Shown: positions 1 through 64,000 of the stretch, in pieces
How positions within the stretch are numbered: the stretch's first letter is position 1
How the letters are laid out: every line of letters starts with the position of its first letter
NCBI GenBank assembly: GCA_037176845.1
Contig: JAYKXP010000021.1
Coordinates: 186,001 to 250,000 of the forward strand
Source of the DNA: Paramarasmius palmivorus
Taxonomy: Eukaryota > Basidiomycota > Agaricomycetes > Agaricales > Marasmiaceae
Direction: 5' to 3'
DNA: 64,000 nt
The notes under the pieces: generated by a model
Told to the model about the DNA's origin: nothing
Databases searched by the model: none
What the model saw: only the letters and a program-made list of their open reading frames with translations
Translations under genes and position numbers: made by a program

Positions 1-1299
1 TTCAACCGTTGGCCAGATGTACAGCTGCCGCAGATATTTAGCCCTGAAAACCCAAAGGAAGCTCGATGAGAGAAACGGACTTTTAAGCGATTGTTTTCTG
101 TCTTTGTAACGTCGCAGGCGATAGCCAAGAACCTCAGTCCACTTTTATCGACACCTTCATCTGCGAGGTACTCGGTCAATAGGTCGAATGGCTCCTTCAA
201 TGATGGATGGAGAAGAGGTAGCAATGTCTCCACGGGATGCAGTGTCTTCGGGTTTGCTATGATTGTCTGGGCTTTTGGTGGTGGATCATCCGGGGTTTCT
301 GGCTTTCTCGGTGCGACGTAATACGATTTCAGCTGTATAAGTCCAGAAGGCTCAAGGTCGAATGCTACGTAGAAGAGTCTGAGTCTGTTCAATGCTTAAC
401 CCCAAAGCAGGACGTACCAACAGCGTAGTGGCACTCTCCAACAACCCATTCCGAGCTTGGAATATTAGGGAATAGCCACTTCTCTATAATATCCTTCCAG
501 TCCTTTGTGCCTTCGTCATTCTCGACCAATCCCATTGATCCCCATCCCCATAACCAGTCAATGACCGCACCGCCAGCTAAACGTAACCCTGATTCTGGAT
601 GGAATGGGTCGATGGCGAAGCGAACGTGTCGGTTTCCGGTCTCGTCTGGGGTTGTCTTGTGTGGGATGACCCAGGATATCTCGGTATTTGATCCATCTCG
701 AACCCACATGGTTCTTGTGGGCTTAGTACGCCCCAGAGAGGCCACGCCGTTGAGACCACCGAGACGTGCCCACCAGAACTGGAAGGATTCTAAGCGCCAG
801 AACAATAGGTGGATGAGTTGGTTTGACATACCACCAGATGACTCGTCTGAACTTTGATAGGGTATTTCGCACTTTCTAGCAACGAGGCGAGTCCTCTTGC
901 AGATCGATGCCAATAAAAGATGGATTGGTCAGATAGTTTAGGTAAAATCTGTAGTGAGCTAGATGTCAACTCATTATACCGAAGAGAAGATATTCCTTAC
1001 ATACCTGAGTCAATGCATCGAACACTTCAAAACCTGCTCCATTGGGGTGTTCCCACTCTATTGGTTTCTCTAGTTGGTATCCTGTTCCTACTAGCCGCCT
1101 TGCAACATCATAAACAACATCATGCAATGGTTGTTCCGCATATTCGTCGTCACTCAAAAGCGGCGATGGCGATTCTATCTGCGCTGAAAGTCAAAGAAGA
1201 TTAGCATTGTGAAATTCCAAGCAACAATCAGAACGTACCGAAATACAACGGATTTTTGAATAACGCTTGATGGTCGAAGAAATGCGTAATCTCCGGCAT
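1..1299 (-). CDS. DMATS-type aromatic prenyltransferase (3' end beyond window)
   Basis: Transfers a dimethylallyl (or longer) prenyl group to an aromatic substrate in secondary metabolism. Hand-spliced exons on the minus strand: 1299-1239 (starts MPEITHFFDHQALF), 1183-1005, 895-418, and from 364 downward. The third exon has MWVRDGSNTEISWVIP, matching the family's DGTPIEYSW segment, and HVRFAIDPFHPESG, matching the 'fEPI/DPF' strand. Exon 4 gives AFDLEPSGLIQLKSYYVAP, matching the FDL..G..vKaYFfP strand, then RFLAIACDVTKTENNRLKV, matching the family's AIDcV..sRiKvY strand. These are beta strands of the ABBA prenyltransferase barrel. The C-terminus runs off the window start, and a possible short intron near 40-75 was not resolved. 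The substrate cannot be told. The four segments occur in family order, so family assignment is fairly sure. Confidence 0.75.
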
Positions 1300-1319
1300 T
1301 GCGCCTTTAGATTCGGGGC

Positions 1320-2303
1320 TTGGGGAAAGAAGGCAAGATGGGACGAGGGCTGACGAGGGCTTTTAATAGCTGTCATTATCGCGGTAGATATAATCGGGAT
1401 TCGGGAAGGCGGGAAGTTCTGGATTTAGGGTTTCATCCGCAATTCGGTGATGTACCTGTTGATAGCGTTGGCAGGAATCTCGAGATGATACATATCGCCG
1501 AATAGTGTTGATAGATGCTCGGGTGGACATTGTTGAGCTTGGACAGGAAAAAAGGTCTGAGTCGTGACCCTAAAGAACATGCCAATCAGTGGTGTGCAAT
1601 AACGCAGCAGAGGGCGCAAGAGGTGCTCACCAGGCACCTGCGCTAAACTGTACTTACCACCAGTCGGTGATACGCTGATGAAGAGAATTCTCGATAAGTA
1701 ACCAGAATGAATGATGAATGTTTTGGTGCCGAATACGATGCCTAACACTGACAAGGAGGCACCTGAAGGCACATGGTATCGGACCCTGGTGACCACCCGG
1801 GTCTATCAGGGTCCCTTCCGCGAATAGATGCAACCGCATCCCCTCTAATCCTCCTTTGGTAGGTAGTCGACGTACATATAGTACAATGAAGTAGTGCATG
1901 TTTGATCATGACGAGGGTAAGAGGCCCCATTGGTCGTCAGACCGCCCATAAACGATGAAACCATTTCACTGAGCATCATGATGCGTCGGACAGGAATAAA
2001 TGGCTGCTCTGTCCACGGATCTCGGGCGTTCAGCATGCGAGTGTATGACACGAATTACGGGTCGTAGGAAGTGATACAACCTGATTCTGTGTATCCTGGG
2101 TTTGAAGTTGTATACAGAAAGGTAATAATTACAGCTAGGGAGTGGTCAGAACAAAGAACCCTCTCAGGAGCCATTTACTTGCCAGAAAAACCCTACTCTG
2201 TCGTGACAAGGCACGGAAATAGCAGTGTCGGTAGCCATTGTGACAGAGAACGGCGCAAAAAGAAACTGCTTCCAAGCTAGTTCCAGCGACCACTATCCTA
2301 TGT
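1320..2303. other. Intergenic stretch without a confident gene
   Basis: Minus-strand open stretches (for example 1796-1425, and 2051-1845) contain plausible splice signals and a possible exon around 1580-1450 reading TFFPVQAQQCPPEHLSTLF. I could not join them into a convincing gene or match them to a family. They may be remnants of a decayed gene. Confidence 0.3.
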
Positions 2304-3564
2304 CTAGACCTCTTCGCTGGGAATCCACATATCACCTAAACTTCGAATCCAACCAGGTTTATCACCATCTGGCTGACATTCAGTAATTGCCTGCGTTTAG
2401 CTATGAGAGTGAGCTTACACGGGAGCTGACACTTTTCTAACTTTGGACAATGTTTCCCAAATAAAACTACAGTCTCGTGTATTGTTATCCCAGTAGGCCC
2501 AGCCTGTGACGTGTACAATGAGGGCGGCCACTTGAATGATTTCAAATTTTGAAATTTCTCGAAATCCCCCATATATTCAGAGAAACACGCCTGCGAATGA
2601 ATGAAAAACACGACTATAAGAAAGGCTTCAAGTCTGACTCACCCCGGCTGTGTCCCAGCGGGCACCTTCCACATCCAGATGAGCGACAGTAGGGATTTGC
2701 GCAATCACTAGCTGCAAAATAGACGAAAGATTACAGTGGCAATGTGTCAGGCGAAGACGAAAGGCCTGATCTTGTGCATCTATTACAGTAGCGACCGCTG
2801 CCAGAGCAGACTGTAGCTCTCCTGGCCAGAACACGTTGGTGATGACGACCTCCTTCAGGTGCGGAACTTTCACCACTTCCAATAAAGGTGGTATGCTGTC
2901 TCCGTATCCGTTCAGAAACACGAGACGAGGAAGATGGAGCTTTTTTAACATCTTTGATGTTTCTCCAAAACTTGAGTTACATGTGAGACGTTCTAGCGCT
3001 TTGCCGTGTCTACTGAGGAATCCGTGTATATCCTCAGTGTGGTCTAACCTCAGAGACAGGTCTCGGAGACAAGGAAAGGAAACACCTCGCCAGATTTTCC
3101 CATAAAGTATTGGAACTTTATCACCCCCTGGCTCGCCTTCCGTCGGTCCGTCGAGTTCGAGCGTTGTGAGATTTGACAGTAGAGGGAGAACACTCGTCGC
3201 CAAGCGGCAGAAGCCATACAAAGGTCCGCCAGACATGAACTCGCCGTCGACACTGTGAAGTCTTAGAATGTTTCTCGGGTCCCATCTTAAAGAGAACTTA
3301 CTACATGTCAAGTGAAATTCGCAATTTTCGGACATTTTGTGCAGCGAGGTGATTGTGCCTCACCGTCTTCAGCCATCTGACAATCTCCGAGGGCCTTTCC
3401 AAATCGGGGCTTACATGGCGGTAGAGGGCTTTCGTCGCGAGAGGATGAAAAGTCCTACAAGTGGTGGCCAAGCAAAGAAACGACGATTTTTCAGCATAGT
3501 AAGTGATGTGTTCCCAAATTTCGATAGGAAAGATGAGGGTTGGGTGTCCTGGTTCATTGATCAT
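2304..3564 (-). CDS. F-box protein with leucine-rich C-terminal region
   Basis: Four exons (3564-3302, 3252-2643, 2590-2419, 2368-2304) join to 1110 nt, 369 aa. The first in-frame ATG is 3564; the open frame upstream has only non-ATG codons. Residues ~9-50 (LIFPIEIWEHITYYAEKSSF ... CRTFHPLATKALYRHV) form a typical fungal F-box, which binds Skp1 in SCF ubiquitin ligases. The rest has LRR-like spacing (LTTLELDG, LRDLSLRLDH, LPRLVFLNGYG, LKEVVITNV) and would form the substrate-binding arc. The protein ends in GWIRSLGDMW. The short intron after LDM (49 nt) abolishes an apparent stop. Substrate unknown. It is not closely similar to the F-box array at 16.7-39 kb. Confidence 0.8.
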
Positions 3565-4102
3565 GGGGCTAGATCCAATCTCAATCAGTGGGTTCAAGTA
3601 TTTATTGTGGAAGGCGGCTCACCAAATGCTCTTCGTATAGTTCCACAGGTGATAAAGGGAGCGAAGGTGTAAAACGTCACGCTGTCACGTCACTCTCTCC
3701 TTCTTACTACTTACTACCATATAACATTCCAGAGAACAGTCTCAAGAATCGACATTGCATACTTATCAGCCCTAGTGAGAACAAAATTCCACTAAACTCA
3801 TCAACATTCTGATGTTTCTATGCATAGCCGATCGGTGTAACCTATTAATGTCGAACGGGAAGAAACCGAGGATGTCAACCGAAACCGTCATCAAGGTGAC
3901 TGAGACTCCGCCAGCTCGACACACCGGATTGGGTTGAGCAGTAGATTCGGGAAGAAGGCAGTATAGCGGGCCGTTGCAGGCGTGCAAGCCATTCCGTTTT
4001 CACCCTTCAGTTCGGCTGCTCTCCGACTGGACGTGCGGGCAACGCCTTGTTTTATAAAGATGCGGCTTGGAATGGGGACGCCGATATCTATACTCTAAAG
4101 GA

Positions 4103-5302
4103 ATGTCCGGTGATAGGTAAGCTCACTGTAATCCCAGTCCTAACAGAACACTGACTATTGAGAACATCTAGGAAGCCAGTGACCGTACCAGCAATCCCAC
4201 ACCATGATTCGACATACTATGCCAAAAGCATGCTGGCAGGAGCTCTAGCTTGCGGGGCGACACACGCTGCGATGACGCCGTTAGATGTTGCTAAAGTTAA
4301 CATGCAGGTGAGTCTCACGTCTGCTGTATCGTCGATATCTTCTGACCCTGTGAGTAACAGGTACACCCCACGAAGTACCCCACATCCCGTAAAGCGATAT
4401 CCATTTTACTTAAAGAGGAAGGCCTACCTGGATTATGGAAGGGAGTAGGGCCGACATTGGTTGGGTACTCTTTCCAAGGAATGTTCAAGTGCGCCTTTTT
4501 ACCTCATACCCGCCCAGCTACTGATCAGGAATGCCCAGATATGGGGTGTATGAGATCCTCAAGGATAGATATTCTCAACTCGTTGGAGACCCCATAGCGC
4601 AAACTTACAAACCTATAATTTGGCTCGCCGCCTCCGCATCTGCAGAAGTAATCGCTGATATTGCTCTGTGTCCCTTCGAGATGACCAAGGTCAAGGTCCA
4701 AACCTCTCCCAAAGGGGCCTTCCCAATTCGATTCGGTGCTGCCATGATGGCAATGGCGCGTCAAAGAGGTGAATTGAGGTATCCATTTGGGTCTCTAGGA
4801 GCTCTGTGGTCGAGACAGGTATGCTGCTAACGATGCTATTCGTGTCGTTGATGACTCACCGGCTTCCCTAGATCCCGTATACTATGGCCAAATTCTTCTG
4901 CTTTGAAGGGACGGCCCAACTTTTCTACACATACGTCTTCACTGCGCCCAAAGAAACGTACTCCCCGCTCACGCAACTTGGTATTACCTTTGCCTCCGGT
5001 TATATCGCTGGAATTGTTTCCGCACTCGTATCCCATCCGGCCGATAACCTTGTTTCTTTATTGGGCCAAGCGGAGAATGCTGGCAAAGGTGTCGGCTCAA
5101 TTATCAAGGAGGTGGGCTGGGTGAGGTTAGCCACGAAGGGTCTGGGTGCAAGGGTTGTTATGGTTGGTGAGTGCTTGTTCCGTTGCGTAAATGATCGAAC
5201 AAGTCATTAATAATCTCTTCAGGCACGTTAACAGGGTTCCAGTGGTGGATCTACGATACCTGCAAGACGGCGATGGGCATGGGTACCACGGGGGGAAAGT
5301 GA
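4103..5302 (+). CDS. Mitochondrial phosphate carrier (SLC25A3/Mir1 type), copy 1
   Basis: Imports inorganic phosphate across the inner mitochondrial membrane with protons for ATP synthesis. Six exons (4103-4116, 4172-4307, 4361-4488, 4539-4818, 4872-5166, 5223-5302) give 310 aa. The first exon codes only MSGD plus part of a codon. Three carrier repeats are visible: TPLDVAKVNMQ (repeat 1 signature), CPFEMTKVKVQTSP (repeat 2) and SHPADNLVSLLG (repeat 3, the degenerate form typical of phosphate carriers). GPTLVGYSFQGMFKYG and LAASASAEVIADIALCPFE are phosphate-carrier hallmarks. The next gene is a close paralogue in the same orientation with the same intron positions. No cleavable presequence is evident. 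Confidence 0.9.
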
Positions 5303-5996
5303 TGCCGATGCTCTGTATGATCTTTGTTGGGCCTTGGCCGTTGATATTTGTATTAACTCTACTAATAGTGCTGCGTGTTCTATTTCGAGCTGCAGCTTTT
5401 GCCGAATCATAGAGATGATTAGTTCAGGTTGCATGTTTTGTCCAATCGGCACGCTGAAATGAAAGGTCTAGAGTACGCCCATGCAACCAACGAGGACTCG
5501 GGAGCTCGGGCCTTGAAACGCTTGAAAAATGATGGGCTATGATTGGTTGCAGATTACTTAACAGCCCGGATCACCGCGATGATGTGACGTCACGCTGTTA
5601 CTCTGCTTGTCCTCAGCTTGTCCTCGCTCGTCTGGTCTAGTCGACGACCACAATTGCCCTAGCATTGGTGAGGACAGAGCTCCCTCATTCGCGATAGCTC
5701 TCTTCTCAGCTCGATTATTCAAGCTTTATCATCACTGCAATCAGTACGCATCGAGTGGACATTCGGTGGACGCATATGGATACAAACTCTGCATGGGCTA
5801 GACTCTGCAACTAGACTCTCAAGTCGAGCGTATCCAATGGAAGCCGTGTATGCCGTGTCCGAGTCATTTTCGACATCGGTATCTCTTAGCGATTTTGTTT
5901 TACACGTGTTTCATGCAAAAAAAATTTGTAGTGTCCAGGTTTATAAGGAAGCGGTCGGGGACGAGGTTGGGAATGGCATAGCGGAACTTGTACAAT
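5303..5996. other. Spacer between the two carrier genes
   Basis: 694 bp with no supported gene. It should hold the 3' end of carrier 1 and the promoter of carrier 2. Confidence 0.5.
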
Positions 5997-7228
5997 ATGG
6001 CCCAGGAGTACTCCAGCATGAGGTGAGCACCACGGTTGCATTTGTCTTCTACTGTGGTTAACAATCGTTCCGGAATCGTCTTTTTCTAGGCATCGTGTAT
6101 CTGTATCAATACCTTATCATGACTCGACATACTACGCCAAATGCATGCTAGGAGGAGCTATAGCGTGTGGAATAACACATGCTGTGACGACACCTTTAGA
6201 CGTCGTCAAGGTTAACATGCAGGTTGGTCTCATCGCAGTTGTATCCTGGGTCACTCTTTTTCTGATGTTCAAAATTGCAGGTGTATCCGACAAAATATAC
6301 CACATCTCGGACGGCAATACCTCTTCTGCTTCGAGAGGAAGGTTTACCTGGAATATGGAAGGGAGTTGGTCCAACGCTGGTTGGGTATTCTGTTCAGGGA
6401 ATGTTCAAGTGCGTGTACAAGTTGTGCACCTCCTTGAAAGTAGACTGATTGCAATGCACGCAGATATGGGATGTACGAGCTTTTCAAAGACCAATACTCC
6501 CATATCGTCGGCGAATCCTTGTCACAGACCTATAAACCTTTAATATGGCTAGCGGCGTCGGCGTCAGCAGAAGCCATCGCCGATATTGCTCTATGTCCGT
6601 TCGAAATGACCAAGGTCAAAGTGCAGACCTCTCCAAAAGGGACATTTCCTCTCCGATTCGGTCCTGCTATGGCAGAGATGATCCGTTTACGAAGCCATTT
6701 GAATTACCCGTTTGGGTCTTTAGGTGCATTATGGTCGAGGCAGGTAAGTACACCTGAGTCTCACTTGAAGATCCTTGTAGCTGGGCTCACCTCAAACTCT
6801 AGATACCGTATACAGCGACCAAACTGTTTTGTTTCGAAGGAACAGTCAAGTTTGTCTACACGTATCTCCTCACTGCACCGAAAGAAACGTACTCCCCACT
6901 TACTCAACTGGGTATCACCTTTGCCGCTGGATACATCGGTGGAATGATCTCCGCAGTCGTATCCCATCCAGCTGACTCGCTGGTATCATTAATGGGAAAG
7001 GCGGAGAACGCTAATAAGAGTGCAGGTACGATTATCAAGGAAGTAGGATGGGTAAAGTTGGGCACGAAGGGTTTGGGTGCAAGGGTTGTTATGATTGGTG
7101 AGTCGTTGCATCGAGTGAATACGATGGCTCTAACAAAGAATCTATCAGGAACGTTGACTGGGTTCCAGTTGTGGATATACGACTCTTTCAAGACAGCCAT
7201 GGGAATGGGTACCACAGGGGGCAAATAA
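5997..7228 (+). CDS. Mitochondrial phosphate carrier, copy 2
   Basis: Tandem paralogue of the preceding gene with the same proposed function. Exons 5997-6022, 6090-6222, 6281-6408, 6464-6743, 6803-7097 and 7149-7228 give 313 aa. Signatures are TPLDVVKVNMQ, CPFEMTKVKVQTSP and SHPADSLVSLMG. Splice positions match copy 1, so the pair arose by whole-gene duplication. The N-terminus (MAQEYSSMRHRVS) differs from copy 1; an in-frame ATG at 6018 is an alternative start, and a stop codon at 5979 limits extension upstream. The donor of the second intron (GTTGGT) is weak. Both copies are intact with conserved signature residues, so both may be functional. Confidence 0.88.
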
Positions 7229-7416
7229 TCTTACGCGCTTCCCAGTACTAGTTTAATACACTATCTCTATCGGTTTAGCTACTAATTCTTCTCGTTTACA
7301 TGTCCATCATAGATCCCACATAGATGATTCACCATTCAACGTAGATTAGGATTAGACAGATACCCGTTCATGAGTATGTTAACAAGCATGTACCCTAATA
7401 CGCTACCTTTCGCAAC

Positions 7417-7535
7417 GCCCGCGTTGTCTAATGGTTATGACGTCAGACTTCTACAGTCAGCCAGCTGATTCCCTCCAGGAATCAGCCGGCTGACCGTTAC
7501 ATCTGGAGGTTGCGGGTTCGAGTCCCGCCGTGGGT
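7417..7535 (+). tRNA. tRNA-Arg (anticodon UCU) with intron
   Basis: The acceptor stem GCCCGCG pairs with CGTGGGT (two G-U pairs). The D arm is GTC...GAC, and the T arm is GCGGG-TTCGAGT-CCCGC. The anticodon stem TCAGA/TCTGG has one wobble pair. The anticodon loop begins C-T-TCT-A (anticodon 7450-7452). An intron of about 46 nt follows position 37; it contains a nearly perfect 17-bp hairpin (GTCAGCCAGCTGATTCC against GGAATCAGCCGGCTGAC, one mismatch). Confidence 0.9.
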
Positions 7536-7540
7536 TTTTT
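7535..7540 (+). terminator. RNA polymerase III oligo-T terminator
   Basis: A run of six T directly at the 3' end of the tRNA-Arg gene is the expected Pol III stop. Confidence 0.75.
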
Positions 7541-8611
7541 AACGTGTCAGCTAACTCTTTCCATCATTGTCGTTGTCAGTCGGTTCCTCAAGTCGACACG
7601 AAATTCTGACCAATTGTCGGAAACGAAGGACAGACTCAAGGGTTTAGAGTTGGGCCACTGGTCGGTGTTCTTTTTACGTTCCGAGTACGGTCCTGCAACT
7701 TTTCTGTTTCATTCTGCGGAGTCAATCTCTTTTCTCCTGGCTGGCCTGCCAGTGGGTAACCTAAGGATCCAGATACACCATATTTCCTATTCCGCATGCC
7801 TCTCGGTTGTGTCGGATATTACTTTGGCAGTGTTATGGGTTGCCCGATTTCCCAAGACGGTATTAGTAAATACCCGAAGGTGTATGGGCACTTGTCTACG
7901 ATGTTTAGGACTCGGGTATCCTCCGAGTCCGTCAATGGTCTCAGCGCAACCTTGCACTGACCGTAATGCTTCAGACGACCTTCTCATACAATTATTTAAT
8001 CAGGGGTTGTAGTGTTAATATGAAATCTGCCACTATTTACTACCGTGTGACTGAGTGGCGCGCTAGGCTCGCTTTCGATGCACGGTTAGGGTTATTGTCC
8101 AAGCAGAAGAGCATGCAACCAGATACGGTGACTTCGCAGTTGCTTTATATTCACAATGAAATTCGATATCTTCCCAATGCAGTGGCGTTTCTACTAGTAA
8201 TAGTAATATCCTTTCGTCTTCAATTCCTCTGGTGTTCGTGCGAGCGATTTCATATATATACAACTTACAAGTCCCGAAGAAGCCTTGGGGAAATTTTCCC
8301 ATCCACTACAAACGCTTTTTTCGTGAACTAGACCGTCTTTCTATCCTGGCCGTCCCAAATTGGCTTCAACGCTTAAAGTTGCAGATCATTTCAGAGTGGG
8401 CTATGTCTCGATAGTGGGCCTGCTCAAAGTTGCCTAAGAATCAGTTGGGAGTATCCTGTGCAGACACTCGTTCATATACTGATTTTTATCAGAAGGCCGT
8501 GACCTGGTCTAGTCTGCTTGGCTATTACTCAGATACACAGTGACACCGAGTCAATTGTCGCCTATCGTCGCCTGCACCAATTGGTCGTGACTCGGACATA
8601 TATCGAGACGT
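7541..8611. other. Gene-poor stretch
   Basis: A 160-codon open frame (7530-8012) starts inside the tRNA end and has no recognisable domain. I regard it as chance. Confidence 0.4.
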
Positions 8612-8657
8612 GAATCGGTGCCGTCGAAGTCGATTCAAATGTCGACGGCACCGATTC
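8612..8657. repeat. Perfect 16-bp inverted repeat upstream of oxidase copy A
   Basis: GAATCGGTGCCGTCGA (8612-8627) and its exact reverse complement (8642-8657) are separated by 14 bp. It lies about 180 bp upstream of the start codon at 8835. It could be a dyad binding site for a transcription factor, or a small relic. Confidence 0.6.
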
Positions 8658-8748
8658 GTGTAGCCTTACCCGTTCTGCTTGGCCAGCGCCCTCAGATATT
8701 GCACAATTTCCGCCAATTATGACGACTTGAGCTTTCAGCTTCCTCAGT

Positions 8749-8754
8749 TATAAA
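8749..8754 (+). promoter_or_regulatory. TATA box of oxidase copy A
   Basis: TATAAA, 81 bp upstream of the ATG. A matching TATAAA lies at the same distance from copy B. Confidence 0.55.
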
Positions 8755-8834
8755 GAGTTTTCGCTGCAACAACTATCTCACATCGAATTAGATCTCACAC
8801 TCTACTTCTCACAACAAACAGAAACCAACTTTAC

Positions 8835-9785
8835 ATGTCTGCTCACGCTTCCGCTGTCCCTGCAGAGGTCTTCTACTTCGTCCCTCCAACTGACGGAAGC
8901 AGACCTACGACCTACCTTACCCCTCGTACAGACGGTGGCCCAGAAACAAACTACGGCTCAGCCAGGCACATCGTTCAGATCGAGAATGTTCGAGGAAAAG
9001 AGGATACCTACACCCTCGATGACAGTGGCTTCCAATTCGTCAAACATGCCTCTAATCATAAGGGCTTCAACGACAATGCGGAGATCGAGAAGGAGTATTA
9101 CCCGGAGAGTATCGAATTGCTGAAGAAGCTCACAGGTGCAAGCAAGATCATTTTGTTCGACCACAGTACGTTTGGTGTTTGCGCCTTCTTCCGATACGTG
9201 ACACTGAGCAAATATCAATCATTAGCTATTCGCCGCCGCGATGGAGAACCTACTCTGGACTCTCAAAAACGTGGCCCTGTTCCTCGGGTGCACGTCGACC
9301 AGACGTCCCAGGCTGCGCGCAACCGTCTTCGCCGATATCTTCCTAAGGAAGAAGCGGAGGAGCGATTGAAGCACCGTTTCCAAATCATCAATCTCTGGCG
9401 CCCTATCTCGCACCCTGCATTCGACTGGCCCCTTGCGTTAGTTGATTACCGTACGGTCAACGCCGAGGAGGACCTGGTCCCCATAGATTTGATCTATCCG
9501 GATAGTACTGGGCAATCCTCTGGTGTTAACTATAACCCTGACCACGAATGGAAGTACCTGAGAGGTATGTCCCCGGAAGAGGTTATCCTCATCAAGTGGT
9601 ATGTGGCCCGCTGTAGTCGTTAAATGTCTGTGACTTACATGCCTTGGTGAAGCTACGATTCTATCGAAGACGGTAGCGTTGCGGTGTTTACTCCTCACAC
9701 TGCTTTCGCGGATCCCACAACACCGGAAGGAAGCCCATTCAGGGAGTCCATCGAGCTTCGGGCACTCGTCTTCTACGACGATTAG
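8835..9785 (+). CDS. AsaB-like hydroxylase/desaturase family protein, copy A
   Basis: Member of the fungal 'GA4 desaturase / AsaB / CmcJ-like' family of presumed non-haem iron oxidases found in secondary-metabolite pathways. Exons 8835-9165, 9226-9598 and 9653-9785 give 278 aa. Visible family blocks are an N-terminal FYFVPPTDGS, then TDGGPETNYG, IENVRGKED, FDHTIRRRDG, PRVHVDQTSQAA (the HVD pair fits a 2-His-1-carboxylate iron site), INLWRPISHPAFDWPLALVD, VNYNPDHEWKYLRGMSPEEV and IKCYDSIEDGSVAVFTPHTA. The protein is full length for the family. Splice sites are at the same codons as in copies B and C. Substrate unknown; the DMATS gene 8 kb away hints at secondary metabolism but is not proof of a cluster. 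Confidence 0.87.
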
Positions 9786-11809
9786 GGTGGCATTCTTGAA
9801 TGGTCTCGGAATGCACATACTGTAATGCCTCCAACAAATTCCTGATGCAGCTATTGGGCCTAGGGTTGTATTAGTAGTGGTGTTACGGAGTGCAATTTAT
9901 GAAGTACCATTGATGTGAATTGATTTGCACCAGCATAATTATCTTTGAAGGCGAGTGCAAGGGTTAGCCATAATTCAGAACAGACAGTTCACGTTTTGGC
10001 GCCTACTGTATTCTGTCCTGTCCGATAATACAGCTATCGACTCAGCCGATTCATCCAAATTCCGCGCTACTTTCTGCGTTGCCGACTGGATATCGATGAA
10101 AGATACCGCTGATATTCCTTCCTCAGATCAAGCCGGAACGCTTCTTGCATAGCTAGATCCCTTTCGTCGTGTGGGTCCCGAATCGGTTCGGCCTTCTAGT
10201 CATTCCCAACTTCTTTGATGTAACGGGGTGACTGTTTTGTCGTTGAAGTTGTGGCTATTCAAAGCTGAGTCTTCATATTAAAGTACTATCTGTAGACTTA
10301 CGAAGTAGATATCGAACTGCTCCGAATAGCGGTACTACACGACCCACAGGTACCCTTGTAGTAAGCCAGGATGGGGCTCGTTATTGTTCTTGGAACTTGT
10401 CTTCATTCTTCCAACATTCTCCTTGCCTTGAGCGTTTAAACTCGATTGTTATTGTAGATGCAGTGCAGTTGAGCATAGCGTTACTTGAGAGGCTCATTCC
10501 TGTGAAGGATGCCAAGACTGATAGAGGAACAGGAGGGTACATAACGAGCAGTCGTTGACGTTGATGGCAAGTTAAGTCGGAGGCTGTGTTGTGAGTCTGA
10601 CTGTCGGTTCGGACTTAGGGGATACGTCATCATGTCACGTTTTTAAACTTTTTTCCCTCTGTCACAATGCAACGCTACCTTAAGGAAGACCTTACGCTCA
10701 CTTGCCTTCAAGTCAACTTCAAGTGGTCCCCTTCATTTCATTCAAGTTGGTATTCGATCACGAAAATTTGTCTTTCCTTCAAGACGTGTCTAGTAGGAGC
10801 CAGTTCAACAGTATCAGGAATTTAGGACTGGGACCTTCGAAGCTTCCATCGTCGACAAGGTATGCTTCTCTGTAGTCGTCATCTTCTCATTGATATAATT
10901 TTGGTACAGTATCATGGCAGAGGCGGCTCATGTACAGTATATGCGTGCTCGACGTAATAGGTGCTTAACAATATACTGGTCACGATCCTTATCGCTGGCT
11001 ACAACTGTTGAATCCCGGGCCATTCGTACAATTCTGTATGTGGTACGCTCTCCATCGTTCACTGTATCATGGTCTCAAGAACTCGGTCTGAGGGGTGCGT
11101 CCTCAGAAGTATATGACTTGCTGCCAGCATGAAAGCTGATTGGGCTGTCCGTGTGGAAAGAGGTCTGTTGGATGAACATGAATGCCAAAGAGTGCTGACC
11201 TGCGCTCCGGTTATAGAGCTGACCTTTGTTATCTCTAGAATAGGCCGCTATTTCGGGAATTTCACCTGACCTTGGTTCCCGTCGATGGTGTATTGTCATA
11301 TCCTCGTCTGGGAAGTTCGGGGGGTGGAGAGTGGCCTTCGCTGGAAAACGCCATCCCGATATTTGTGGTTCCATTGAAGAGCTAGGTCCTAGGGTGTCTT
11401 GATGGTCAAATGCGTCAGCTGGCTTCTTGCAGTCTCGTGGTTAGAAAAGAAGCGTACGAGCTGATTGTGCTCTCCGAGTCGATATGTCGTGACATTGATA
11501 CTTTAAATAGGGCTACCCTTGCTCCAAGAACTTTATGAATCATTAGAAGACTTGGTTTTGTCTGGCCCGACGATCCACTGACACACCGCTCGGAGATTAC
11601 TCACATATACCGAGACAGTCGGGGTAAAGCACGAAATTTTTACAAAGTCCTGACAGCAATGAATAATACCTTCAATTCAGATATTTACAGACAGTGGTTC
11701 CGACGGTAGTCCCACAGACCACTATTAGCCAGTCTGACAAAGCCTTGTATTGGTGAGCAACTCTCAAACAATCCCACCATTTCAAGCGCTTATGACGACA
11801 TCAGATCCT
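9786..11809. other. Intergenic, no supported gene
   Basis: About 2 kb between oxidase copies A and B. Open frames at 10914-11132 (+) and 11374-11075 (-) lack recognisable domains and supported splice structure. Confidence 0.5.
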
Positions 11810-11815
11810 TATAAA
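11810..11815 (+). promoter_or_regulatory. TATA box of oxidase copy B
   Basis: TATAAA, 77 bp upstream of the copy B start codon, parallel to copy A. Confidence 0.55.
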
Positions 11816-11891
11816 TGCTTCAGACCGGGACGACTTTCTCATATCGAACTCAAGCCCACAGTCTACTTCCCACAACAGAAACCAATTTAAC

Positions 11892-12843
11892 ATGCCTGCT
11901 CACCACCTCGACACCGTCCCAGCAACACTCTTCTACTTCACCCCTCCCACCGACGGAAGCAAGCCTGCGAACTATATTACCCCGCGTACAGACGGTGGAC
12001 CCCAGACCAACTACGGCTCCGTCAAGCACGTTCTCCAAATCGAAAATGTTCGCGGAAAGGAGGAGAACTACTCCCTGGATGGTAACGGGTTCCTGTTCGC
12101 TAAACATGCCTCCAACCATAAGGGATTCAACGACGATGCGGAGATCGAGAAGGAGTACTACCCGGAGAGTATCGAGTTGTTGAAGGAGCTTACAGGTGCG
12201 AGCAAGGTGGTTCTGTTCGACCACAGTACGTGTACCATAGCATTCTTCCATTACATATGTCACTAACCGAACACCGTTAGCTATTCGTCGTCGCCGCGAA
12301 GGAGAAACAGGGTTGGATCCCCAAAAGCGCGGACCTGTTCCTCGGGTACACGTCGACCAATCCTCTCAGGCAGCACACAACCGTGTTCGACGACATCTCC
12401 CTGAAGAAGAGGCCGAAGAACGTCTGAAGCACCGCTTCCAGATCATCAACCTTTGGCGCCCTATCTCGCACCCCGCGCTAGACTGGCCCCTTGCGGTATG
12501 CGATTACCGTTCGGTCAACCCCAAGGAAGACCTCGTTCCTGTAGATTTGGTCTACCCGGATAGAGTTGGGGAGACCTATGGTGTCAACTATAACCCTGAC
12601 CATAAGTGGAAGTACCTGAGAGGTATTTCTCCGGAAGAGGTTATCCTGATCAAGTGGTATGTGTCTTAATGCGCTGATTGAACGCCTATGACTTACGCAA
12701 TTTGGTGTAGCTATGATTCCATCGAGGACGGTAGTGTTGCAGTGCTTACTCCTCACACCGCTTTCGAGGACCCCTCAACACCCGAGGGAAGTCCGTTCAG
12801 GGAGTCTATTGAGCTTAGAGCGCTTGTCTTCTACGATAATTAG
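11892..12843 (+). CDS. AsaB-like hydroxylase/desaturase family protein, copy B
   Basis: Exons 11892-12225, 12281-12656 and 12711-12843 give 280 aa. The same block order as copy A is present (FYFTPPTDGS, TDGGPQTNYG, IENVRGKEE, FDHTIRRRREG, PRVHVDQSSQAA, INLWRPISHPALDWPLAVCD, YDSIEDGSVAVLTPHTAFED). The HVD motif and distal histidine are conserved, so it should be catalytically competent. It lies about 2 kb downstream of copy A in the same orientation, each copy with its own TATA box, so they are separate transcription units. Function as for copy A; substrate unknown. Confidence 0.87.
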
Positions 12844-13275
12844 GGCGTCCTTCTTGACCATTCTCAGTGTAACCTTGCACTGAATGTTATGCTTTTTATA
12901 CTGCTGTCGAATGTAGGATTGTACTATTACAAAGTGGAATCTATGATATGCCATCTACAATATACAGTGGCATGATCTCGCTAGTTCTCGGTATCGAGTA
13001 GGTACAGGGTACAGTGATCTATTTCAAAAATTTTATATCTTCCCACTTTGGCGCCTCTCTTAGCACTCTCGTGTACTTCGATAGCAATATTCAACTGACC
13101 GTGGATATAATTCACCATTTTCTGCCTCTACGAAACAGTCAAAGCAACATTTCGGTATGTCCATGTCCATGGCCAAGCCACTACAGAAGAATAATAGAAA
13201 GAGGAGTAATATCTAATAGCGTGCTCCTATATCATCTCGTTATAATGTGAAATCAAAGACGTAGTAGCCTAAGTA

Positions 13276-14683
13276 TTATCCAACGGAATCGTACTTGAGA
13301 CGAGAACCACCTGGTGCACCCGAGTGTTCGTTCGAGGTGGATGCGTAGGCCATCCGCTCCTGCTCTACAAGTTGAGCATTTAATGACGAACGCGATCGAG
13401 CAACAGCACTGGCGCCATACTGCTCTGTGAGCTCACTAGAATCCATGTCCAGTGGTCAGCGAACTGCATAAGCTGAAGTCCGACGCACGTACCTGGTGAG
13501 ACTATCCATGATCGCCGCTTTATCTCCCTCACTCAATCTATACGCCTTGGGCATCATACCCTTCCCAAACCTATACGTAACATGGTTCGAGCACAACAAG
13601 CCCGCGAGCATCACTCCCAGTTGTGCGGGTACCAACCCAAAAGCGACGATGTACCACCTCTTCAACGCCATCCTCTGGAAATTCATATACTTCAACTTGC
13701 ACCCCGGGAGAACCGAACGTGCATAACACGTCTGGCTGACAGTCGCCTCCACGAACGGCGAGAAATAACCACAGCATCCCAAATGGTTTTGAACCCTAAG
13801 ACGCCCGTTAGGTCCAAGCTCGCGGGACCATTGAAGGTTAAGTTTACCCTCCAGGTTGAAGGAGCGGCGGTGGTAGGTAATATATCCCGGGATGATGAGG
13901 AAGGTAAATGTAATCCATGTGAGGAAGGTATAGATGGCGAGAAAGGAGCGGTTGTTTAGCAGAATTCCAGCATACCCGATGAGGGAGGTGAATATGCCAA
14001 CAGTAGCGGCGACTGTAGAAACGACCAGCTCGGGGTGGTTTCCAACTCTGATAATGTCGGCTTGGGGCCAAACATTGAACCAAGTGAGAAGGCATAAAAC
14101 CAGAGCGGTGAATGAATATACGATTTGCTGGAGAAACAAGTAGGTGAGCGAGAGTCTCCATAACAGAGATTATACGTACCAACGTATTCATAATAAACAG
14201 AATCCATTTGAACATATTCCATTTCATCGGTTTTCCTGAACTTGCTGTCCCTGTCTTCCCACCGAACCAGCCACTTGAAACACCGTCGTAGTCCTCGTCG
14301 CCTTCGACAGGCATCCTCGCTTCGCCACTACGGAAAGCTTCTGTACCTCCTCCCCGTTTCGGTTCAGCTGCTTTTCCCCTTCGTCGTCGGGATGTAGGTG
14401 CTACCAGTGCATCCGAAAACTTGGAAGGCAGGTAATTGACACTGAGAGACAGGCTGGCTGTATCTCGTCTGCTACGCATCGAGGCCTGAGAAGACGTCGC
14501 GGATGACTCGAAGCGTGATGGTCTAGGGGGTATGAGGGATTCATGGTTGGCGGGTGGATCGCCTGACATGCTTGGAGATTCTTCCTGGGGTTGTCTGGAA
14601 ATAAAGGACGGATGAGAGGCGTTGAAAAGAAAGAAGGGGCAGGGAGTAACCCACAACGTTTGAGAGACAGCGGCGTTGTCCAT
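13276..14683 (-). CDS. Tetraspanin-like four-pass membrane protein
   Basis: Exons 14683-14180, 14127-13493 and 13435-13276 give 432 aa, or 394 aa from an alternative start at 14569 (MSGDPPANHES). A long Ser/Arg-rich cytosolic N-terminus precedes TM1 (MFKWILFIMNTL continuing into IVYSFTALVLCLLTWF). TM2 (VVSTVAATVGIFTSLIGYAG) and TM3 (FLAIYTFLTWITFTFLIIPG) follow, then an extracellular loop with the diagnostic NHLGCCGY motif and extra cysteines, and TM4 (WYIVAFGLVPAQLGVMLAGL). The CCG motif in the large loop marks the tetraspanin family, plasma-membrane organisers linked in fungi to polarised growth. The C-terminal tail is hydrophilic (ELTEQYGASAVARSRSS). It sits between oxidase copies B and C and is probably unrelated to them. 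The N-terminus is the least certain part. Confidence 0.8.
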
Positions 14684-15232
14684 CTAGAAACCATTGGTAA
14701 CAACCTTTCATTCGGACGTAAAAGAAGCTCCACGTAACATACTTTATTCCAGCCGCTGCGATTTCCGTTGAAGTATGAGGACCAGACTCTTTGCATTTTG
14801 TGAAAGAAGCACGAAGGCTGTGATGACTGGTTTTTCATCTTGCAGCTTTGGTCAGCTTGGCTATATGTAGAGAGAGGATTTCCTTACCGGCTGCAGAGGG
14901 ACCACCGATGGTCAAGTATGCTTCGATCCTAGTTCGCGTCCTGAATATTTGCCTTATTACGTCGAGATAACAACGTGGGTTGTCTAAAGGAAGATTCCAA
15001 ACCTTTCCATGGCATGCGAAGCATCGTGGATGTGCACTGTAAAGAGAATAAAGGGAGAGTAACATCGAGCAACTGGAGATGCAAATAAAGCAAATTCACA
15101 CCACCGTATCCTGTAAATGGTACATGTTACATTCCACTTCATACAAATACAACCTATCTTCGACAGCGGAAACGAGAGCAACTTTAAGAAAGCACGATAG
15201 CGAGTACAATGAGAATATTCAAGAAAGGCACC
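14684..15232. other. Upstream region of tetraspanin gene
   Basis: 549 bp with overlapping minus-strand open frames but no recognisable protein. It probably holds the tetraspanin promoter/5'UTR and the 3' end of oxidase copy C. Confidence 0.4.
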
Positions 15233-16184
15233 CTAGTCGTCGTAGAAGACGAGCGCTCTGAGCTCAATGGACTCCCTGAATACGGTTCCCTCCGGCGTTG
15301 TGGGATCCTCGAAGGCGGTGTGAGGAGTAAAGACTGCAACACTACCGTCTTCAATGGAATCGTAACTGTCGAAAAACAGGTCAGTCAGAGGAGCTCAGTG
15401 AGACATCGAGATACGTACCACTTGATCAGGACAACCTCCTCCGTGGAAATACCTCTCAAATACTTCCACTTGTGTCCAGGGTTATAGTTGACACCATAGG
15501 TCTCCCCGATTCTGTCAGGGAAAACCAAATCCACAAGCACGAGGTCTTCCTTGGGATTGACCGAACCATAATCGCACAACGCAAGAGGCCAGTCTAAAGC
15601 AGGGTGCGAGATGGGACGCCAAAGGTTGATGATTTGGAAGCGGTGCTTCAGACGTTCTTCGGCTTCTTCTTCAGGGAGATGTCGTCTAACACGGCTGTGC
15701 GCTGCCTGGGTAGACTGGTCGACGTGTACCAATGAAACAGGAGCACGTCTCTTGGGGTCAAGACCGTCCTCTCCTTCCCGTCGACGACGAATAGCTAAGA
15801 TGGAATTGGTCGGTGATCATGAATCAAGGACACATCATAGTAATACGTACTGTGGTCGAATAACACCACCTTGGTCGCACCCGTCAACTTCTTCAACAAC
15901 TCAACACTCTCTGGGTAGTATTCCTTCTCAATCTCCGTGTCGTCGTTGAATTCCTTGTGATTGGAGGCATGCTTGGCGAACTGGAACCCATTGACATCGA
16001 GAGAGTATGTATCCTCTTTTCCTCGGACATTTTCGATTTGGAGAATGTGTTTGACTGAGCTATAATTAGTTTGGGGACCACCGTCTGTACGCGGAATCCT
16101 GTAATTGACAGGCTTGCTCCCGTCGGCTGGTGGGCTGAAGTAGAAAAGCGTTGCAGGGACGATGTCAGCGTGGTGAGCAGGCAT
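15233..16184 (-). CDS. AsaB-like hydroxylase/desaturase family protein, copy C
   Basis: Minus-strand exons 16184-15851, 15794-15419 and 15365-15233 give 280 aa. Same block order as copies A and B: FYFSPPADGS, TDGGPQTNYS, IENVRGKED, FDHTIRRR, HVDQSTQAAHSRVRR, INLWRPISHPALDWPLALCD, VNYNPGHKWKYLRGISTEEV and KCYDSIEDGSVAVFTPHTAF. One variation is PGH for PDH in the VNYNP block. Exon lengths equal those of copy B exactly (334, 376, 133), so B and C appear closer to each other than to A. Inverted relative to A and B. Confidence 0.87.
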
Positions 16185-16311
16185 GTTCTGATGACGGTAA
16201 TCTGATTTGCCGAGGGATCGGAGACGCCCATTTCAAAACGGAAACTTTTTCACACTCTGTCTATATTTGAAATTGTTATCGCCGTCTGTATTCAACACTG
16301 AAAGACTCTCA

Positions 16312-16317
16312 TATATA
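16312..16317 (-). promoter_or_regulatory. Possible TATA box of oxidase copy C
   Basis: A TATATA run about 128 bp upstream of the copy C start codon on the minus strand. Weaker match and longer distance than for copies A and B. Confidence 0.35.
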
Positions 16318-16682
16318 GGATACTAAGCTAGGATGATATGACCCTAGATGTGCCCGAAGCTAAAGGCAGTCTTTCCCGAGGACTGCTGCCGTGCCTTGCT
16401 AGTAATTCTTTGTCTCTTCGATTCCCTATGCGAGGAGACTTTCAATGCCAAATGGATTCGGTGGTGCGGCTTTTCTGCCACGCATGTTCTCCGTACACGT
16501 ACTATATTACTGGTGACAAGGACTTTACGGTAATTCAAGTTTAACTTTACGTTTATTGAGGGAACCGTGCTCGATCACGTGCTGAGAACAACAGTCACGG
16601 TTGGAATTGCTTGAAGCTTCTGCCAGTGAGTCACTCTCAGAGTCAACTTCTTCTACGACCTTCATCAACATTTTCGACGACC

Positions 16683-18399
16683 ATGGCCATTATGCAAGAC
16701 CTCGCAGACGAGCTGCTTGAATATGTTGCCGAAAACGTATGGACCATCAATCATTTAATGGAACTTTGCATTGACTCTGAATATTGCAGCTTGGCAAGAA
16801 AGATATGAAAGCACTGCGCCTGGTCAACAAAAATTTTTGTTCAGTGGTTACACCATTACTCTTCATTTCCGGCACCTTTGGTGGCTTCCAGGTCCACGGC
16901 AAAGAAACCCTAATCACATATCTGGAGGAGATGGCCTCGGATGTGGCAGGAACTAGAGGCAGTTTCTCTCCCCATTTCCGAAAGTTACAGATTGTTGGGG
17001 TCGTCTCATTGGACGATATCGATAACGGACACACTGTTCAGAATTTGCTATTCGCCGCTTTGAGGCGTTTTACTCGGCTGAGAACTTTGACGTAAGTCGT
17101 TTCAAAGTATTGCAGACGCTCGGCCTGACGTTGTTACGTAGGTTGGACGTTATCCAGGAAAATCCAAGCTGGCTATATCCTGTCGTCGTCGATGCAGCTT
17201 CCGGGATGCAATCCCTCTCTGATATATCTTTCCTTCCCACCAACGAGATGCACCCACGCCATCCTCCCCTTACCCTACAGACGTTGCAAGGTCTTCGGTC
17301 ATTCTGTTTCGCATCGGGGCTCATTCGCGATCTCCATCATGCTCAACAATCTATCTTCCTTCCTATTCAGCGACTTCTGTCCCAGCCCTATGCTACAGCC
17401 ATTACCCGGCTTTCATTGTTCTTCCGCATCGCAGGAACGTTAAATTCTCCAAATCTGGACTCGATCTTTCCTCCAGAGCCTGCTCACTATCTGGAATTCA
17501 AACAACTCCAAATCCGAGGGTTTACAACCCGCCTTTCCCCTGCCATTCAATGCCATTTCCACCACCTCACGCACTTATCCATAGCCATATCGGGGCCAGA
17601 CCAACCAATGCCTAATGGGTACCGAAGCCTTTGGGACCATCTTCGTATCGCACACATTCATGTCAAGTTTTTGTACGTCGCATTGACGGATCGTGCATCC
17701 ACGGGTGACTTGATGCGGTACTTGTCGTCGTATAGCGGTCTGCGCGAGTTCCATCTTCGTCAGGACTCCGTACTCGGAGTGCTGTCACTGGAGCAGGCTC
17801 GTGATGCTATTTATAGAGACGTATTACCGCAGCACTCGTCAACTCTTCGAATGCTTGCTCTGCCCAATCTCACCGAGGGCTGGGGCTTTGTTGATCACTG
17901 TCGACAGCCGTTAGAGGAATATGGCGAGAACATTGAAATTCTCCATCTTTCTGTGGATTTTCCGGGCGTGCTACACTCTGGTGTACCTAACACTTCGCTG
18001 GTGAGTGGTCATATCCTCGCTTTAGAAGCTGAACATCTCGTACAGGTTACGTTACTCAATACCGTCGCTAACCTACCGAAACTACGCAAGGTTTTCGTTG
18101 ACGTATTTGACTCTCAAGAGATGATGCAGCACCGCCCGTATCGTCTTGATCCAAACCAGCAGTGTCACGCATACCTTAGGACTGTGAAGCTTGATCCTCC
18201 GACCAAGCCTCGGTTATGCAGGCAACCGTTGGTGTTGCAGAGGAACCATCACGGGTCGTCGATCGTGCGTAGGTGGGTGTATAGCCTCCAAAAAGTAGAT
18301 CAGGAACATTATGCATTTCGTTTGACCACGGCAGTTCCTCCGTGCCACATTGGTGCACCAGGCTTCAATGGGTTGTTGGCAGGACAAATGTACTTTTAG
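16683..18399 (+). CDS. F-box/LRR-like protein (array member 1, intact)
   Basis: Exons 16683-16736, 16790-17091, 17142-18000 and 18046-18399 give 522 aa. The N-terminus (QDLADELLEYVAEN, then KKDMKALRLVNKNFCSVV) is the short F-box-like segment seen in many agaricomycete proteins. The rest has irregular leucine-rich repeats (FKQLQIRGFTTRLS, HLTHLSIAISGP, LREFHLRQDS, LEEYGENIEILHLSVDF, LPKLRKVFVDVFDS) and ends in a conserved block (VYSLQKVDQEHYAFRLTTAV). It is the intact paralogue used here to interpret the interrupted gene that follows; exon boundaries are shared. Likely an SCF-type substrate adaptor, target unknown. Confidence 0.82.
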
Positions 18400-18578
18400 T
18401 ATCTTATTACTTGACTGCCATATGTATCTTTCTGTACTGAGGTCGTGTAATTGTGTATTGACAATTTGTAATTAGCGGCGTGTTCGAGCACGTGCTGGGA
18501 AGTTTCAGTCGGAACCGCGCAGTTGCTTCTGAGACAACTTCAACTTGTTCTTCGACTATCAACATCTTGTACAACCTC

Positions 18579-19215
18579 ATGCCAGACCTCCCAAACGAGC
18601 TGATTGAATCTATCATCGAAGATGTATGTTCTTTCTCTTTTAGTTGAATTAAATAAAGCCTTGTACCGACCTTGAACATTCCAGATTAGCAAGAAAGACC
18701 TGAAAACGCTGCGTCTGGTCAACAAGAACTTTTGTTCGGCGGTTACACCGCTATTATTCGCGCGCTGCATTTTTGGGGGATTTAAGACCGACGGGAGAGA
18801 TGCCCTGGTCACATATCTGAAGGAGATGGCCTCAGATACAGAAGGAACTAGAGGCAGCCTCTCTCCCTATGTTCGGGAGCTGATGATTTTCGGCCTCCTA
18901 GGGGTATTACCGTCAGACGAAGATATCAATAGCAAGCACAATTACATTCGGGATTTACTGTTCGCTGCGCTGAGGCGCTTCACTGGACTGCGAAAAATGG
19001 CGTGAGTCGTTTTCATTCTGACTCTCGGCCTGGCTTTGACAATACGAAGGTTGTACATCAATCGAGAAGAGCCGAGATGGTTATATCCCACAATCATCGA
19101 TGCAGTCGCTGAACTGCCTGGCCTTTCTGAAATATCTTTTGTTCCCAACAAGGAGAAACACCCGCTCCATCCTCCACTTCCGCTGCAGAACTTGAAAAAT
19201 ATTCGGTCGTTTAGT
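18579..19215 (+). pseudogene. F-box/LRR-like gene, array member 2: 5' part, interrupted by transposon
   Basis: Exons 18579-18623 (MPDLPNELIESIIED), 18685-19001 (KKDLKTLRLVNKNFCSAV ...) and 19050-19215, which stops inside exon 3 at LKNIRSFS where the 18-kb element begins. Joined to 37364-38047 and 38109-38429 the coding length is 1533 nt, 510 aa, with no stop or shift. Across the junction the joined protein reads IRSFSFASGPILDF, matching LRSFCFASGLIRDL in member 1. All splice sites are intact. The only visible lesion is the insertion, so it is recent. Confidence 0.88.
19208..19215 (+). repeat. Target-site duplication, left copy (CGTTTAGT)
   Basis: Eight bp directly abutting the left inverted repeat, identical to 37356-37363 next to the right one. 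Eight bp is the duplication length reported for Zisupton-type elements. Confidence 0.85.
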
Positions 19216-19324
19216 GGGGCAGCCGTCAGGTTTGATGTCCGACAAAACGTACGAACCTGGTGTTAAGGAATGACGAGCAGGGAGTCGTGAGAAGGAGAGC
19301 CCGCTCGTTTTGGTTCCACGTGAG
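19216..19324 (+). repeat. Left terminal inverted repeat
   Basis: Starts GGGGCAGCCGTCA and includes a long identical block (19262-19309, beginning GTTAAGGAATGACGAGCAGG) shared in reverse with the right end. The coordinate sum with the right repeat is constant, so there are no indels. Outermost bases (GGGGC against CGGAT) differ at three of five positions. Confidence 0.88.
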
Positions 19325-19399
19325 GTAAAATACGGTTGTAAATAATTGAGCTCACCGAAAATTTTATATTTCGAATTCTCAAGGTATCTGCGAACTCTG

Positions 19400-20540
19400 T
19401 GGTCGGATGAAAACGCCAGCTAGTGTATCCAATCTCTCGCCGTTTGGAGGAGAGGAGCGTGTGAATTGCTTACTCAACCCATCTGAAGTACACAGACTCT
19501 ACGACGCGCACCTTGTCCCGAACACAGTATCGAAATACTTCAAAGTACGTTCCTAAGCCCATGTTACCGAAATTCTCTGAATCGTTTCACACGCGCGTAG
19601 TATTTACCAACTCAGTTCCTCTACTTACCTGTGGTATTGCAAAACTCTGGCACCCAAATCAGTAGCAATAGTATTGAAGTACTGCCGGTACGTCCTTCCA
19701 GGTCTGGAGCATCTATTTACTCTGACGGTCCCGTTAACCGTAGTACTCCCTTACCTAACCTATTCGAAGCTTCAGTATCGAGATTCCTTGGTACTCGGCC
19801 GCAAGACAGCGCTAGTATCAGAATACTTTCGGTATGTTCTTCGAGCTTCTAGGGTATTTACTTACTCTGAGGACCGGCATCTCTTGTAGTAACGACATAC
19901 TACTGTATCAAGCTCTGCCAAACTGGACTTTATCACACCCCCGCATCCCACTCTTCTCTTGCGTCTCATGCTACAACCGATCACCATTCTCCAGCCGCTC
20001 TCACCTCGGCAGCTCAAAACTACTGACAGTCGATAAGGTGAGGCTTGCCTATCTTGTCAACAGCAGGATATCGAAAATGATTCGTCGCCTGATCTGTACG
20101 TCTATTATTCCAGAACTACGAGACTACCTCCCAGCATACCACAGTACTGGAAAACTCCCGTTCCCGCCCTCCTCAAGTACCAAGAAACCACAACATCGAT
20201 ATTATCGAAGTCTGGTATTGAAATACTGTCGGCATGTTCTCCAATGGCATAAAGTTTCGTTTACTCTGACCTCCATCTCCCATAGTATCTCGACACTGGG
20301 TACGCCTTCTGTCCCAGTATCCCTACGTTGCCCTTAGCCAAGCATGGTACAGCAAAACTCGGACTCATCCACTTCCTGGTATTGTTGAACCACAGCACTC
20401 CCTTCCGACAATCTAGAGTATCACAATACTCCAGCTCCTCCTTGAGACCCAACAGAGTACTGACATACTGGGAGACACATTATTGAGATACTCCGAAGGT
20501 CAGGTCCCTCTTAAACGTTGAATACCCAGATTGACCCGCT
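19400..20540. repeat. Left subterminal repeat region
   Basis: About 1.1 kb without a gene. It contains many short imperfect palindromes of the form GTATCnnnATACT or AGTATTGAAGTACT (for example near 19530, 19673, 19816, 20215, 20412). The right subterminal region contains the same kind of motif. Likely transposase-binding sites. Confidence 0.6.
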
Positions 20541-20558
20541 ATTCATCCTTCCCCGTCA

Positions 20559-21333
20559 TGCCATTCGTCTTCTCTCCCAATCGTATCGTCAAGGTCACCT
20601 ACGTCGGGCATCTATGTGAAGGATGCGGCCTCACGATTTACAGGCATAGAAAGGTGTGCGGGCGCTGCGAGATCACCTCTTACTGCGTGAGTATACAACC
20701 TTTCTCATAAAAATACTGTTTTTCACACTGCTTATGTAGAGTTTGGACTGTCGAGACGAAGATTTTGACGACCATATGCAACTATGCCAGGCAGCTCCGA
20801 CGTTCCCCGAACACTGCATGTCATCTCTCCCCGACCGACTCCTTCACTCCGCCAGAAAATTCACCAATATCTATCATGCTCGGGTTGCGATTGCTGCTTT
20901 GCATGGCCTCTTTCGCACCTTAGACCGCTTTCCCGATCTGAAAACCGAGAGTGCCGACTCCTTTCACGATCGCTTTCTTACTTTGAGTCGCCAGTCGATG
21001 TGGGTTATTACGCTACAGGAGAAGGATTGTGTGTCTCGCTTGGAGACCCCAACAGCAAAGGATGTTCACTACGTCGCTAACTCTGGGAAGCTCGTTCCAC
21101 ATTTGGACTTCCCTCGAAAGGAAATCAAACTACAAAACTTCTTAATCAACCGGAACAAAAATATATATGATCCTGAAGGAATCATTATGATGTTGGGCGT
21201 CTATGTCAACGATAAGGACGGTGTCGGGCAAGCGGATTACTCCCTCAGTGCTCCAGTACCCAACATTGCTGCACTCCAACACGCTTTCTTGGCCATCAAT
21301 CCCGAAGGAGATCTTGCACTTACTGGAATGTAG
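20559..21333 (+). CDS. MYND-type zinc finger protein (transposon cargo)
   Basis: Exons 20559-20686 and 20740-21333 give 240 aa. Residues ~23-64 form a MYND finger: CEGCGLTIYRHRKVCGRC, then a tyrosine-cysteine across the intron (YCSLDCRDEDFDDHMQLC), matching Cx2C...Cx2C...YCSx2C...Hx3C. MYND domains bind proline-rich peptides and often act in transcriptional complexes. The remaining ~175 residues have no recognised domain and end DLALTGM. It is the first gene inside the left end of the element and faces inward. Its role is unknown; a helper in transposition or in host chromatin interaction is inference. Confidence 0.75.
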
Positions 21334-22147
21334 AGGTTTGTTTCCTGTGTTCACCGATAGTCACTTTTAGCTGATGGCGTCAAATAGGCCCATTGTGTCG
21401 ATCTATATTGGTTCTGAGTCCTCGTTTGCTAAGGTGGTGTAAATAGAACGCTAGTCTACATTTAGTATTTCGACATCCCTTGCGAAAATTTCAGTCCTCC
21501 AAGCGAGAACTGTGATCCTCCTGATGTGATGCGCTACTTATATAGGGCATTGGAGGTTATAAAAGTGTTTCTCGGTGCGAATTTGTAGCTATCACCCTGA
21601 GATATTGTGCCGTGAATAGAATTCTGTATGGCGGCGCATACTTATCCTCCCAAAAGGTGTATAATAGCTTCATTGTACAGCAGTCGTATTTTCTTGATAT
21701 AGCGTCAAACCGAGTGTGATGAGCGCTTGAGCCAACGGAGGTACCCGTGTTGCCTTTTGTCACAGATGTCACTATGTCACAACATCCGACTACTACGACC
21801 ATGATGAAGCTGTCACTTTGTGTGGTTTTTGGAGGTGAGTCAACTCTCACTATCAAGGTTTTTCTCTATGCGGTCTCATCATGTCAATACTCACAGTCTA
21901 CTGGCACCATGCAGTCCCGTCAAAATCAGTCAACTATCCCCGGCATTTCTTGCGTAGTTCTGTTATACTCCAACGCCAGTTTCAAGCAGGCACATTAATC
22001 TCCAAAGGGAAAATGGTGCCAGGAGGGTTGCTGTACACTCCCTTGCATTTGGTAATTGAGGTGCGTCACTGGAAAGCCTGGTATTGAATTATACTGACTC
22101 TGTCATTCAGATGTTTATAATTCTTCCTCGTCAATATAGTATGCGTA
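21334..22147. other. Spacer between MYND gene and transposase 3' end
   Basis: About 810 bp with no supported gene; only short open frames. It holds the 3' ends of two convergent genes. Confidence 0.45.
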
Positions 22148-25100
22148 CTATCTCCCGGATACATGGCTCCTAATCCTCAACCGATTCCAAATCGACAGAA
22201 ATACTTTGGTGTACAATATGGCACGATTTTGCCTCATATAGCTCACCGCTTTTCGGATCCTTCCGATTCCACTATTTCCACATTCAGCCGCGCTCGAATT
22301 GACATGCGCCAGTGAAGCGTCTGTCTCCGTATATGTCGAGAGGAAGGATGCAGACGAGCATTTGGTATGTCCTTTAGCATGAAAACCATCGATCAAAAAC
22401 TGAGTTCTCGAAAAGAATTCAGGCTCCCGCGTCATGCAATACGGTCCCAGAGCGCAAGCGAAATCATAAATGACACGCTTTGGAGCTTTGGGCCATCTTG
22501 TGATCATAGCTGAGAAGACATCGTTTCGTCCTTCACCTTGTGGGATGCAATGGAAACCATAGCAAATGCTATGCGTACACCATGCGCACATTATTCCTCC
22601 CGTCAATCGACGTTCCCCGTACGTTGAATAGTACTTGGAACACTTCTCACCCCGTGCATCCGCCTTATCTGGTCCTTCATCCCCAGCTAGTCGCGGATAC
22701 CTAGGCCTTGCGCGGATTTGCGGAAGGCTGTAATAGCAACCTGTCTGTCGTTCTACTCAACAAAAGCTACGAAGCTTGTTAACGTGAGCATACCTTCCGC
22801 CAGTCATCCTCAGTTGCGTTTAACTGTGTTTCTAACTCATCCAAGGTCCCCTTCTTTAGATCCTCAAGGACTTCCTTTGCTCGAACATACATCCAGGAGC
22901 AAAGATCAAAAATTTCCCAAGGAACCTTTCCTCGCGAGCGCAGTTCTCCCTCCAAAACCAACAACAATGCTGGTATGTCGACAAGGGCTGTTGCGCTCTC
23001 TAGGCTCCGAATTTTGATGAATGTCTGTAGCTTCTCAAGTGCGCTCTCATTCACCATCTGCATGACAGATTCCTCTGCTACAAGCTCGAGGCAAGTTAGG
23101 CAGGCTTAGACTGGTATTTCAATTAACTTACCTGTTCGAGCAAGATAATATATCTTTTCATCAGAGCCTGGTCGACTTGGTTCCCTGGTCCGAGCACATA
23201 AGTGAGTACCTTTGCCAAAGCAGGCGCTGTCCCCTGTATTCTTGATATGAATGATGCCAACAAGTCTTGTTTTCCAGTTTCGCTTTCGGCAACACCACTT
23301 TCGACGTCGCTGTCAGCGTTAGCTGGCTCCAGTCGTTTCTTTTTACCCCCTCGTAACCAAGATACAAACTCCTTTCTCAGCGCCTTGTCCCCTTTTGCCG
23401 TCAGTGGAACCCATTGAGGGTTCTTGATGTACCTTCTTCCTCGAATTGCTGATCTTGCTTCGATATTGGTGGGTGGCCTTAAACAGTTCTTCAAGTGTTT
23501 TTTACTGAAGGCGAGTGTTACACCATCCCAGATAACGGTTTCCGGCATATCTCCACATCTCGGACACTTCATGTCGTGCTCTAGCGACTGCAGAGAGACA
23601 TACGCGAACCACGCAGCTCGAAAGAGGTCGTCTCCGATGAATTTTACTCCACGGCCTTCGTATATCCTCCCTATCGATTGAACAAATGCAGCAAATGGTG
23701 TCTCGCTGCTAACAAAACGACTGGTATATTCGTCCAAGAGCTCGTGGGTGAATAGCATGTTGTTGTTATAATTGAAGACCCCCATGTCTCTGGGTTCGGG
23801 GCCAATGTAGCAGTGATGGCGCTTTGGACACGTTGGGCAAGTTTGCAACTCTATGGTCACAGTCTTGCATTCCGTCAAGGTGTAGACTGTGCACTGTCGG
23901 TGTATCGTCGACTGGAGGGGGTCATAGCACGCGGAATGTCGGCAAGCCGTTTTGGCTCTTCCTGGTTCAAGGGCAAAAAGAGGCGGAATTTCCCGCCCTG
24001 GATGAGGACGCGCGTATAACAACTGGTCAGTGGGCAAGGTGGCCCAAGCTGGGGGGAGTATTGGTAGAAATGATACCGCTAATTCCTCGGTAAGCTCGTT
24101 CACTGTGGCCAAGATCAGCTTACTGATTCTCCTTCCTCTCTCTCACGCACCTGTTGATTCTAGGCTCTCTGAGTCGTTCGGAAGGGTCTGTTCACCCTCG
24201 TTTATCAAGCTGGTGCCTAATACCTCGCCAAGAAATCTTCTCGCTCTCCGTATGTGCAAGCAATCTACCTCTTTCTTGTCTTTGGAACATTTCCAGTGAC
24301 CCCAGCCATTCTCTAGGCCTTCATATGTGACGATAGCACGGTTATTCAGCGCCCCATTGATACCCTGTACTGAAAATCGTATGAGTACTCTGCCATCTGC
24401 CCATCCCACCTGTTCGTGCCAGAACATTACGACGGTGCCATCTATGTACGTTTCAATAATTGTTGACTGCGAGCCAACAAAGTACTCACCACGATACCAA
24501 AGATGCTCTTGTGATTTGAAATGGCTTTCTCGGAACTCGACATAGAATTCCTGATGGATACACGGCTGTGCTTGGACCCGTCCTTCACGACAGAGACAGG
24601 TCAATTGCATCCTTTCGCCGACCAAACGGGCCTCCATGTGATGCCAGATTTCCTATGTTGTGGTGCATTCAGTCAAATGAACTCCACACTCATTACTGTC
24701 TACTCTCACCTGTCCTTCACGTCTTGCGCTATCCCAACCCTGTACTACGTACAGATGCCGCCCAACGCGTTCATACCCCAGGCACCCTGCGTCCATCATG
24801 CGAACATATCGTTCAAAATTCTCGTCTTCAACCGGTTGAAAATCTTGTAGGTCGGAAGATGTTTCTGCTCCGTTTTCCGTTCCTGACACTTCGACAGAAA
24901 ATGTGCCACCAGAAACCTCTACGACGCCATCCTCTGTCGCGTTATCTTGCGCTGTCGTTACAATCAACCTGGCCCGCTTTGTACTGTGTTTCATTCTCCG
25001 CCCTTGAAAACGCCGTTTGAACCCTTTCGTTGGACTTCGAAGCCATATGCCTTCCGAGTCGCTCACATCCAGTAGCGGTGCATTGGAGGGCTGATAATCG

Positions 25101-25159
25101 TCTTCAGAGTCCGATACTACTGGCGCTTTAGAATCGGGAGATTGTGGGGAGAAACACAT
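22148..25159 (-). CDS. KDZ transposase with SWIM-like motif and cysteine cluster
   Basis: Exons 25159-24710, 24652-24490, 24441-24151, 24102-23132, 23084-22794 and 22744-22148 give 920 aa. The N-terminus is acidic/basic and disordered with a patch like a nuclear signal (GRRMKHSTKRAR). A SWIM-like motif follows (HWKCSKDKKEVDCLHI). Next is the cysteine cluster (CRHSACYD ... CTVYTLTEC ... CPTCPKRHHC ... CPRCGDMPE). The RNase-H-fold core shows the expected acidic residues in WDGVTLAFSKKH, then KCSKYYSTYGERRLTGGIMC, WCTHSICYGFHCIP, IYDFACALGPYCMTREPEFF, GFHAKGHTKCS and NSSAAECGN. The last intron must use the upstream CGACAG acceptor; the CAG four bases further would shift the frame to a stop. No disabling change is visible. 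It is divergent from the next gene, 65 bp away. Confidence 0.88.
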
Positions 25160-25224
25160 TGTCGCTTAATCACCGTGGGATATCAAACAAATTGTTCTTT
25201 TATTTCTATTTCAACTCCTCCATC

Positions 25225-26880
25225 ATGTCAACTCCCACACCTGCTGCTATCCGTCGTTCACCTCGCAAAGCCACCTCTATCCAACATGGACCTCGGCGCC
25301 AGATTTGTCAAAAATGCATTGGGCCCGATCGACACTACCGTGTTGACTGCCCACATCATAGTGGGAATGCCAAACGCGCAAAGCGGCTGCAAATGGTACG
25401 TTTCATCCAGCTTATATCTCTTATGTTGTATTTTGACACCGGTACTTAGGCCCGAGAACAAAGAGAGCAACTGGCTCAAGCTATCCAAGGAGGAGCATCC
25501 GGTGCAAGACATGAAAATGTGTTGGAACCAGCGGTACGCCTATTCTGCATTTTGGAATATATGGACTAATGTGTGGTCTCGACGCCGAACAGGTCCAACG
25601 TTCAAGCTCACCAACGAGGCCGCCTGTTGCGGGAATATTTGCTTTCCAGACTGGTGAGTGTCATATCTGTAGGCATGATCCTGCACTGACAAATGAGTAG
25701 ACTTGTTTCCTGTAACACCAGCACCGTCATCTAGTAGAGACAGCATCAACTCCCCGTTCCCAGATGGTCGTCATTCTCTCGAAATTCGACCTGGAGCTGG
25801 ACCGATAAGCGTTCCCGAACATGTAGATTTCACATTCCCTAGCCCGGAATGTTATACACCACGTACGCGAAAAGCCATCCTCCTCTGACACGTCTAAAAA
25901 GTTACAGCAGCGCCGAGAGTTCCCCGACTTGACACCGATAGTAGCCCCAACACCGAGTGTAAGACTATGTTTACCTCTCGAAAGCAAGGTTGGAGTTGAA
26001 CTTCCCCTTAGCTGGTATTGCTCCTCAGGCAAATGGCCATTTCCGTGACGCACCGGAGAACCCGCAAGACTTGTTCACTACTCAACAAACACCTATTCCT
26101 ACCAGCGAAACCTTTGACACCACCCCAAGAGCATCCCCTAGGACAGGCTCTGAGTACTCTGCCAGTCCAAACAGGCGCCGTAGGCGTCCGCCGTTAACTC
26201 TTCCAGGAGAACAACGAGTAAGGCCCAGCAAGTCTAACCCTATCTACGGACTTGTGGATGGTGCCAAACGTGGTTCAGAAAGATGGGGTTAGTGCTATAC
26301 CTCTCTTTGTCCTTATCGATACTTATTACTACTTCGGTCTCCAGAGGTAGCACGCAAAGTACCGCAATTCTCTATTCTACCCACCTGGGCGGATTGTAAC
26401 AAGAAGTTTAACGAAAAGATGCAAGCTGTCCTTCGCTTAGTACGTCACTCTGTATTTTATTTATCCGCATGCTCACAGTAACTTACTCAGGCTGAAGAGA
26501 CAGCAGACGAAACCGGCTCCTGGATATATGTGGCTGCCCAAATGCCGACGGGGCGTCACGAATATACTCACTTTGCCAGTCGTCGCCTTCGTAGAGAGGC
26601 GCCTGGTCCTGTCAATGACATGAACGCTATTGCGCACAAGATGTTTGGCGGGCTCGTTAGCTCTTGCCGCAAAGATGTCTTGCAGCTCGAGCTCGAGGTT
26701 GCCAATCAACGCACAGATCTACAGAAACTTGCAGATGAGAAAGCACTGCTCTCCCAGGCGAAAGATCATGCGGAAGCCGTTATCCAAGGCTTACGCTCGC
26801 GATTAACCAACTCAGAGCCTCTCTCTGTGGAGGAACTAACGGAACTGCTCAATAGCACCTCTGGTCGTGCGTCTGTCTGA
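25225..26880 (+). CDS. Transposon cargo protein with N-terminal Cys/His cluster and C-terminal coiled coil
   Basis: Not recognised as a known family. It starts MSTPTPAAIRRSPRKATSI, with a Cys/His cluster CQKCIGPDRHYRVDCPHH at residues ~29-46 that could bind zinc. The middle (about 25450-26290, five or more exons) is rich in Pro/Ser/Thr. The last exons encode a conserved-looking segment (FSILPTWADCNKKFNEKMQA, AEETADETGSWIYVAAQ) and a coiled coil (DVLQLELEVANQRTDLQKL ... AEAVIQGLRSRL) before the stop. Intron phases are consistent at most joins; the joins around 25750-26020 are the weakest. It shares a 65-bp divergent promoter with the transposase, so co-expression is likely. A DNA-binding accessory subunit is possible but is inference. 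Confidence 0.65.
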
Positions 26881-26942
26881 TGATGCATTCAAATAAGGTA
26901 TAGAATTAGCATACATAAAATATCATATGGGTACAAATAGAA

Positions 26943-27501
26943 CTAGTGGTTATAATGAATGAAAACTCGCTTGTCCATTTGTGATGAATGTGGGATTGGA
27001 CTGACGGATGTGGAGCTACCTCCCTTTGTTGTTTTGAACTTGAAGACAAGTGGTGCAGGGCTTCGCTCGACATGTTGTAGGGACGGCATCGATGGCCCAG
27101 GAATGTGCGGGGAAAGGGATGCGGGATGAGGCTTTGTTACAGGGTTTCTGGAATCAAACATTAGAAACCGAAACCCGATGAAAAACTAAGACGCACCCTT
27201 GACTAGCCTTGTGACGATACTTGGGTGGTTGAAGGTTTGTTGCTTCACTCATTCCGTCGTCTCGGAGGCGCATGCTGACGCAAGTGAGGGTTAGGGAAAG
27301 CTATACGTAGACCACGAGTCTACCATTCACCGTATTTCTCGCTTCCTTCGCATCCGTTCCCTAGCCCGCCGTCTGGTTTCCTCCATGTTCCTACTCGACA
27401 CATTGGGATTAGGTGCAGCTGAACGAGGCGGTATCTTACCGGGAGCAATAATTGGCACTAGCCGCTTTGGTTTCTTGTCGGTTTTTTTTGTCGGTACCCA
27501 T
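26943..27501 (-). CDS. Small basic cargo protein, module 1
   Basis: Starts MGTDKKNRQETKAASANYCS and, after a 47-nt intron, continues NMEETRRRARERMRRKREI. Two further introns lead to a Pro/Ser-rich tail (SLSPHIPGPSMPSLQHVERS, VFKFKTTKGGSSTSVSP) ending DKRVFIHYNH at 26943. The highly basic helix resembles the basic modules of the two plus-strand proteins at 29.0-30.7 kb (an A-x-A-x-NY..RN start and a run of R/K-rich helix). Such helices could contact DNA or RNA. It is tail-to-tail with the preceding gene (62 bp). An alternative open frame starting at 27650 is less likely, since it lacks the spliced homology. Confidence 0.6.
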
Positions 27502-28334
27502 CGGAGTGGGAGATGAAGGATGTTGTGGAGGTGGAGAAGAGAGAAGGAGTAAATAGCGTGACACGAAAAAAAGTCACACAAAATGGGCGGTAAGATTCTT
27601 ATTTCGGTAAGATTGTGATTGGGGTCCTCTTTTGCGAGATCTGTGGACATTATCTACCTATGATCTGTACAGTAAGTCTTATTGAATGAATGTTCGTCAT
27701 CGAAAACAATCAGGAAGTTGATCGTTCACTCAAATGGCCACTTCCTTGCAGACCACGCAACCGTAGCTACTACTATTCAAGTTTTCAAGTCTGAGTCCAA
27801 GGAGGACTTGAGAGCCATAATAACTGTCCTTTAGAGACACTTCCAACAGTGTCCGAGGCTTTTGGAATGGAATGTTGATAATCTTCATTGCATGACAGAA
27901 AATATCACAATCAACACCAATGCACTAGTTGGTTCGTAAGTTCAGATTGGTTTTGGTTCATTTTTGTGATCGTAATCTTACACAATGGTCCACTATTCTG
28001 CTCTGGACTGCTGGGTTAGGTGTACGAACGTTAACCATCACTCTAAGGCTCGTGAACTTGCTCTGTTATGGCTGATTGGTGTTCACGAATGCGATGGAGA
28101 GTGGGGTGCGTAGCGAATTTCTGGCATGGGATCACTAGGAATACTCATTCACTCTAAATAGTCCATTTACTCTCAACAGTATCTTCGAGGTTTTGGAGGA
28201 ATAGAAGACCCAGTTGACAAAGGTATCGTACAAGTACTATACGCACAAACATTGTATACAGAGAGTGAAAACGTCCACGAGGAGATTGGAACTGAACTAG
28301 TCCAAAATGTCCATTTTGCCGTCCTACTTCCTGC
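27502..28334. other. Spacer inside the transposon
   Basis: About 830 bp with no supported gene. Confidence 0.45.
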
Positions 28335-28952
28335 CTACGCATCAGAAGATAACCCATGCAACCTCTCCAGAACGGTATTCCTGGTGACAAGATCCTTCAC
28401 TTCTTTCTGTAGCTCCTCCTTCTCCATTTGTACGAGATACTTCTGCATCTTCAACATCTGAAGAGTGGCAAAAAGACAACGAATGAATGACCGTTGCTGA
28501 GCCACGGTAAGAACAAGGTCTTCGAGATTGACTGCTCAAAGGTCGGTCAGCAATATTGAAGGCAATGAAAGGGTTTGGCCCACAAAACGTACCGTTACTG
28601 GCTGGTGGAATGGGGTGGTTTGGGTTTTCAGAATGCGGTTGGCTGGAGTTTTCATAGTTCTGAACTGCATCATCTACCAAGCTTGTTCCAGTCCGTAAAT
28701 TGATATCCCCTGGGCGTGTGGTAACTGGAACTGAAGGTTGGGCGAAGAATTCATGCGGTCCGACTGTCGTTGAAAAATGAGCTTTGACATCAATCGTAAG
28801 CGAACTACTTTACCTTGGTGAGTCCTTCGATCCATTTCATAGCTATTATATCTGGAAGACGAATACATGCCTATAATTTTAGATGGCACAGATAAATGCG
28901 AGGCAATGAAGAGGTGCTGGTGCTGGTAGTACGGGAAAGAGCTGTTTGTCAT
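28335..28952 (-). CDS. Small coiled-coil cargo protein
   Basis: Three exons on the minus strand. Exon 1 ends MDRRTHQ; the middle exon has GPHEFFAQPSVPVTTRPGD and a polar Pro/Asn-rich stretch. The last exon is a helical coiled coil (NLEDLVLTVAQQRSFIRC, KYLVQMEKEELQKEVKDL) ending LERLHGLSSDA. Splicing removes stops in all three raw frames, good evidence for a real gene. The start at 28952 (MTNSSFPYYQH) is chosen as the first ATG; 28868 (MYSSSRYNSYEM) is an alternative. No known family. It is divergently arranged from the next gene with under 50 bp between start codons, so a shared bidirectional promoter is likely. A dimerising accessory factor is one possibility. Confidence 0.62.
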
Positions 28953-29000
28953 TAGTCAGTGTCACACTTCTCGTGACAGCATCTGCGCGCCTACTCTGTG

Positions 29001-29493
29001 ATGTCTCTTGCATTCTACCAAGAACAACGGTACGACTTGAAGGGACAAGACGAGGTAGAATTCCTGAGGACCCTAGGCCATACCGACAAGGAGATCTTTG
29101 AAACCCTTATTCCCATTCGCAAAAAAGGCAGACGACGCTGGTGCAATCGAACCAGTGCAAAGAAGAGCTATGAAAGGTGAGAGGTCCTTACATATTCGGG
29201 TATCCTCACTCATGCAGCAACAAAGGAGTCGCCTGGAAAACAAGGAACAGTTTCGCTTGCGCAGTGCAGCACAGCGAGCGAAGATATCTGGAATGGACTC
29301 AGATGAGAAGGAATACCGACAGAGGAAGAAGAGGGCGCAGCAACAAGCATGGAGGGAAAGAAACAGAGAGAAATTGGCTCTCAAGGCATCACTGAGACGC
29401 GCAAATAACAAGTACGTGCTGCTTTTCAGTCCATCTGATATTGCTGAATCGAGAGATAGGAAGCGAAATTGTTGCGGAGCAGAGACAAAATGA
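29001..29493 (+). CDS. Basic cargo protein, module 2
   Basis: Exons 29001-29176, 29226-29411 and 29460-29493 give 131 aa. The N-terminal ~60 residues are mixed (FYQEQRYDLKGQDEVEFLRT). The rest is a long basic helix: NKEQFRLRSAAQRAKISGMD, then SDEKEYRQRKKRAQQQAWRE and RNREKLALKASLRRANNKK. The pattern M-x-SDE-(K/R)-E ... RRxQ ... REK recurs in the next protein, so the two are related. It resembles the basic half of a bZIP without a clear leucine zipper. Probably nuclear and nucleic-acid binding by composition only. Confidence 0.6.
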
Positions 29494-29622
29494 GTTCTAC
29501 AGTACCAAAGTATTTGGATACTCCAACCAGTACGATACAATGACAAAGCCATGCACATATTCCTACCCATCAATCCATTATTTTCCCGAGCAAATCTATG
29601 TGTTGACCTCCAAGACGACGCA

Positions 29623-30651
29623 ATGGCTATCAACGACTACGATCCCGAATCCCCTCTACCTCCTTCAGATCCGCCGTCGCCTTCCTCGGACGACCTTTTA
29701 TTCAATGTCACGCCATTGCAGCCACGATTTTCTCCAAAGCTCCCTCGTAACTGGCGTGATTTCAGGACGGCGCACCAGTACAAACCTGCAAGGGCACTCT
29801 TTCGTCAATGGATTTCCCCACAGACGGCAAGAATCTCAACAGTAGAACCGGGGCCACCTATCAAGGCCTCCAAATGTATGGACAATTTGGTTTTTTGGTT
29901 GTCCTTAATTGACGTTCCATTAGCTAGGAAAGTGCCCATCGTGTACTCGTTTCAGCAAAACGAGTATAGGGAACCAGATCATAGTGAGTGTGCAGGATAC
30001 ATTCTCCAACACAGGCTCAACTGTCAAAGCGGAGGCGACAAGATTCATGGCTATTGTCAAAGATTATGTGTTACGTGATGGATCTAGGAAGAAAGGTACG
30101 CTTGGGGACCTCCGTCGTACACCTAATCACTAAATGGGTTCACAGGACATGAGAACGACGAGCCACCTGACGCTTCCCATGCTACAAATACCACCACCTC
30201 CTCTCCCACTTCCTTTGTTTCAATGGCTCAGACAGAGACGTTGGATACTGCCTCTATCCATCCATCACCGCACCAGCTGGCAAAACGTTCCTCTGAAAAA
30301 CGAATCCCCGCACGGGCTCAAGCTAAAACTGCCAATGATTCCACGACAATACCTCCCTCACAAGGCACAGCCTTGGGTCAAGCCAATAAACGAGACAGCG
30401 CCCGCGCCAATGCTCGGAATTATTACAAACGGAACCGAGTCAGGCTGCTGGCGAAAGCTGCAGAGTATCGCCAAAAGTACGTATACATCAGTCCAATAGA
30501 GACATCGTCGTGATTCTTACCTTTCTTTTTCCATAGGAAGCGTGTGCAGTTGAGCATGTGTAGTGATGAAGAACGGGAGACTCATTTGGAAGAACGGCGG
30601 CGGAGACAGAGAATGTACTCCTGCCGCTTTCGGGAAAAGCACCGTGTATAG
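29623..30651 (+). CDS. Cargo protein with acidic N-terminus and basic module 3
   Basis: Proposed exons 29623-29875, 29924-29983, 30015-30095, 30146-30476 and 30537-30651 give 279 aa. The N-terminus is Pro/Asp/Ser-rich (YDPESPLPPSDPPSPSSDD), followed by NWRDFRTAHQYKPARALFRQ. The C-terminus carries the basic module (SARANARNYYKRNRVRLLAK, then MCSDEERETHLEERRRRQRM and SCRFREKHRV at the end), related to the previous gene. One proposed intron is only 31 nt, unusually short, so the centre of the gene model is uncertain. No named domain. Same strand as its neighbours, 130 bp after module 2. Confidence 0.55.
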
Positions 30652-31091
30652 GCGACGATATATATAGTTTTGCTTGTCAATGCAATCTACGTACATTGTA
30701 CATGTAAGGTGTCAACGTTTCAACAACTAGTTATGTCAGAACGTCAATTTTTTATGCAACATCTCCTTGCAGTTCTAATTGAGTAGTACCTTCCTGATTT
30801 GGATAGAGCGCGTGTTCTGATGAAGGTCAGGGAACACGACTTGGTATTTTGGGCGATTTTTACCCAACTTGATCTTCTATGACATGTTCACCAAGTCCCG
30901 TAGATAAAAAGATACAGAACGCGATCTATTGAAGTCTTGAGATTGCGCTTGAATGAATAATGCAAGAGGGAAAGCTGAAAACAGTAGCTGGGAAATTCAA
31001 GGAGCCGATGTTGAGGCGCGTTTGTTTTAAGGGCTGACCTGTGTGACCTGTGTGACCCGCCTTCTCTTTTCATTCCACCACCATCAGCTTC
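30652..31091. other. Spacer inside the transposon
   Basis: 440 bp, no gene seen. Presumably the promoter of the large cargo gene. Confidence 0.45.
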
Positions 31092-34000
31092 ATGCACGGC
31101 AAGAAACCGACCTCTAAAAAGAAAGGCAAAGGTAAATGATCGTATATTGATACTCTCTGTGGTTCTAACAAGGGCTGAAATGTCTGTTTCTTAGGCCCAA
31201 CATCAGGTACGCATCTGTTTATCTCAGGAGGAAAGAGACTAATGACAATCGTTCAGAGCTCTCAGAGGCTCGCGAAAAGCGTAGGCTTCTGCGTATTCAG
31301 CGTACAAAGACTTCCAATCGCGCGATTGAACTCAAGGAAGGTATTGGCGAGCTGTCGACGTCGCAGGGTCCAACGACCGCGCAAACGAAGTTACTCGAGG
31401 AATTACAGAAGAAAGAAAGCGACGTGAGCCGGCTTCAGAAGGATATAGATGAGCTCACGTCGAAGATTACAAGACTTGAAGACGGAGCGGAATCGAATGG
31501 TCATAGTGCGTAAAATTTACGGATTCTGGAATTTCAGTACTTACATGTTTCAATGTAACGGCAGACTCGGTGCTGTTATCCACATTCTCCACATCCCCAA
31601 CGCCAGCATCATCGCTCAAGACCTCACAAATCGATCCAATCAGCAAACGCGGACTCCCAGCTGCTGAAGATTCAGACGTCGTCTCCAAGCGTCGCCGAAC
31701 GACATCGAGAAACGAAGCTCCGAGTCAGTGATTTTCTCAATCTGTGGTTTTCGTTTACCAATGAATAAAATCCCACGTCACAGCCCCCCTTGAAAGCATG
31801 CAGTACGAGGATTCTCCAAGTCTTCGATTACCCGATGATGTGGCAACCGTGACATATCCCTCTAATGTTTCGATGATTGGTACCACAGATGGAGGTGAGT
31901 GTCTATCCCTGTATCCCTCTCGCTCGACAGCTGATATGCTATGTTCAGATCAGTACAACGGCTATAATTTTGTTGATCCCCAGACAAGATATCAACCACA
32001 ATTCTTCGAATATGGCCCTGATGATCTTCCGACCCGAGGCCTCGCCAGTCTCGCGTGGTCTGATGAACTTTCGCCTTCAACTCTATCACGCGCGTCAAGC
32101 AACGTGGCTGATCCCGCTCAAGCGCTATCTTTCGGTTATCAACTAGATTCCCGTATACATCCTGCCTACATCGCAGATGGTGATAGCGCTGGTTATAATT
32201 ACTTACCTCCACACACGGGGTTTGTAGACGCGAAACAACCATCTTTTGGTTCGGAGTCATCTGGAATAGGTTGCAGTGGTATCTCCCCGCCCTTAAACCT
32301 GTCCTCTGGTCTTGTACCTGTTGGCGCCTCATTTTCGGGATATGAAATGGCTCCCTCTAGAGCATCTCAGAGTTCCGCGGAAAGATATGTTGCTTTTGGT
32401 ACCTCCTATCTGGGGTATGAAATGGCTCCGACCTCTAGAGCTGCATCTCAGAGCTCTGCGGAAAGCCATGTTGCCTTCGGTACCTCCTACCTAGGATATG
32501 AAATCGCTTCGACCCCTCGGGGCTCCGCGGAAAACGATATTGCCTTCGGTCCGGTCGCTCCATCAATGCCATTCGATCCCGACCATCACAAATCCGAAGC
32601 TGTGCTGCCAGCGAACATTCTCTCTCAGCCTGCCTTCACCACCCAAGACGACATTCTTCAGCCTGGCGCGGGTCCTCTTTATTCAATAAAACATGATCAT
32701 TGTGAGCAATGTTTCACTCAATTCCTCTCACATGCTGACTTTGATCATGGATTACAGTCCCTGCTGCGGATAAACGTCAAGATGCGTGTCAAGAGTCGGC
32801 GATTGTGGACAAAGCGCTGGGCGCTGACTCAAACTCGGCCGTGATAGGTACGGAATTTGCAGGTTGTAATTCCATTGAAGGTTGGCTAACTCTTTTTCAG
32901 GCCAAAAGTTGACCTTGGAAGAGGTCAAAGAGCGCTTGAAGGTGTTCGAAGACCACCCCCAATATCCCTGGCTAAACGATCCCTCCGACTCTTGGAGCAT
33001 GGCTATCGATCTCGGGGTCTCGAAGAAGGGAGAGCCGCAAGGTCTACCGACCACCGTCTCGGGTATCCCTCTGAGGACTCTGATGGAACAACTGCTTCGT
33101 TCGCCGGATGTAAAGGCTAACCCCGATGGCAGTCTACCTCTATCTTTGCTGCTAGAAAGGGGGATGGAATACTGGGAGAAGGCCGTTAGGTTAGACAAGA
33201 AGGGTTCGTGGACAATTCACAGTGGTTTCCTATTCTGACACCCACCACAGCCGACGAAAAACTATACATACAAAAGCCTGGGCAATGTGAGCATCAAGTC
33301 TTAGTTGTGATAATGACCGAGCTCATCTTTACTTTCAGCTGACCGCGCCTATAATACTGAGATGACTGGTATGTTTCGTTTCGTCTCCGTGTGTATCATT
33401 GCTAACTACTTCAATACCAGTGGCCGTCCATGAAACTTGCAAGGCTGCTATACGCGCCGGTGGTAACCCTGCAGAGTTTACATTTGGGTACAAACTCCGA
33501 GAGTGGGTTCGGAAGGATGCGCGATATGGTCGTATGGCTGGCCTTCTGTCCGTCGAGTTCGCATTGTTGGCACTTACAACGAGTAACGGCTTGTTAAAGT
33601 GTATATATCATCACCACTCTGGGAAAGACTTCAGCAAACAAGATCAGAACGCGGTCGACAACTACAACAAGATCCTCGATAAACGTGCGGCTGTCCAGAA
33701 GGAACGTGAGGCCATCCTTGCTTTCGTTACAGGGCAACAAGGGGTTGACAATATCAATGGCGGGAACTCGATGGACGGGGGGGAAGATGGCGAAGGGGAA
33801 GATGAAGGGGAAGACGAAGAGGAAGAGGGAAAGAAGGACGAGAAGGAGATAAAACTGCCAAAAATTCCCGCGTTACCGACAAGCCTGATAACTGGAACAC
33901 CAGAGCAAGCTCTACGTCCGAGGAAGGACAAGAAGGATGCAGAGGCTCAGGCTAATGCTGACTCGGAGAAGCAGCTTACGAAGAAGACCAAGAAGAAAGG

Positions 34001-34463
34001 TGGTGGTGGTCAGCAGAAGTCGAGTGACAACGCTCAAACTCAGCTGCAGCTGACGCGGCGGAAAAAAGGATACGGTGACTGCGGATGTCGCATGGAGGAC
34101 CTTCTTTCTGGATTCCTTCTCTGGAAAAGCCAAAGCGTTTACTCACCGACACTCGGTTATCGCGAGACATATGCGACAAATCAGCTTCAGCCTTTGCCTC
34201 GCACTTTCCTCTTGGACGCCCTTGATTGCCATCTAGGCCAGAAGCTCACAGAGTGCTTTGGATACGTACTCGTCGAGAAGAAGTCGGAGACAAGATATGG
34301 AGAATCAGAGTGGATCTATGTGGAGAACCGCCCGGAATGGATCCTCACAAAGGCTATCGATAGGCTCACTATGACAAGGGATGAAATTGTTGCTGCCCGA
34401 CGTGAGAAAGAGCAGACACAGAGACTTCTTGACGAGGCTGAGGATGATCAGCCATTGAACTAG
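31092..34463 (+). CDS. Large uncharacterised cargo protein: coiled coil, short repeats, unknown C-terminal domain
   Basis: About ten exons, roughly 900 aa. It begins MHGKKPTSKKKGKG (lysine-rich), then a coiled coil (EAREKRRLLRIQRTKTSN, LLEELQKKESDVSRLQKDID, ELTSKITRLEDG) and a basic patch (SKRRRTTSRNE). Codons around 32330-32560 encode three tandem ~26-residue repeats of the type SYLGYEMAP...ASQSSAE..VAFG. A domain follows with KLTLEEVKERLKVFEDHPQY, PWLNDPSDSWSMAIDLG and GIPLRTLMEQLLRSPDVKAN. Then come VHETCKAAIRAGG, a Glu/Asp-rich acidic run near 33770-33850, and a C-terminal globular part (GDCGCRMEDLLSGFLLWKS, LPRTFLLDALDCHLGQKLTE). No family recognised. Its size, coiled coil and charged runs suggest a nuclear scaffold; that is inference. 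Confidence 0.65.
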
Positions 34464-34784
34464 TCGTATTTCACTTTGTACATGTGCTTGAATATCAATA
34501 ACTTTTGCTTTGACCATCGCTCTGTTCATTCTTTAATGTTTGCTGACAAATCCTTTAACAACTCTCATGATGACCAAGGTAGAGTATCCGTAGCCATAGA
34601 AAACTCTCGGGTATGGTTTATCTGCACTTTACTTCTCGTGGATATGGTATTGAAATACTAAAAGAAAGGTCACGCATGCAGTTCTATTATACTCCAGACT
34701 CACTTATTCTTATTATTTAAATCAGACAGCGCATCAACTAGGTTTGAACTAGGTTTCATCCCCTCTTTTGCTATCGGCACGGTA

Positions 34785-35872
34785 ATGGCTCAACTTGACG
34801 GAGACTCCCTCCTGCAATGCTTGGAAACTTACCTGAATAGGAGCGGGAACCAACAGGCATCTGGATTACTCATTTTAACCAAAAGCGTTGGTGCTCGGTG
34901 CGTAACATTTAGCTATCTCTTGTTACCATATACTGATACTCCCGTAGGCTTTACCCCACCTTTTATCGCAACGTTTTTTTGTTGTCATCACGCAACTTGT
35001 ACCCGTTTCTGGCTACGCTCACAAAATACCCTGAGCGCTGTCGATTTGTCAATACCATATGGATCCGTATGGGAAGAGACAATTCGAATGCACCAGCGCT
35101 CAAGGATAGCACTTATCCTCGAAACTACCCCTCGCGTCATTTCCTTCCGGTTTATATCTCCAGGCGAGATATCCAGAGTCTCTCAAAAGCCCTTAGCATG
35201 GTTTCCGGAACCCTCACTCGTCTCACAATCGCAGCAGGGCCACATTATCCCACACTCCGTGGAAGTCTTGCCGCCATGGATTTTCCGAACCTTGTTGAGT
35301 TGGAAGTAGCCGTGGATCTGATACTCTTGCGTAGTTCGGGACATGCTTTTGAAGGGATCGATCGCTGCCTCAAACTATGCAAACTTCGTCTCGTCTACAG
35401 CTCCGAAGATGGGACAACAGAAGTTTTGCCGTATCAGGACTTCACGCAGCTCAAGCGACTCACTCACCTTTACATCTCATATTGGTCTGAGTCTCGCATT
35501 GATGTGGAGCACAGTTTGGTCAATCTGCGTGTCCCAGACTCTGTAAAGGTGGTCGTCTTGGAGCAGGATGCCGGACTGCATCTTCCAATCAGGTTCGACA
35601 GCCTTGGACACTATACGATCCATCCGAGAGTTGTTTTCGTGATGGAGAAGGGGATATTGGAGCAATTCAACCGCGTTTTGGGGCATACGCCCCGTATGCG
35701 TACTGTTCATGGGTCGTGCTTGGTGCTGGACCGTGCCACAATCAGAGAGGATTACATGTGGGAGAAAGCAGAGCAGAAGGTACATGAACGATGGACTCTG
35801 TTCAACCGAATCCCGCCTTCAATCCTATTGCGCAAATGGACTGATGGCCGTGTTATTTACAAACTACAGTAG
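34785..35872 (+). CDS. F-box-family-like/LRR protein carried by the transposon
   Basis: Exons 34785-34897 and 34948-35872 give 345 aa. The N-terminus (DSLLQCLETYLNRSGN, SVGARLYPTFYRNVFL) resembles the post-F-box segment of agaricomycete F-box proteins ('LYpsfYRnVfL'). LRR-like strands follow (LTRLTIAAGPHYPTLRGSL, FPNLVELEVAVDL, KLCKLRLVYSSEDG, LKRLTHLYISYWSE). A canonical F-box is not visible, so Skp1 binding is doubtful. It is the last gene before the right subterminal repeats. It is not a copy of the interrupted host gene, so it was probably acquired earlier or elsewhere, or is a domesticated cargo gene. Confidence 0.65.
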
Positions 35873-35889
35873 TAGTGTTATTACTTTTG

Positions 35890-37246
35890 TATAGGTTATC
35901 ACTCGAGTACAGGTTGATTACCCGTTCAGAGTATAGACAATGCCAGTTGCCTAATTGTTTCTATGTCCTCGAAACTCTACAGTACAAGAACTATCGTCTA
36001 CACACGAATGGCGAGGTGATGTGGATAAAGGCTCGCGAGGTATTCTCCTTTTCCTGTGATAAGAGTACATAGGTAGGTGTGGAAAGTGTCCTATGAGCAG
36101 CAGAAGCTCGAATTTGATTGTGGTATGTGTGGTCGGGACAGAGAAACCGGAGGCAAACATAAGTTGTATCGGTGCCTAAAAATAGATCCGTAGAGTATCG
36201 GCATACTCGGATGAGTGGCGTGCTGGCGTTGGAGTATTCTAGTACTTGCGAAGGCTTCGCGGAAGCGCCAGAGTTTTTCTTTGCTCTGGGAGGTGGACCG
36301 CAGAGTATTGAGACACTGTCACAAGCGGCATAGCGGTGGTGTAGTATTTTCGTACTTGAGGAGCTATGATGGGAGCGCCAGAGTTTTTCTTTACTCTGGG
36401 AGGTCGAGCGTAGAGTATCAACATACTCTGACGAATTGCGTGTTGATGCCCTAGTGCTCCGATACTTGAGGAGGTATGATGGGAGCCAGAGTTTTTCTTT
36501 GCTCTGGGAGGTGGACCGCAGAGAATCGAGACACTGTAACAAGCGGCGTAGCGGCGGTGTAGTATTTTCGTACTTGAGGAGCTAGGAGCGCCAGAGTTTT
36601 TCTTTACTCTGGGAGGTCGAGCGTAAAGTATCAACATACTCTGACGAATCGCGTGTCGAGGCCCTAGTGTTCTGATACTTGATGTGGTCAGAGTAAATCA
36701 ACACTCCACAAGGTTCAAGAACGTACTGAAGATATTTCATTACTACCATTATCGGCTCCTTCTGTGAGCGCCAGAGTATTCCGCAACTCGCCATCAATCA
36801 CTCTGCGATCTTTTACGTTCTGGGAGATGGGGTAAATGAGCACTGTGAGGACAAAGGTCAAAGTGTAAAGATATTCTGAGTGACGGAGGGACATACCGAT
36901 ACCGAGTACGCCTCGTCATCTGCCTTGCGCCAGTATCCCAATACTTTGGGGGACTGTTGCCAGGAGCTAGAGTAAAACAATTCTCTAGACGCGTAGACAG
37001 CTTGGGATTTAGATACCCTGGAGTCTGAGGGGCGTATCTTGAAGTATTTTGGGACTGGCGGTAGAATCCAAGAACGCAGAATCGCTGTACTTCGCGCGTC
37101 AAGTTGGATAAGCAATTCTCACGCCCTTCTCTCACTAATGTACCCACCGCCTCTCAAAACTTCCTAGTTCTCCAATACCCCCAGGATTTAAAAATAAAAT
37201 AAATAAAATATGAGGTAGCTGCATTGATTTACAATCGCAATTTTGG
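35890..37246. repeat. Right subterminal repeat region
   Basis: About 1.35 kb without a gene, full of motifs such as AGTATCAACATACT, GTATTTTCGTAC and GAGTATCGGCATACTC. These mirror the left subterminal region. Includes the tandem duplication at 36265-36690. Confidence 0.6.
36265..36690 (+). repeat. Alternating tandem repeat (A-B-A'-B')
   Basis: Four units of about 100-110 bp start at 36265, 36375, 36485 and 36588. Each begins with GCCAGAGTTTTTCTTT followed by CTCTGGGAGGT. Units 1 and 3 share GTAGTATTTTCGTACTTGAG; units 2 and 4 share GTATCAACATACTCTGACGA. So an A-B pair of about 215 bp was duplicated as a block. Confidence 0.8.
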
Positions 37247-37355
37247 CTCACGTGGCATCAGAACGAGCGGGCTCTCCTTCTCACGACTCCCTGCTCGTCA
37301 TTCCTTAACGCCAGGTTCGTATGTTTTGTCGGGCATCAAGAGTGACGGCTATCCG
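37247..37355 (-). repeat. Right terminal inverted repeat
   Basis: Reverse complement of the left terminal repeat without gaps; its outer end reads CGGATAGCCGTCA on the minus strand. Confidence 0.88.
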
Positions 37356-37363
37356 CGTTTAGT
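37356..37363 (+). repeat. Target-site duplication, right copy (CGTTTAGT)
   Basis: Identical to 19208-19215 and directly follows the right inverted repeat. Confidence 0.85.
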
Positions 37364-38429
37364 TTTGCCTCTGGGCCCATTCTTGATTTTACGCACGCTG
37401 AGGAAGCCATCTTTCATCCCGTTCAGCGTCTTTTGACACATTCCACCATCAATCAGCTCTCATTACTCTTCTACATCCCAATGCCGCGAGTGCCACGGCA
37501 CGATTTACGCTCGATCTTTCCAGAGGTGTCAACACCGGACTTGCAGGTCCAAGAACTCACCATCGAAGGAATCATAACCCACATTCCACCTACCTACCAA
37601 CATCATTTTCGGCATCTTACGCGGCTATCCATCATTGTTCCTCAGCAGACTTCATCGGCGCCCAGCGGCTGGCAAAGTATGTGGAGTTGCTTTCAGACCG
37701 AGAAAGTACACCTGGAGTATTTGCATGCCAAGCTATCCGACGGCTTGACCACCTTGGACATGTTCTTGTACCTTGCATCATATAGCGGTCTTCACGAGTT
37801 GCACCTCTCGGGACGTCCTATCGAGATGCCACTAGCTCAGCAAGCTCGCGATCTCCTTTACCGCGATGTGCTTCGTCAGCATTCGTCGACTCTCCAAGCC
37901 TTCACTGTGTCTTTGTTCGTTCAGAACTGGGATTTTGTTCCACAGCATGGACGGGCTTTAGAGAGTTATGGGCAAAACCTCAAGTTTCTTCACTTATGTC
38001 TAGATTTTTCTCAGACACTAGGTCCCGGTGCTGCGAATGACCCTTGGGTGAGTAGTTAAATTCCGGTTCTACTTAATCCCTTGATCTGACTATCACTCGC
38101 AATATCAGGTTGTTCTTCTCAACGCTGCCATCAATCTTCCAAATCTACATACTCTGTTTCTGACCATCTTTGACTCTCGGAACCGGGAGTACTCAAATCC
38201 CAATCAGCACCATTCATACCTTCGAAGCATAAAATTACCTCCACCCGCGAAACCTCGAATACTCGGGACCCCACTGCTGTTGCAGAAGAATCATATCGCT
38301 GTTGGGGGAGAGAAGCATCATTGGGTTTATGAGCTGCAGCAGGTGGATGGCGGTGATTTTGCGTTTCGCTTGGTTACGTCGGTTGCTCCAAGGGATAGTG
38401 TCCCGAAGTTCAGTTTATCGTGGTTTTAG
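37364..38429 (+). pseudogene. F-box/LRR-like gene, array member 2: 3' part, after transposon
   Basis: Continues exon 3 (37364-38047: FASGPILDFTHAEEAIFHPV, then LRR-like strands such as LQVQELTIEGIITHIP and LHELHLSGRPIEM) and exon 4 (38109-38429: VVLLNAAINLPNLHTLFLTI ... VYELQQVDGGDFAFRLVTSV), ending in a normal stop. Sequence order and splice phases match member 1. The fragment alone lacks its N-terminus and promoter, so it is unlikely to make a useful product unless the element excises. Confidence 0.87.
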
Positions 38430-38843
38430 CACCAGTGGCCCGTAAATAGTATCGTTAGCTCCTTTCTTGGGTAGCAAGGTTGTTATTACCTGGCACCGGT
38501 GTTTGATGGGTGTCGTAACTAGACTTGCAATTACACTGTACCATACGCCAGGTCTTGCTCCAAAGTCTGGATGCTGCAGAGATTCCATCCACGGACACGG
38601 TTCGAAGACTAGACTTTTAGCGCCGCGCCGCTACTCAAAGGTCCCAGATATACGATCTGAACCGGAATTTGGCGCGGCCAGCGAAGATTTCTGGTACGAC
38701 GACATAGCATTTGGGCCCGTAGACGATCTTCCAAAGTGGGCTGACTTCTTAGAGTAGTGGAGGCGGCAACTCAGTTGCCTTGAAATGACATGAGCCTTGC
38801 AGAGATGTAGAAGTTTATTCTTGAAAAAAATGATTCACAGATT

Positions 38844-39140
38844 GCGCTACTCAATATCGTCGTCAACCTGCCAGAATTCCACAGGGTGTTTATTGACGTC
38901 TTTGAATCCCAAGATGGAATCGATACGTCTCACGGATCCAAGTCAGTATCATACATACGTCTGTGAGGCCCCGGGTATGCGAGCAACCGTTGTTGCTGCA
39001 AAGGAATTATTCTGATGGGATGCGGATGGGTAGATCGGTGTATAGCCTCTGAAAAGCACATAGATGGCGAAAAATCTTCGTTTCGCTTGACTACGGCGGT
39101 CTCTCCGAATGACGTTGTTGGGCCGGGTTTACAGTATTGA
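38844..39140 (+). pseudogene. Relic of a third F-box/LRR-like array member (3' end only)
   Basis: Translates as ALLNIVVNLPEFHRVFIDVF and ESQ, matching the last exon of member 1 (VTLLNTVANLPKLRKVFVDV). It hits a stop after SYIRL, then continues in another frame to FRLTTAVSPNDVVGPGLQY, matching FRLTTAVPP in member 1. The 5' exons are missing and the frame is broken. Confidence 0.75.
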
Positions 39141-39741
39141 AGTATAGGCGTCATCATTTTGTCATTGAGTGTAACATACCGCAATGACTGTGAAGGTCAT
39201 GTCAGCCTTCAGGCCTTCAGGCCTCAGGAAGGATAAGAGTCTCGAACGAATCGGCTCTCATGAAGCTTTGAAGACTGGCTTCCTGCTTGTGTCCACACTG
39301 ATATAATGCCTCTAGGTCGAGAGCCCAGGCCAAATCGGAGAGGGTTTGCGTCGGTAAGGATGACCAAAATATCCGATTCGCTGTCCAATGACATTGAGCA
39401 TGATGGGAGAAAAGAATAACAAACCAATCATGACGAGAACCAATAGAAAATTCATGGGAACCAAGTTGAGGACAGCGGTGCCGATGCGGGGTGTCTGGAG
39501 AAACGTGGAGGAGATCGGCGGTCGTGGGGAAAGGATACAGCGTGTCGAGGCCTGCTCGGCAGGTACTCAAAAATTCCAGACTCCGCCCTAATTTGTTTGC
39601 CGGTGAACGGCATCTCGAGGTATCGATATTCCTTCGGCAGAACGGTCTGGCTTCCTACGGCCATTTAAAGCCCCACCAATATGGCGTCGTTGACCCCGTT
39701 CTTCTTCTTCTCTCTATTACCCCAATCTTCTCGACGTTGAC

Positions 39742-42253
39742 ATGAGGGCGACCTGTACGCTTCGCAACGTTAGTGCTACCGGGCCTTCTGCTGCGCTTCG
39801 CGAACGTGTACGAAGACCTCAATACTTCAAGAAGCTTGCGAAACCAAGCGATTTGGCACCCTTGTTCAAGGTATGAGTCATACGGTTTCTGGCAAGTCGA
39901 ATCCTAGCTGATTTCCTAGTAGAACGATGATTATGTGCGTATGATGCAACCTGAGCTTCAAGGAATCAACCTGAATTGTGCGGCGTAGATCGGATGGTCG
40001 GGGTTTACAGGTGTAGGCTATCCTAAGGGAACACCTACGGTACGTGTTGTGCATGTTCTTATGCAGTCTCGGTAGACTAACAGACTTTCAGGCTATAGCG
40101 GATCACATAGAGGCCAACAATCTCCAGGCCGACCCAGAGACGAAGAAAAAATTCAACCTCTTTGTTGGAGCATCCGTTGGACCAGAAGTGGAAGACCGAT
40201 GGGCCCGTATGGACATGTAACATTGTTTTCCCCTGAAAGGTGGACAGTATCTCACTTAATAACCAGGATTGCTCGTCGCTACCCCCATCAGGTCGGAAAG
40301 GATATTGCCAAAGGAATCAATGCAGGACGGATAGAATTCGCAGATAAACACCTCTCTAGTACGTGTCTACGCCCACCGGGTGCCTTTCAGGTACTAACTG
40401 TCCCTCAACTATAGTGTTCCCTCAAGATCTCACGTACGGATTTTACAGTCTCAACAAGAAGCACGGCGACCCGAAGAAACCCCTCGATTGGGCTATTGTA
40501 GAAGCAACTGCGATCACAGACGAAGGCTTCATCGTTCCCGGTACATATGGTCCCTTATTGGACACGAGAACAGACATTAATTCATACCGTTCAATTTCAG
40601 GTGCATCTGTCGGAGCAACCCCGGAAATTGTGCAATCTGCAGAAAAGATCATCATAGAAGTCAATACCAGGATACCCAGTCTCGAAGGCTTGCACGATAT
40701 CAACCACTCTTTCATACCGCCGCACCGTCAACCATACGTGAGTCTACTATCGCGTAATTTCGAGCCATACTGACCACAAGAATAGCTCATCACCCATCCT
40801 TCCGACCGAATTGGCACGACAGCAATACCAATTGATACCGAGCGTGTTGTTGCTATTGTCGAAAGTAATCAACCTGACAACACCGGCGAAAATGCGCCAG
40901 AGGTGCGATTCGTGAACCACTACCTTCTGCCGCTCTTCTCACTAGTTGACTAGAACGACGAGTCGAAAGCTATTGCTCGTCATCTAATCGAGTTCCTTCA
41001 GTCTGAAGTCGATGCCGGACGTCTACCAAAAAATTTGCTCCCCCTTCAGTCAGGCATTGGCAATGTAGCAAACTCCATCATCGGGGGATTGGCTGAGGGG
41101 CCTTTCGAGAAAGTTCAGGTGTGGACCGAGGTGCTGCAAGGTGTGACCAGCGTTGTTCGTATGCCTATGCGATACTCATCAAGTCGCATTACAGACACCT
41201 TTATTCAGTTCTTTGATTCAGGCAAATTAGACTTTGCAACAGCAACCTCCATTCGCTTCAGTCCCGGAGGGTGAGTCTTTCGTTAGTTTCTGTTCTTGAA
41301 GAACAATCTATAACGTGGTTGTAATGGCTTAGGTTCGATCATTTCTACAAGAGTAAGCCACTTTTCTTTCAAGTTGTGTCAGTCACCAAGATGCTAATGT
41401 GCGGTCGGATAGATTGGGAACGCTACAAAGACCGTCTTCTTCTCCGCTCTCAGCAAGTTGCCAACTCTCCCGAGCTCATCAGGCGTCTGGGTGTCATTGC
41501 TATGAATACCCCACTCGAAGTTGACATTGTGGGTTCACGGCTCATTTTGCTCTTTTATACTCTCTAAGAAGGAACTTTGTAACCAGTACGGTCACGCAAA
41601 CTCGACGAACGCTCTTGGATCTAGGTTTGTTACTACTACTGCTTTTCGCGTGATGTCATTGACGAATGTCTGTCTTCGTCCAGGATGCTCAACGGTCTCG
41701 GGGGCTCGGCCGACTTCCTTCGAAATGCCAAACTCTCCATCATGCACACCCCTTCAAGCAGGCCTACAAAGACGGATCCTACGGGAATCAGTTGCATTGT
41801 ACCATTTGCTTCGCATGTTGATCAGACAGGTCCGTTGTTTCATGTTCCTTCAGTTTGCCGATACTCAGCCTTATTTTCAGAGCATGACCTGGATGTTGTC
41901 GTTACTGAGCAGGGTCTCGCTGACCTTCGTGGGTTATCCCCGAGGGAGAGGGCGCCGATTATCATCAAGAACTGCGCACACCCTGATTACAGAGATATAT
42001 TGCTTGAGGTGAGCATCTCTGTTCACTATCTTAATGTTGATCCAAGATTGATCGGGTCGTGATGCAGTACTACGACCGCTCGCTACACGAGTGTCTGAAG
42101 CGTGGTGCCGGGCATGAACCACATATGTTGAGGGTGCGTTTCCTGTCAATGCCCAGCCCTTAGGTGCTGATCTAACTTCTCATGCAGAACGCATTCAAGT
42201 TCCATACCAACTTCTTGGAAAAGGGTAATATGAAGATTACTTCGTGGGATTAA
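39742..42253 (+). CDS. ach1: Acetyl-CoA hydrolase / acetate CoA-transferase (Ach1 type)
   Basis: Mitochondrial enzyme that moves CoA between succinyl-CoA and acetate and detoxifies acetate or propionate. Many short exons. Visible blocks: [172 protein letters not shown] and [15 protein letters not shown], with the family-typical C-terminus TSWD. Exon 2 (39923-39934) is only 12 nt, coding NDDY. The ATG at 39742 gives a short basic presequence ([16 protein letters not shown]) suited to mitochondrial import. No broken residues seen. It is the first gene right of the F-box array. Confidence 0.9.
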
Positions 42254-43340
42254 GCTTGAGGGTGCATTGGGGAACCTACGTAACGTTAACTAGGTACGTT
42301 CATATGGCCGCTATACAGTCCGCGGTGTACCGATGATTCGTTTAGAACAAGTGAACCTGTACACTAGGATAAAGGAATAATACTTGTCCATTTGCCCAGT
42401 AGTCTTGGTTGTGCTCACAAGGTGTTTGCGCTCCACTTCGACGTTGCTTGTCATGTCCATCTTTAACTGGGGCTTTGGAGCTGATTCCTGTTCTTGCCAA
42501 TGACGCGGAAGAATGTATATTGCGTTGCATGAATCTTCATGACCTTGACAACTCACAGTTATCGGGTCGGTGGGAGTGTAGCTTTGTCAATGCCGGTGTC
42601 AGTACTAATCCTTATCTTTCAATTCAGTGCTGATATCTGTTGCCAATTTGCGTTGTCAAGTCCAATGACATGAGCGCGACAAAGCGGCGTTGTGGAAAAA
42701 GATTCCAGCCCCTGCCAAGATACCTGCATGACGTGACCACCATCGGACGGGTCACAGCCATGAGGTCCCACTGCCAGCTCCCAATCGCGACCTCCGAGTG
42801 TGCTACATACACTTCTTTGTGAACAAAGGAACATAGGTTCAAATCAGTGATTTACAACTTTGACTTTGCCAGCTTCTCAAGGTTTCCCTTCAGGTATGTA
42901 TCATCAGCCTTTTTTTGCGTTGATGTGGATACAGGCGGATACATGCCGAGACTCAGACTGAGAGCCTTTCCGACCGGCGACGTGAACATTTCAGGGATAT
43001 CTTCTGATATCTTGCTGTTTCAATGCCGATAGAAATGCAAGTCCACGTTCTTTCTTGTGACATTCACTCTGAAGCGCTACAAAGAAGTCCAGGGGTGTCT
43101 CGGCCACAAAGAGTCAAAGACGACGGGAAACGCCTGGACAGGAAATCCGCAGCAGGCGCGGCTATCATAACCCTGATGGACGTTTTGATGCAAAGGGGAG
43201 TCTCGCCAACGGGTTATCTTTTTCCGCGCGGCATTTTTTTGCACTATTAGCTCCTTCCGAGCTTCCTATCTTCACCTTCTCCGTCGCTTTCACCCCCTAG
43301 GCCTCTTAGGCTTCTTGTCGCTCCTTTTTCAACTGCTAGA
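42254..43340. other. Intergenic, no supported gene
   Basis: About 1.1 kb with short open frames on both strands and nothing recognisable. The last ~100 bp are pyrimidine-rich and probably form the promoter of the following gene. Confidence 0.5.
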
Positions 43341-45505
43341 ATGCGCGCTCTAGCTCTAGCCTTGCTCGTAGCTTCCCTGGTCCGCGCGGATTCCGTCCTC
43401 TTCCAGAGTCACGAATACTCGGCGGGTGTTTTGGGTCGTGCGCCATTTCAAAGCTACTTTTCTAGTGACTACACGCCGTATGTGATGCATTTTCTTGTAT
43501 TATTTGGTGTATTGACGCGTAAAGTGTATCATAGTGCAGCTTGGAACTTTGTAGCTCCCCGAAACAGGTCACAGAATTTAACTCCTGGATACATTTTCAT
43601 GGCACCGCGTGGTATGCGGATTCACAGTTACATGTCTGGCTGCAACTCAGATAGCTTGTTAGGAACCGGTATAACTCAGTATGGCGCAGTCATCTACGCC
43701 CAAGATGGAACGATGGTGTGGAATGGGAACGAGTACGGCGAAGCGATGGCGTTCAAAGTCGTGAATTATCAGGGTGAACCCCATATATCAATGTGGACAG
43801 GGAACTGGACGGGGTGGGGCGTTGGATCCGGTTTCCACATCCTGCTGAATCAAAAATACGAGGTGGTAGCGAACTAGTGAGTCGACTAAAACCTGATTAC
43901 GAGCACAAGCTAACGGATTCGCCAGTACCACTGACTTGGAAGGAGAAACAGGACATACGTATGCTGATTTACACGAGGTCAGCGTTCGTGCCACATGCAG
44001 TTATTTCTTTCCCGCTGAACATCGGCACCTCTAGACTGGTATTACCGCCGACGATACTGCACTACTCCTAGGTTATCAGTCGAAGTCAATGGATCTCACG
44101 CCATACAATGGCACGTCTCAGGGTTGGATTCTGGACGGTGTCGTTCAGGAGATTGATATTACCTCTGGTGAGTGACGGAGGATGCTCAATTGGACTCGTC
44201 TGACGTAGCCGCAACAACAGGAAAAGCTATCTGGACTTGGAAGTCCAGTGAACATGTCGACCCCGGCGACTGCTATTACCCCGTAGGAGACTTTGGAAAG
44301 GAATCAGGAGGCAATGCATGGGACTATTTCGTGTGTTCATCATCCTACTGCCACTGTAACGTGTCTCATTTCGCTGCACAGCACACCAACTCTGTAGAAA
44401 AAGATGGCTTCGGAAACTACCTCATTTCTTCTCGGCACTGCAATGCGGTTTACTATCTAGCCGGATCCGATGGTCGCGTCATTTGGAGACTCGGTGGTCA
44501 GAATTCCTCCTTCTCGATGGGACAAGGAACCCAATTCAGCTTCCAGCACGACGCGCGTTGGATCAGCCTTACGGAAACAAACGGAAGAATGAGGTATGAA
44601 CTTTCGGCGACCATGATATCCAGACCTGACATTGGCCGCAGCCTTTTCGACAACGCCGGCATGTTCGGTGTATACAACGAGGACAGCGCTCGGGGATTAT
44701 TGATCGATCTCGACTTCCAAGCAATGACTGCCACACTAGTTCAAGACTATCTCCCATGGGATCGCACTGTCTCCGAGAGCCAAGGCAGCATGCAGGTGCA
44801 GCCAAATGGAGACGTTTTGATTGGGCAAGTCTCCTTCGCAGCTCTGAAAGACCGTGCCTAACACAGGTCTAATAGATGGGGTTCAATGCCATGGGTAGCC
44901 GAGTATGCCGCTTCCGGTGAAATGCTTTGGACTGCGCAGTTTGGTGTCGACACACAAGTCTCTGGGTGTAAGTGAATTTGAGTTTCGAACGTAACTCTGA
45001 ACTAAATACAATCACAGACCGTGCTTTGCGTTACAATTGGACAGGAAATCCCGCTACTATCCCTTCCATTGAGCTTGTTCAGGGCAAGTCTTCCATGCTC
45101 AGCATTTACGCTTCCTGGAATGGCGCAACAGAAATCAATAAATGGGAACTGTTGGGCTCTTCTGACACAAACGGAAGCGGAGCTGTCTCCCTGTATAACA
45201 GAACCAAAACTGGGTTCGAAACGACGATAACCATCTCAACGAGCTTGGAGAAGTACGACGACTACACGCATTTCGCTATGCGGGCAATTGATCGAAGCGG
45301 ACAACCTCTAGGGACGAGCCACTATGTGTCCTTGAGTAGCGCTGGGGGGCTTAGTACCGGGAGCAACGGCAACAACGGGGTGAGTTCTAACGGTGACGGA
45401 GAAAGCAGTACCAGCGAGAATGGTTCCTGGGCAAGGTTTTCACCTTCGCTAGCATTCCTGAGTGTCGTTCCGATGATAATCTATTCATCGCAGCTAGTTT
45501 ATTAA
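43341..45505 (+). CDS. Secreted arylsulfotransferase-like protein, copy 1
   Basis: Fungal Arylsulfotran_2 (ASST-like) beta-propeller family. An N-terminal signal peptide (MRALALALLVASLVRADS) is followed by YSAGVLGRAPFQSYFSS. Propeller blocks are GYIFMAPR, YGAVIYAQDGTMVWNGNEYG, NGWILDGVVQEIDITSG-type, KAIWTWKSSEHVDP, HTNSVEKDGFGNYLISSRHC, GRVIWRLGGQNSSF, FSFQHDARWIS, SLFDNAGMFGVYNEDSARGL, VQPNGDVLIGWGSMPWV and LSIYASWNGATEINKWEL. The C-terminus is Gly/Ser/Asn-rich and ends in a hydrophobic stretch (SLAFLSVVPMIIYSSQLVY), which looks like a GPI-anchor signal. About ten introns. The true substrate is unknown; many fungal members have no assigned activity. A tandem paralogue lies 0.9 kb downstream. 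Confidence 0.82.
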
Positions 45506-46435
45506 CCTAAAAACATTGCACTACAATCGTTCATTCCATATCCTGACACCTTACTCATATCACTTACCACTTACTTTACCGGAAAGGTGATCTCAGGTGT
45601 AATTAAGTACAGTAACATTATGTAGGGTATTTATTTTGGAACTCCGGCGCTTTCGCCCTGACGCGTGTGAAAACTCTTTTGCCTTTACTTTTAGTCTTCC
45701 ATCATCAGTTCATTTCACCGAACTATGCCAGCCTGGGGCAACACTGGGCAACAAAGCATGACTTTACGACGACAAGCCAAAGTCTTTGTTCGAGATCTAA
45801 AGAAGGATACAGGTTCTGCAAGTTTTTCGGGAATGACTGGGCGATTACTTAGGCTGGTAGCTGAGGTGTAGATATCGCGGCGCAGGTATGTCCTAATGGC
45901 TCTAAGCTATCGCCATTTATGCTAACCGGAATACCATCCGTGTGGATGCTCCAAAGCCTACTCGTTTTCAACACGTGCAGATGTACATGCTGGTCATTGT
46001 CACATAAAGACTGGCCGGGTCTGAACCAGCGGGAGTCATCAAATGAACAGATCACTCAGAACAGATTCTTCGTTGACCCTCTAAGCCCGTTGGTGCAACA
46101 CGATCCGCCTTACACTCAACAGAGCAACATCCAGAAAACACTGTCACTGGGCTCTCAACGCTTTCGATGGAAGACGTCATGGAAGATCCTTGTCGGACGC
46201 TCTACGCTCTTGTCCGCAGCAGCCGAGGATGAGCCGGGACTACTGCCTCTGTGATGAACGGTTAGACATCAGTCCTTGGTGACGGGTCGCTTTCGGGGTA
46301 CTTGGTGTAAATAAGCATGGATCTAGCAAGGGTTTCAACACTTTCCTGACCATCCCTGCCTGGACTCGGTGTTTGAGGTCGCGTCGCTACGAACACGGAA
46401 TACTCGCGATTCAAAGCTTCTCCATCCTGTTCAAG
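45506..46435. other. Spacer between the two arylsulfotransferase-like genes
   Basis: 930 bp, no supported gene. Confidence 0.5.
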
Positions 46436-48553
46436 ATGCGATGCCTTTCGTCCATCGCGTTTGTGTTCTTGTTCGCTCTCGTATCCGTCAACGCGGATTT
46501 TGTCTTATTCGAAAGTAACGAGTACCTTACGGGTATCCTAGGCTCTGCACCCTTTCAAAGCTACTATTCCAGCGAGTCTACGCCGTGAGCCGCGCCTTCA
46601 CCTGTACGAGTACTGGCAGCTGACAACACCCCAATTAGCGCCGCATGGAACTTTGTGGTGCCTCCCAGCAACAATCGCTCAGAGCCAAGCACGACACCTG
46701 GCTACTTGTTTGTAGCACCTCGAAGTACGTGCTTTTACCGTCTTGAGAGCTTATACTCACAGGTGCAACAGGTACCGTATCTAGCCAGCACGGCGCGGTC
46801 ATATATGCCCAAGATGGGACTATGGTCTGGGATGGGAAAGAGTACGGTGATGCGATGGCGTTCAAAGTGGTAATTTATATGGGCGAGCCACACATATGTT
46901 TTTGGCAAGGAGAGTGGTTTGGGTTGGGGCTTGGATCAGGGCACTCGATTCTGCTTAATCAGAAGTATGAAGTTGTCGCCAATTAGTAAATGCCCCACCT
47001 CTATTTCCGGGACACCATTGATCGTTCTCTCAGCACAACGGATTTGGATGGCGAAACCGGCCGAACATACGCTGATTTCCATGAGGTTGGTGATAATCAT
47101 ACTCGGTGACTAGGCCTTGATGCATCGAATTTGCCCAGACTGATGTGACAGTGAACAACACCGCGATTCTGGCCGCTTATCAGCTGAGGACGATGGATCT
47201 TACTGTATATGGAGGCTCTTCGTCTGGATGGATTTTGGATAGCGTGGTGCAAGAATTGAATATTACCAGCGGTACATAAGTCTTCCCACTGGATATGACC
47301 CACCGAATGACTGACCGGATGTTTAGGTCAAGGAATATGGTCCTGGAAAGCAAGCGATTATGTCAATCCCAGCGAATGTATAGAATACTACCCTTGGGGA
47401 ACCTACAATCAAACTGGAGACGACCATGACACAGCTTGGGATTACTTCGTGAGTGTAGAGCTCTCGTTCGAAAGAACACAATGGTGATCCATCTCTATAG
47501 CACATAAACTCGATAGAGAAAGACAACCTTGGCAACTACCTCATCTCGTCTCGTCACTGTAGTGCGATATACTACTTGGATGGTTCCGACGGACATGTCA
47601 TATGGAAACTCGGGGGCTCTCAATCTTCCTTTTTCATGGAAGAAGGAACTCAATTTACTTATCAGCATGATGCACGATGGCTATCCCGAAATGATTCTGT
47701 AGGCAGCATCAGGTAGACCATTACTTTCTCTATGCTGTGACTGATATTCACTGAACGATACCAGTCTCTTCAATAATGCAGGGCTGATGGCTGGTGTATA
47801 CAATGAAGACAGCGCTCGTGGGATGATAATCGAGCTTGATTTTGGTGCCATGTCCGCAACGCTTATTCACGACTATCTTCCGTGGTCACTCGCCGTCTCT
47901 GAAACGCAGGGTAGTACTCAAGTTCAACCGAACGGAGATGTTTTGATTGGGTATGTTGTTATCGTACAAGGATGTAGCTGATCTTAATCATGTTTATTGT
48001 AGGTGGGGCTCAATGCCTTGGGTATCAGAGCATTCTCCTTCTGGTGAATTGCTATGGGCGGGTCAGTTTGGAGTTGATACCACCATTGGCGGCTGTGAGT
48101 AATTGACGTGCTTGATCCACCGTCTGAATAACCGCCTTGATAGATCGCGCCCTAAGATACAATTGGACCGGAAGTCCAATGACTAAGCCGTCCATCGAGC
48201 TTGTAAACGGGAGGTCTTCGATACTCAGCGTGTACGCATCCTGGAATGGTGCAACTGAAATTCAGCGGTGGGAGCTTTTTGGTGCATTGGATGCTGAAGG
48301 CACGAATGCGGTCTCGTTGTACAATCGAACAAAAAATGGATTCGAGACGACTATAACCATACCGACCAACTTGGAGATGTACGAGGCTTATACGCACTTT
48401 GCTATGAGAGCTCTGGACAAGGAGAATCAACCATTGGGACAGAGTACTTTCGTTTCGCTGAACGGAGTATTGGGCTTCACGATATCCACTCGGTCACAGT
48501 GGTGGATTGCTGTAGCGATGGCAAGTGTGTGGATTTTACAATGGATACTCTAA
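46436..48553 (+). CDS. Secreted arylsulfotransferase-like protein, copy 2
   Basis: Tandem paralogue of copy 1. Signal peptide MRCLSSIAFVFLFALVSVNA, then DFVLFESNEYLTGILGSAPF. The same propeller blocks appear: HGAVIYAQDGTMVWDGKEYG, SGWILDSVVQELNITS, DNLGNYLISSRHCSAIYYLD, GHVIWKLGGSQSSF, FTYQHDARWLS, SLFNNAGLMAGVYNEDSARG, VQPNGDVLIG, WGSMPWVSEHSPSGELLWAG and LSVYASWNGATEIQRWELFG. It ends in TRSQWWIAVAMASVWILQW, again GPI-like, but lacks the long Gly/Ser linker of copy 1. Intron positions agree where compared. Both copies are open throughout after splicing, so both may be functional cell-surface proteins. Confidence 0.82.
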
Positions 48554-49320
48554 ACTTTGGATTGCCTGTAATTTATTGTTACTGACCATAGAGCAATGAC
48601 GGGACCGCTCGCAAAGCGCTTAATTTGAACGTAGCACGTGAACGTTGTATCTCTGTTCCGCACGGCCGATGCTGCGCACTATCTGTATCAACCACCATAC
48701 TTGCTCATCATGGCTATCATGGCATCGAGCGAACAGCAGCTCGCTCGACCTACCATTTATATCTTATTCTATTGTTCAAGAAGCCGGTTCATACTGTTCA
48801 ACAAAGATGGACCTGACTGGGAGGCATGCATGATGTGATCTATCATGAATGACACCAAACGATTCCGACACTGGGTGGCGAGGTGTATCTGAACACTGGT
48901 ATGGGATTTCGAGGAGGTTGTGAAGTTAGCATCTGGTGAGTCGATACTATACTTTCTATGTACTTATATGCTCATATCCAGTAACACATATCAGGTGTCT
49001 TCGATAAATGATGCATCAAGGGCTTTTTTTTTTCTATTCACAAAGTTACTGGTAAAGGCAGCGAATCACACATGCATGGTTTCCGCACCACATCATGATG
49101 AACGCAGAAGATCAATGATGGTCCAAGTAAAGGAAAATCTTCACCTTGGAATTGAGTGGTATGCGGTCACGGATTTATCAGCTCCTCGTCATTGGGAACC
49201 AATAAAAGCAAAGTACGCCCATGCAAGCAATCTCTTTCACAATTCATCTGACTTCCTCGCCTCAGGAGCGGGCCAGGGCCCTTCATCATTGTCATTCTCT
49301 CAACCCGGGGCATTGCCATT
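48554..49320. other. Intergenic; may hold 5' exon(s) of the next gene
   Basis: About 770 bp with no resolved exon. The first in-frame coding of the DUF3602-like gene reaches 49321 without an ATG, so an upstream exon probably lies here. Confidence 0.35.
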
Positions 49321-49365
49321 GTGGATTCCAGACCTAGAAAGCCGGGTACAACGGGAAGGGGTTAC

Positions 49366-51118
49366 ATGCATACTCCTACTGCTTCCACCAGCGCTCATAC
49401 ACTGGAAATGACAAGCGGTATTGAACTCGCCGAGCTGAATCGGGCAAAATCGACTTCTACCGGTATGTTTTACAAGACTCTGGCTGTGCTAGGATCCTTA
49501 TTCCCTTGACGCAGGTGAAAGCTCCGAACCAAGCTCCCCTACTGTCCGGGTCTTTGGCAGAGGAGGACAAGGATCCAAACCACGTTGGACAAAGGCTTAT
49601 CCCAACACTGTTCCTAGTGCGGCCAGCTCCTCCGATATCAAGACAAGTAACCGGAGAAATCCAGGGCGCGATACAATGCGGGTCAAAGGGCGGGGAGGTG
49701 CTGGCTCTAAATTCAGGCCGATAGTGTCCGAAAATTCAACGCAAACCGTTAGCTCGAGGGTAAATGATACGTCTGCATCAGGATCAGACCTGTCATCGCC
49801 TCATCTTACCACGGGCTTGACGCCCTTGTCCAGTGAAACACATATTGATGGGGCGATGATGGCGCCCCGTTCCCGCACATCACCCAACATTGATATTGTT
49901 TCTTCTTCTTTTCATACTTCGACCTCGACCTTGTCCTCCCCGGAACTCAAGAAGATAATTAGAGTCGGTGGTGGACGTGGAGGAGCCGGCTCCCACCTCA
50001 CGATATCGAATTTGTCAACTCCTCGTTCCTCTCGTTCTGCTTCCGCTTCCTTACACCCACGTTATCCCACAATATCCAAGCCTATGCCACTTATCGATAT
50101 TAAATGGGTCACAAAGCGCAAATCCAGGTCCAAGCTGAACAAGCTGGACATCGACTCCAACAATGCCCATCCACTACCTCGAGTATCAGAAACACAACCA
50201 ACTACAACGACAGACACCGCTGTCACATTTCCGCCGACCTTATCCATTACTTCCCCGGCTCTATCTACCGCGACCTCGTTACCCAAATCTGTCATCGATA
50301 TTGTCGACGAGGACTCAGCTGAGCCCATATCACCCATCACACCTGTTACTCCATCATCAAAGCGGAAGAAGAAGCTCCATTGTTTGTTGTTTGCTTCTAC
50401 TCCCGCATCCAACACCACGGACCGCCACAACCATCATCATTCGCCATCTCTAGCATCCCTTCCCCCTCCCAAGTCACGGATAGGACGTCGCTTATCCTTC
50501 TCCAATTGGAGGAGACCCTCGACCGCACCAGCTCCGCGAGAAGCAATGGACAACGAATGGTGGATTGAGGATCGTTACGACCGGGGATCAAGAGATAGAG
50601 ACTCGGTTTCTGAGATTGTGTTTGGCGAGAGGCCGGTAACGCCGAAGCCGAGACCGAAAGGGAAGAGAAAAGAGGCAGAAGAGGATGAGAAGGAGGATGA
50701 GAAGGAGGACGAGCAGGAAGAGAATATATCACCGTTATTCTCGCCTGCAGAAGAGGAAAGTGGAACACCCAATACCGAAGTTGGGCAAGAGACTCCACGA
50801 CTGTGTGCTGACGATCTCGGCTCTTCCTTCTCGCACGCTCTCTCTCCGACATCCAGCATTGCCAGTACCACCCAATTCTACCATTCCGAGTCTAACGACT
50901 CTGCTAGCGCGAACGTCTCCATTCGCAGCCGAAGTACACATTCTAGCACACCGTCCCAATTTAATTGGGATTCTCCACCGGACTCCCCGTTCTCATCATC
51001 GTTTGTCCGCGAAGAAGAGGACGAGGGTATCGTGGTGTATCAGAGGGATAACTGGGTTGGCCAGTGGAATCGAGGTGACATGAGGGAAGTGTTACATGCT
51101 TTAAGGCAGTTGCGGTGA
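49366..51118 (+). CDS. DUF3602-like low-complexity protein
   Basis: An exon ending near 49460 (MHTPTASTSAHTLEMTSGIE ... NRAKSTST) splices to a long terminal exon at about 49516. It repeats the DUF3602 hallmark GRGGAG: FGRGGQGSKPR, KGRGGAGSKFR and GGRGGAGSHLTIS. Between and after them are Ser/Thr/Pro-rich stretches, basic patches (WVTKRKSRSKLN, SSKRKKKLHCLL) and a Glu/Lys-rich run (around 50670-50730). The C-terminus has a compact segment (DEGIVVYQRDNWVGQWNRGD). Function of the family is unknown. The start given is the first ATG in frame; coding TTGRGY just upstream suggests the true start is in an earlier exon. Confidence 0.7.
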
Positions 51119-52425
51119 TTTCTCTTCCTTGGGTTTATTTCTTTTCGATCTTAGATTGTGTTGCTCGCATCCTCCACACTCATTCGTATTTTTTGTTCGC
51201 TTCGCACAATATTCTCTATATGGAATTCGCATGCCATGTTGAACTGGGTTTCCTGTAGCCATTGCATCGCATATTTCTCTACCCACTGTTGTATCAATAT
51301 GCTTCTACTTACTGTATCTACATGCTACTAATGTGTCTTGTATATACGGTGTTTCCTTTCGCCTTGGGCAGGGTGGTCGAAAGTCGCTTGGCAAAACCGG
51401 CATTCTGACCATGTGACTGGCGCGCAATGCCGCGGTTTACCTCGGGCCTCAGGGCCTCGACTTGAACGTCAACCGTCATTGTCTCCAGTTGTCTCCGCAC
51501 AATTCTCGCACTGGGAATAAGTCTCGATGCTGTACGTTCACGTCTCTATATGCTTATCAACCCTGCATTACGGTACAAACTGACCTTGAATCCAGAGTCG
51601 TATCGAGCAAACTGTATAGTGTATTTTCTCGAATGATTGACAAGCAAGACGATACGAGTCACACAGGCCAATGTTGGGTCGATGTGGCAAGGAGATCTGA
51701 TCAGCGTTCCACGGACGCTTGCAAAGGTCGCCATAGAGAAGATACATGGTTTATTTTCACAGACCTTACCTGAATAACTAGAAAGAGTACGACTCGGACA
51801 CCTCGCTCAACGGCAACCAATGTGTCACCGACTCGAAGGCCACGCCTTCTCCCCTGCACTCCCGTATGTTTAGGTGATATTCTGTCTATCGCTCAACGTG
51901 GCTGATAGGCACAACTGTCGGTTCTAACCTGGCTTTAGTACCTTAATACCAAGTATCCAGCAAGTTGTAGGAACCGAGCAGGCTCTTCACACTCAATGAG
52001 GGATCGAAGACCGCAAAGTAATACTCTGATGATACTGGCGGCGTTTGACGCCAAACTGAGTTCCGCCAGGTGATGGTTAAGATCTTCCACTCTCTGTTCT
52101 ACTCAAGTCTTGACGCTACTATTCACTTTCAGCTCAGGCTCCAAATGGGATTTTACATTCAAGACTCGGGAATTTCATGTGGGGACGCCACTCAGTTACC
52201 ATCTTTTTTGCTGGCATGGTCGAGGCTGATCTGCAGCAAACTGCCAGAAGATGGTCAATTTAGTCTGTACCTGACTACAGTACTACCTGGTACGGCACAT
52301 ATGTACAGGGGCTATAACTTACAGCATGCCGACGTGAGTATATTGCAACACCAAATTCTCCTCGCAAAGCCTTAAATCCACAGCTACTTAGACGTTCCCA
52401 CACAATCATACGCATCCCGCAGAAT
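51119..52425. other. Intergenic, no supported gene
   Basis: About 1.3 kb; short open frames only. Confidence 0.5.
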
Positions 52426-53042
52426 TTATTGGGTGGAGCTCCGATACTCTTCTCCAATCCTGACTGCTGTCTGATCATTGGAAATGGCATCGTCTCTATG
52501 GTGCTGTGGATATTCCAAACCGCGAGGGCACGTCGTATTTGGAGCGCTTCCGGATGCTTCGGATGATTGAAAGTGACCGCGAGTGTCCACGCTATCGTTA
52601 CCAAGCCCTGATCCACCCTTGCCACCCTTGTGCCTGTCTGGGCCTAGACCTCCCGACTCGCGATAAGGTTCTCCATGTGCCTCCGATGTTGTCCCATAAC
52701 TGGTTGCGTCGGTAGTACTAGTCGCGTGAGGTGGTTGTCCCTTCATGCGAGCTACTCCATTAGCCCACTCTTTCCGCCCTTTCGCCGCAATCTCATCGTT
52801 CTTCGCGCTCTGATCGTGAGCTATCGTGTCGGCAGCACCAAGTGTAGTTCCTCGAATGTTTTCTCCTGCACCTGAATTTGACCGGTGAGCATCAGACCTC
52901 GGGTTTCCAGGGATTGGGAGCAAAGTTCAAAAGTCGTACCATGCACAGCATCAACGGCACCTCTACATCGTGACAGGGTATTAGACGGTTTTTGACTACT
53001 GAATACAGGTGCGCACCTGATTTTGTTTGCAATTGAACTCAT
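52426..53042 (-). CDS. CsbD-like small hydrophilic protein
   Basis: Starts MSSIANKIRGAVDAVHGAGE across two short introns and continues NIRGTTLGAADTIAHDQSAK, then IAAKGRKEWANGVARM. This 'nKikGav..vhGaGe.iRG' opening and 'n..ia.KG..e' block are typical of a common family of fungal CsbD-like/stress-type proteins. The rest is a disordered Gly/Ser/His-rich tail (GGLGPDRHKGGKGGSGLG) ending IGEEYRSSTQ. Exon 1 starts at the ATG at 53042; the second intron spans roughly 52937-52873. Likely an abundant cytosolic hydrophilic protein; precise role unknown. The tail after the Gly-rich part could contain an unresolved intron. Confidence 0.68.
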
Positions 53043-56000
53043 GATATCGAAAATGATTTTTTCGCTGTAGGCTGGGTTCTTGTTCTGTAGGATTGCTTCT
53101 TGCAGCTGATTTTTATGGGCGCTGCCTGAATGGGATGAATCATTCGTGACGATACTCGTTCTGTGGGGCGGCGGCGCAACTCCACATCTAAGCAAGATAA
53201 GATTAGTTCGGTGACAAGCTGTTTGGATCTCGGCTAAAAGGGTCTCGGCGGGTCTACGGCTTGACACCCGTTTTCCTGTGGTGCAATCTCTCACAGTTTT
53301 TGCCTGTTGTTGGCTCATATCTGGCACACGTAAGGCTTGAGAGGCCTGGTATAAATGTGCTCCGTTTGCGAGGTGTGTCCTCCATTCCCCTTCTCTTTCC
53401 CCTTCTCTTGGCTCACCATTAGCCTCCTAGACACTTCTGGCTGCGTATGCCGTTCATCAACGGTACATCCAAGCGAGCACCACACACTCAAAGTATTCAT
53501 TATTCTCGCCACTGTGGTGGGCGTAGGGAGCTTTGAGTCGTGGCGGCCGCAAGGATTACCGTTCGTGCTCGTGCAACATAGATTCAGAGGGATTGTCAAC
53601 CACGGCCATTATCATGGAACACCCTCATGCCACGTCGGACTAGTATTGTTCGTTCCTACCACTACGGTTATCGCCCTCCTTTCAAGTTAGTGTCTACTCA
53701 TACGGCGACAGTCGCCGGATGACTGCAGTATGCTTACCCGGTCGCCTAACTCGATTGTACCCACATCCATGTGTGGTCTTGAACCTTGAATACAATAGAT
53801 ATTTGCTTGGCTAGTCTATACTCAGTATACATTCGTCTATCTAATAAATATACCGGACGGGACCGGTCCTATCAGATTCACATTGTACTAAAATATTCCT
53901 CTCAATGAGTATCGCATTGATGGTACAGGTAGCGAGATATCGCTTCGAATTCTTGAATTCCGGAAAGAAGCTCAACAGAAAACACCATGACGCACATGAG
54001 AGACTCGGAGAGGAGTGGCACCGTACTATTGGGCCGGGTGGCTTTAGAAGGATCATTTGCCATCCAATAGCATCTCCGGTCCAAAGGGTTGAAATCGTTG
54101 TGCCGACCGGGAAGCAGGTGATTGAATACATCAATGAAAGAAGACTGGGAAATGAAAATCGTGGGTTAGACAGATGAGATGGAAGTATCGGGTCTACAGG
54201 CCAGCGGATGGATTATTACACGCAACGGTACTTGACGGGCTAGAGAAGCACTAGTACGGTGAGCGTTGGTCAAGATAAGAACTGAAGTACTGAATCTTTG
54301 GCCTCGGACGCCACATAGGGGTTTCCAGAACAGGGTCCCAGAAAAATTCAAGTACACTCTTCACGTTAGTAATGACGTGCATTAGCGCGAAGAAACTCGT
54401 CTAGTGGCGTGATTGGCATGCAATGTGTCCCAACACATCATGTTGCTCGCTGACTAGTTAGCGACAGCGGGACCTCCTCACGAGCGAATAAGAAATACGT
54501 ACAGTATACCCTTCTCTGCTAAAGCTGTTACGCTGCCGCCGTCCAGAGTGGACGACCATCATGCATCAAACTGATGTGTGGGCCGATGAACAAGCTCCGG
54601 AGCTTGGTTGGGGCTTGGACCAGTGCAGTCTAAGCCTCTCATATTGATACCCATTTGGTATGTAAAATATCATTGCTGAACAAAGACTAATTGACAGAAA
54701 AAGTCTGAGAATATAGCCAATGTAGAAAGTAACAGTCACATAGTAGGATATCATCTTCAAGAGCCATCCTCGTGAACGGTGTCAGTCTTACCGTGTAGTA
54801 GCGGTAGAGTTTGAGAGTGTGGCGTAGAAAGCACGGTCCATACTCAAACAGTGAATTCACGTCAAAATGATATGCCTATACCGATGGATTGCAATGGTCG
54901 CAAAGTAATGACGATACCCCCTACATCATGAGTGTTCCGTTGTTTAACGTGGCGATGCTGCAAGGCGACCATCGGCACTAGCCCACAGAACACAGTGTTA
55001 TGGATGGGTGCAATTGAATTCAAAAGGAGCTCAGATCAATTCTTTGCTTATCTGAAAAACATACTGGATCACTGGCGCAAATCACGGGTCCATAGCAGGG
55101 TGAATGGCCTGACGTCCTGTGCGAAATATCGGCTTATGAATAGGTGAAGGAAGCGATAACCCCTTCGTATCCAAAATGACGAAAGAAAGAAGGAGAAAAA
55201 ACTTCGCGAGCTTCTTACTTGGGAAAAATATTGGTCCGGGGTATGGATGCTCTGAGAAAATCAGAGGATGGAGTATGTAAATGTATGGCAGAACCCGGAT
55301 TTCAACCTGATATCTATTAGAGCCACGGACCATGTAGATATCCTCAAGATGTGTATAACTTTCAAAAGACGTAGACGCACCGTCACGCACGTCCTACATT
55401 GAGTTGGCACGTGTACTGGCAAGTATGAAGCGACACCTAGCCATATTCCCGGAAAGGTTATTTGATCGTTTGGACGGATGACTGCACGTTTGGCTGGGTC
55501 TAGTGGAGTAAATTTGCATACGCTAACTGACTCGGATGAGATGGCGATGACCACGCACAGTCCGCTGTAACCTTGGCTCGTAACTTGATGATAAGTTGCA
55601 CTCGCTTGGGTCCCGCCACAGATTCCGAAGCACTGAATCGGTACCCTATCAGCCACCACATTAGTAGACTCGAATTTATGACAGACCAACACCGCAGTCG
55701 GGAAACTTGCCGACTGGCACAACACAGCGAGGCGTTAGTGAAGCTAGGGCCATCGTGAGCAAAGCAGAAGTAAAATTGCGCAAGTATTACCCACCAGTTC
55801 ACCGTTTGACAGCAATAGAATGTGCAAGAAGACGTGAAGATCCTCGGCAATATTTGAGGATACTGTTGGCTGTTGCTCGGTTCTGATATCGGGACTGCCA
55901 AGTGCGCATCGACCGCTGTGAGAGCCTGGAGCGGCCATATACTCCCGTCTTCTTTCGCCCCACTACTCGATGTTCTGGAATGATCGGTGACCACCCTTAG

Positions 56001-56912
56001 TCGAGTTGGGACCGACTTGTCGGTTTTTTTTCGCCCTTCGTTCCCGTTGTACATATCCGCAATGCTTGTGATAAGACGTCATGTGTGGTATGGAAGGGTC
56101 GCTTTAAGGGCACTTACGAGGAGTTTGATAGTAAATCTGTGGTCTGAGAAATATTTATGGCAAATGGCGCGTATTCTGAGTCCAGTGACCTAGGAAAGTC
56201 CAGAGATCGGCTTCAACCTCATGTTTCGTTATTATACCTATGTGGAGCATACTTTCGCCTAGTTTCATTGTATAAACCCTGGAAAAACAGCCTTTCTTTA
56301 GTCGTTGCCGATATACTGGCAGGAATGTAAGCAATACTCACCTAAAGTTTCTGAGTCTGATTCACACGCAGGTGGAATTTTTAGTGACAAGGAAGGTTCA
56401 AGCTGTACGACGAATGATGATGAACAATCTTCAGGTTCTTTTGGGTAAGTTCAAGACGCCTCAATTCACATGCATTTTGTGCGCCTCTACGAGATTCTAC
56501 GCTGCTTTGCGCTAATAATCCTAGCTGAGATAATTATGTCAGTCGTACAACATTTGAACAGTCATCGTTGGATAGTACCTTTGGGGGCTGACAGAACTTA
56601 GGCCCTGGGAAGGCTTCCGTGCTCCACATGCTCTGACATCCGTAGGAGAAATAGGCACATCGATGGTGGAAGCAGGGAAACCTCCGGCCAACCAGAAGCG
56701 CCACATTGGAAGCTGATAAAACAAGTTCAATGCCATTAAAACACCTCGAGTGAGCTACGCTTGCTGAGTATGAGCTTGAATACACCATTAGATTTTCGTC
56801 TTTTGGGCCACTATATCATTGAGAGGACATGAGCACTACACTGGGATGACATCTGTTCAAGGGGTATCAAAGAAAATACGAAGAGCGTGTGCAACCCTCA
56901 AGCATTCGAAGA
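53043..56912. other. Gene-poor region
   Basis: Nearly 3.9 kb with many short overlapping open frames on both strands and no recognised protein. The best is 53905-54177 (+, 90 codons, YRFEFLNSGKKLNRKHHD...), possibly a small unique protein, but there is no independent support. Confidence 0.45.
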
Positions 56913-57150
56913 CATTCTGCTTGTCATAGAAGATCATAGTTCCGAGCCTTTTCGCCTTCGTCAAGACTTTCCCCGAGTGTCAAGGGAGTTAACACCGCAA
57001 CACTGTCAGCTTCAATGGAATCATGGCTGCAGTCAGACACGTCAGTCATTCAGTTTCCAACAACGATACAAACACGTACGTCTTGCTCGATATAAACTCC
57101 TCCAGGGATATACCGCACGGTCTGCACACAAGATTTATGGTTTGGTACCG
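56913..57150 (-). pseudogene. Decayed relic of a fourth AsaB-like oxidase gene
   Basis: On the plus strand it matches the same-strand DNA of oxidase copy C from its stop codon inward. CTTGTCATAGAAGA matches CTAGTCGTCGTAGAAGA, ACACCGCAACACTGTC followed by AGCTTCAATGGAATCA matches the codons for DSIEDGSVAV, and ACACGTACGTCTTG plus ACTCCTCCAGGGATATACC matches the exon 2/intron 2 boundary. The reading frame is destroyed and the 5' half is not detectable. Confidence 0.6.
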
Positions 57151-58895
57151 TCCTTGTCTTCGCGAAGCGATCAATAACACGGCCCGTATAGAGCTGCAGA
57201 AGCAGATTGCTGACCTGGAGGAGGGCCACATTCGTAGATGTCCGAATTGTTCACGTTTTTACGGCGCTGGCAAAGGGGTGGTTAGACCATATGTAGCCTA
57301 AGGAAGGCACAAATAACGATGTCAACCATTTCTGATGATTTTTGTCTATGTCAGCACGCCCTCGAATAAGGAAGAAGGGATGACACACGCGGAGTAGCCC
57401 CATTTCAGAAAGGGATATATGTTGCACGAACCCCAGGGGAAGGCTTGCAGAGAGTAACGTCACACCCACCTCGCCTTGAGCGGCAGGCAGGACCAAATTG
57501 TCTGGTGTGCCACAACAATATCTGTGCAGTTGTCGCGCATGGAACAAACAGTGTCAAACATAAAGGACCGAGGGATCGTTGGTGAGCTAAGTATAGTGCT
57601 GCGTGGTTAAGAGCTAAGTCCTATGCCCGATGTTTTGACATGGCAGAATCCGTCAACCAGACCTCCATTCCGGCTGTTGAAACTCGACAATGGCAGCGAT
57701 AAGCGATTAGAAGTGAGCTGCTCTACTGTAAAGAAGAAGTTGAATCAGATTCAATATGATATTGACCACAGCGGTGCACGCACCATGTGAATTACTGAAC
57801 GCTATGATTTTTTCACTTTGGAGAATATATCGCGCCGAGGCCCAGAGATGTCGTACCCTTGTTGATCCAAGGTTTACGAAGGATAGCCTAGTTCGGTAGT
57901 CAACCAAATGGACCTCTTCAAATAAAAAAAAAACGGCGCACAGAGCATTCTTCGACTCGTCTCTCGAACAACCAAAATATTCTTTTTTTATCCCCAAAAG
58001 CACCGACTGGAGAAACATCCGCCCGAGAAACATCTTAAAGTAGTCCGGGTAACTTCTTAGACTTCGAGCTCTTGGTTTGGTCACTTGTCCTAGAAGTATT
58101 TCTTCAGCATTTTATTCTATGCCCCAAACAAGCCCCAAAATGACGTGAATACTACTTACCTTCTCTGTCCCATGAGCAGAGTTTGAGTAAGATGAACTGA
58201 GTGAGCCCATACGTCGTCTAAGACTCCCAGATCCCAAGGTTTTGAGCTAGGCTGAAGTCCTTGTACAATGCGAGTACGGTGTCGAGGGTCGAGGGTCGCC
58301 AAGCCCCGGCGCTCTGGCGGAAAACGTCACCATCGGTGTTTTCTCACGCTGCCATCTTTCTTGATAACGACGATGACGCTACGGTCTACCCGGAAATATA
58401 CTTTGATAATAATATCTTGGATTTATTCTGATGTTGAGGGCCCGCAAGACTGACCCTTGATATCGAATCCAATCATCCTTATGCATATGTTTTTTTTTTT
58501 TTCAGCGAAACTCCGCGGTGACTTGGTGACAGCTCTTTGCGGATATCCCATGGTCTCGTCTCCGCGACCCCGATAAGCGGAAACACGACACATCTCGCCG
58601 TTTACGGATATAATCGAGCGCCGTTGGGTGAAAGTCTGTGAAAGTTTCATTGGAATCTTCGATTATATGTAATGCCGTCGCTAGCGAGGCTCGTGTGTGG
58701 AGGGGCTTGCTGATGTGAACATCGAGATAATACTGTATAAATACTGGGATTTCCCGTATATATAGACATTTCTCTTATTTTTTGTACCGTGTACGAAGGA
58801 CTATTATAGTAAGGAGACAGAAATGCATCGTTACCAAGGTACAAGGACAAATAAGATATTCGCAGAAACGACGGGAGATGCTGCGCCATAATCTT
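57151..58895. other. Intergenic, no supported gene
   Basis: About 1.7 kb with scattered short frames only. Confidence 0.5.
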
Positions 58896-60557
58896 TTACA
58901 AAGCGTTTTCAGCAACGATTAGACCTCTAGCTCGAAGAATATCGAGCCTCCTCTTCGAAGATGGCTCGATAATGCTTCGATCTAGCTGTATCGACCGTAA
59001 CTTCCCAACCTCAGGCTGTCCCTCTCCCCGCCGAGACTCTAGAACTTGGAGTACGACCTCGTCGCTATACAATGACCTCAATCCCGGGTGTGAAAGAAGC
59101 CCGAGATCCTCCAAAGACGGAACCACCGCCTGAGTGTCGGCTAGTATCTGGATGTGTGCATCCAACAAATGCCCCAGAAACCCAAATTCCAAACGAGTGA
59201 GATCCGGCATTAGTGATAACAACTTTGCGAACTGCTCTGCAGGCACCGAATCAACGCCGTAAATGACCAGAGTGGTTAATTTACAGAGTGACCTTTGGAC
59301 GAACTCGATCAGTTCAGAGACACCGCTCAACCTTGACCAAATTTTGAGGTGTATGAGGCTGGGTGCGGTGAGGCGTCTTAGCAGGTATTGCACTCCAGCC
59401 TGCGTGATCGAGGAATGACTGGTGATTTCCAGCGACTGCAAACAGTCGTACTGTAGTGCCGACAGATTAGACCAATGAGAGTGAACTCCTGCGAGGGAAT
59501 GAACGGATGCAAAGTTCAACGAGCATATCTCGACTTTGGAGAGTGCTCTGAGAACGGGCCAGAGAAGCGTCTGGACAAAAGTGACCATCGCGTTCACTGA
59601 TTGCCAATGTCCATCCTCGTTCCAGCGAAACCGCTTCAGCTGGTGTAAAGGCAATTTAGCCATTCGCATTGGGATTCCGGTCAAGATGAGGGTTTCTAGT
59701 CGAGGTGCCTGTTCAAATAAATCGACTTGAAGATCTATCGGGGAGACGGCGTTCAATTTCAGTTCTAAGATCTCCAACGATGGGAGAAAGTGTTGAACCT
59801 GGTTGATTGATCGAAGACCATTGACCTCCCCGTCCAACCGCAGATATCGCCAATTGGAAGATCTCGAACAGAGAATGAGAATCCAAGGATGAAACGGCTG
59901 TTCGTTCTTTAACAGCAGAGAGATACTGAGTGGATGGTTTTGGGAACGGCTGAGCTGAAGTCCTAATCTCAGCACATTGCTGGACAGAACCTGCTTTTTG
60001 AGATCGCCGACGGAGCGACGAACATCGACTGCAACCGATGCCCAAAGGTCAGGCGTGGAGAGTGCCACCGTTCTCCAGGAGGCACATATTTGCCCCAGCA
60101 GCCACGGCATTTGGAATGGGTTCAATGTGCTGGTAGGGAAGGGGAAGGAACCTCTATCGGGTTCGTCTGGGAAGACCCGCTCAGTGTTGGCAATGTGGCG
60201 GTCAACGCAAAAAAGGAAGATTTTTTGCATTATTTCGGAAGGAAGTTGGCGTATAGGATGTAGGATAACAGAGTATTTTGCCAGTACACCCTTCAAGCGA
60301 GAGCGCTCTGCTTCCAGTAGAGCCAGCGTTGCTTCAATCCGGAGAAGATTGTTCCTCGCAACATTTCTCTCCCTTTGGAATAGCTCCGCATTGGGGTGAT
60401 AGCAATTAGTTTTGGCGTATTCCTCGTAGATAGACTCCAGTGGTCCGCGAACGTGTTTTCTGGACTCGATTATGTGTTCCTTGCAGTAGAGACAGCATCG
60501 ATCGCTGATTTGGTCGATAACATTGTCCAAAGGCTTGGCTTCGTCTCCGATAATCAT
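58896..60557 (-). CDS. F-box protein, single exon, with N-terminal coiled coil
   Basis: From the ATG at 60557 (MIIGDEAKPLDNVIDQISD) the protein is 553 aa; the open frame extends upstream only to a GTG. The order is typical of large agaricomycete F-box families. A Cys-containing N-terminus (CCLYCKEH) leads to a coiled coil (NNLLRIEATLALLEAERSRL), then the F-box (IRQLPSEIMQKIFLFCVD), the conserved MPWLLGQICASWRTVALSTP and DLWASVAVD. LRR-like repeats follow (LPSLEILELKLN, APRLETLILTGIP, LQSLEITSHSS, LCKLTTLVIYGVDS, MPDLTRLEFGFLG). Predicted SCF adaptor, target unknown. A probable 5'UTR intron (donor CCT|GTAAGT, acceptor CTCAG) lies just upstream. Confidence 0.85.
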   Translation of the reverse strand: MIIGDEAKPLDNVIDQISDRCCLYCKEHIIESRKHVRGPLESIYEEYAKTNCYHPNAELFQRERNVARNNLLRIEATLALLEAERSRLKGVLAKYSVILHPIRQLPSEIMQKIFLFCVDRHIANTERVFPDEPDRGSFPFPTSTLNPFQMPWLLGQICASWRTVALSTPDLWASVAVDVRRSVGDLKKQVLSSNVLRLGLQLSRSQNHPLSISLLLKNEQPFHPWILILCSRSSNWRYLRLDGEVNGLRSINQVQHFLPSLEILELKLNAVSPIDLQVDLFEQAPRLETLILTGIPMRMAKLPLHQLKRFRWNEDGHWQSVNAMVTFVQTLLWPVLRALSKVEICSLNFASVHSLAGVHSHWSNLSALQYDCLQSLEITSHSSITQAGVQYLLRRLTAPSLIHLKIWSRLSGVSELIEFVQRSLCKLTTLVIYGVDSVPAEQFAKLLSLMPDLTRLEFGFLGHLLDAHIQILADTQAVVPSLEDLGLLSHPGLRSLYSDEVVLQVLESRRGEGQPEVGKLRSIQLDRSIIEPSSKRRLDILRARGLIVAENAL

Positions 60558-60608
60558 TATTCCTGTCTGAGTTGAGAGTATGAGACCAGTGCAGTCAACA
60601 GTATTCAC

Positions 60609-61867
60609 ATAGCAATCGACTTACAGGACCAATGTAAAGCTAGTGGTGAGCAAGCCAGGATCTTGGTGGATGTCAAGAGAGAAGGATATCGTACAGCCTG
60701 TGGGAATTGATGTAGCAAAACACCGCTTGATCCCCATCGAGCGGAGTTGTTAATGGTCGTGACGAATCAACCCGAAGGATGGCCTGGAGACTGGAAAGTC
60801 GCCCTTACTTGTACAGAAGATAACCGTTCTGTATTCACAAAGGATAGTTATAACTGGTAATTTACTAAGATATTCGAAAACGGCAAATTCCTGGGCGTGC
60901 GAAGAAATGAAAACTGCTCTTCGGCTCGCAACCATGACCCATTCACCGGACCTCGTTTCGATTTCTTTTGCCTCGCTCAACATTCAACCACTGGGATTAC
61001 CAACAAGACTCTTTTGCATCTCTGGTCGACGTGGAAGTAAGGCAGAAGGAAGTAAGAGGGACAAGATATCGAAGAGGGGGATTTTGGTGCGTTATAATAA
61101 CTTTGCTGCACCTTGGCCAGATACCCCGAATTCTGAGATTACATTGTTTAGACAACCTATCCGTCGACTTCATTGCAAGAAGCATCAAGTATAACGGCGG
61201 TAGCGTGTCAATCGACAGACTGCTGGCACCTATTCAGAAAGGGTCTCAAGCTCATAACGTTGTAAACTCGTCCTCCGCCCACAAATTTGTCCGGTCAGGC
61301 AGGAGGGGAGAACTGAGGAAAGGTCTCATGTATACCTCAATTACGTGGGGAACACGGATTGATAGGTTGGGGACTCCTTGCGGGCTCTGGGTGTACGCTG
61401 ACCAAAAGAATATTTTCCAACAGAGTCGCGTGGAAACCGTGGCGAACCTCGATGTTTACTGGGATTCGGCTGGCATGAGGATGTATGAGAGCCCATGTTG
61501 CGGGCTTTGGTAGGCTTTGGTGTTACAGGTAAGTTTGTCGTGCCTTCTCTTTCTTTGAGGTCTTCTCTCACCGACGCTCGTTTACAAACTAAGGGTTGGA
61601 CTCATCGGGGTCAGTACTCAGACCCTTGTATACTATGATGATGGTGTGATGCTGCCGGGGTAAACGAGTTGGCTTGCTTTGTCAAGCTCATTGTCTCTTC
61701 AGAACAAGGCGTCTACCACGGCCTTTCTCGATACGTGGGCGATCCATTCATCGTCCGCCTTTCGAATACCATTCTTCGGCAACAAAGACGTGGTGTGGCT
61801 CATTCATGAGAGACCATAAATAGGCCGACTTTGAAAGAAAACAGGCTCTCATCTCGCACCAAGCAGC
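60609..61867. other. Intergenic; possible gene relic
   Basis: About 1.26 kb. The open frame at 60968-61513 (+) has a leucine-rich stretch (RILRLHCLDNLSVDF) that might be an F-box relic, but it lacks a start context or introns that I can support. Confidence 0.3.
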
Positions 61868-63674
61868 ATGGAAGCTACGAAAACCATTGCCGAAAGCCAT
61901 ATCCAAGAAGAAGAGAAACTACTGCTCTCGGTATGGACACAGTTCACTGGATGTCAACGTTTTCTAAACAGGCTCTCGTTCCTTAGGTTCTTCTCCCCGA
62001 CTTTGATAATGAGGAGGTCACAGATGAATGCGAAGTTGAGTCTTATTGCCTGTGCAGTGCGGCTTCAGACGGCACTATCTCAGTACGTGTTTCGCCACAT
62101 ATAGTTTCTCTATGATACTGATATACACTGCTATCTAGGACGATGAAGATGTCCAGGAAATAGATTTTCAGTCGTTCGCCGATGAAGCTGTTAGAAGCCC
62201 TGCACAGGAGATTCCCATCCACGATGCAGTCGAGCTTCATGCTCCTGCCACTCTCTCCAGCGCACCCGATGCCACCACCGCCGACCCAGATGACGCCAGC
62301 CTCACTCTTACTTCCCTCAATCGCAAGCTCGATATCATTGTTGCCAATATGCCATCTCTCAGCATCTCTTACCCCGAAATCGAGCGCCTCAAGCTCGAAT
62401 TAGAAACTCAAGGCAGGCTATTGGCCACAGAGCGTGCACGAACCGCCAGGTTGGAGATAGATCTGCAACTCGAGCTACAGCAATCCCGAGTCAACGCTTC
62501 CACTATTCACGACATGGGAGTCAAGTTCGAGGCATTTGCGAAGAATACCGAGGAACTTACCTCCAAGCTGGAAGTCGAAAGGCAAGAGAGACAGGCAATG
62601 ATGATGAGTATCGGAGGCCTTACCGCGAAGTTCGGAGCTGCTCTAGAGGCCACACAAGCTCAGGCTGTCGAGGAGAGGCGTGCATTGGAGATTAGAGTCC
62701 TGACTGTGAAAGGTCTCAACGCGAAGCTCGAGGCCGATTTAGGAAATGCTCGTGCTGACGTCGTCGGGCTGACCGCCGAATTGCGAGCCGCTGAGGAGAA
62801 AGAAACGTCCTTGAAGTCGACAATTGTTGGTCTCCAAGGCGAGCTGAAGGAATCTCGTACACATTCCTCGAAGGCAGCTGAACAGGGGCATGACGAATCT
62901 GGAGTCTACGGGGAACAGCTAGCTACCCTCGGCCGTACGAACGGCGACCTTGCCGCCGAGAACGCCAGGCTCAAGGCAGAGTTGCAGGAGGCTCTGAGTG
63001 TTGCTGTTCGTGACGAGAAGACACATCTTTCTGTCATCAAACAGCGCGATGGGCAGATTCAGGCAATGTCGACTGATTTGACTTTGAAAGTACAAGCTCT
63101 GGAAGCTGCCGAGGAAGAAGTCAAAGGTCGGGATGTCAAGATCGCGGCCTTGAAGAGCTCACTTGGATCGGAAAGGGTAACGAGCCTCGCTCGGGATGTG
63201 GAGCTCCATAGGCTTAGCCAGGCTTGCGCCAAAGAGAAGCACGCGGTACAGGCCCTTAGACGCCGAGAGAATGACCTGAACACCGAGGTGGCCGCACTCC
63301 GAACCGACTTGGAAGGTGCTCGTGCTTCACTCTCCGGGCTAGAGAAAGACAAGAGTGCTCTCGAGGGCAAGCTCAAGTCATGGGAGAGAAAGTATGCGAG
63401 GATGAGAGAGGAGAAGGAAAGCAGGCTAGAGGCCCTCGCTCAAGCCACCGAGTCTGAACGGGCTAGGCGTCAGAAGTGCGAAGACCAGATTCGCGTTGCA
63501 GAGGAAAAGCACACGCGAGTGGTCAACGACTTGAAGCTACAGTTCAGCGACCTAGAGACCTCTCATAGCGAGATGAAAGCGGCGGATGAACGTCACAAGA
63601 AGAGGGCTAGGAAGCTAGAGCAGACCGTCAAGTTGTTGGAAGGTCAACTGAACGCAGCAAAAGAACGAGTATAA
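61868..63674 (+). CDS. Long coiled-coil protein
   Basis: Exons 61868-61930 (MEATKTIAESHIQEEEKLLL), 61988-62084 (VLLPDFDNEEVTDECEVESY) and a long last exon from about 62140 give a protein of about 565 aa. After an acidic N-terminus (DDEDVQEIDFQSFADEAV) and a linker, residues from about 130 onward are almost continuous heptads (LEIDLQLELQQSR, LTSKLEVERQERQAMM, LNAKLEADLGNARADVVGL, LKAELQEALSVAV, LRTDLEGARASLSGLEKDK, LEQTVKLLEGQLNAAKERV). No motor or other enzymatic domain. Structural or scaffold role by analogy; no family recognised. Confidence 0.8.
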
Positions 63675-64000
63675 ATAGATTTATTCTTCGACTATGCCTT
63701 GCGTATACCGGAGATCTAGACACATCGATTGGCATATACGGTTATATACATGGATAATTGATACAGGTACATACTTTTATAACAATGCGTCGAATGCAAA
63801 CCTTGTTTAAACTCTGCAATTCTACCTTACAGTTTCCGACGATATGACCGTGGAACTTATTAGCTTAAACTCTAGCAGATATGTCTCTGCAAAGTCCCAA
63901 ACTTTGATCAAGCATAAACCTGCTTCTTCCCTGTTAAGGTGCTAATTAGCCGAGTCCACAACTAAGATTGCGTAGTATGCGTACCCTAGTGTGGCATACT
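63675..64000. other. Downstream sequence to window end
   Basis: 326 bp of AT-rich sequence after the coiled-coil gene. Presumed 3'UTR and spacer; no gene seen. Confidence 0.5.

Follow-up and report, generated by a model that had tools for sequence, protein, structure and literature searches.

Paramarasmius palmivorus is a plant-associated mushroom. One of its F-box-type genes is split by about 18 kb of DNA, at positions 19216..37355 of the 64-kb stretch that was analysed (hereafter the window). An obvious question is whether this DNA is a complete transposon, how long it has been in place, and what the genes it carries besides a transposase are doing there. We assign a probability of roughly 0.78 to the reading that it is a complete, recently inserted cut-and-paste DNA transposon of the CxC4 clade of the KDZ (Kyakuja-Dileera-Zisupton) superfamily, and that it is a multi-component element with regulatory proteins of its own.

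Ends, target site and interrupted gene

The element is flanked on both sides by the exact 8-bp direct duplication CGTTTAGT (19208..19215 and 37356..37363), assigned from the sequence and from sister copies. A search of the 64-kb window finds this octamer only at 19208 and 37356, flush with the element, and does not find its reverse complement anywhere in the window. The original prediction had included this duplication, abutting the element on either side, as well as ungapped inverted repeats of ~107 bp; the latter are present and, when measured, extend over 111 nt (19221-19331 and 37240-37350), imperfect but ungapped at 90% identity. The terminal repeats as a whole occupy 19216..19331 on the forward strand (outer end GGGGCAGCC) and 37240..37355 on the reverse strand (outer end CGGATAGCC, read inward). 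Their outermost 5 bases are unequal, GGGGC versus CGGAT, and the same inequality is found in all five complete copies known from this genome. Sequence comparison also identified subterminal tandem repeats with a unit of ~105-110 bp at 36188..36692 on the forward strand, and two ~3.3-kb relatives, C43 and C232, have similar units internal to each end.

Further copies with different 8-bp duplications had been proposed as a check, and four more complete relatives are present in the genome, one of 19.6 kb (C18) and three of ~3.3 kb. Copies ending at other boundaries, or insertions elsewhere without the duplication, had been raised beforehand as possible objections; all five complete copies share the same boundaries and family of ends, and all five have an exact duplication (8/8 bases), different in each case. 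This count covers complete copies and excludes six further loci at which one end is visible in the examined DNA. C18 contains genes A, B, D, F, and G in the order of the window element and is 72% identical to it at the nucleotide level across 2.7 kb, the longest stretch that aligns. These copies bear on whether the locus might be a chimaeric assembly in which an unrelated 18 kb has been set between two flanks. Nothing in favour of this was found in the one assembly available. A single gene continues across the two flanks and the sister elements end alike, which makes an assembly join at the inverted repeats unlikely. Each sister copy is bounded by ends of this kind and by an 8-bp duplication of its own, and the 19.6 kb of C18 hold these genes in matching order, so we give a chimaera almost no credence.

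The 5' part of the host gene lies at 18579..19215 on the forward strand (exons 18579-18623, 18685-19001, and 19050-19215), and its 3' part at 37364..38429 on the same strand, running to 38047 and followed by an exon at 38109-38429. Removal of the element and one duplication does rejoin this gene in frame for 510 codons, as had been claimed, with the empty site giving a four-exon frame of 510 amino acids joined between codons 176 and 177. The restored protein matches its tandem neighbour (16683-18399) at 239 of 503 aligned residues (47.5%). The match to this neighbour at the junction, described earlier as exact, is nearly so, with RSFSFASG aligned to RSFCFASG: seven of the eight residues are alike and one differs.

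If decay is taken to be neutral, with 0.05-0.15 indels per substitution, the absence of disabling changes from the 510 host codons bounds the divergence since insertion to ~0.014-0.027 substitutions per site, and the 334 codons downstream of the insertion alone bound it to 0.021-0.040. The earlier claim of a recent insertion stands insofar as the unbroken host frame, its sole support, speaks for it, but the nearest relative found, C343, is only ~88% identical, and searches of the genome with the element's ends and transposase found no copies above that value. C343 is separated from the window element by a dS of 0.25-0.40, so no recent burst of the subfamily is seen. The one assembly contains no empty allele, only two 100% half matches. 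Alternatively, the insertion could be old, and the host frame could have stayed open because the split halves remain in use. Both halves are indeed open and resemble the neighbour, and, relative to C343, the element belongs to an old sequence lineage, but the start of the 3' half falls within an exon, the two 8-bp copies are identical, and the host frame has 0 disabling changes in its 510 codons, all of which makes an old insertion distinctly improbable.

The transposase and comparison with known elements

Gene B (22148..25159, reverse strand) encodes a CxC4-KDZ transposase of 920 amino acids, according to a spliced model and to the annotated relatives P0003 and P0005, from which the start of exon 5 was set. 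Its six exons (25159-24710, 24652-24490, 24441-24151, 24102-23132, 23084-22794, and 22744-22148) are free of stops. The transposase is thus intact, and with the ends, the duplication, and the empty-site frame it bears out the original prediction of a complete KDZ transposon. The CxC4 domain (PF18717) is recovered with an E value of 6.9e-42 and 142.8 bits, above the cut-off of 26.9 (E 1.6e-41 on a 911-aa spliced model of the gene). The KDZ domain (PF18758) is recovered on the exon frame with an E value of 1.1e-5 and 25.7 bits, slightly below the curated cut-off of 26.6 (E 1.2e-4 and 22.3 bits on the 911-aa model), and the close relative P0005 has both domains. An alignment with 108 relatives shows D816 and D841 in 109/109 rows and E876 in 108/109, and these residues would constitute the catalytic triad. 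The SWIM-type Cys/His residues are preserved in the same comparison, and the KDZ core has a dN/dS of 0.03. The annotated relatives also suggest that transposases can be hidden behind database labels such as HMG or SWIM-type protein.

A KDZ catalytic domain, a CxC4 cluster, SWIM-type cysteines, and 8-bp duplications are shared with the CxC4 clade of the KDZ superfamily; duplications of this length are reported for Zisupton and for the Dileera family Zisupton-1_PGr (PMC12730594). The window element differs in belonging to an 18-20 kb type with about six other conserved genes and unequal outer 5 bases, and is a new variant within this known superfamily. KDZ1-KDZ3 of Cryptococcus neoformans, which are active and have been seen to jump, are also large KDZ elements with inverted repeats; they measure ~9-11 kb, with inverted repeats of 139-241 bp and duplications of 8 bp (KDZ1) or 4-8 bp (KDZ2 and KDZ3) (PMC12810828). 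In contrast to the CxC4 window element, they are CxC1 and about half its size, and the cited parts of that account make no mention of a comparable gene kit.

Fungal TET+ Kyakuja, Zisupton, and Dileera elements resemble the window element in carrying an extra gene, but theirs is a TET/JBP dioxygenase, thought to counter silencing (PMC12730594). Pfam searches of 18 ORFs and 6 gene models from the element (E values up to 1) and of the F proteins annotated by NCBI (E values up to 5) gave no TET/JBP match, although divergent PE-type proteins would escape both. The Kyakuja lineage of the Laccaria type does not fit the 8-bp duplication, the inverted repeats, and the GGGGC/CGGAT ends; the two Laccaria families have 7-bp duplications, CA..TG ends, and no inverted repeats (PMC12730594). 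Starships of the Ascomycota (PMC12134995) are likewise large fungal elements with accessory genes, but they use a tyrosine recombinase, whereas the window element has a KDZ transposase, inverted repeats, and an 8-bp duplication. The Pfam matches of the 18 ORFs and 6 gene models include no tyrosine recombinase captain, and assignment to the Starships was rejected.

Genes carried besides the transposase

Eight genes besides the transposase had been predicted; the second full-length copy and, for F, an NCBI protein support about six, and two of these six are weak. Gene A (20558..21333, forward strand; exons 20558-20686 and 20740-21333) encodes a 240-aa MYND-finger protein with a zf-MYND domain (PF01753; E 2.2e-5, 24.9 bits, cut-off 22.7), and its homologues in C343, C18, and C48 give dN/dS values of 0.20, 0.15, and 0.17. 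For gene C (25225..25449, forward; MSTPTPAAIRRSPRK...), a small gene with divergent transcription, the model covers the beginning and is incomplete; it is 66% identical to C18 over 68 aa. Gene E (28338..28809, reverse) is a possible small gene, with a 129-aa model and a weak homologue in C18 (38% over 53 aa). Gene F (29001..34463, forward; NCBI annotation VNI00_006777, named BZIP domain-containing) encodes a 1363-aa protein with two conserved blocks close to its C-terminus and no Pfam match. Its relatives in a shared-word protein search, which scored the top-sharing candidates and may miss some, were two copies in the P. palmivorus genome and none else. A structure prediction for the C-terminus was unusable (pLDDT 37), and a solved-structure search with the gene F alignment gave no match. 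Gene G (34785..35872, forward) encodes a 345-aa protein labelled F-box/LRR-like from its appearance, with no Pfam F-box match; it is 64% identical to its C18 counterpart, with a dN/dS of 0.15, and a solved-structure search with its alignment yielded nothing beyond six weak T-box matches, none with an E value better than 0.12.

Gene D (26033..26880, forward) is the companion of the transposase. Its last two exons (26345-26439 and 26491-26880) are well supported, but the stretch PPLTLPGEQR..., conserved in relatives at 26188-26253, falls partly within a modelled intron, and the 5' part of the model is therefore probably wrong. The gene has a dN/dS of 0.055-0.10. A shared-word protein search, which may miss relatives and used a query with a probably incorrect N-terminus, found two proteins from the P. 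palmivorus genome and a partial one from Moniliophthora perniciosa.

Tentatively, D may have a MADS-box-like DNA-binding fold, which structural ranking favours and profile comparison does not. In hhalign comparisons of the D profile with six MADS sequences, 91/100 and 33/60 shuffles scored as high in the two set-ups. Compared as single sequences, four of four D proteins have a score against SRF that 0/300 shuffles reach, versus 9-32/300 for MCM1 and 153-294/300 for MEF2A. With no MADS Pfam match and a profile test that was not significant, identification of D by sequence as a MADS-box protein with an SRF-type domain was rejected. A solved-structure search with the D alignment gave no match. 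SRF-type CC(A/T)6GG sites are absent from the ends of the five complete copies; in whole elements there are none in the window element or the three short copies, and two inside C18.

Inheritance and possible role of the kit

The presence of these genes elsewhere in the genome was assessed at 54 transposase core matches of the clade, all stop-free. Gene D lies beside at least 42 of them, at +3.5 to +5.3 kb and divergently, on the strand opposite the transposase, where about 0.5 of the 54 loci would be expected by chance to have it within 6 kb. Gene F accompanies at least 18 and gene G at least 17, 15 of them in the same orientation, and the order is mostly kept. Among the matches listed, 12 loci showed no D, 36 no F, and 37 no G; these misses may partly reflect fast divergence or contig ends, making the counts minima, and F and G may be dispensable for some members of the clade. 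The dN/dS values indicate purifying selection on A, D, and G, those based on C18 being rough, with dS near or beyond saturation.

Could the extra genes instead be a passive load that was picked up from the host by accident, as happens in many large cargo elements, and that does nothing for the element? At most of the transposase loci no F was seen, and the same is true of G, for which a host F-box/LRR-like family is the probable source: 32 of the 49 G loci listed are not within 16.5 kb of any of the 54 cores, 29 of these being 19-35% identical and the remaining three (C103, C79, and C144) adjoining an F gene. However, 42 of the 46 D loci listed are near a transposase core within a narrow range of offsets, two more (C103 and C384) are near a degenerate core or a CxC4 match, the order and strand of the kit are mostly conserved, and dN/dS is far below 1, so that we consider passive cargo unlikely. 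Compared across loci, the non-transposase genes are shown to be an inherited, mostly ordered kit and not chance cargo. Because relatives carry them in the same order, they give the impression of functional components of the element. The host itself could select for some of them. Among the matches listed in the literature on KDZ elements, no description of such a kit was found.

From the superfamily, we expect that the transposase would bind the ends and the subterminal repeats, excise the element, and make an 8-bp staggered insertion. The kit would serve the element, most likely through regulators of its own expression, of end recognition, or of silencing. In this scheme, DNA would be bound by F, a basic protein, and by the possibly MADS-like D, and other proteins would be recruited by the MYND protein A and the F-box-like G. 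The ~3.3-kb elements with the same ends were likely moved in trans. Plant En/Spm and Mutator elements encode a second regulatory protein besides the transposase, and the role proposed for the kit is similar. En/Spm, Mutator, and VANDAL are alike in this pairing, but their proteins are unrelated to those of the window element, whose kit is larger and putatively regulatory. Two-protein VANDAL elements are mentioned in PMC12730594. A bolder version, which has some chance of being right but on which we would not rely, is that the CxC4 clade is a multi-component system in which the transposase cooperates with proteins encoded by the element: D, an obligate partner with a MADS-box-like DNA-binding fold, and MYND, bZIP-like, and F-box-like proteins that are optional, attach to the subterminal repeats, and overcome silencing. 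On this view, dozens of lineages in the one mushroom genome would have received the kit as a unit.

Fungal KDZ elements are abundant, and the complete ones described in the papers cited here (PMC12730594, PMC12810828) are the TET-bearing families and the three Cryptococcus elements. With a complete insertion, defined ends, an age bound, and an ordered kit, the window element is a concrete candidate for an autonomous element. Its natural short derivatives with the same ends would be usable in transposition assays, with D as a testable second protein. The association of these genes also suggests that some "hypothetical" mushroom genes adjoining CxC4 transposases are transposon genes.

Element ends and copies in the genome

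The transposon occupies positions 19216-37355 (18,140 bp) of the window, which is C21:186001-250000 in a 68.3-Mb assembly of 393 contigs, assigned by its protein names to Paramarasmius palmivorus. Both of its borders abut CGTTTAGT, which has no other occurrence in the window on either strand, and its inverted repeats align without gaps at 90% identity across 111 nt, the outermost 5 bases being unequal between the two. With the left inverted repeat as query, 15 genomic places were matched. Five elements were counted as complete, having both ends in the DNA examined: that of the window, one of 19,628 bp on contig C18, and three shorter ones at C47:331164-334422 (3,259 bp), C43:81396-84681 (3,286 bp) and C232:37014-40318 (3,305 bp). 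Six others, for which that DNA contained a single end (C343, C113, C2, C48, C68 and C103), were excluded from this count. In all five complete elements the outermost bases are GGGGC on one side and CGGAT on the opposite side, and each element is flanked by an exact 8-bp duplication of a different sequence. Copies with other boundaries, or insertions elsewhere lacking the duplication, had been named in the original prediction as evidence that would speak against it; all five copies instead share their ends and have duplicated 8 bp.

The closest relative found is the C343 element (loci L010, L028 and L029; C343:11058 onward), with 88% identity across the left 8 kb. Its match ends after the left 8.2 kb, with none further on, and the right half of this element is therefore different or replaced. 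The elements of about 3.3 kb on C43, C47 and C232 have identical end types and a mutual identity of 91-94%. The body of the C43 element is inverted relative to C47 and C232 while its outermost 5 bases keep their orientation, a pattern expected of recombination between long inverted repeats.

The empty site in the host gene

Removal in silico of the element and one duplication yields a 4-exon gene encoding 510 aa with no internal stops, exactly the 510 codons that had been predicted, in which the junction falls between codons 176 and 177. The restored protein is identical to its tandem neighbor (16683-18399) at 239 of 503 aligned residues (47.5%), and the residues at the junction read RSFSFASG versus RSFCFASG in the neighbor. 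Assuming neutral decay and an indel ratio of 0.05-0.15, the lack of disabling changes in 510 codons limits the divergence accumulated after the insertion to about 0.014-0.027 substitutions per site, or 0.021-0.040 for the 334 codons downstream of the junction alone. No empty allele of the insertion site was found in the assembly. Adjoining the tandem F-box-type pair are three near-alike genes (8835-9785, 11892-12843 and 15233-16184; two on the plus strand, one on the minus), which by their look may be of the asaB/GA4-desaturase kind.

The transposase

The transposase (gene B) is encoded on the minus strand by six exons and comprises 920 aa. Its CxC4 domain match is strong (142.8 bits) and its KDZ profile match weak, the 25.7 bits falling just short of the 26.6-bit cut-off. 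Close relatives, such as P0005, a Marasmius crinis-equi protein 54% identical to it, have both KDZ and CxC4 domains and an identical exon join; the NCBI model of the window's transposase, VNI00_006773, ends ahead of the KDZ core. Among 7,996 candidates scored, 235 related proteins were found, with many Agaricales among the 120 listed, and alignment with 108 of these relatives showed that the conserved D816, D841 and E876 and the SWIM-type Cys/His are retained. Genome-wide, 54 of 69 core matches had near-full query coverage and form the set used here, 15 shorter fragments being excluded. None of the 54 has a stop within the match, and CxC4 is present at 51. Cores at C8:975928, C9:35179 and C313:10148 (52-54%) make up another CxC4-KDZ clade, which has no D, F or G match nearby.

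The accessory gene kit

The non-transposase genes A (MYND-finger), D (divergent from the transposase), F (annotated by NCBI as BZIP domain-containing) and G (F-box/LRR-like by eye) form a mostly ordered kit, which recurs across the genome in searches with these genes and the transposase core. In gene models built independently for the window and C18, F and G are homologous with alike exon patterns, and the downstream exons of A and D agree; for D, the 5' end of the model from the window is questionable, and for A, exon 1 is missing from the C18 model although tblastn matches both of the gene's exons. Matches were reduced to one row per locus (D 46 of 66, F 21 of 39, G 49 of 52, A 24 of 30), the other rows coming from additional exons or fragments of loci already counted. 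D lies on the opposite strand, 3.5-5.3 kb off, at 42 of the 54 cores, with about 0.5 D loci expected by chance within 6 kb. F is downstream of at least 18 cores and G near at least 17 (downstream in the same orientation at 15 of 17), both lower bounds because such searches miss fast-evolving genes. A was found at 10 of 54 in the range tested, roughly 2-3 kb off in 8.

Reshuffled kits occur at C27:3106-18234 and C252:9994-24130, where G is inverted and has changed sides relative to the transposase. A second MYND-type gene follows G on the opposite strand in C18 and in several further elements (in C18, loci L025-L026, C18:123840-124424, 31% identical to A); none is present among the gene models of the window's element. 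The C103 element (L043; C103:69807-88218) looks like a mosaic: identity to the genes of the window's element is 58% for F and 66% for G, but its transposase core has stops and is just about 40-50% identical.

Comparison of the window's element with C343 gave dN/dS ratios of 0.20 (A), 0.10 (D), 0.03 (KDZ core) and 0.16 (CxC4 exon). With C18 the ratios were 0.15 (A), 0.055 (D) and 0.15 (G), rough values since dS is 1.7-1.9; in this second comparison, for the KDZ core and F, synonymous sites are saturated and thus give no ratio. F has an open frame, 52-58% identical within aligned blocks. A, D and G have been maintained as proteins since the copies diverged.

Earlier work had established the KDZ superfamily, its 8-bp duplications and the existence of large KDZ elements. 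Cryptococcus KDZ elements have been observed jumping, KDZ1 with 8-bp duplications (PMC12810828), and Zisupton and one Dileera family also duplicate 8 bp (PMC12730594), a feature that the window's element shares with all three. An F-box precedent in a fish Zisupton is cited in PMC12062965. KDZ elements are common in Marasmius oreades (PMC8290104), and a study of that species used a transposable element library whose longest members reach about 42 kb, their type being left unnamed in the passage concerned (PMC9674265). Our literature search, in which subscription papers were thinly covered, found no description of this gene kit.

The window holds an element with its ends, duplication and intact transposase, sister copies elsewhere, and a mostly ordered kit in which A, D and G are under selection. 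By analogy with the KDZ superfamily, it would move by cut-and-paste with an 8-bp stagger. D and F may bind element DNA, and A and G may act via host proteins, in both cases to control expression or silencing.
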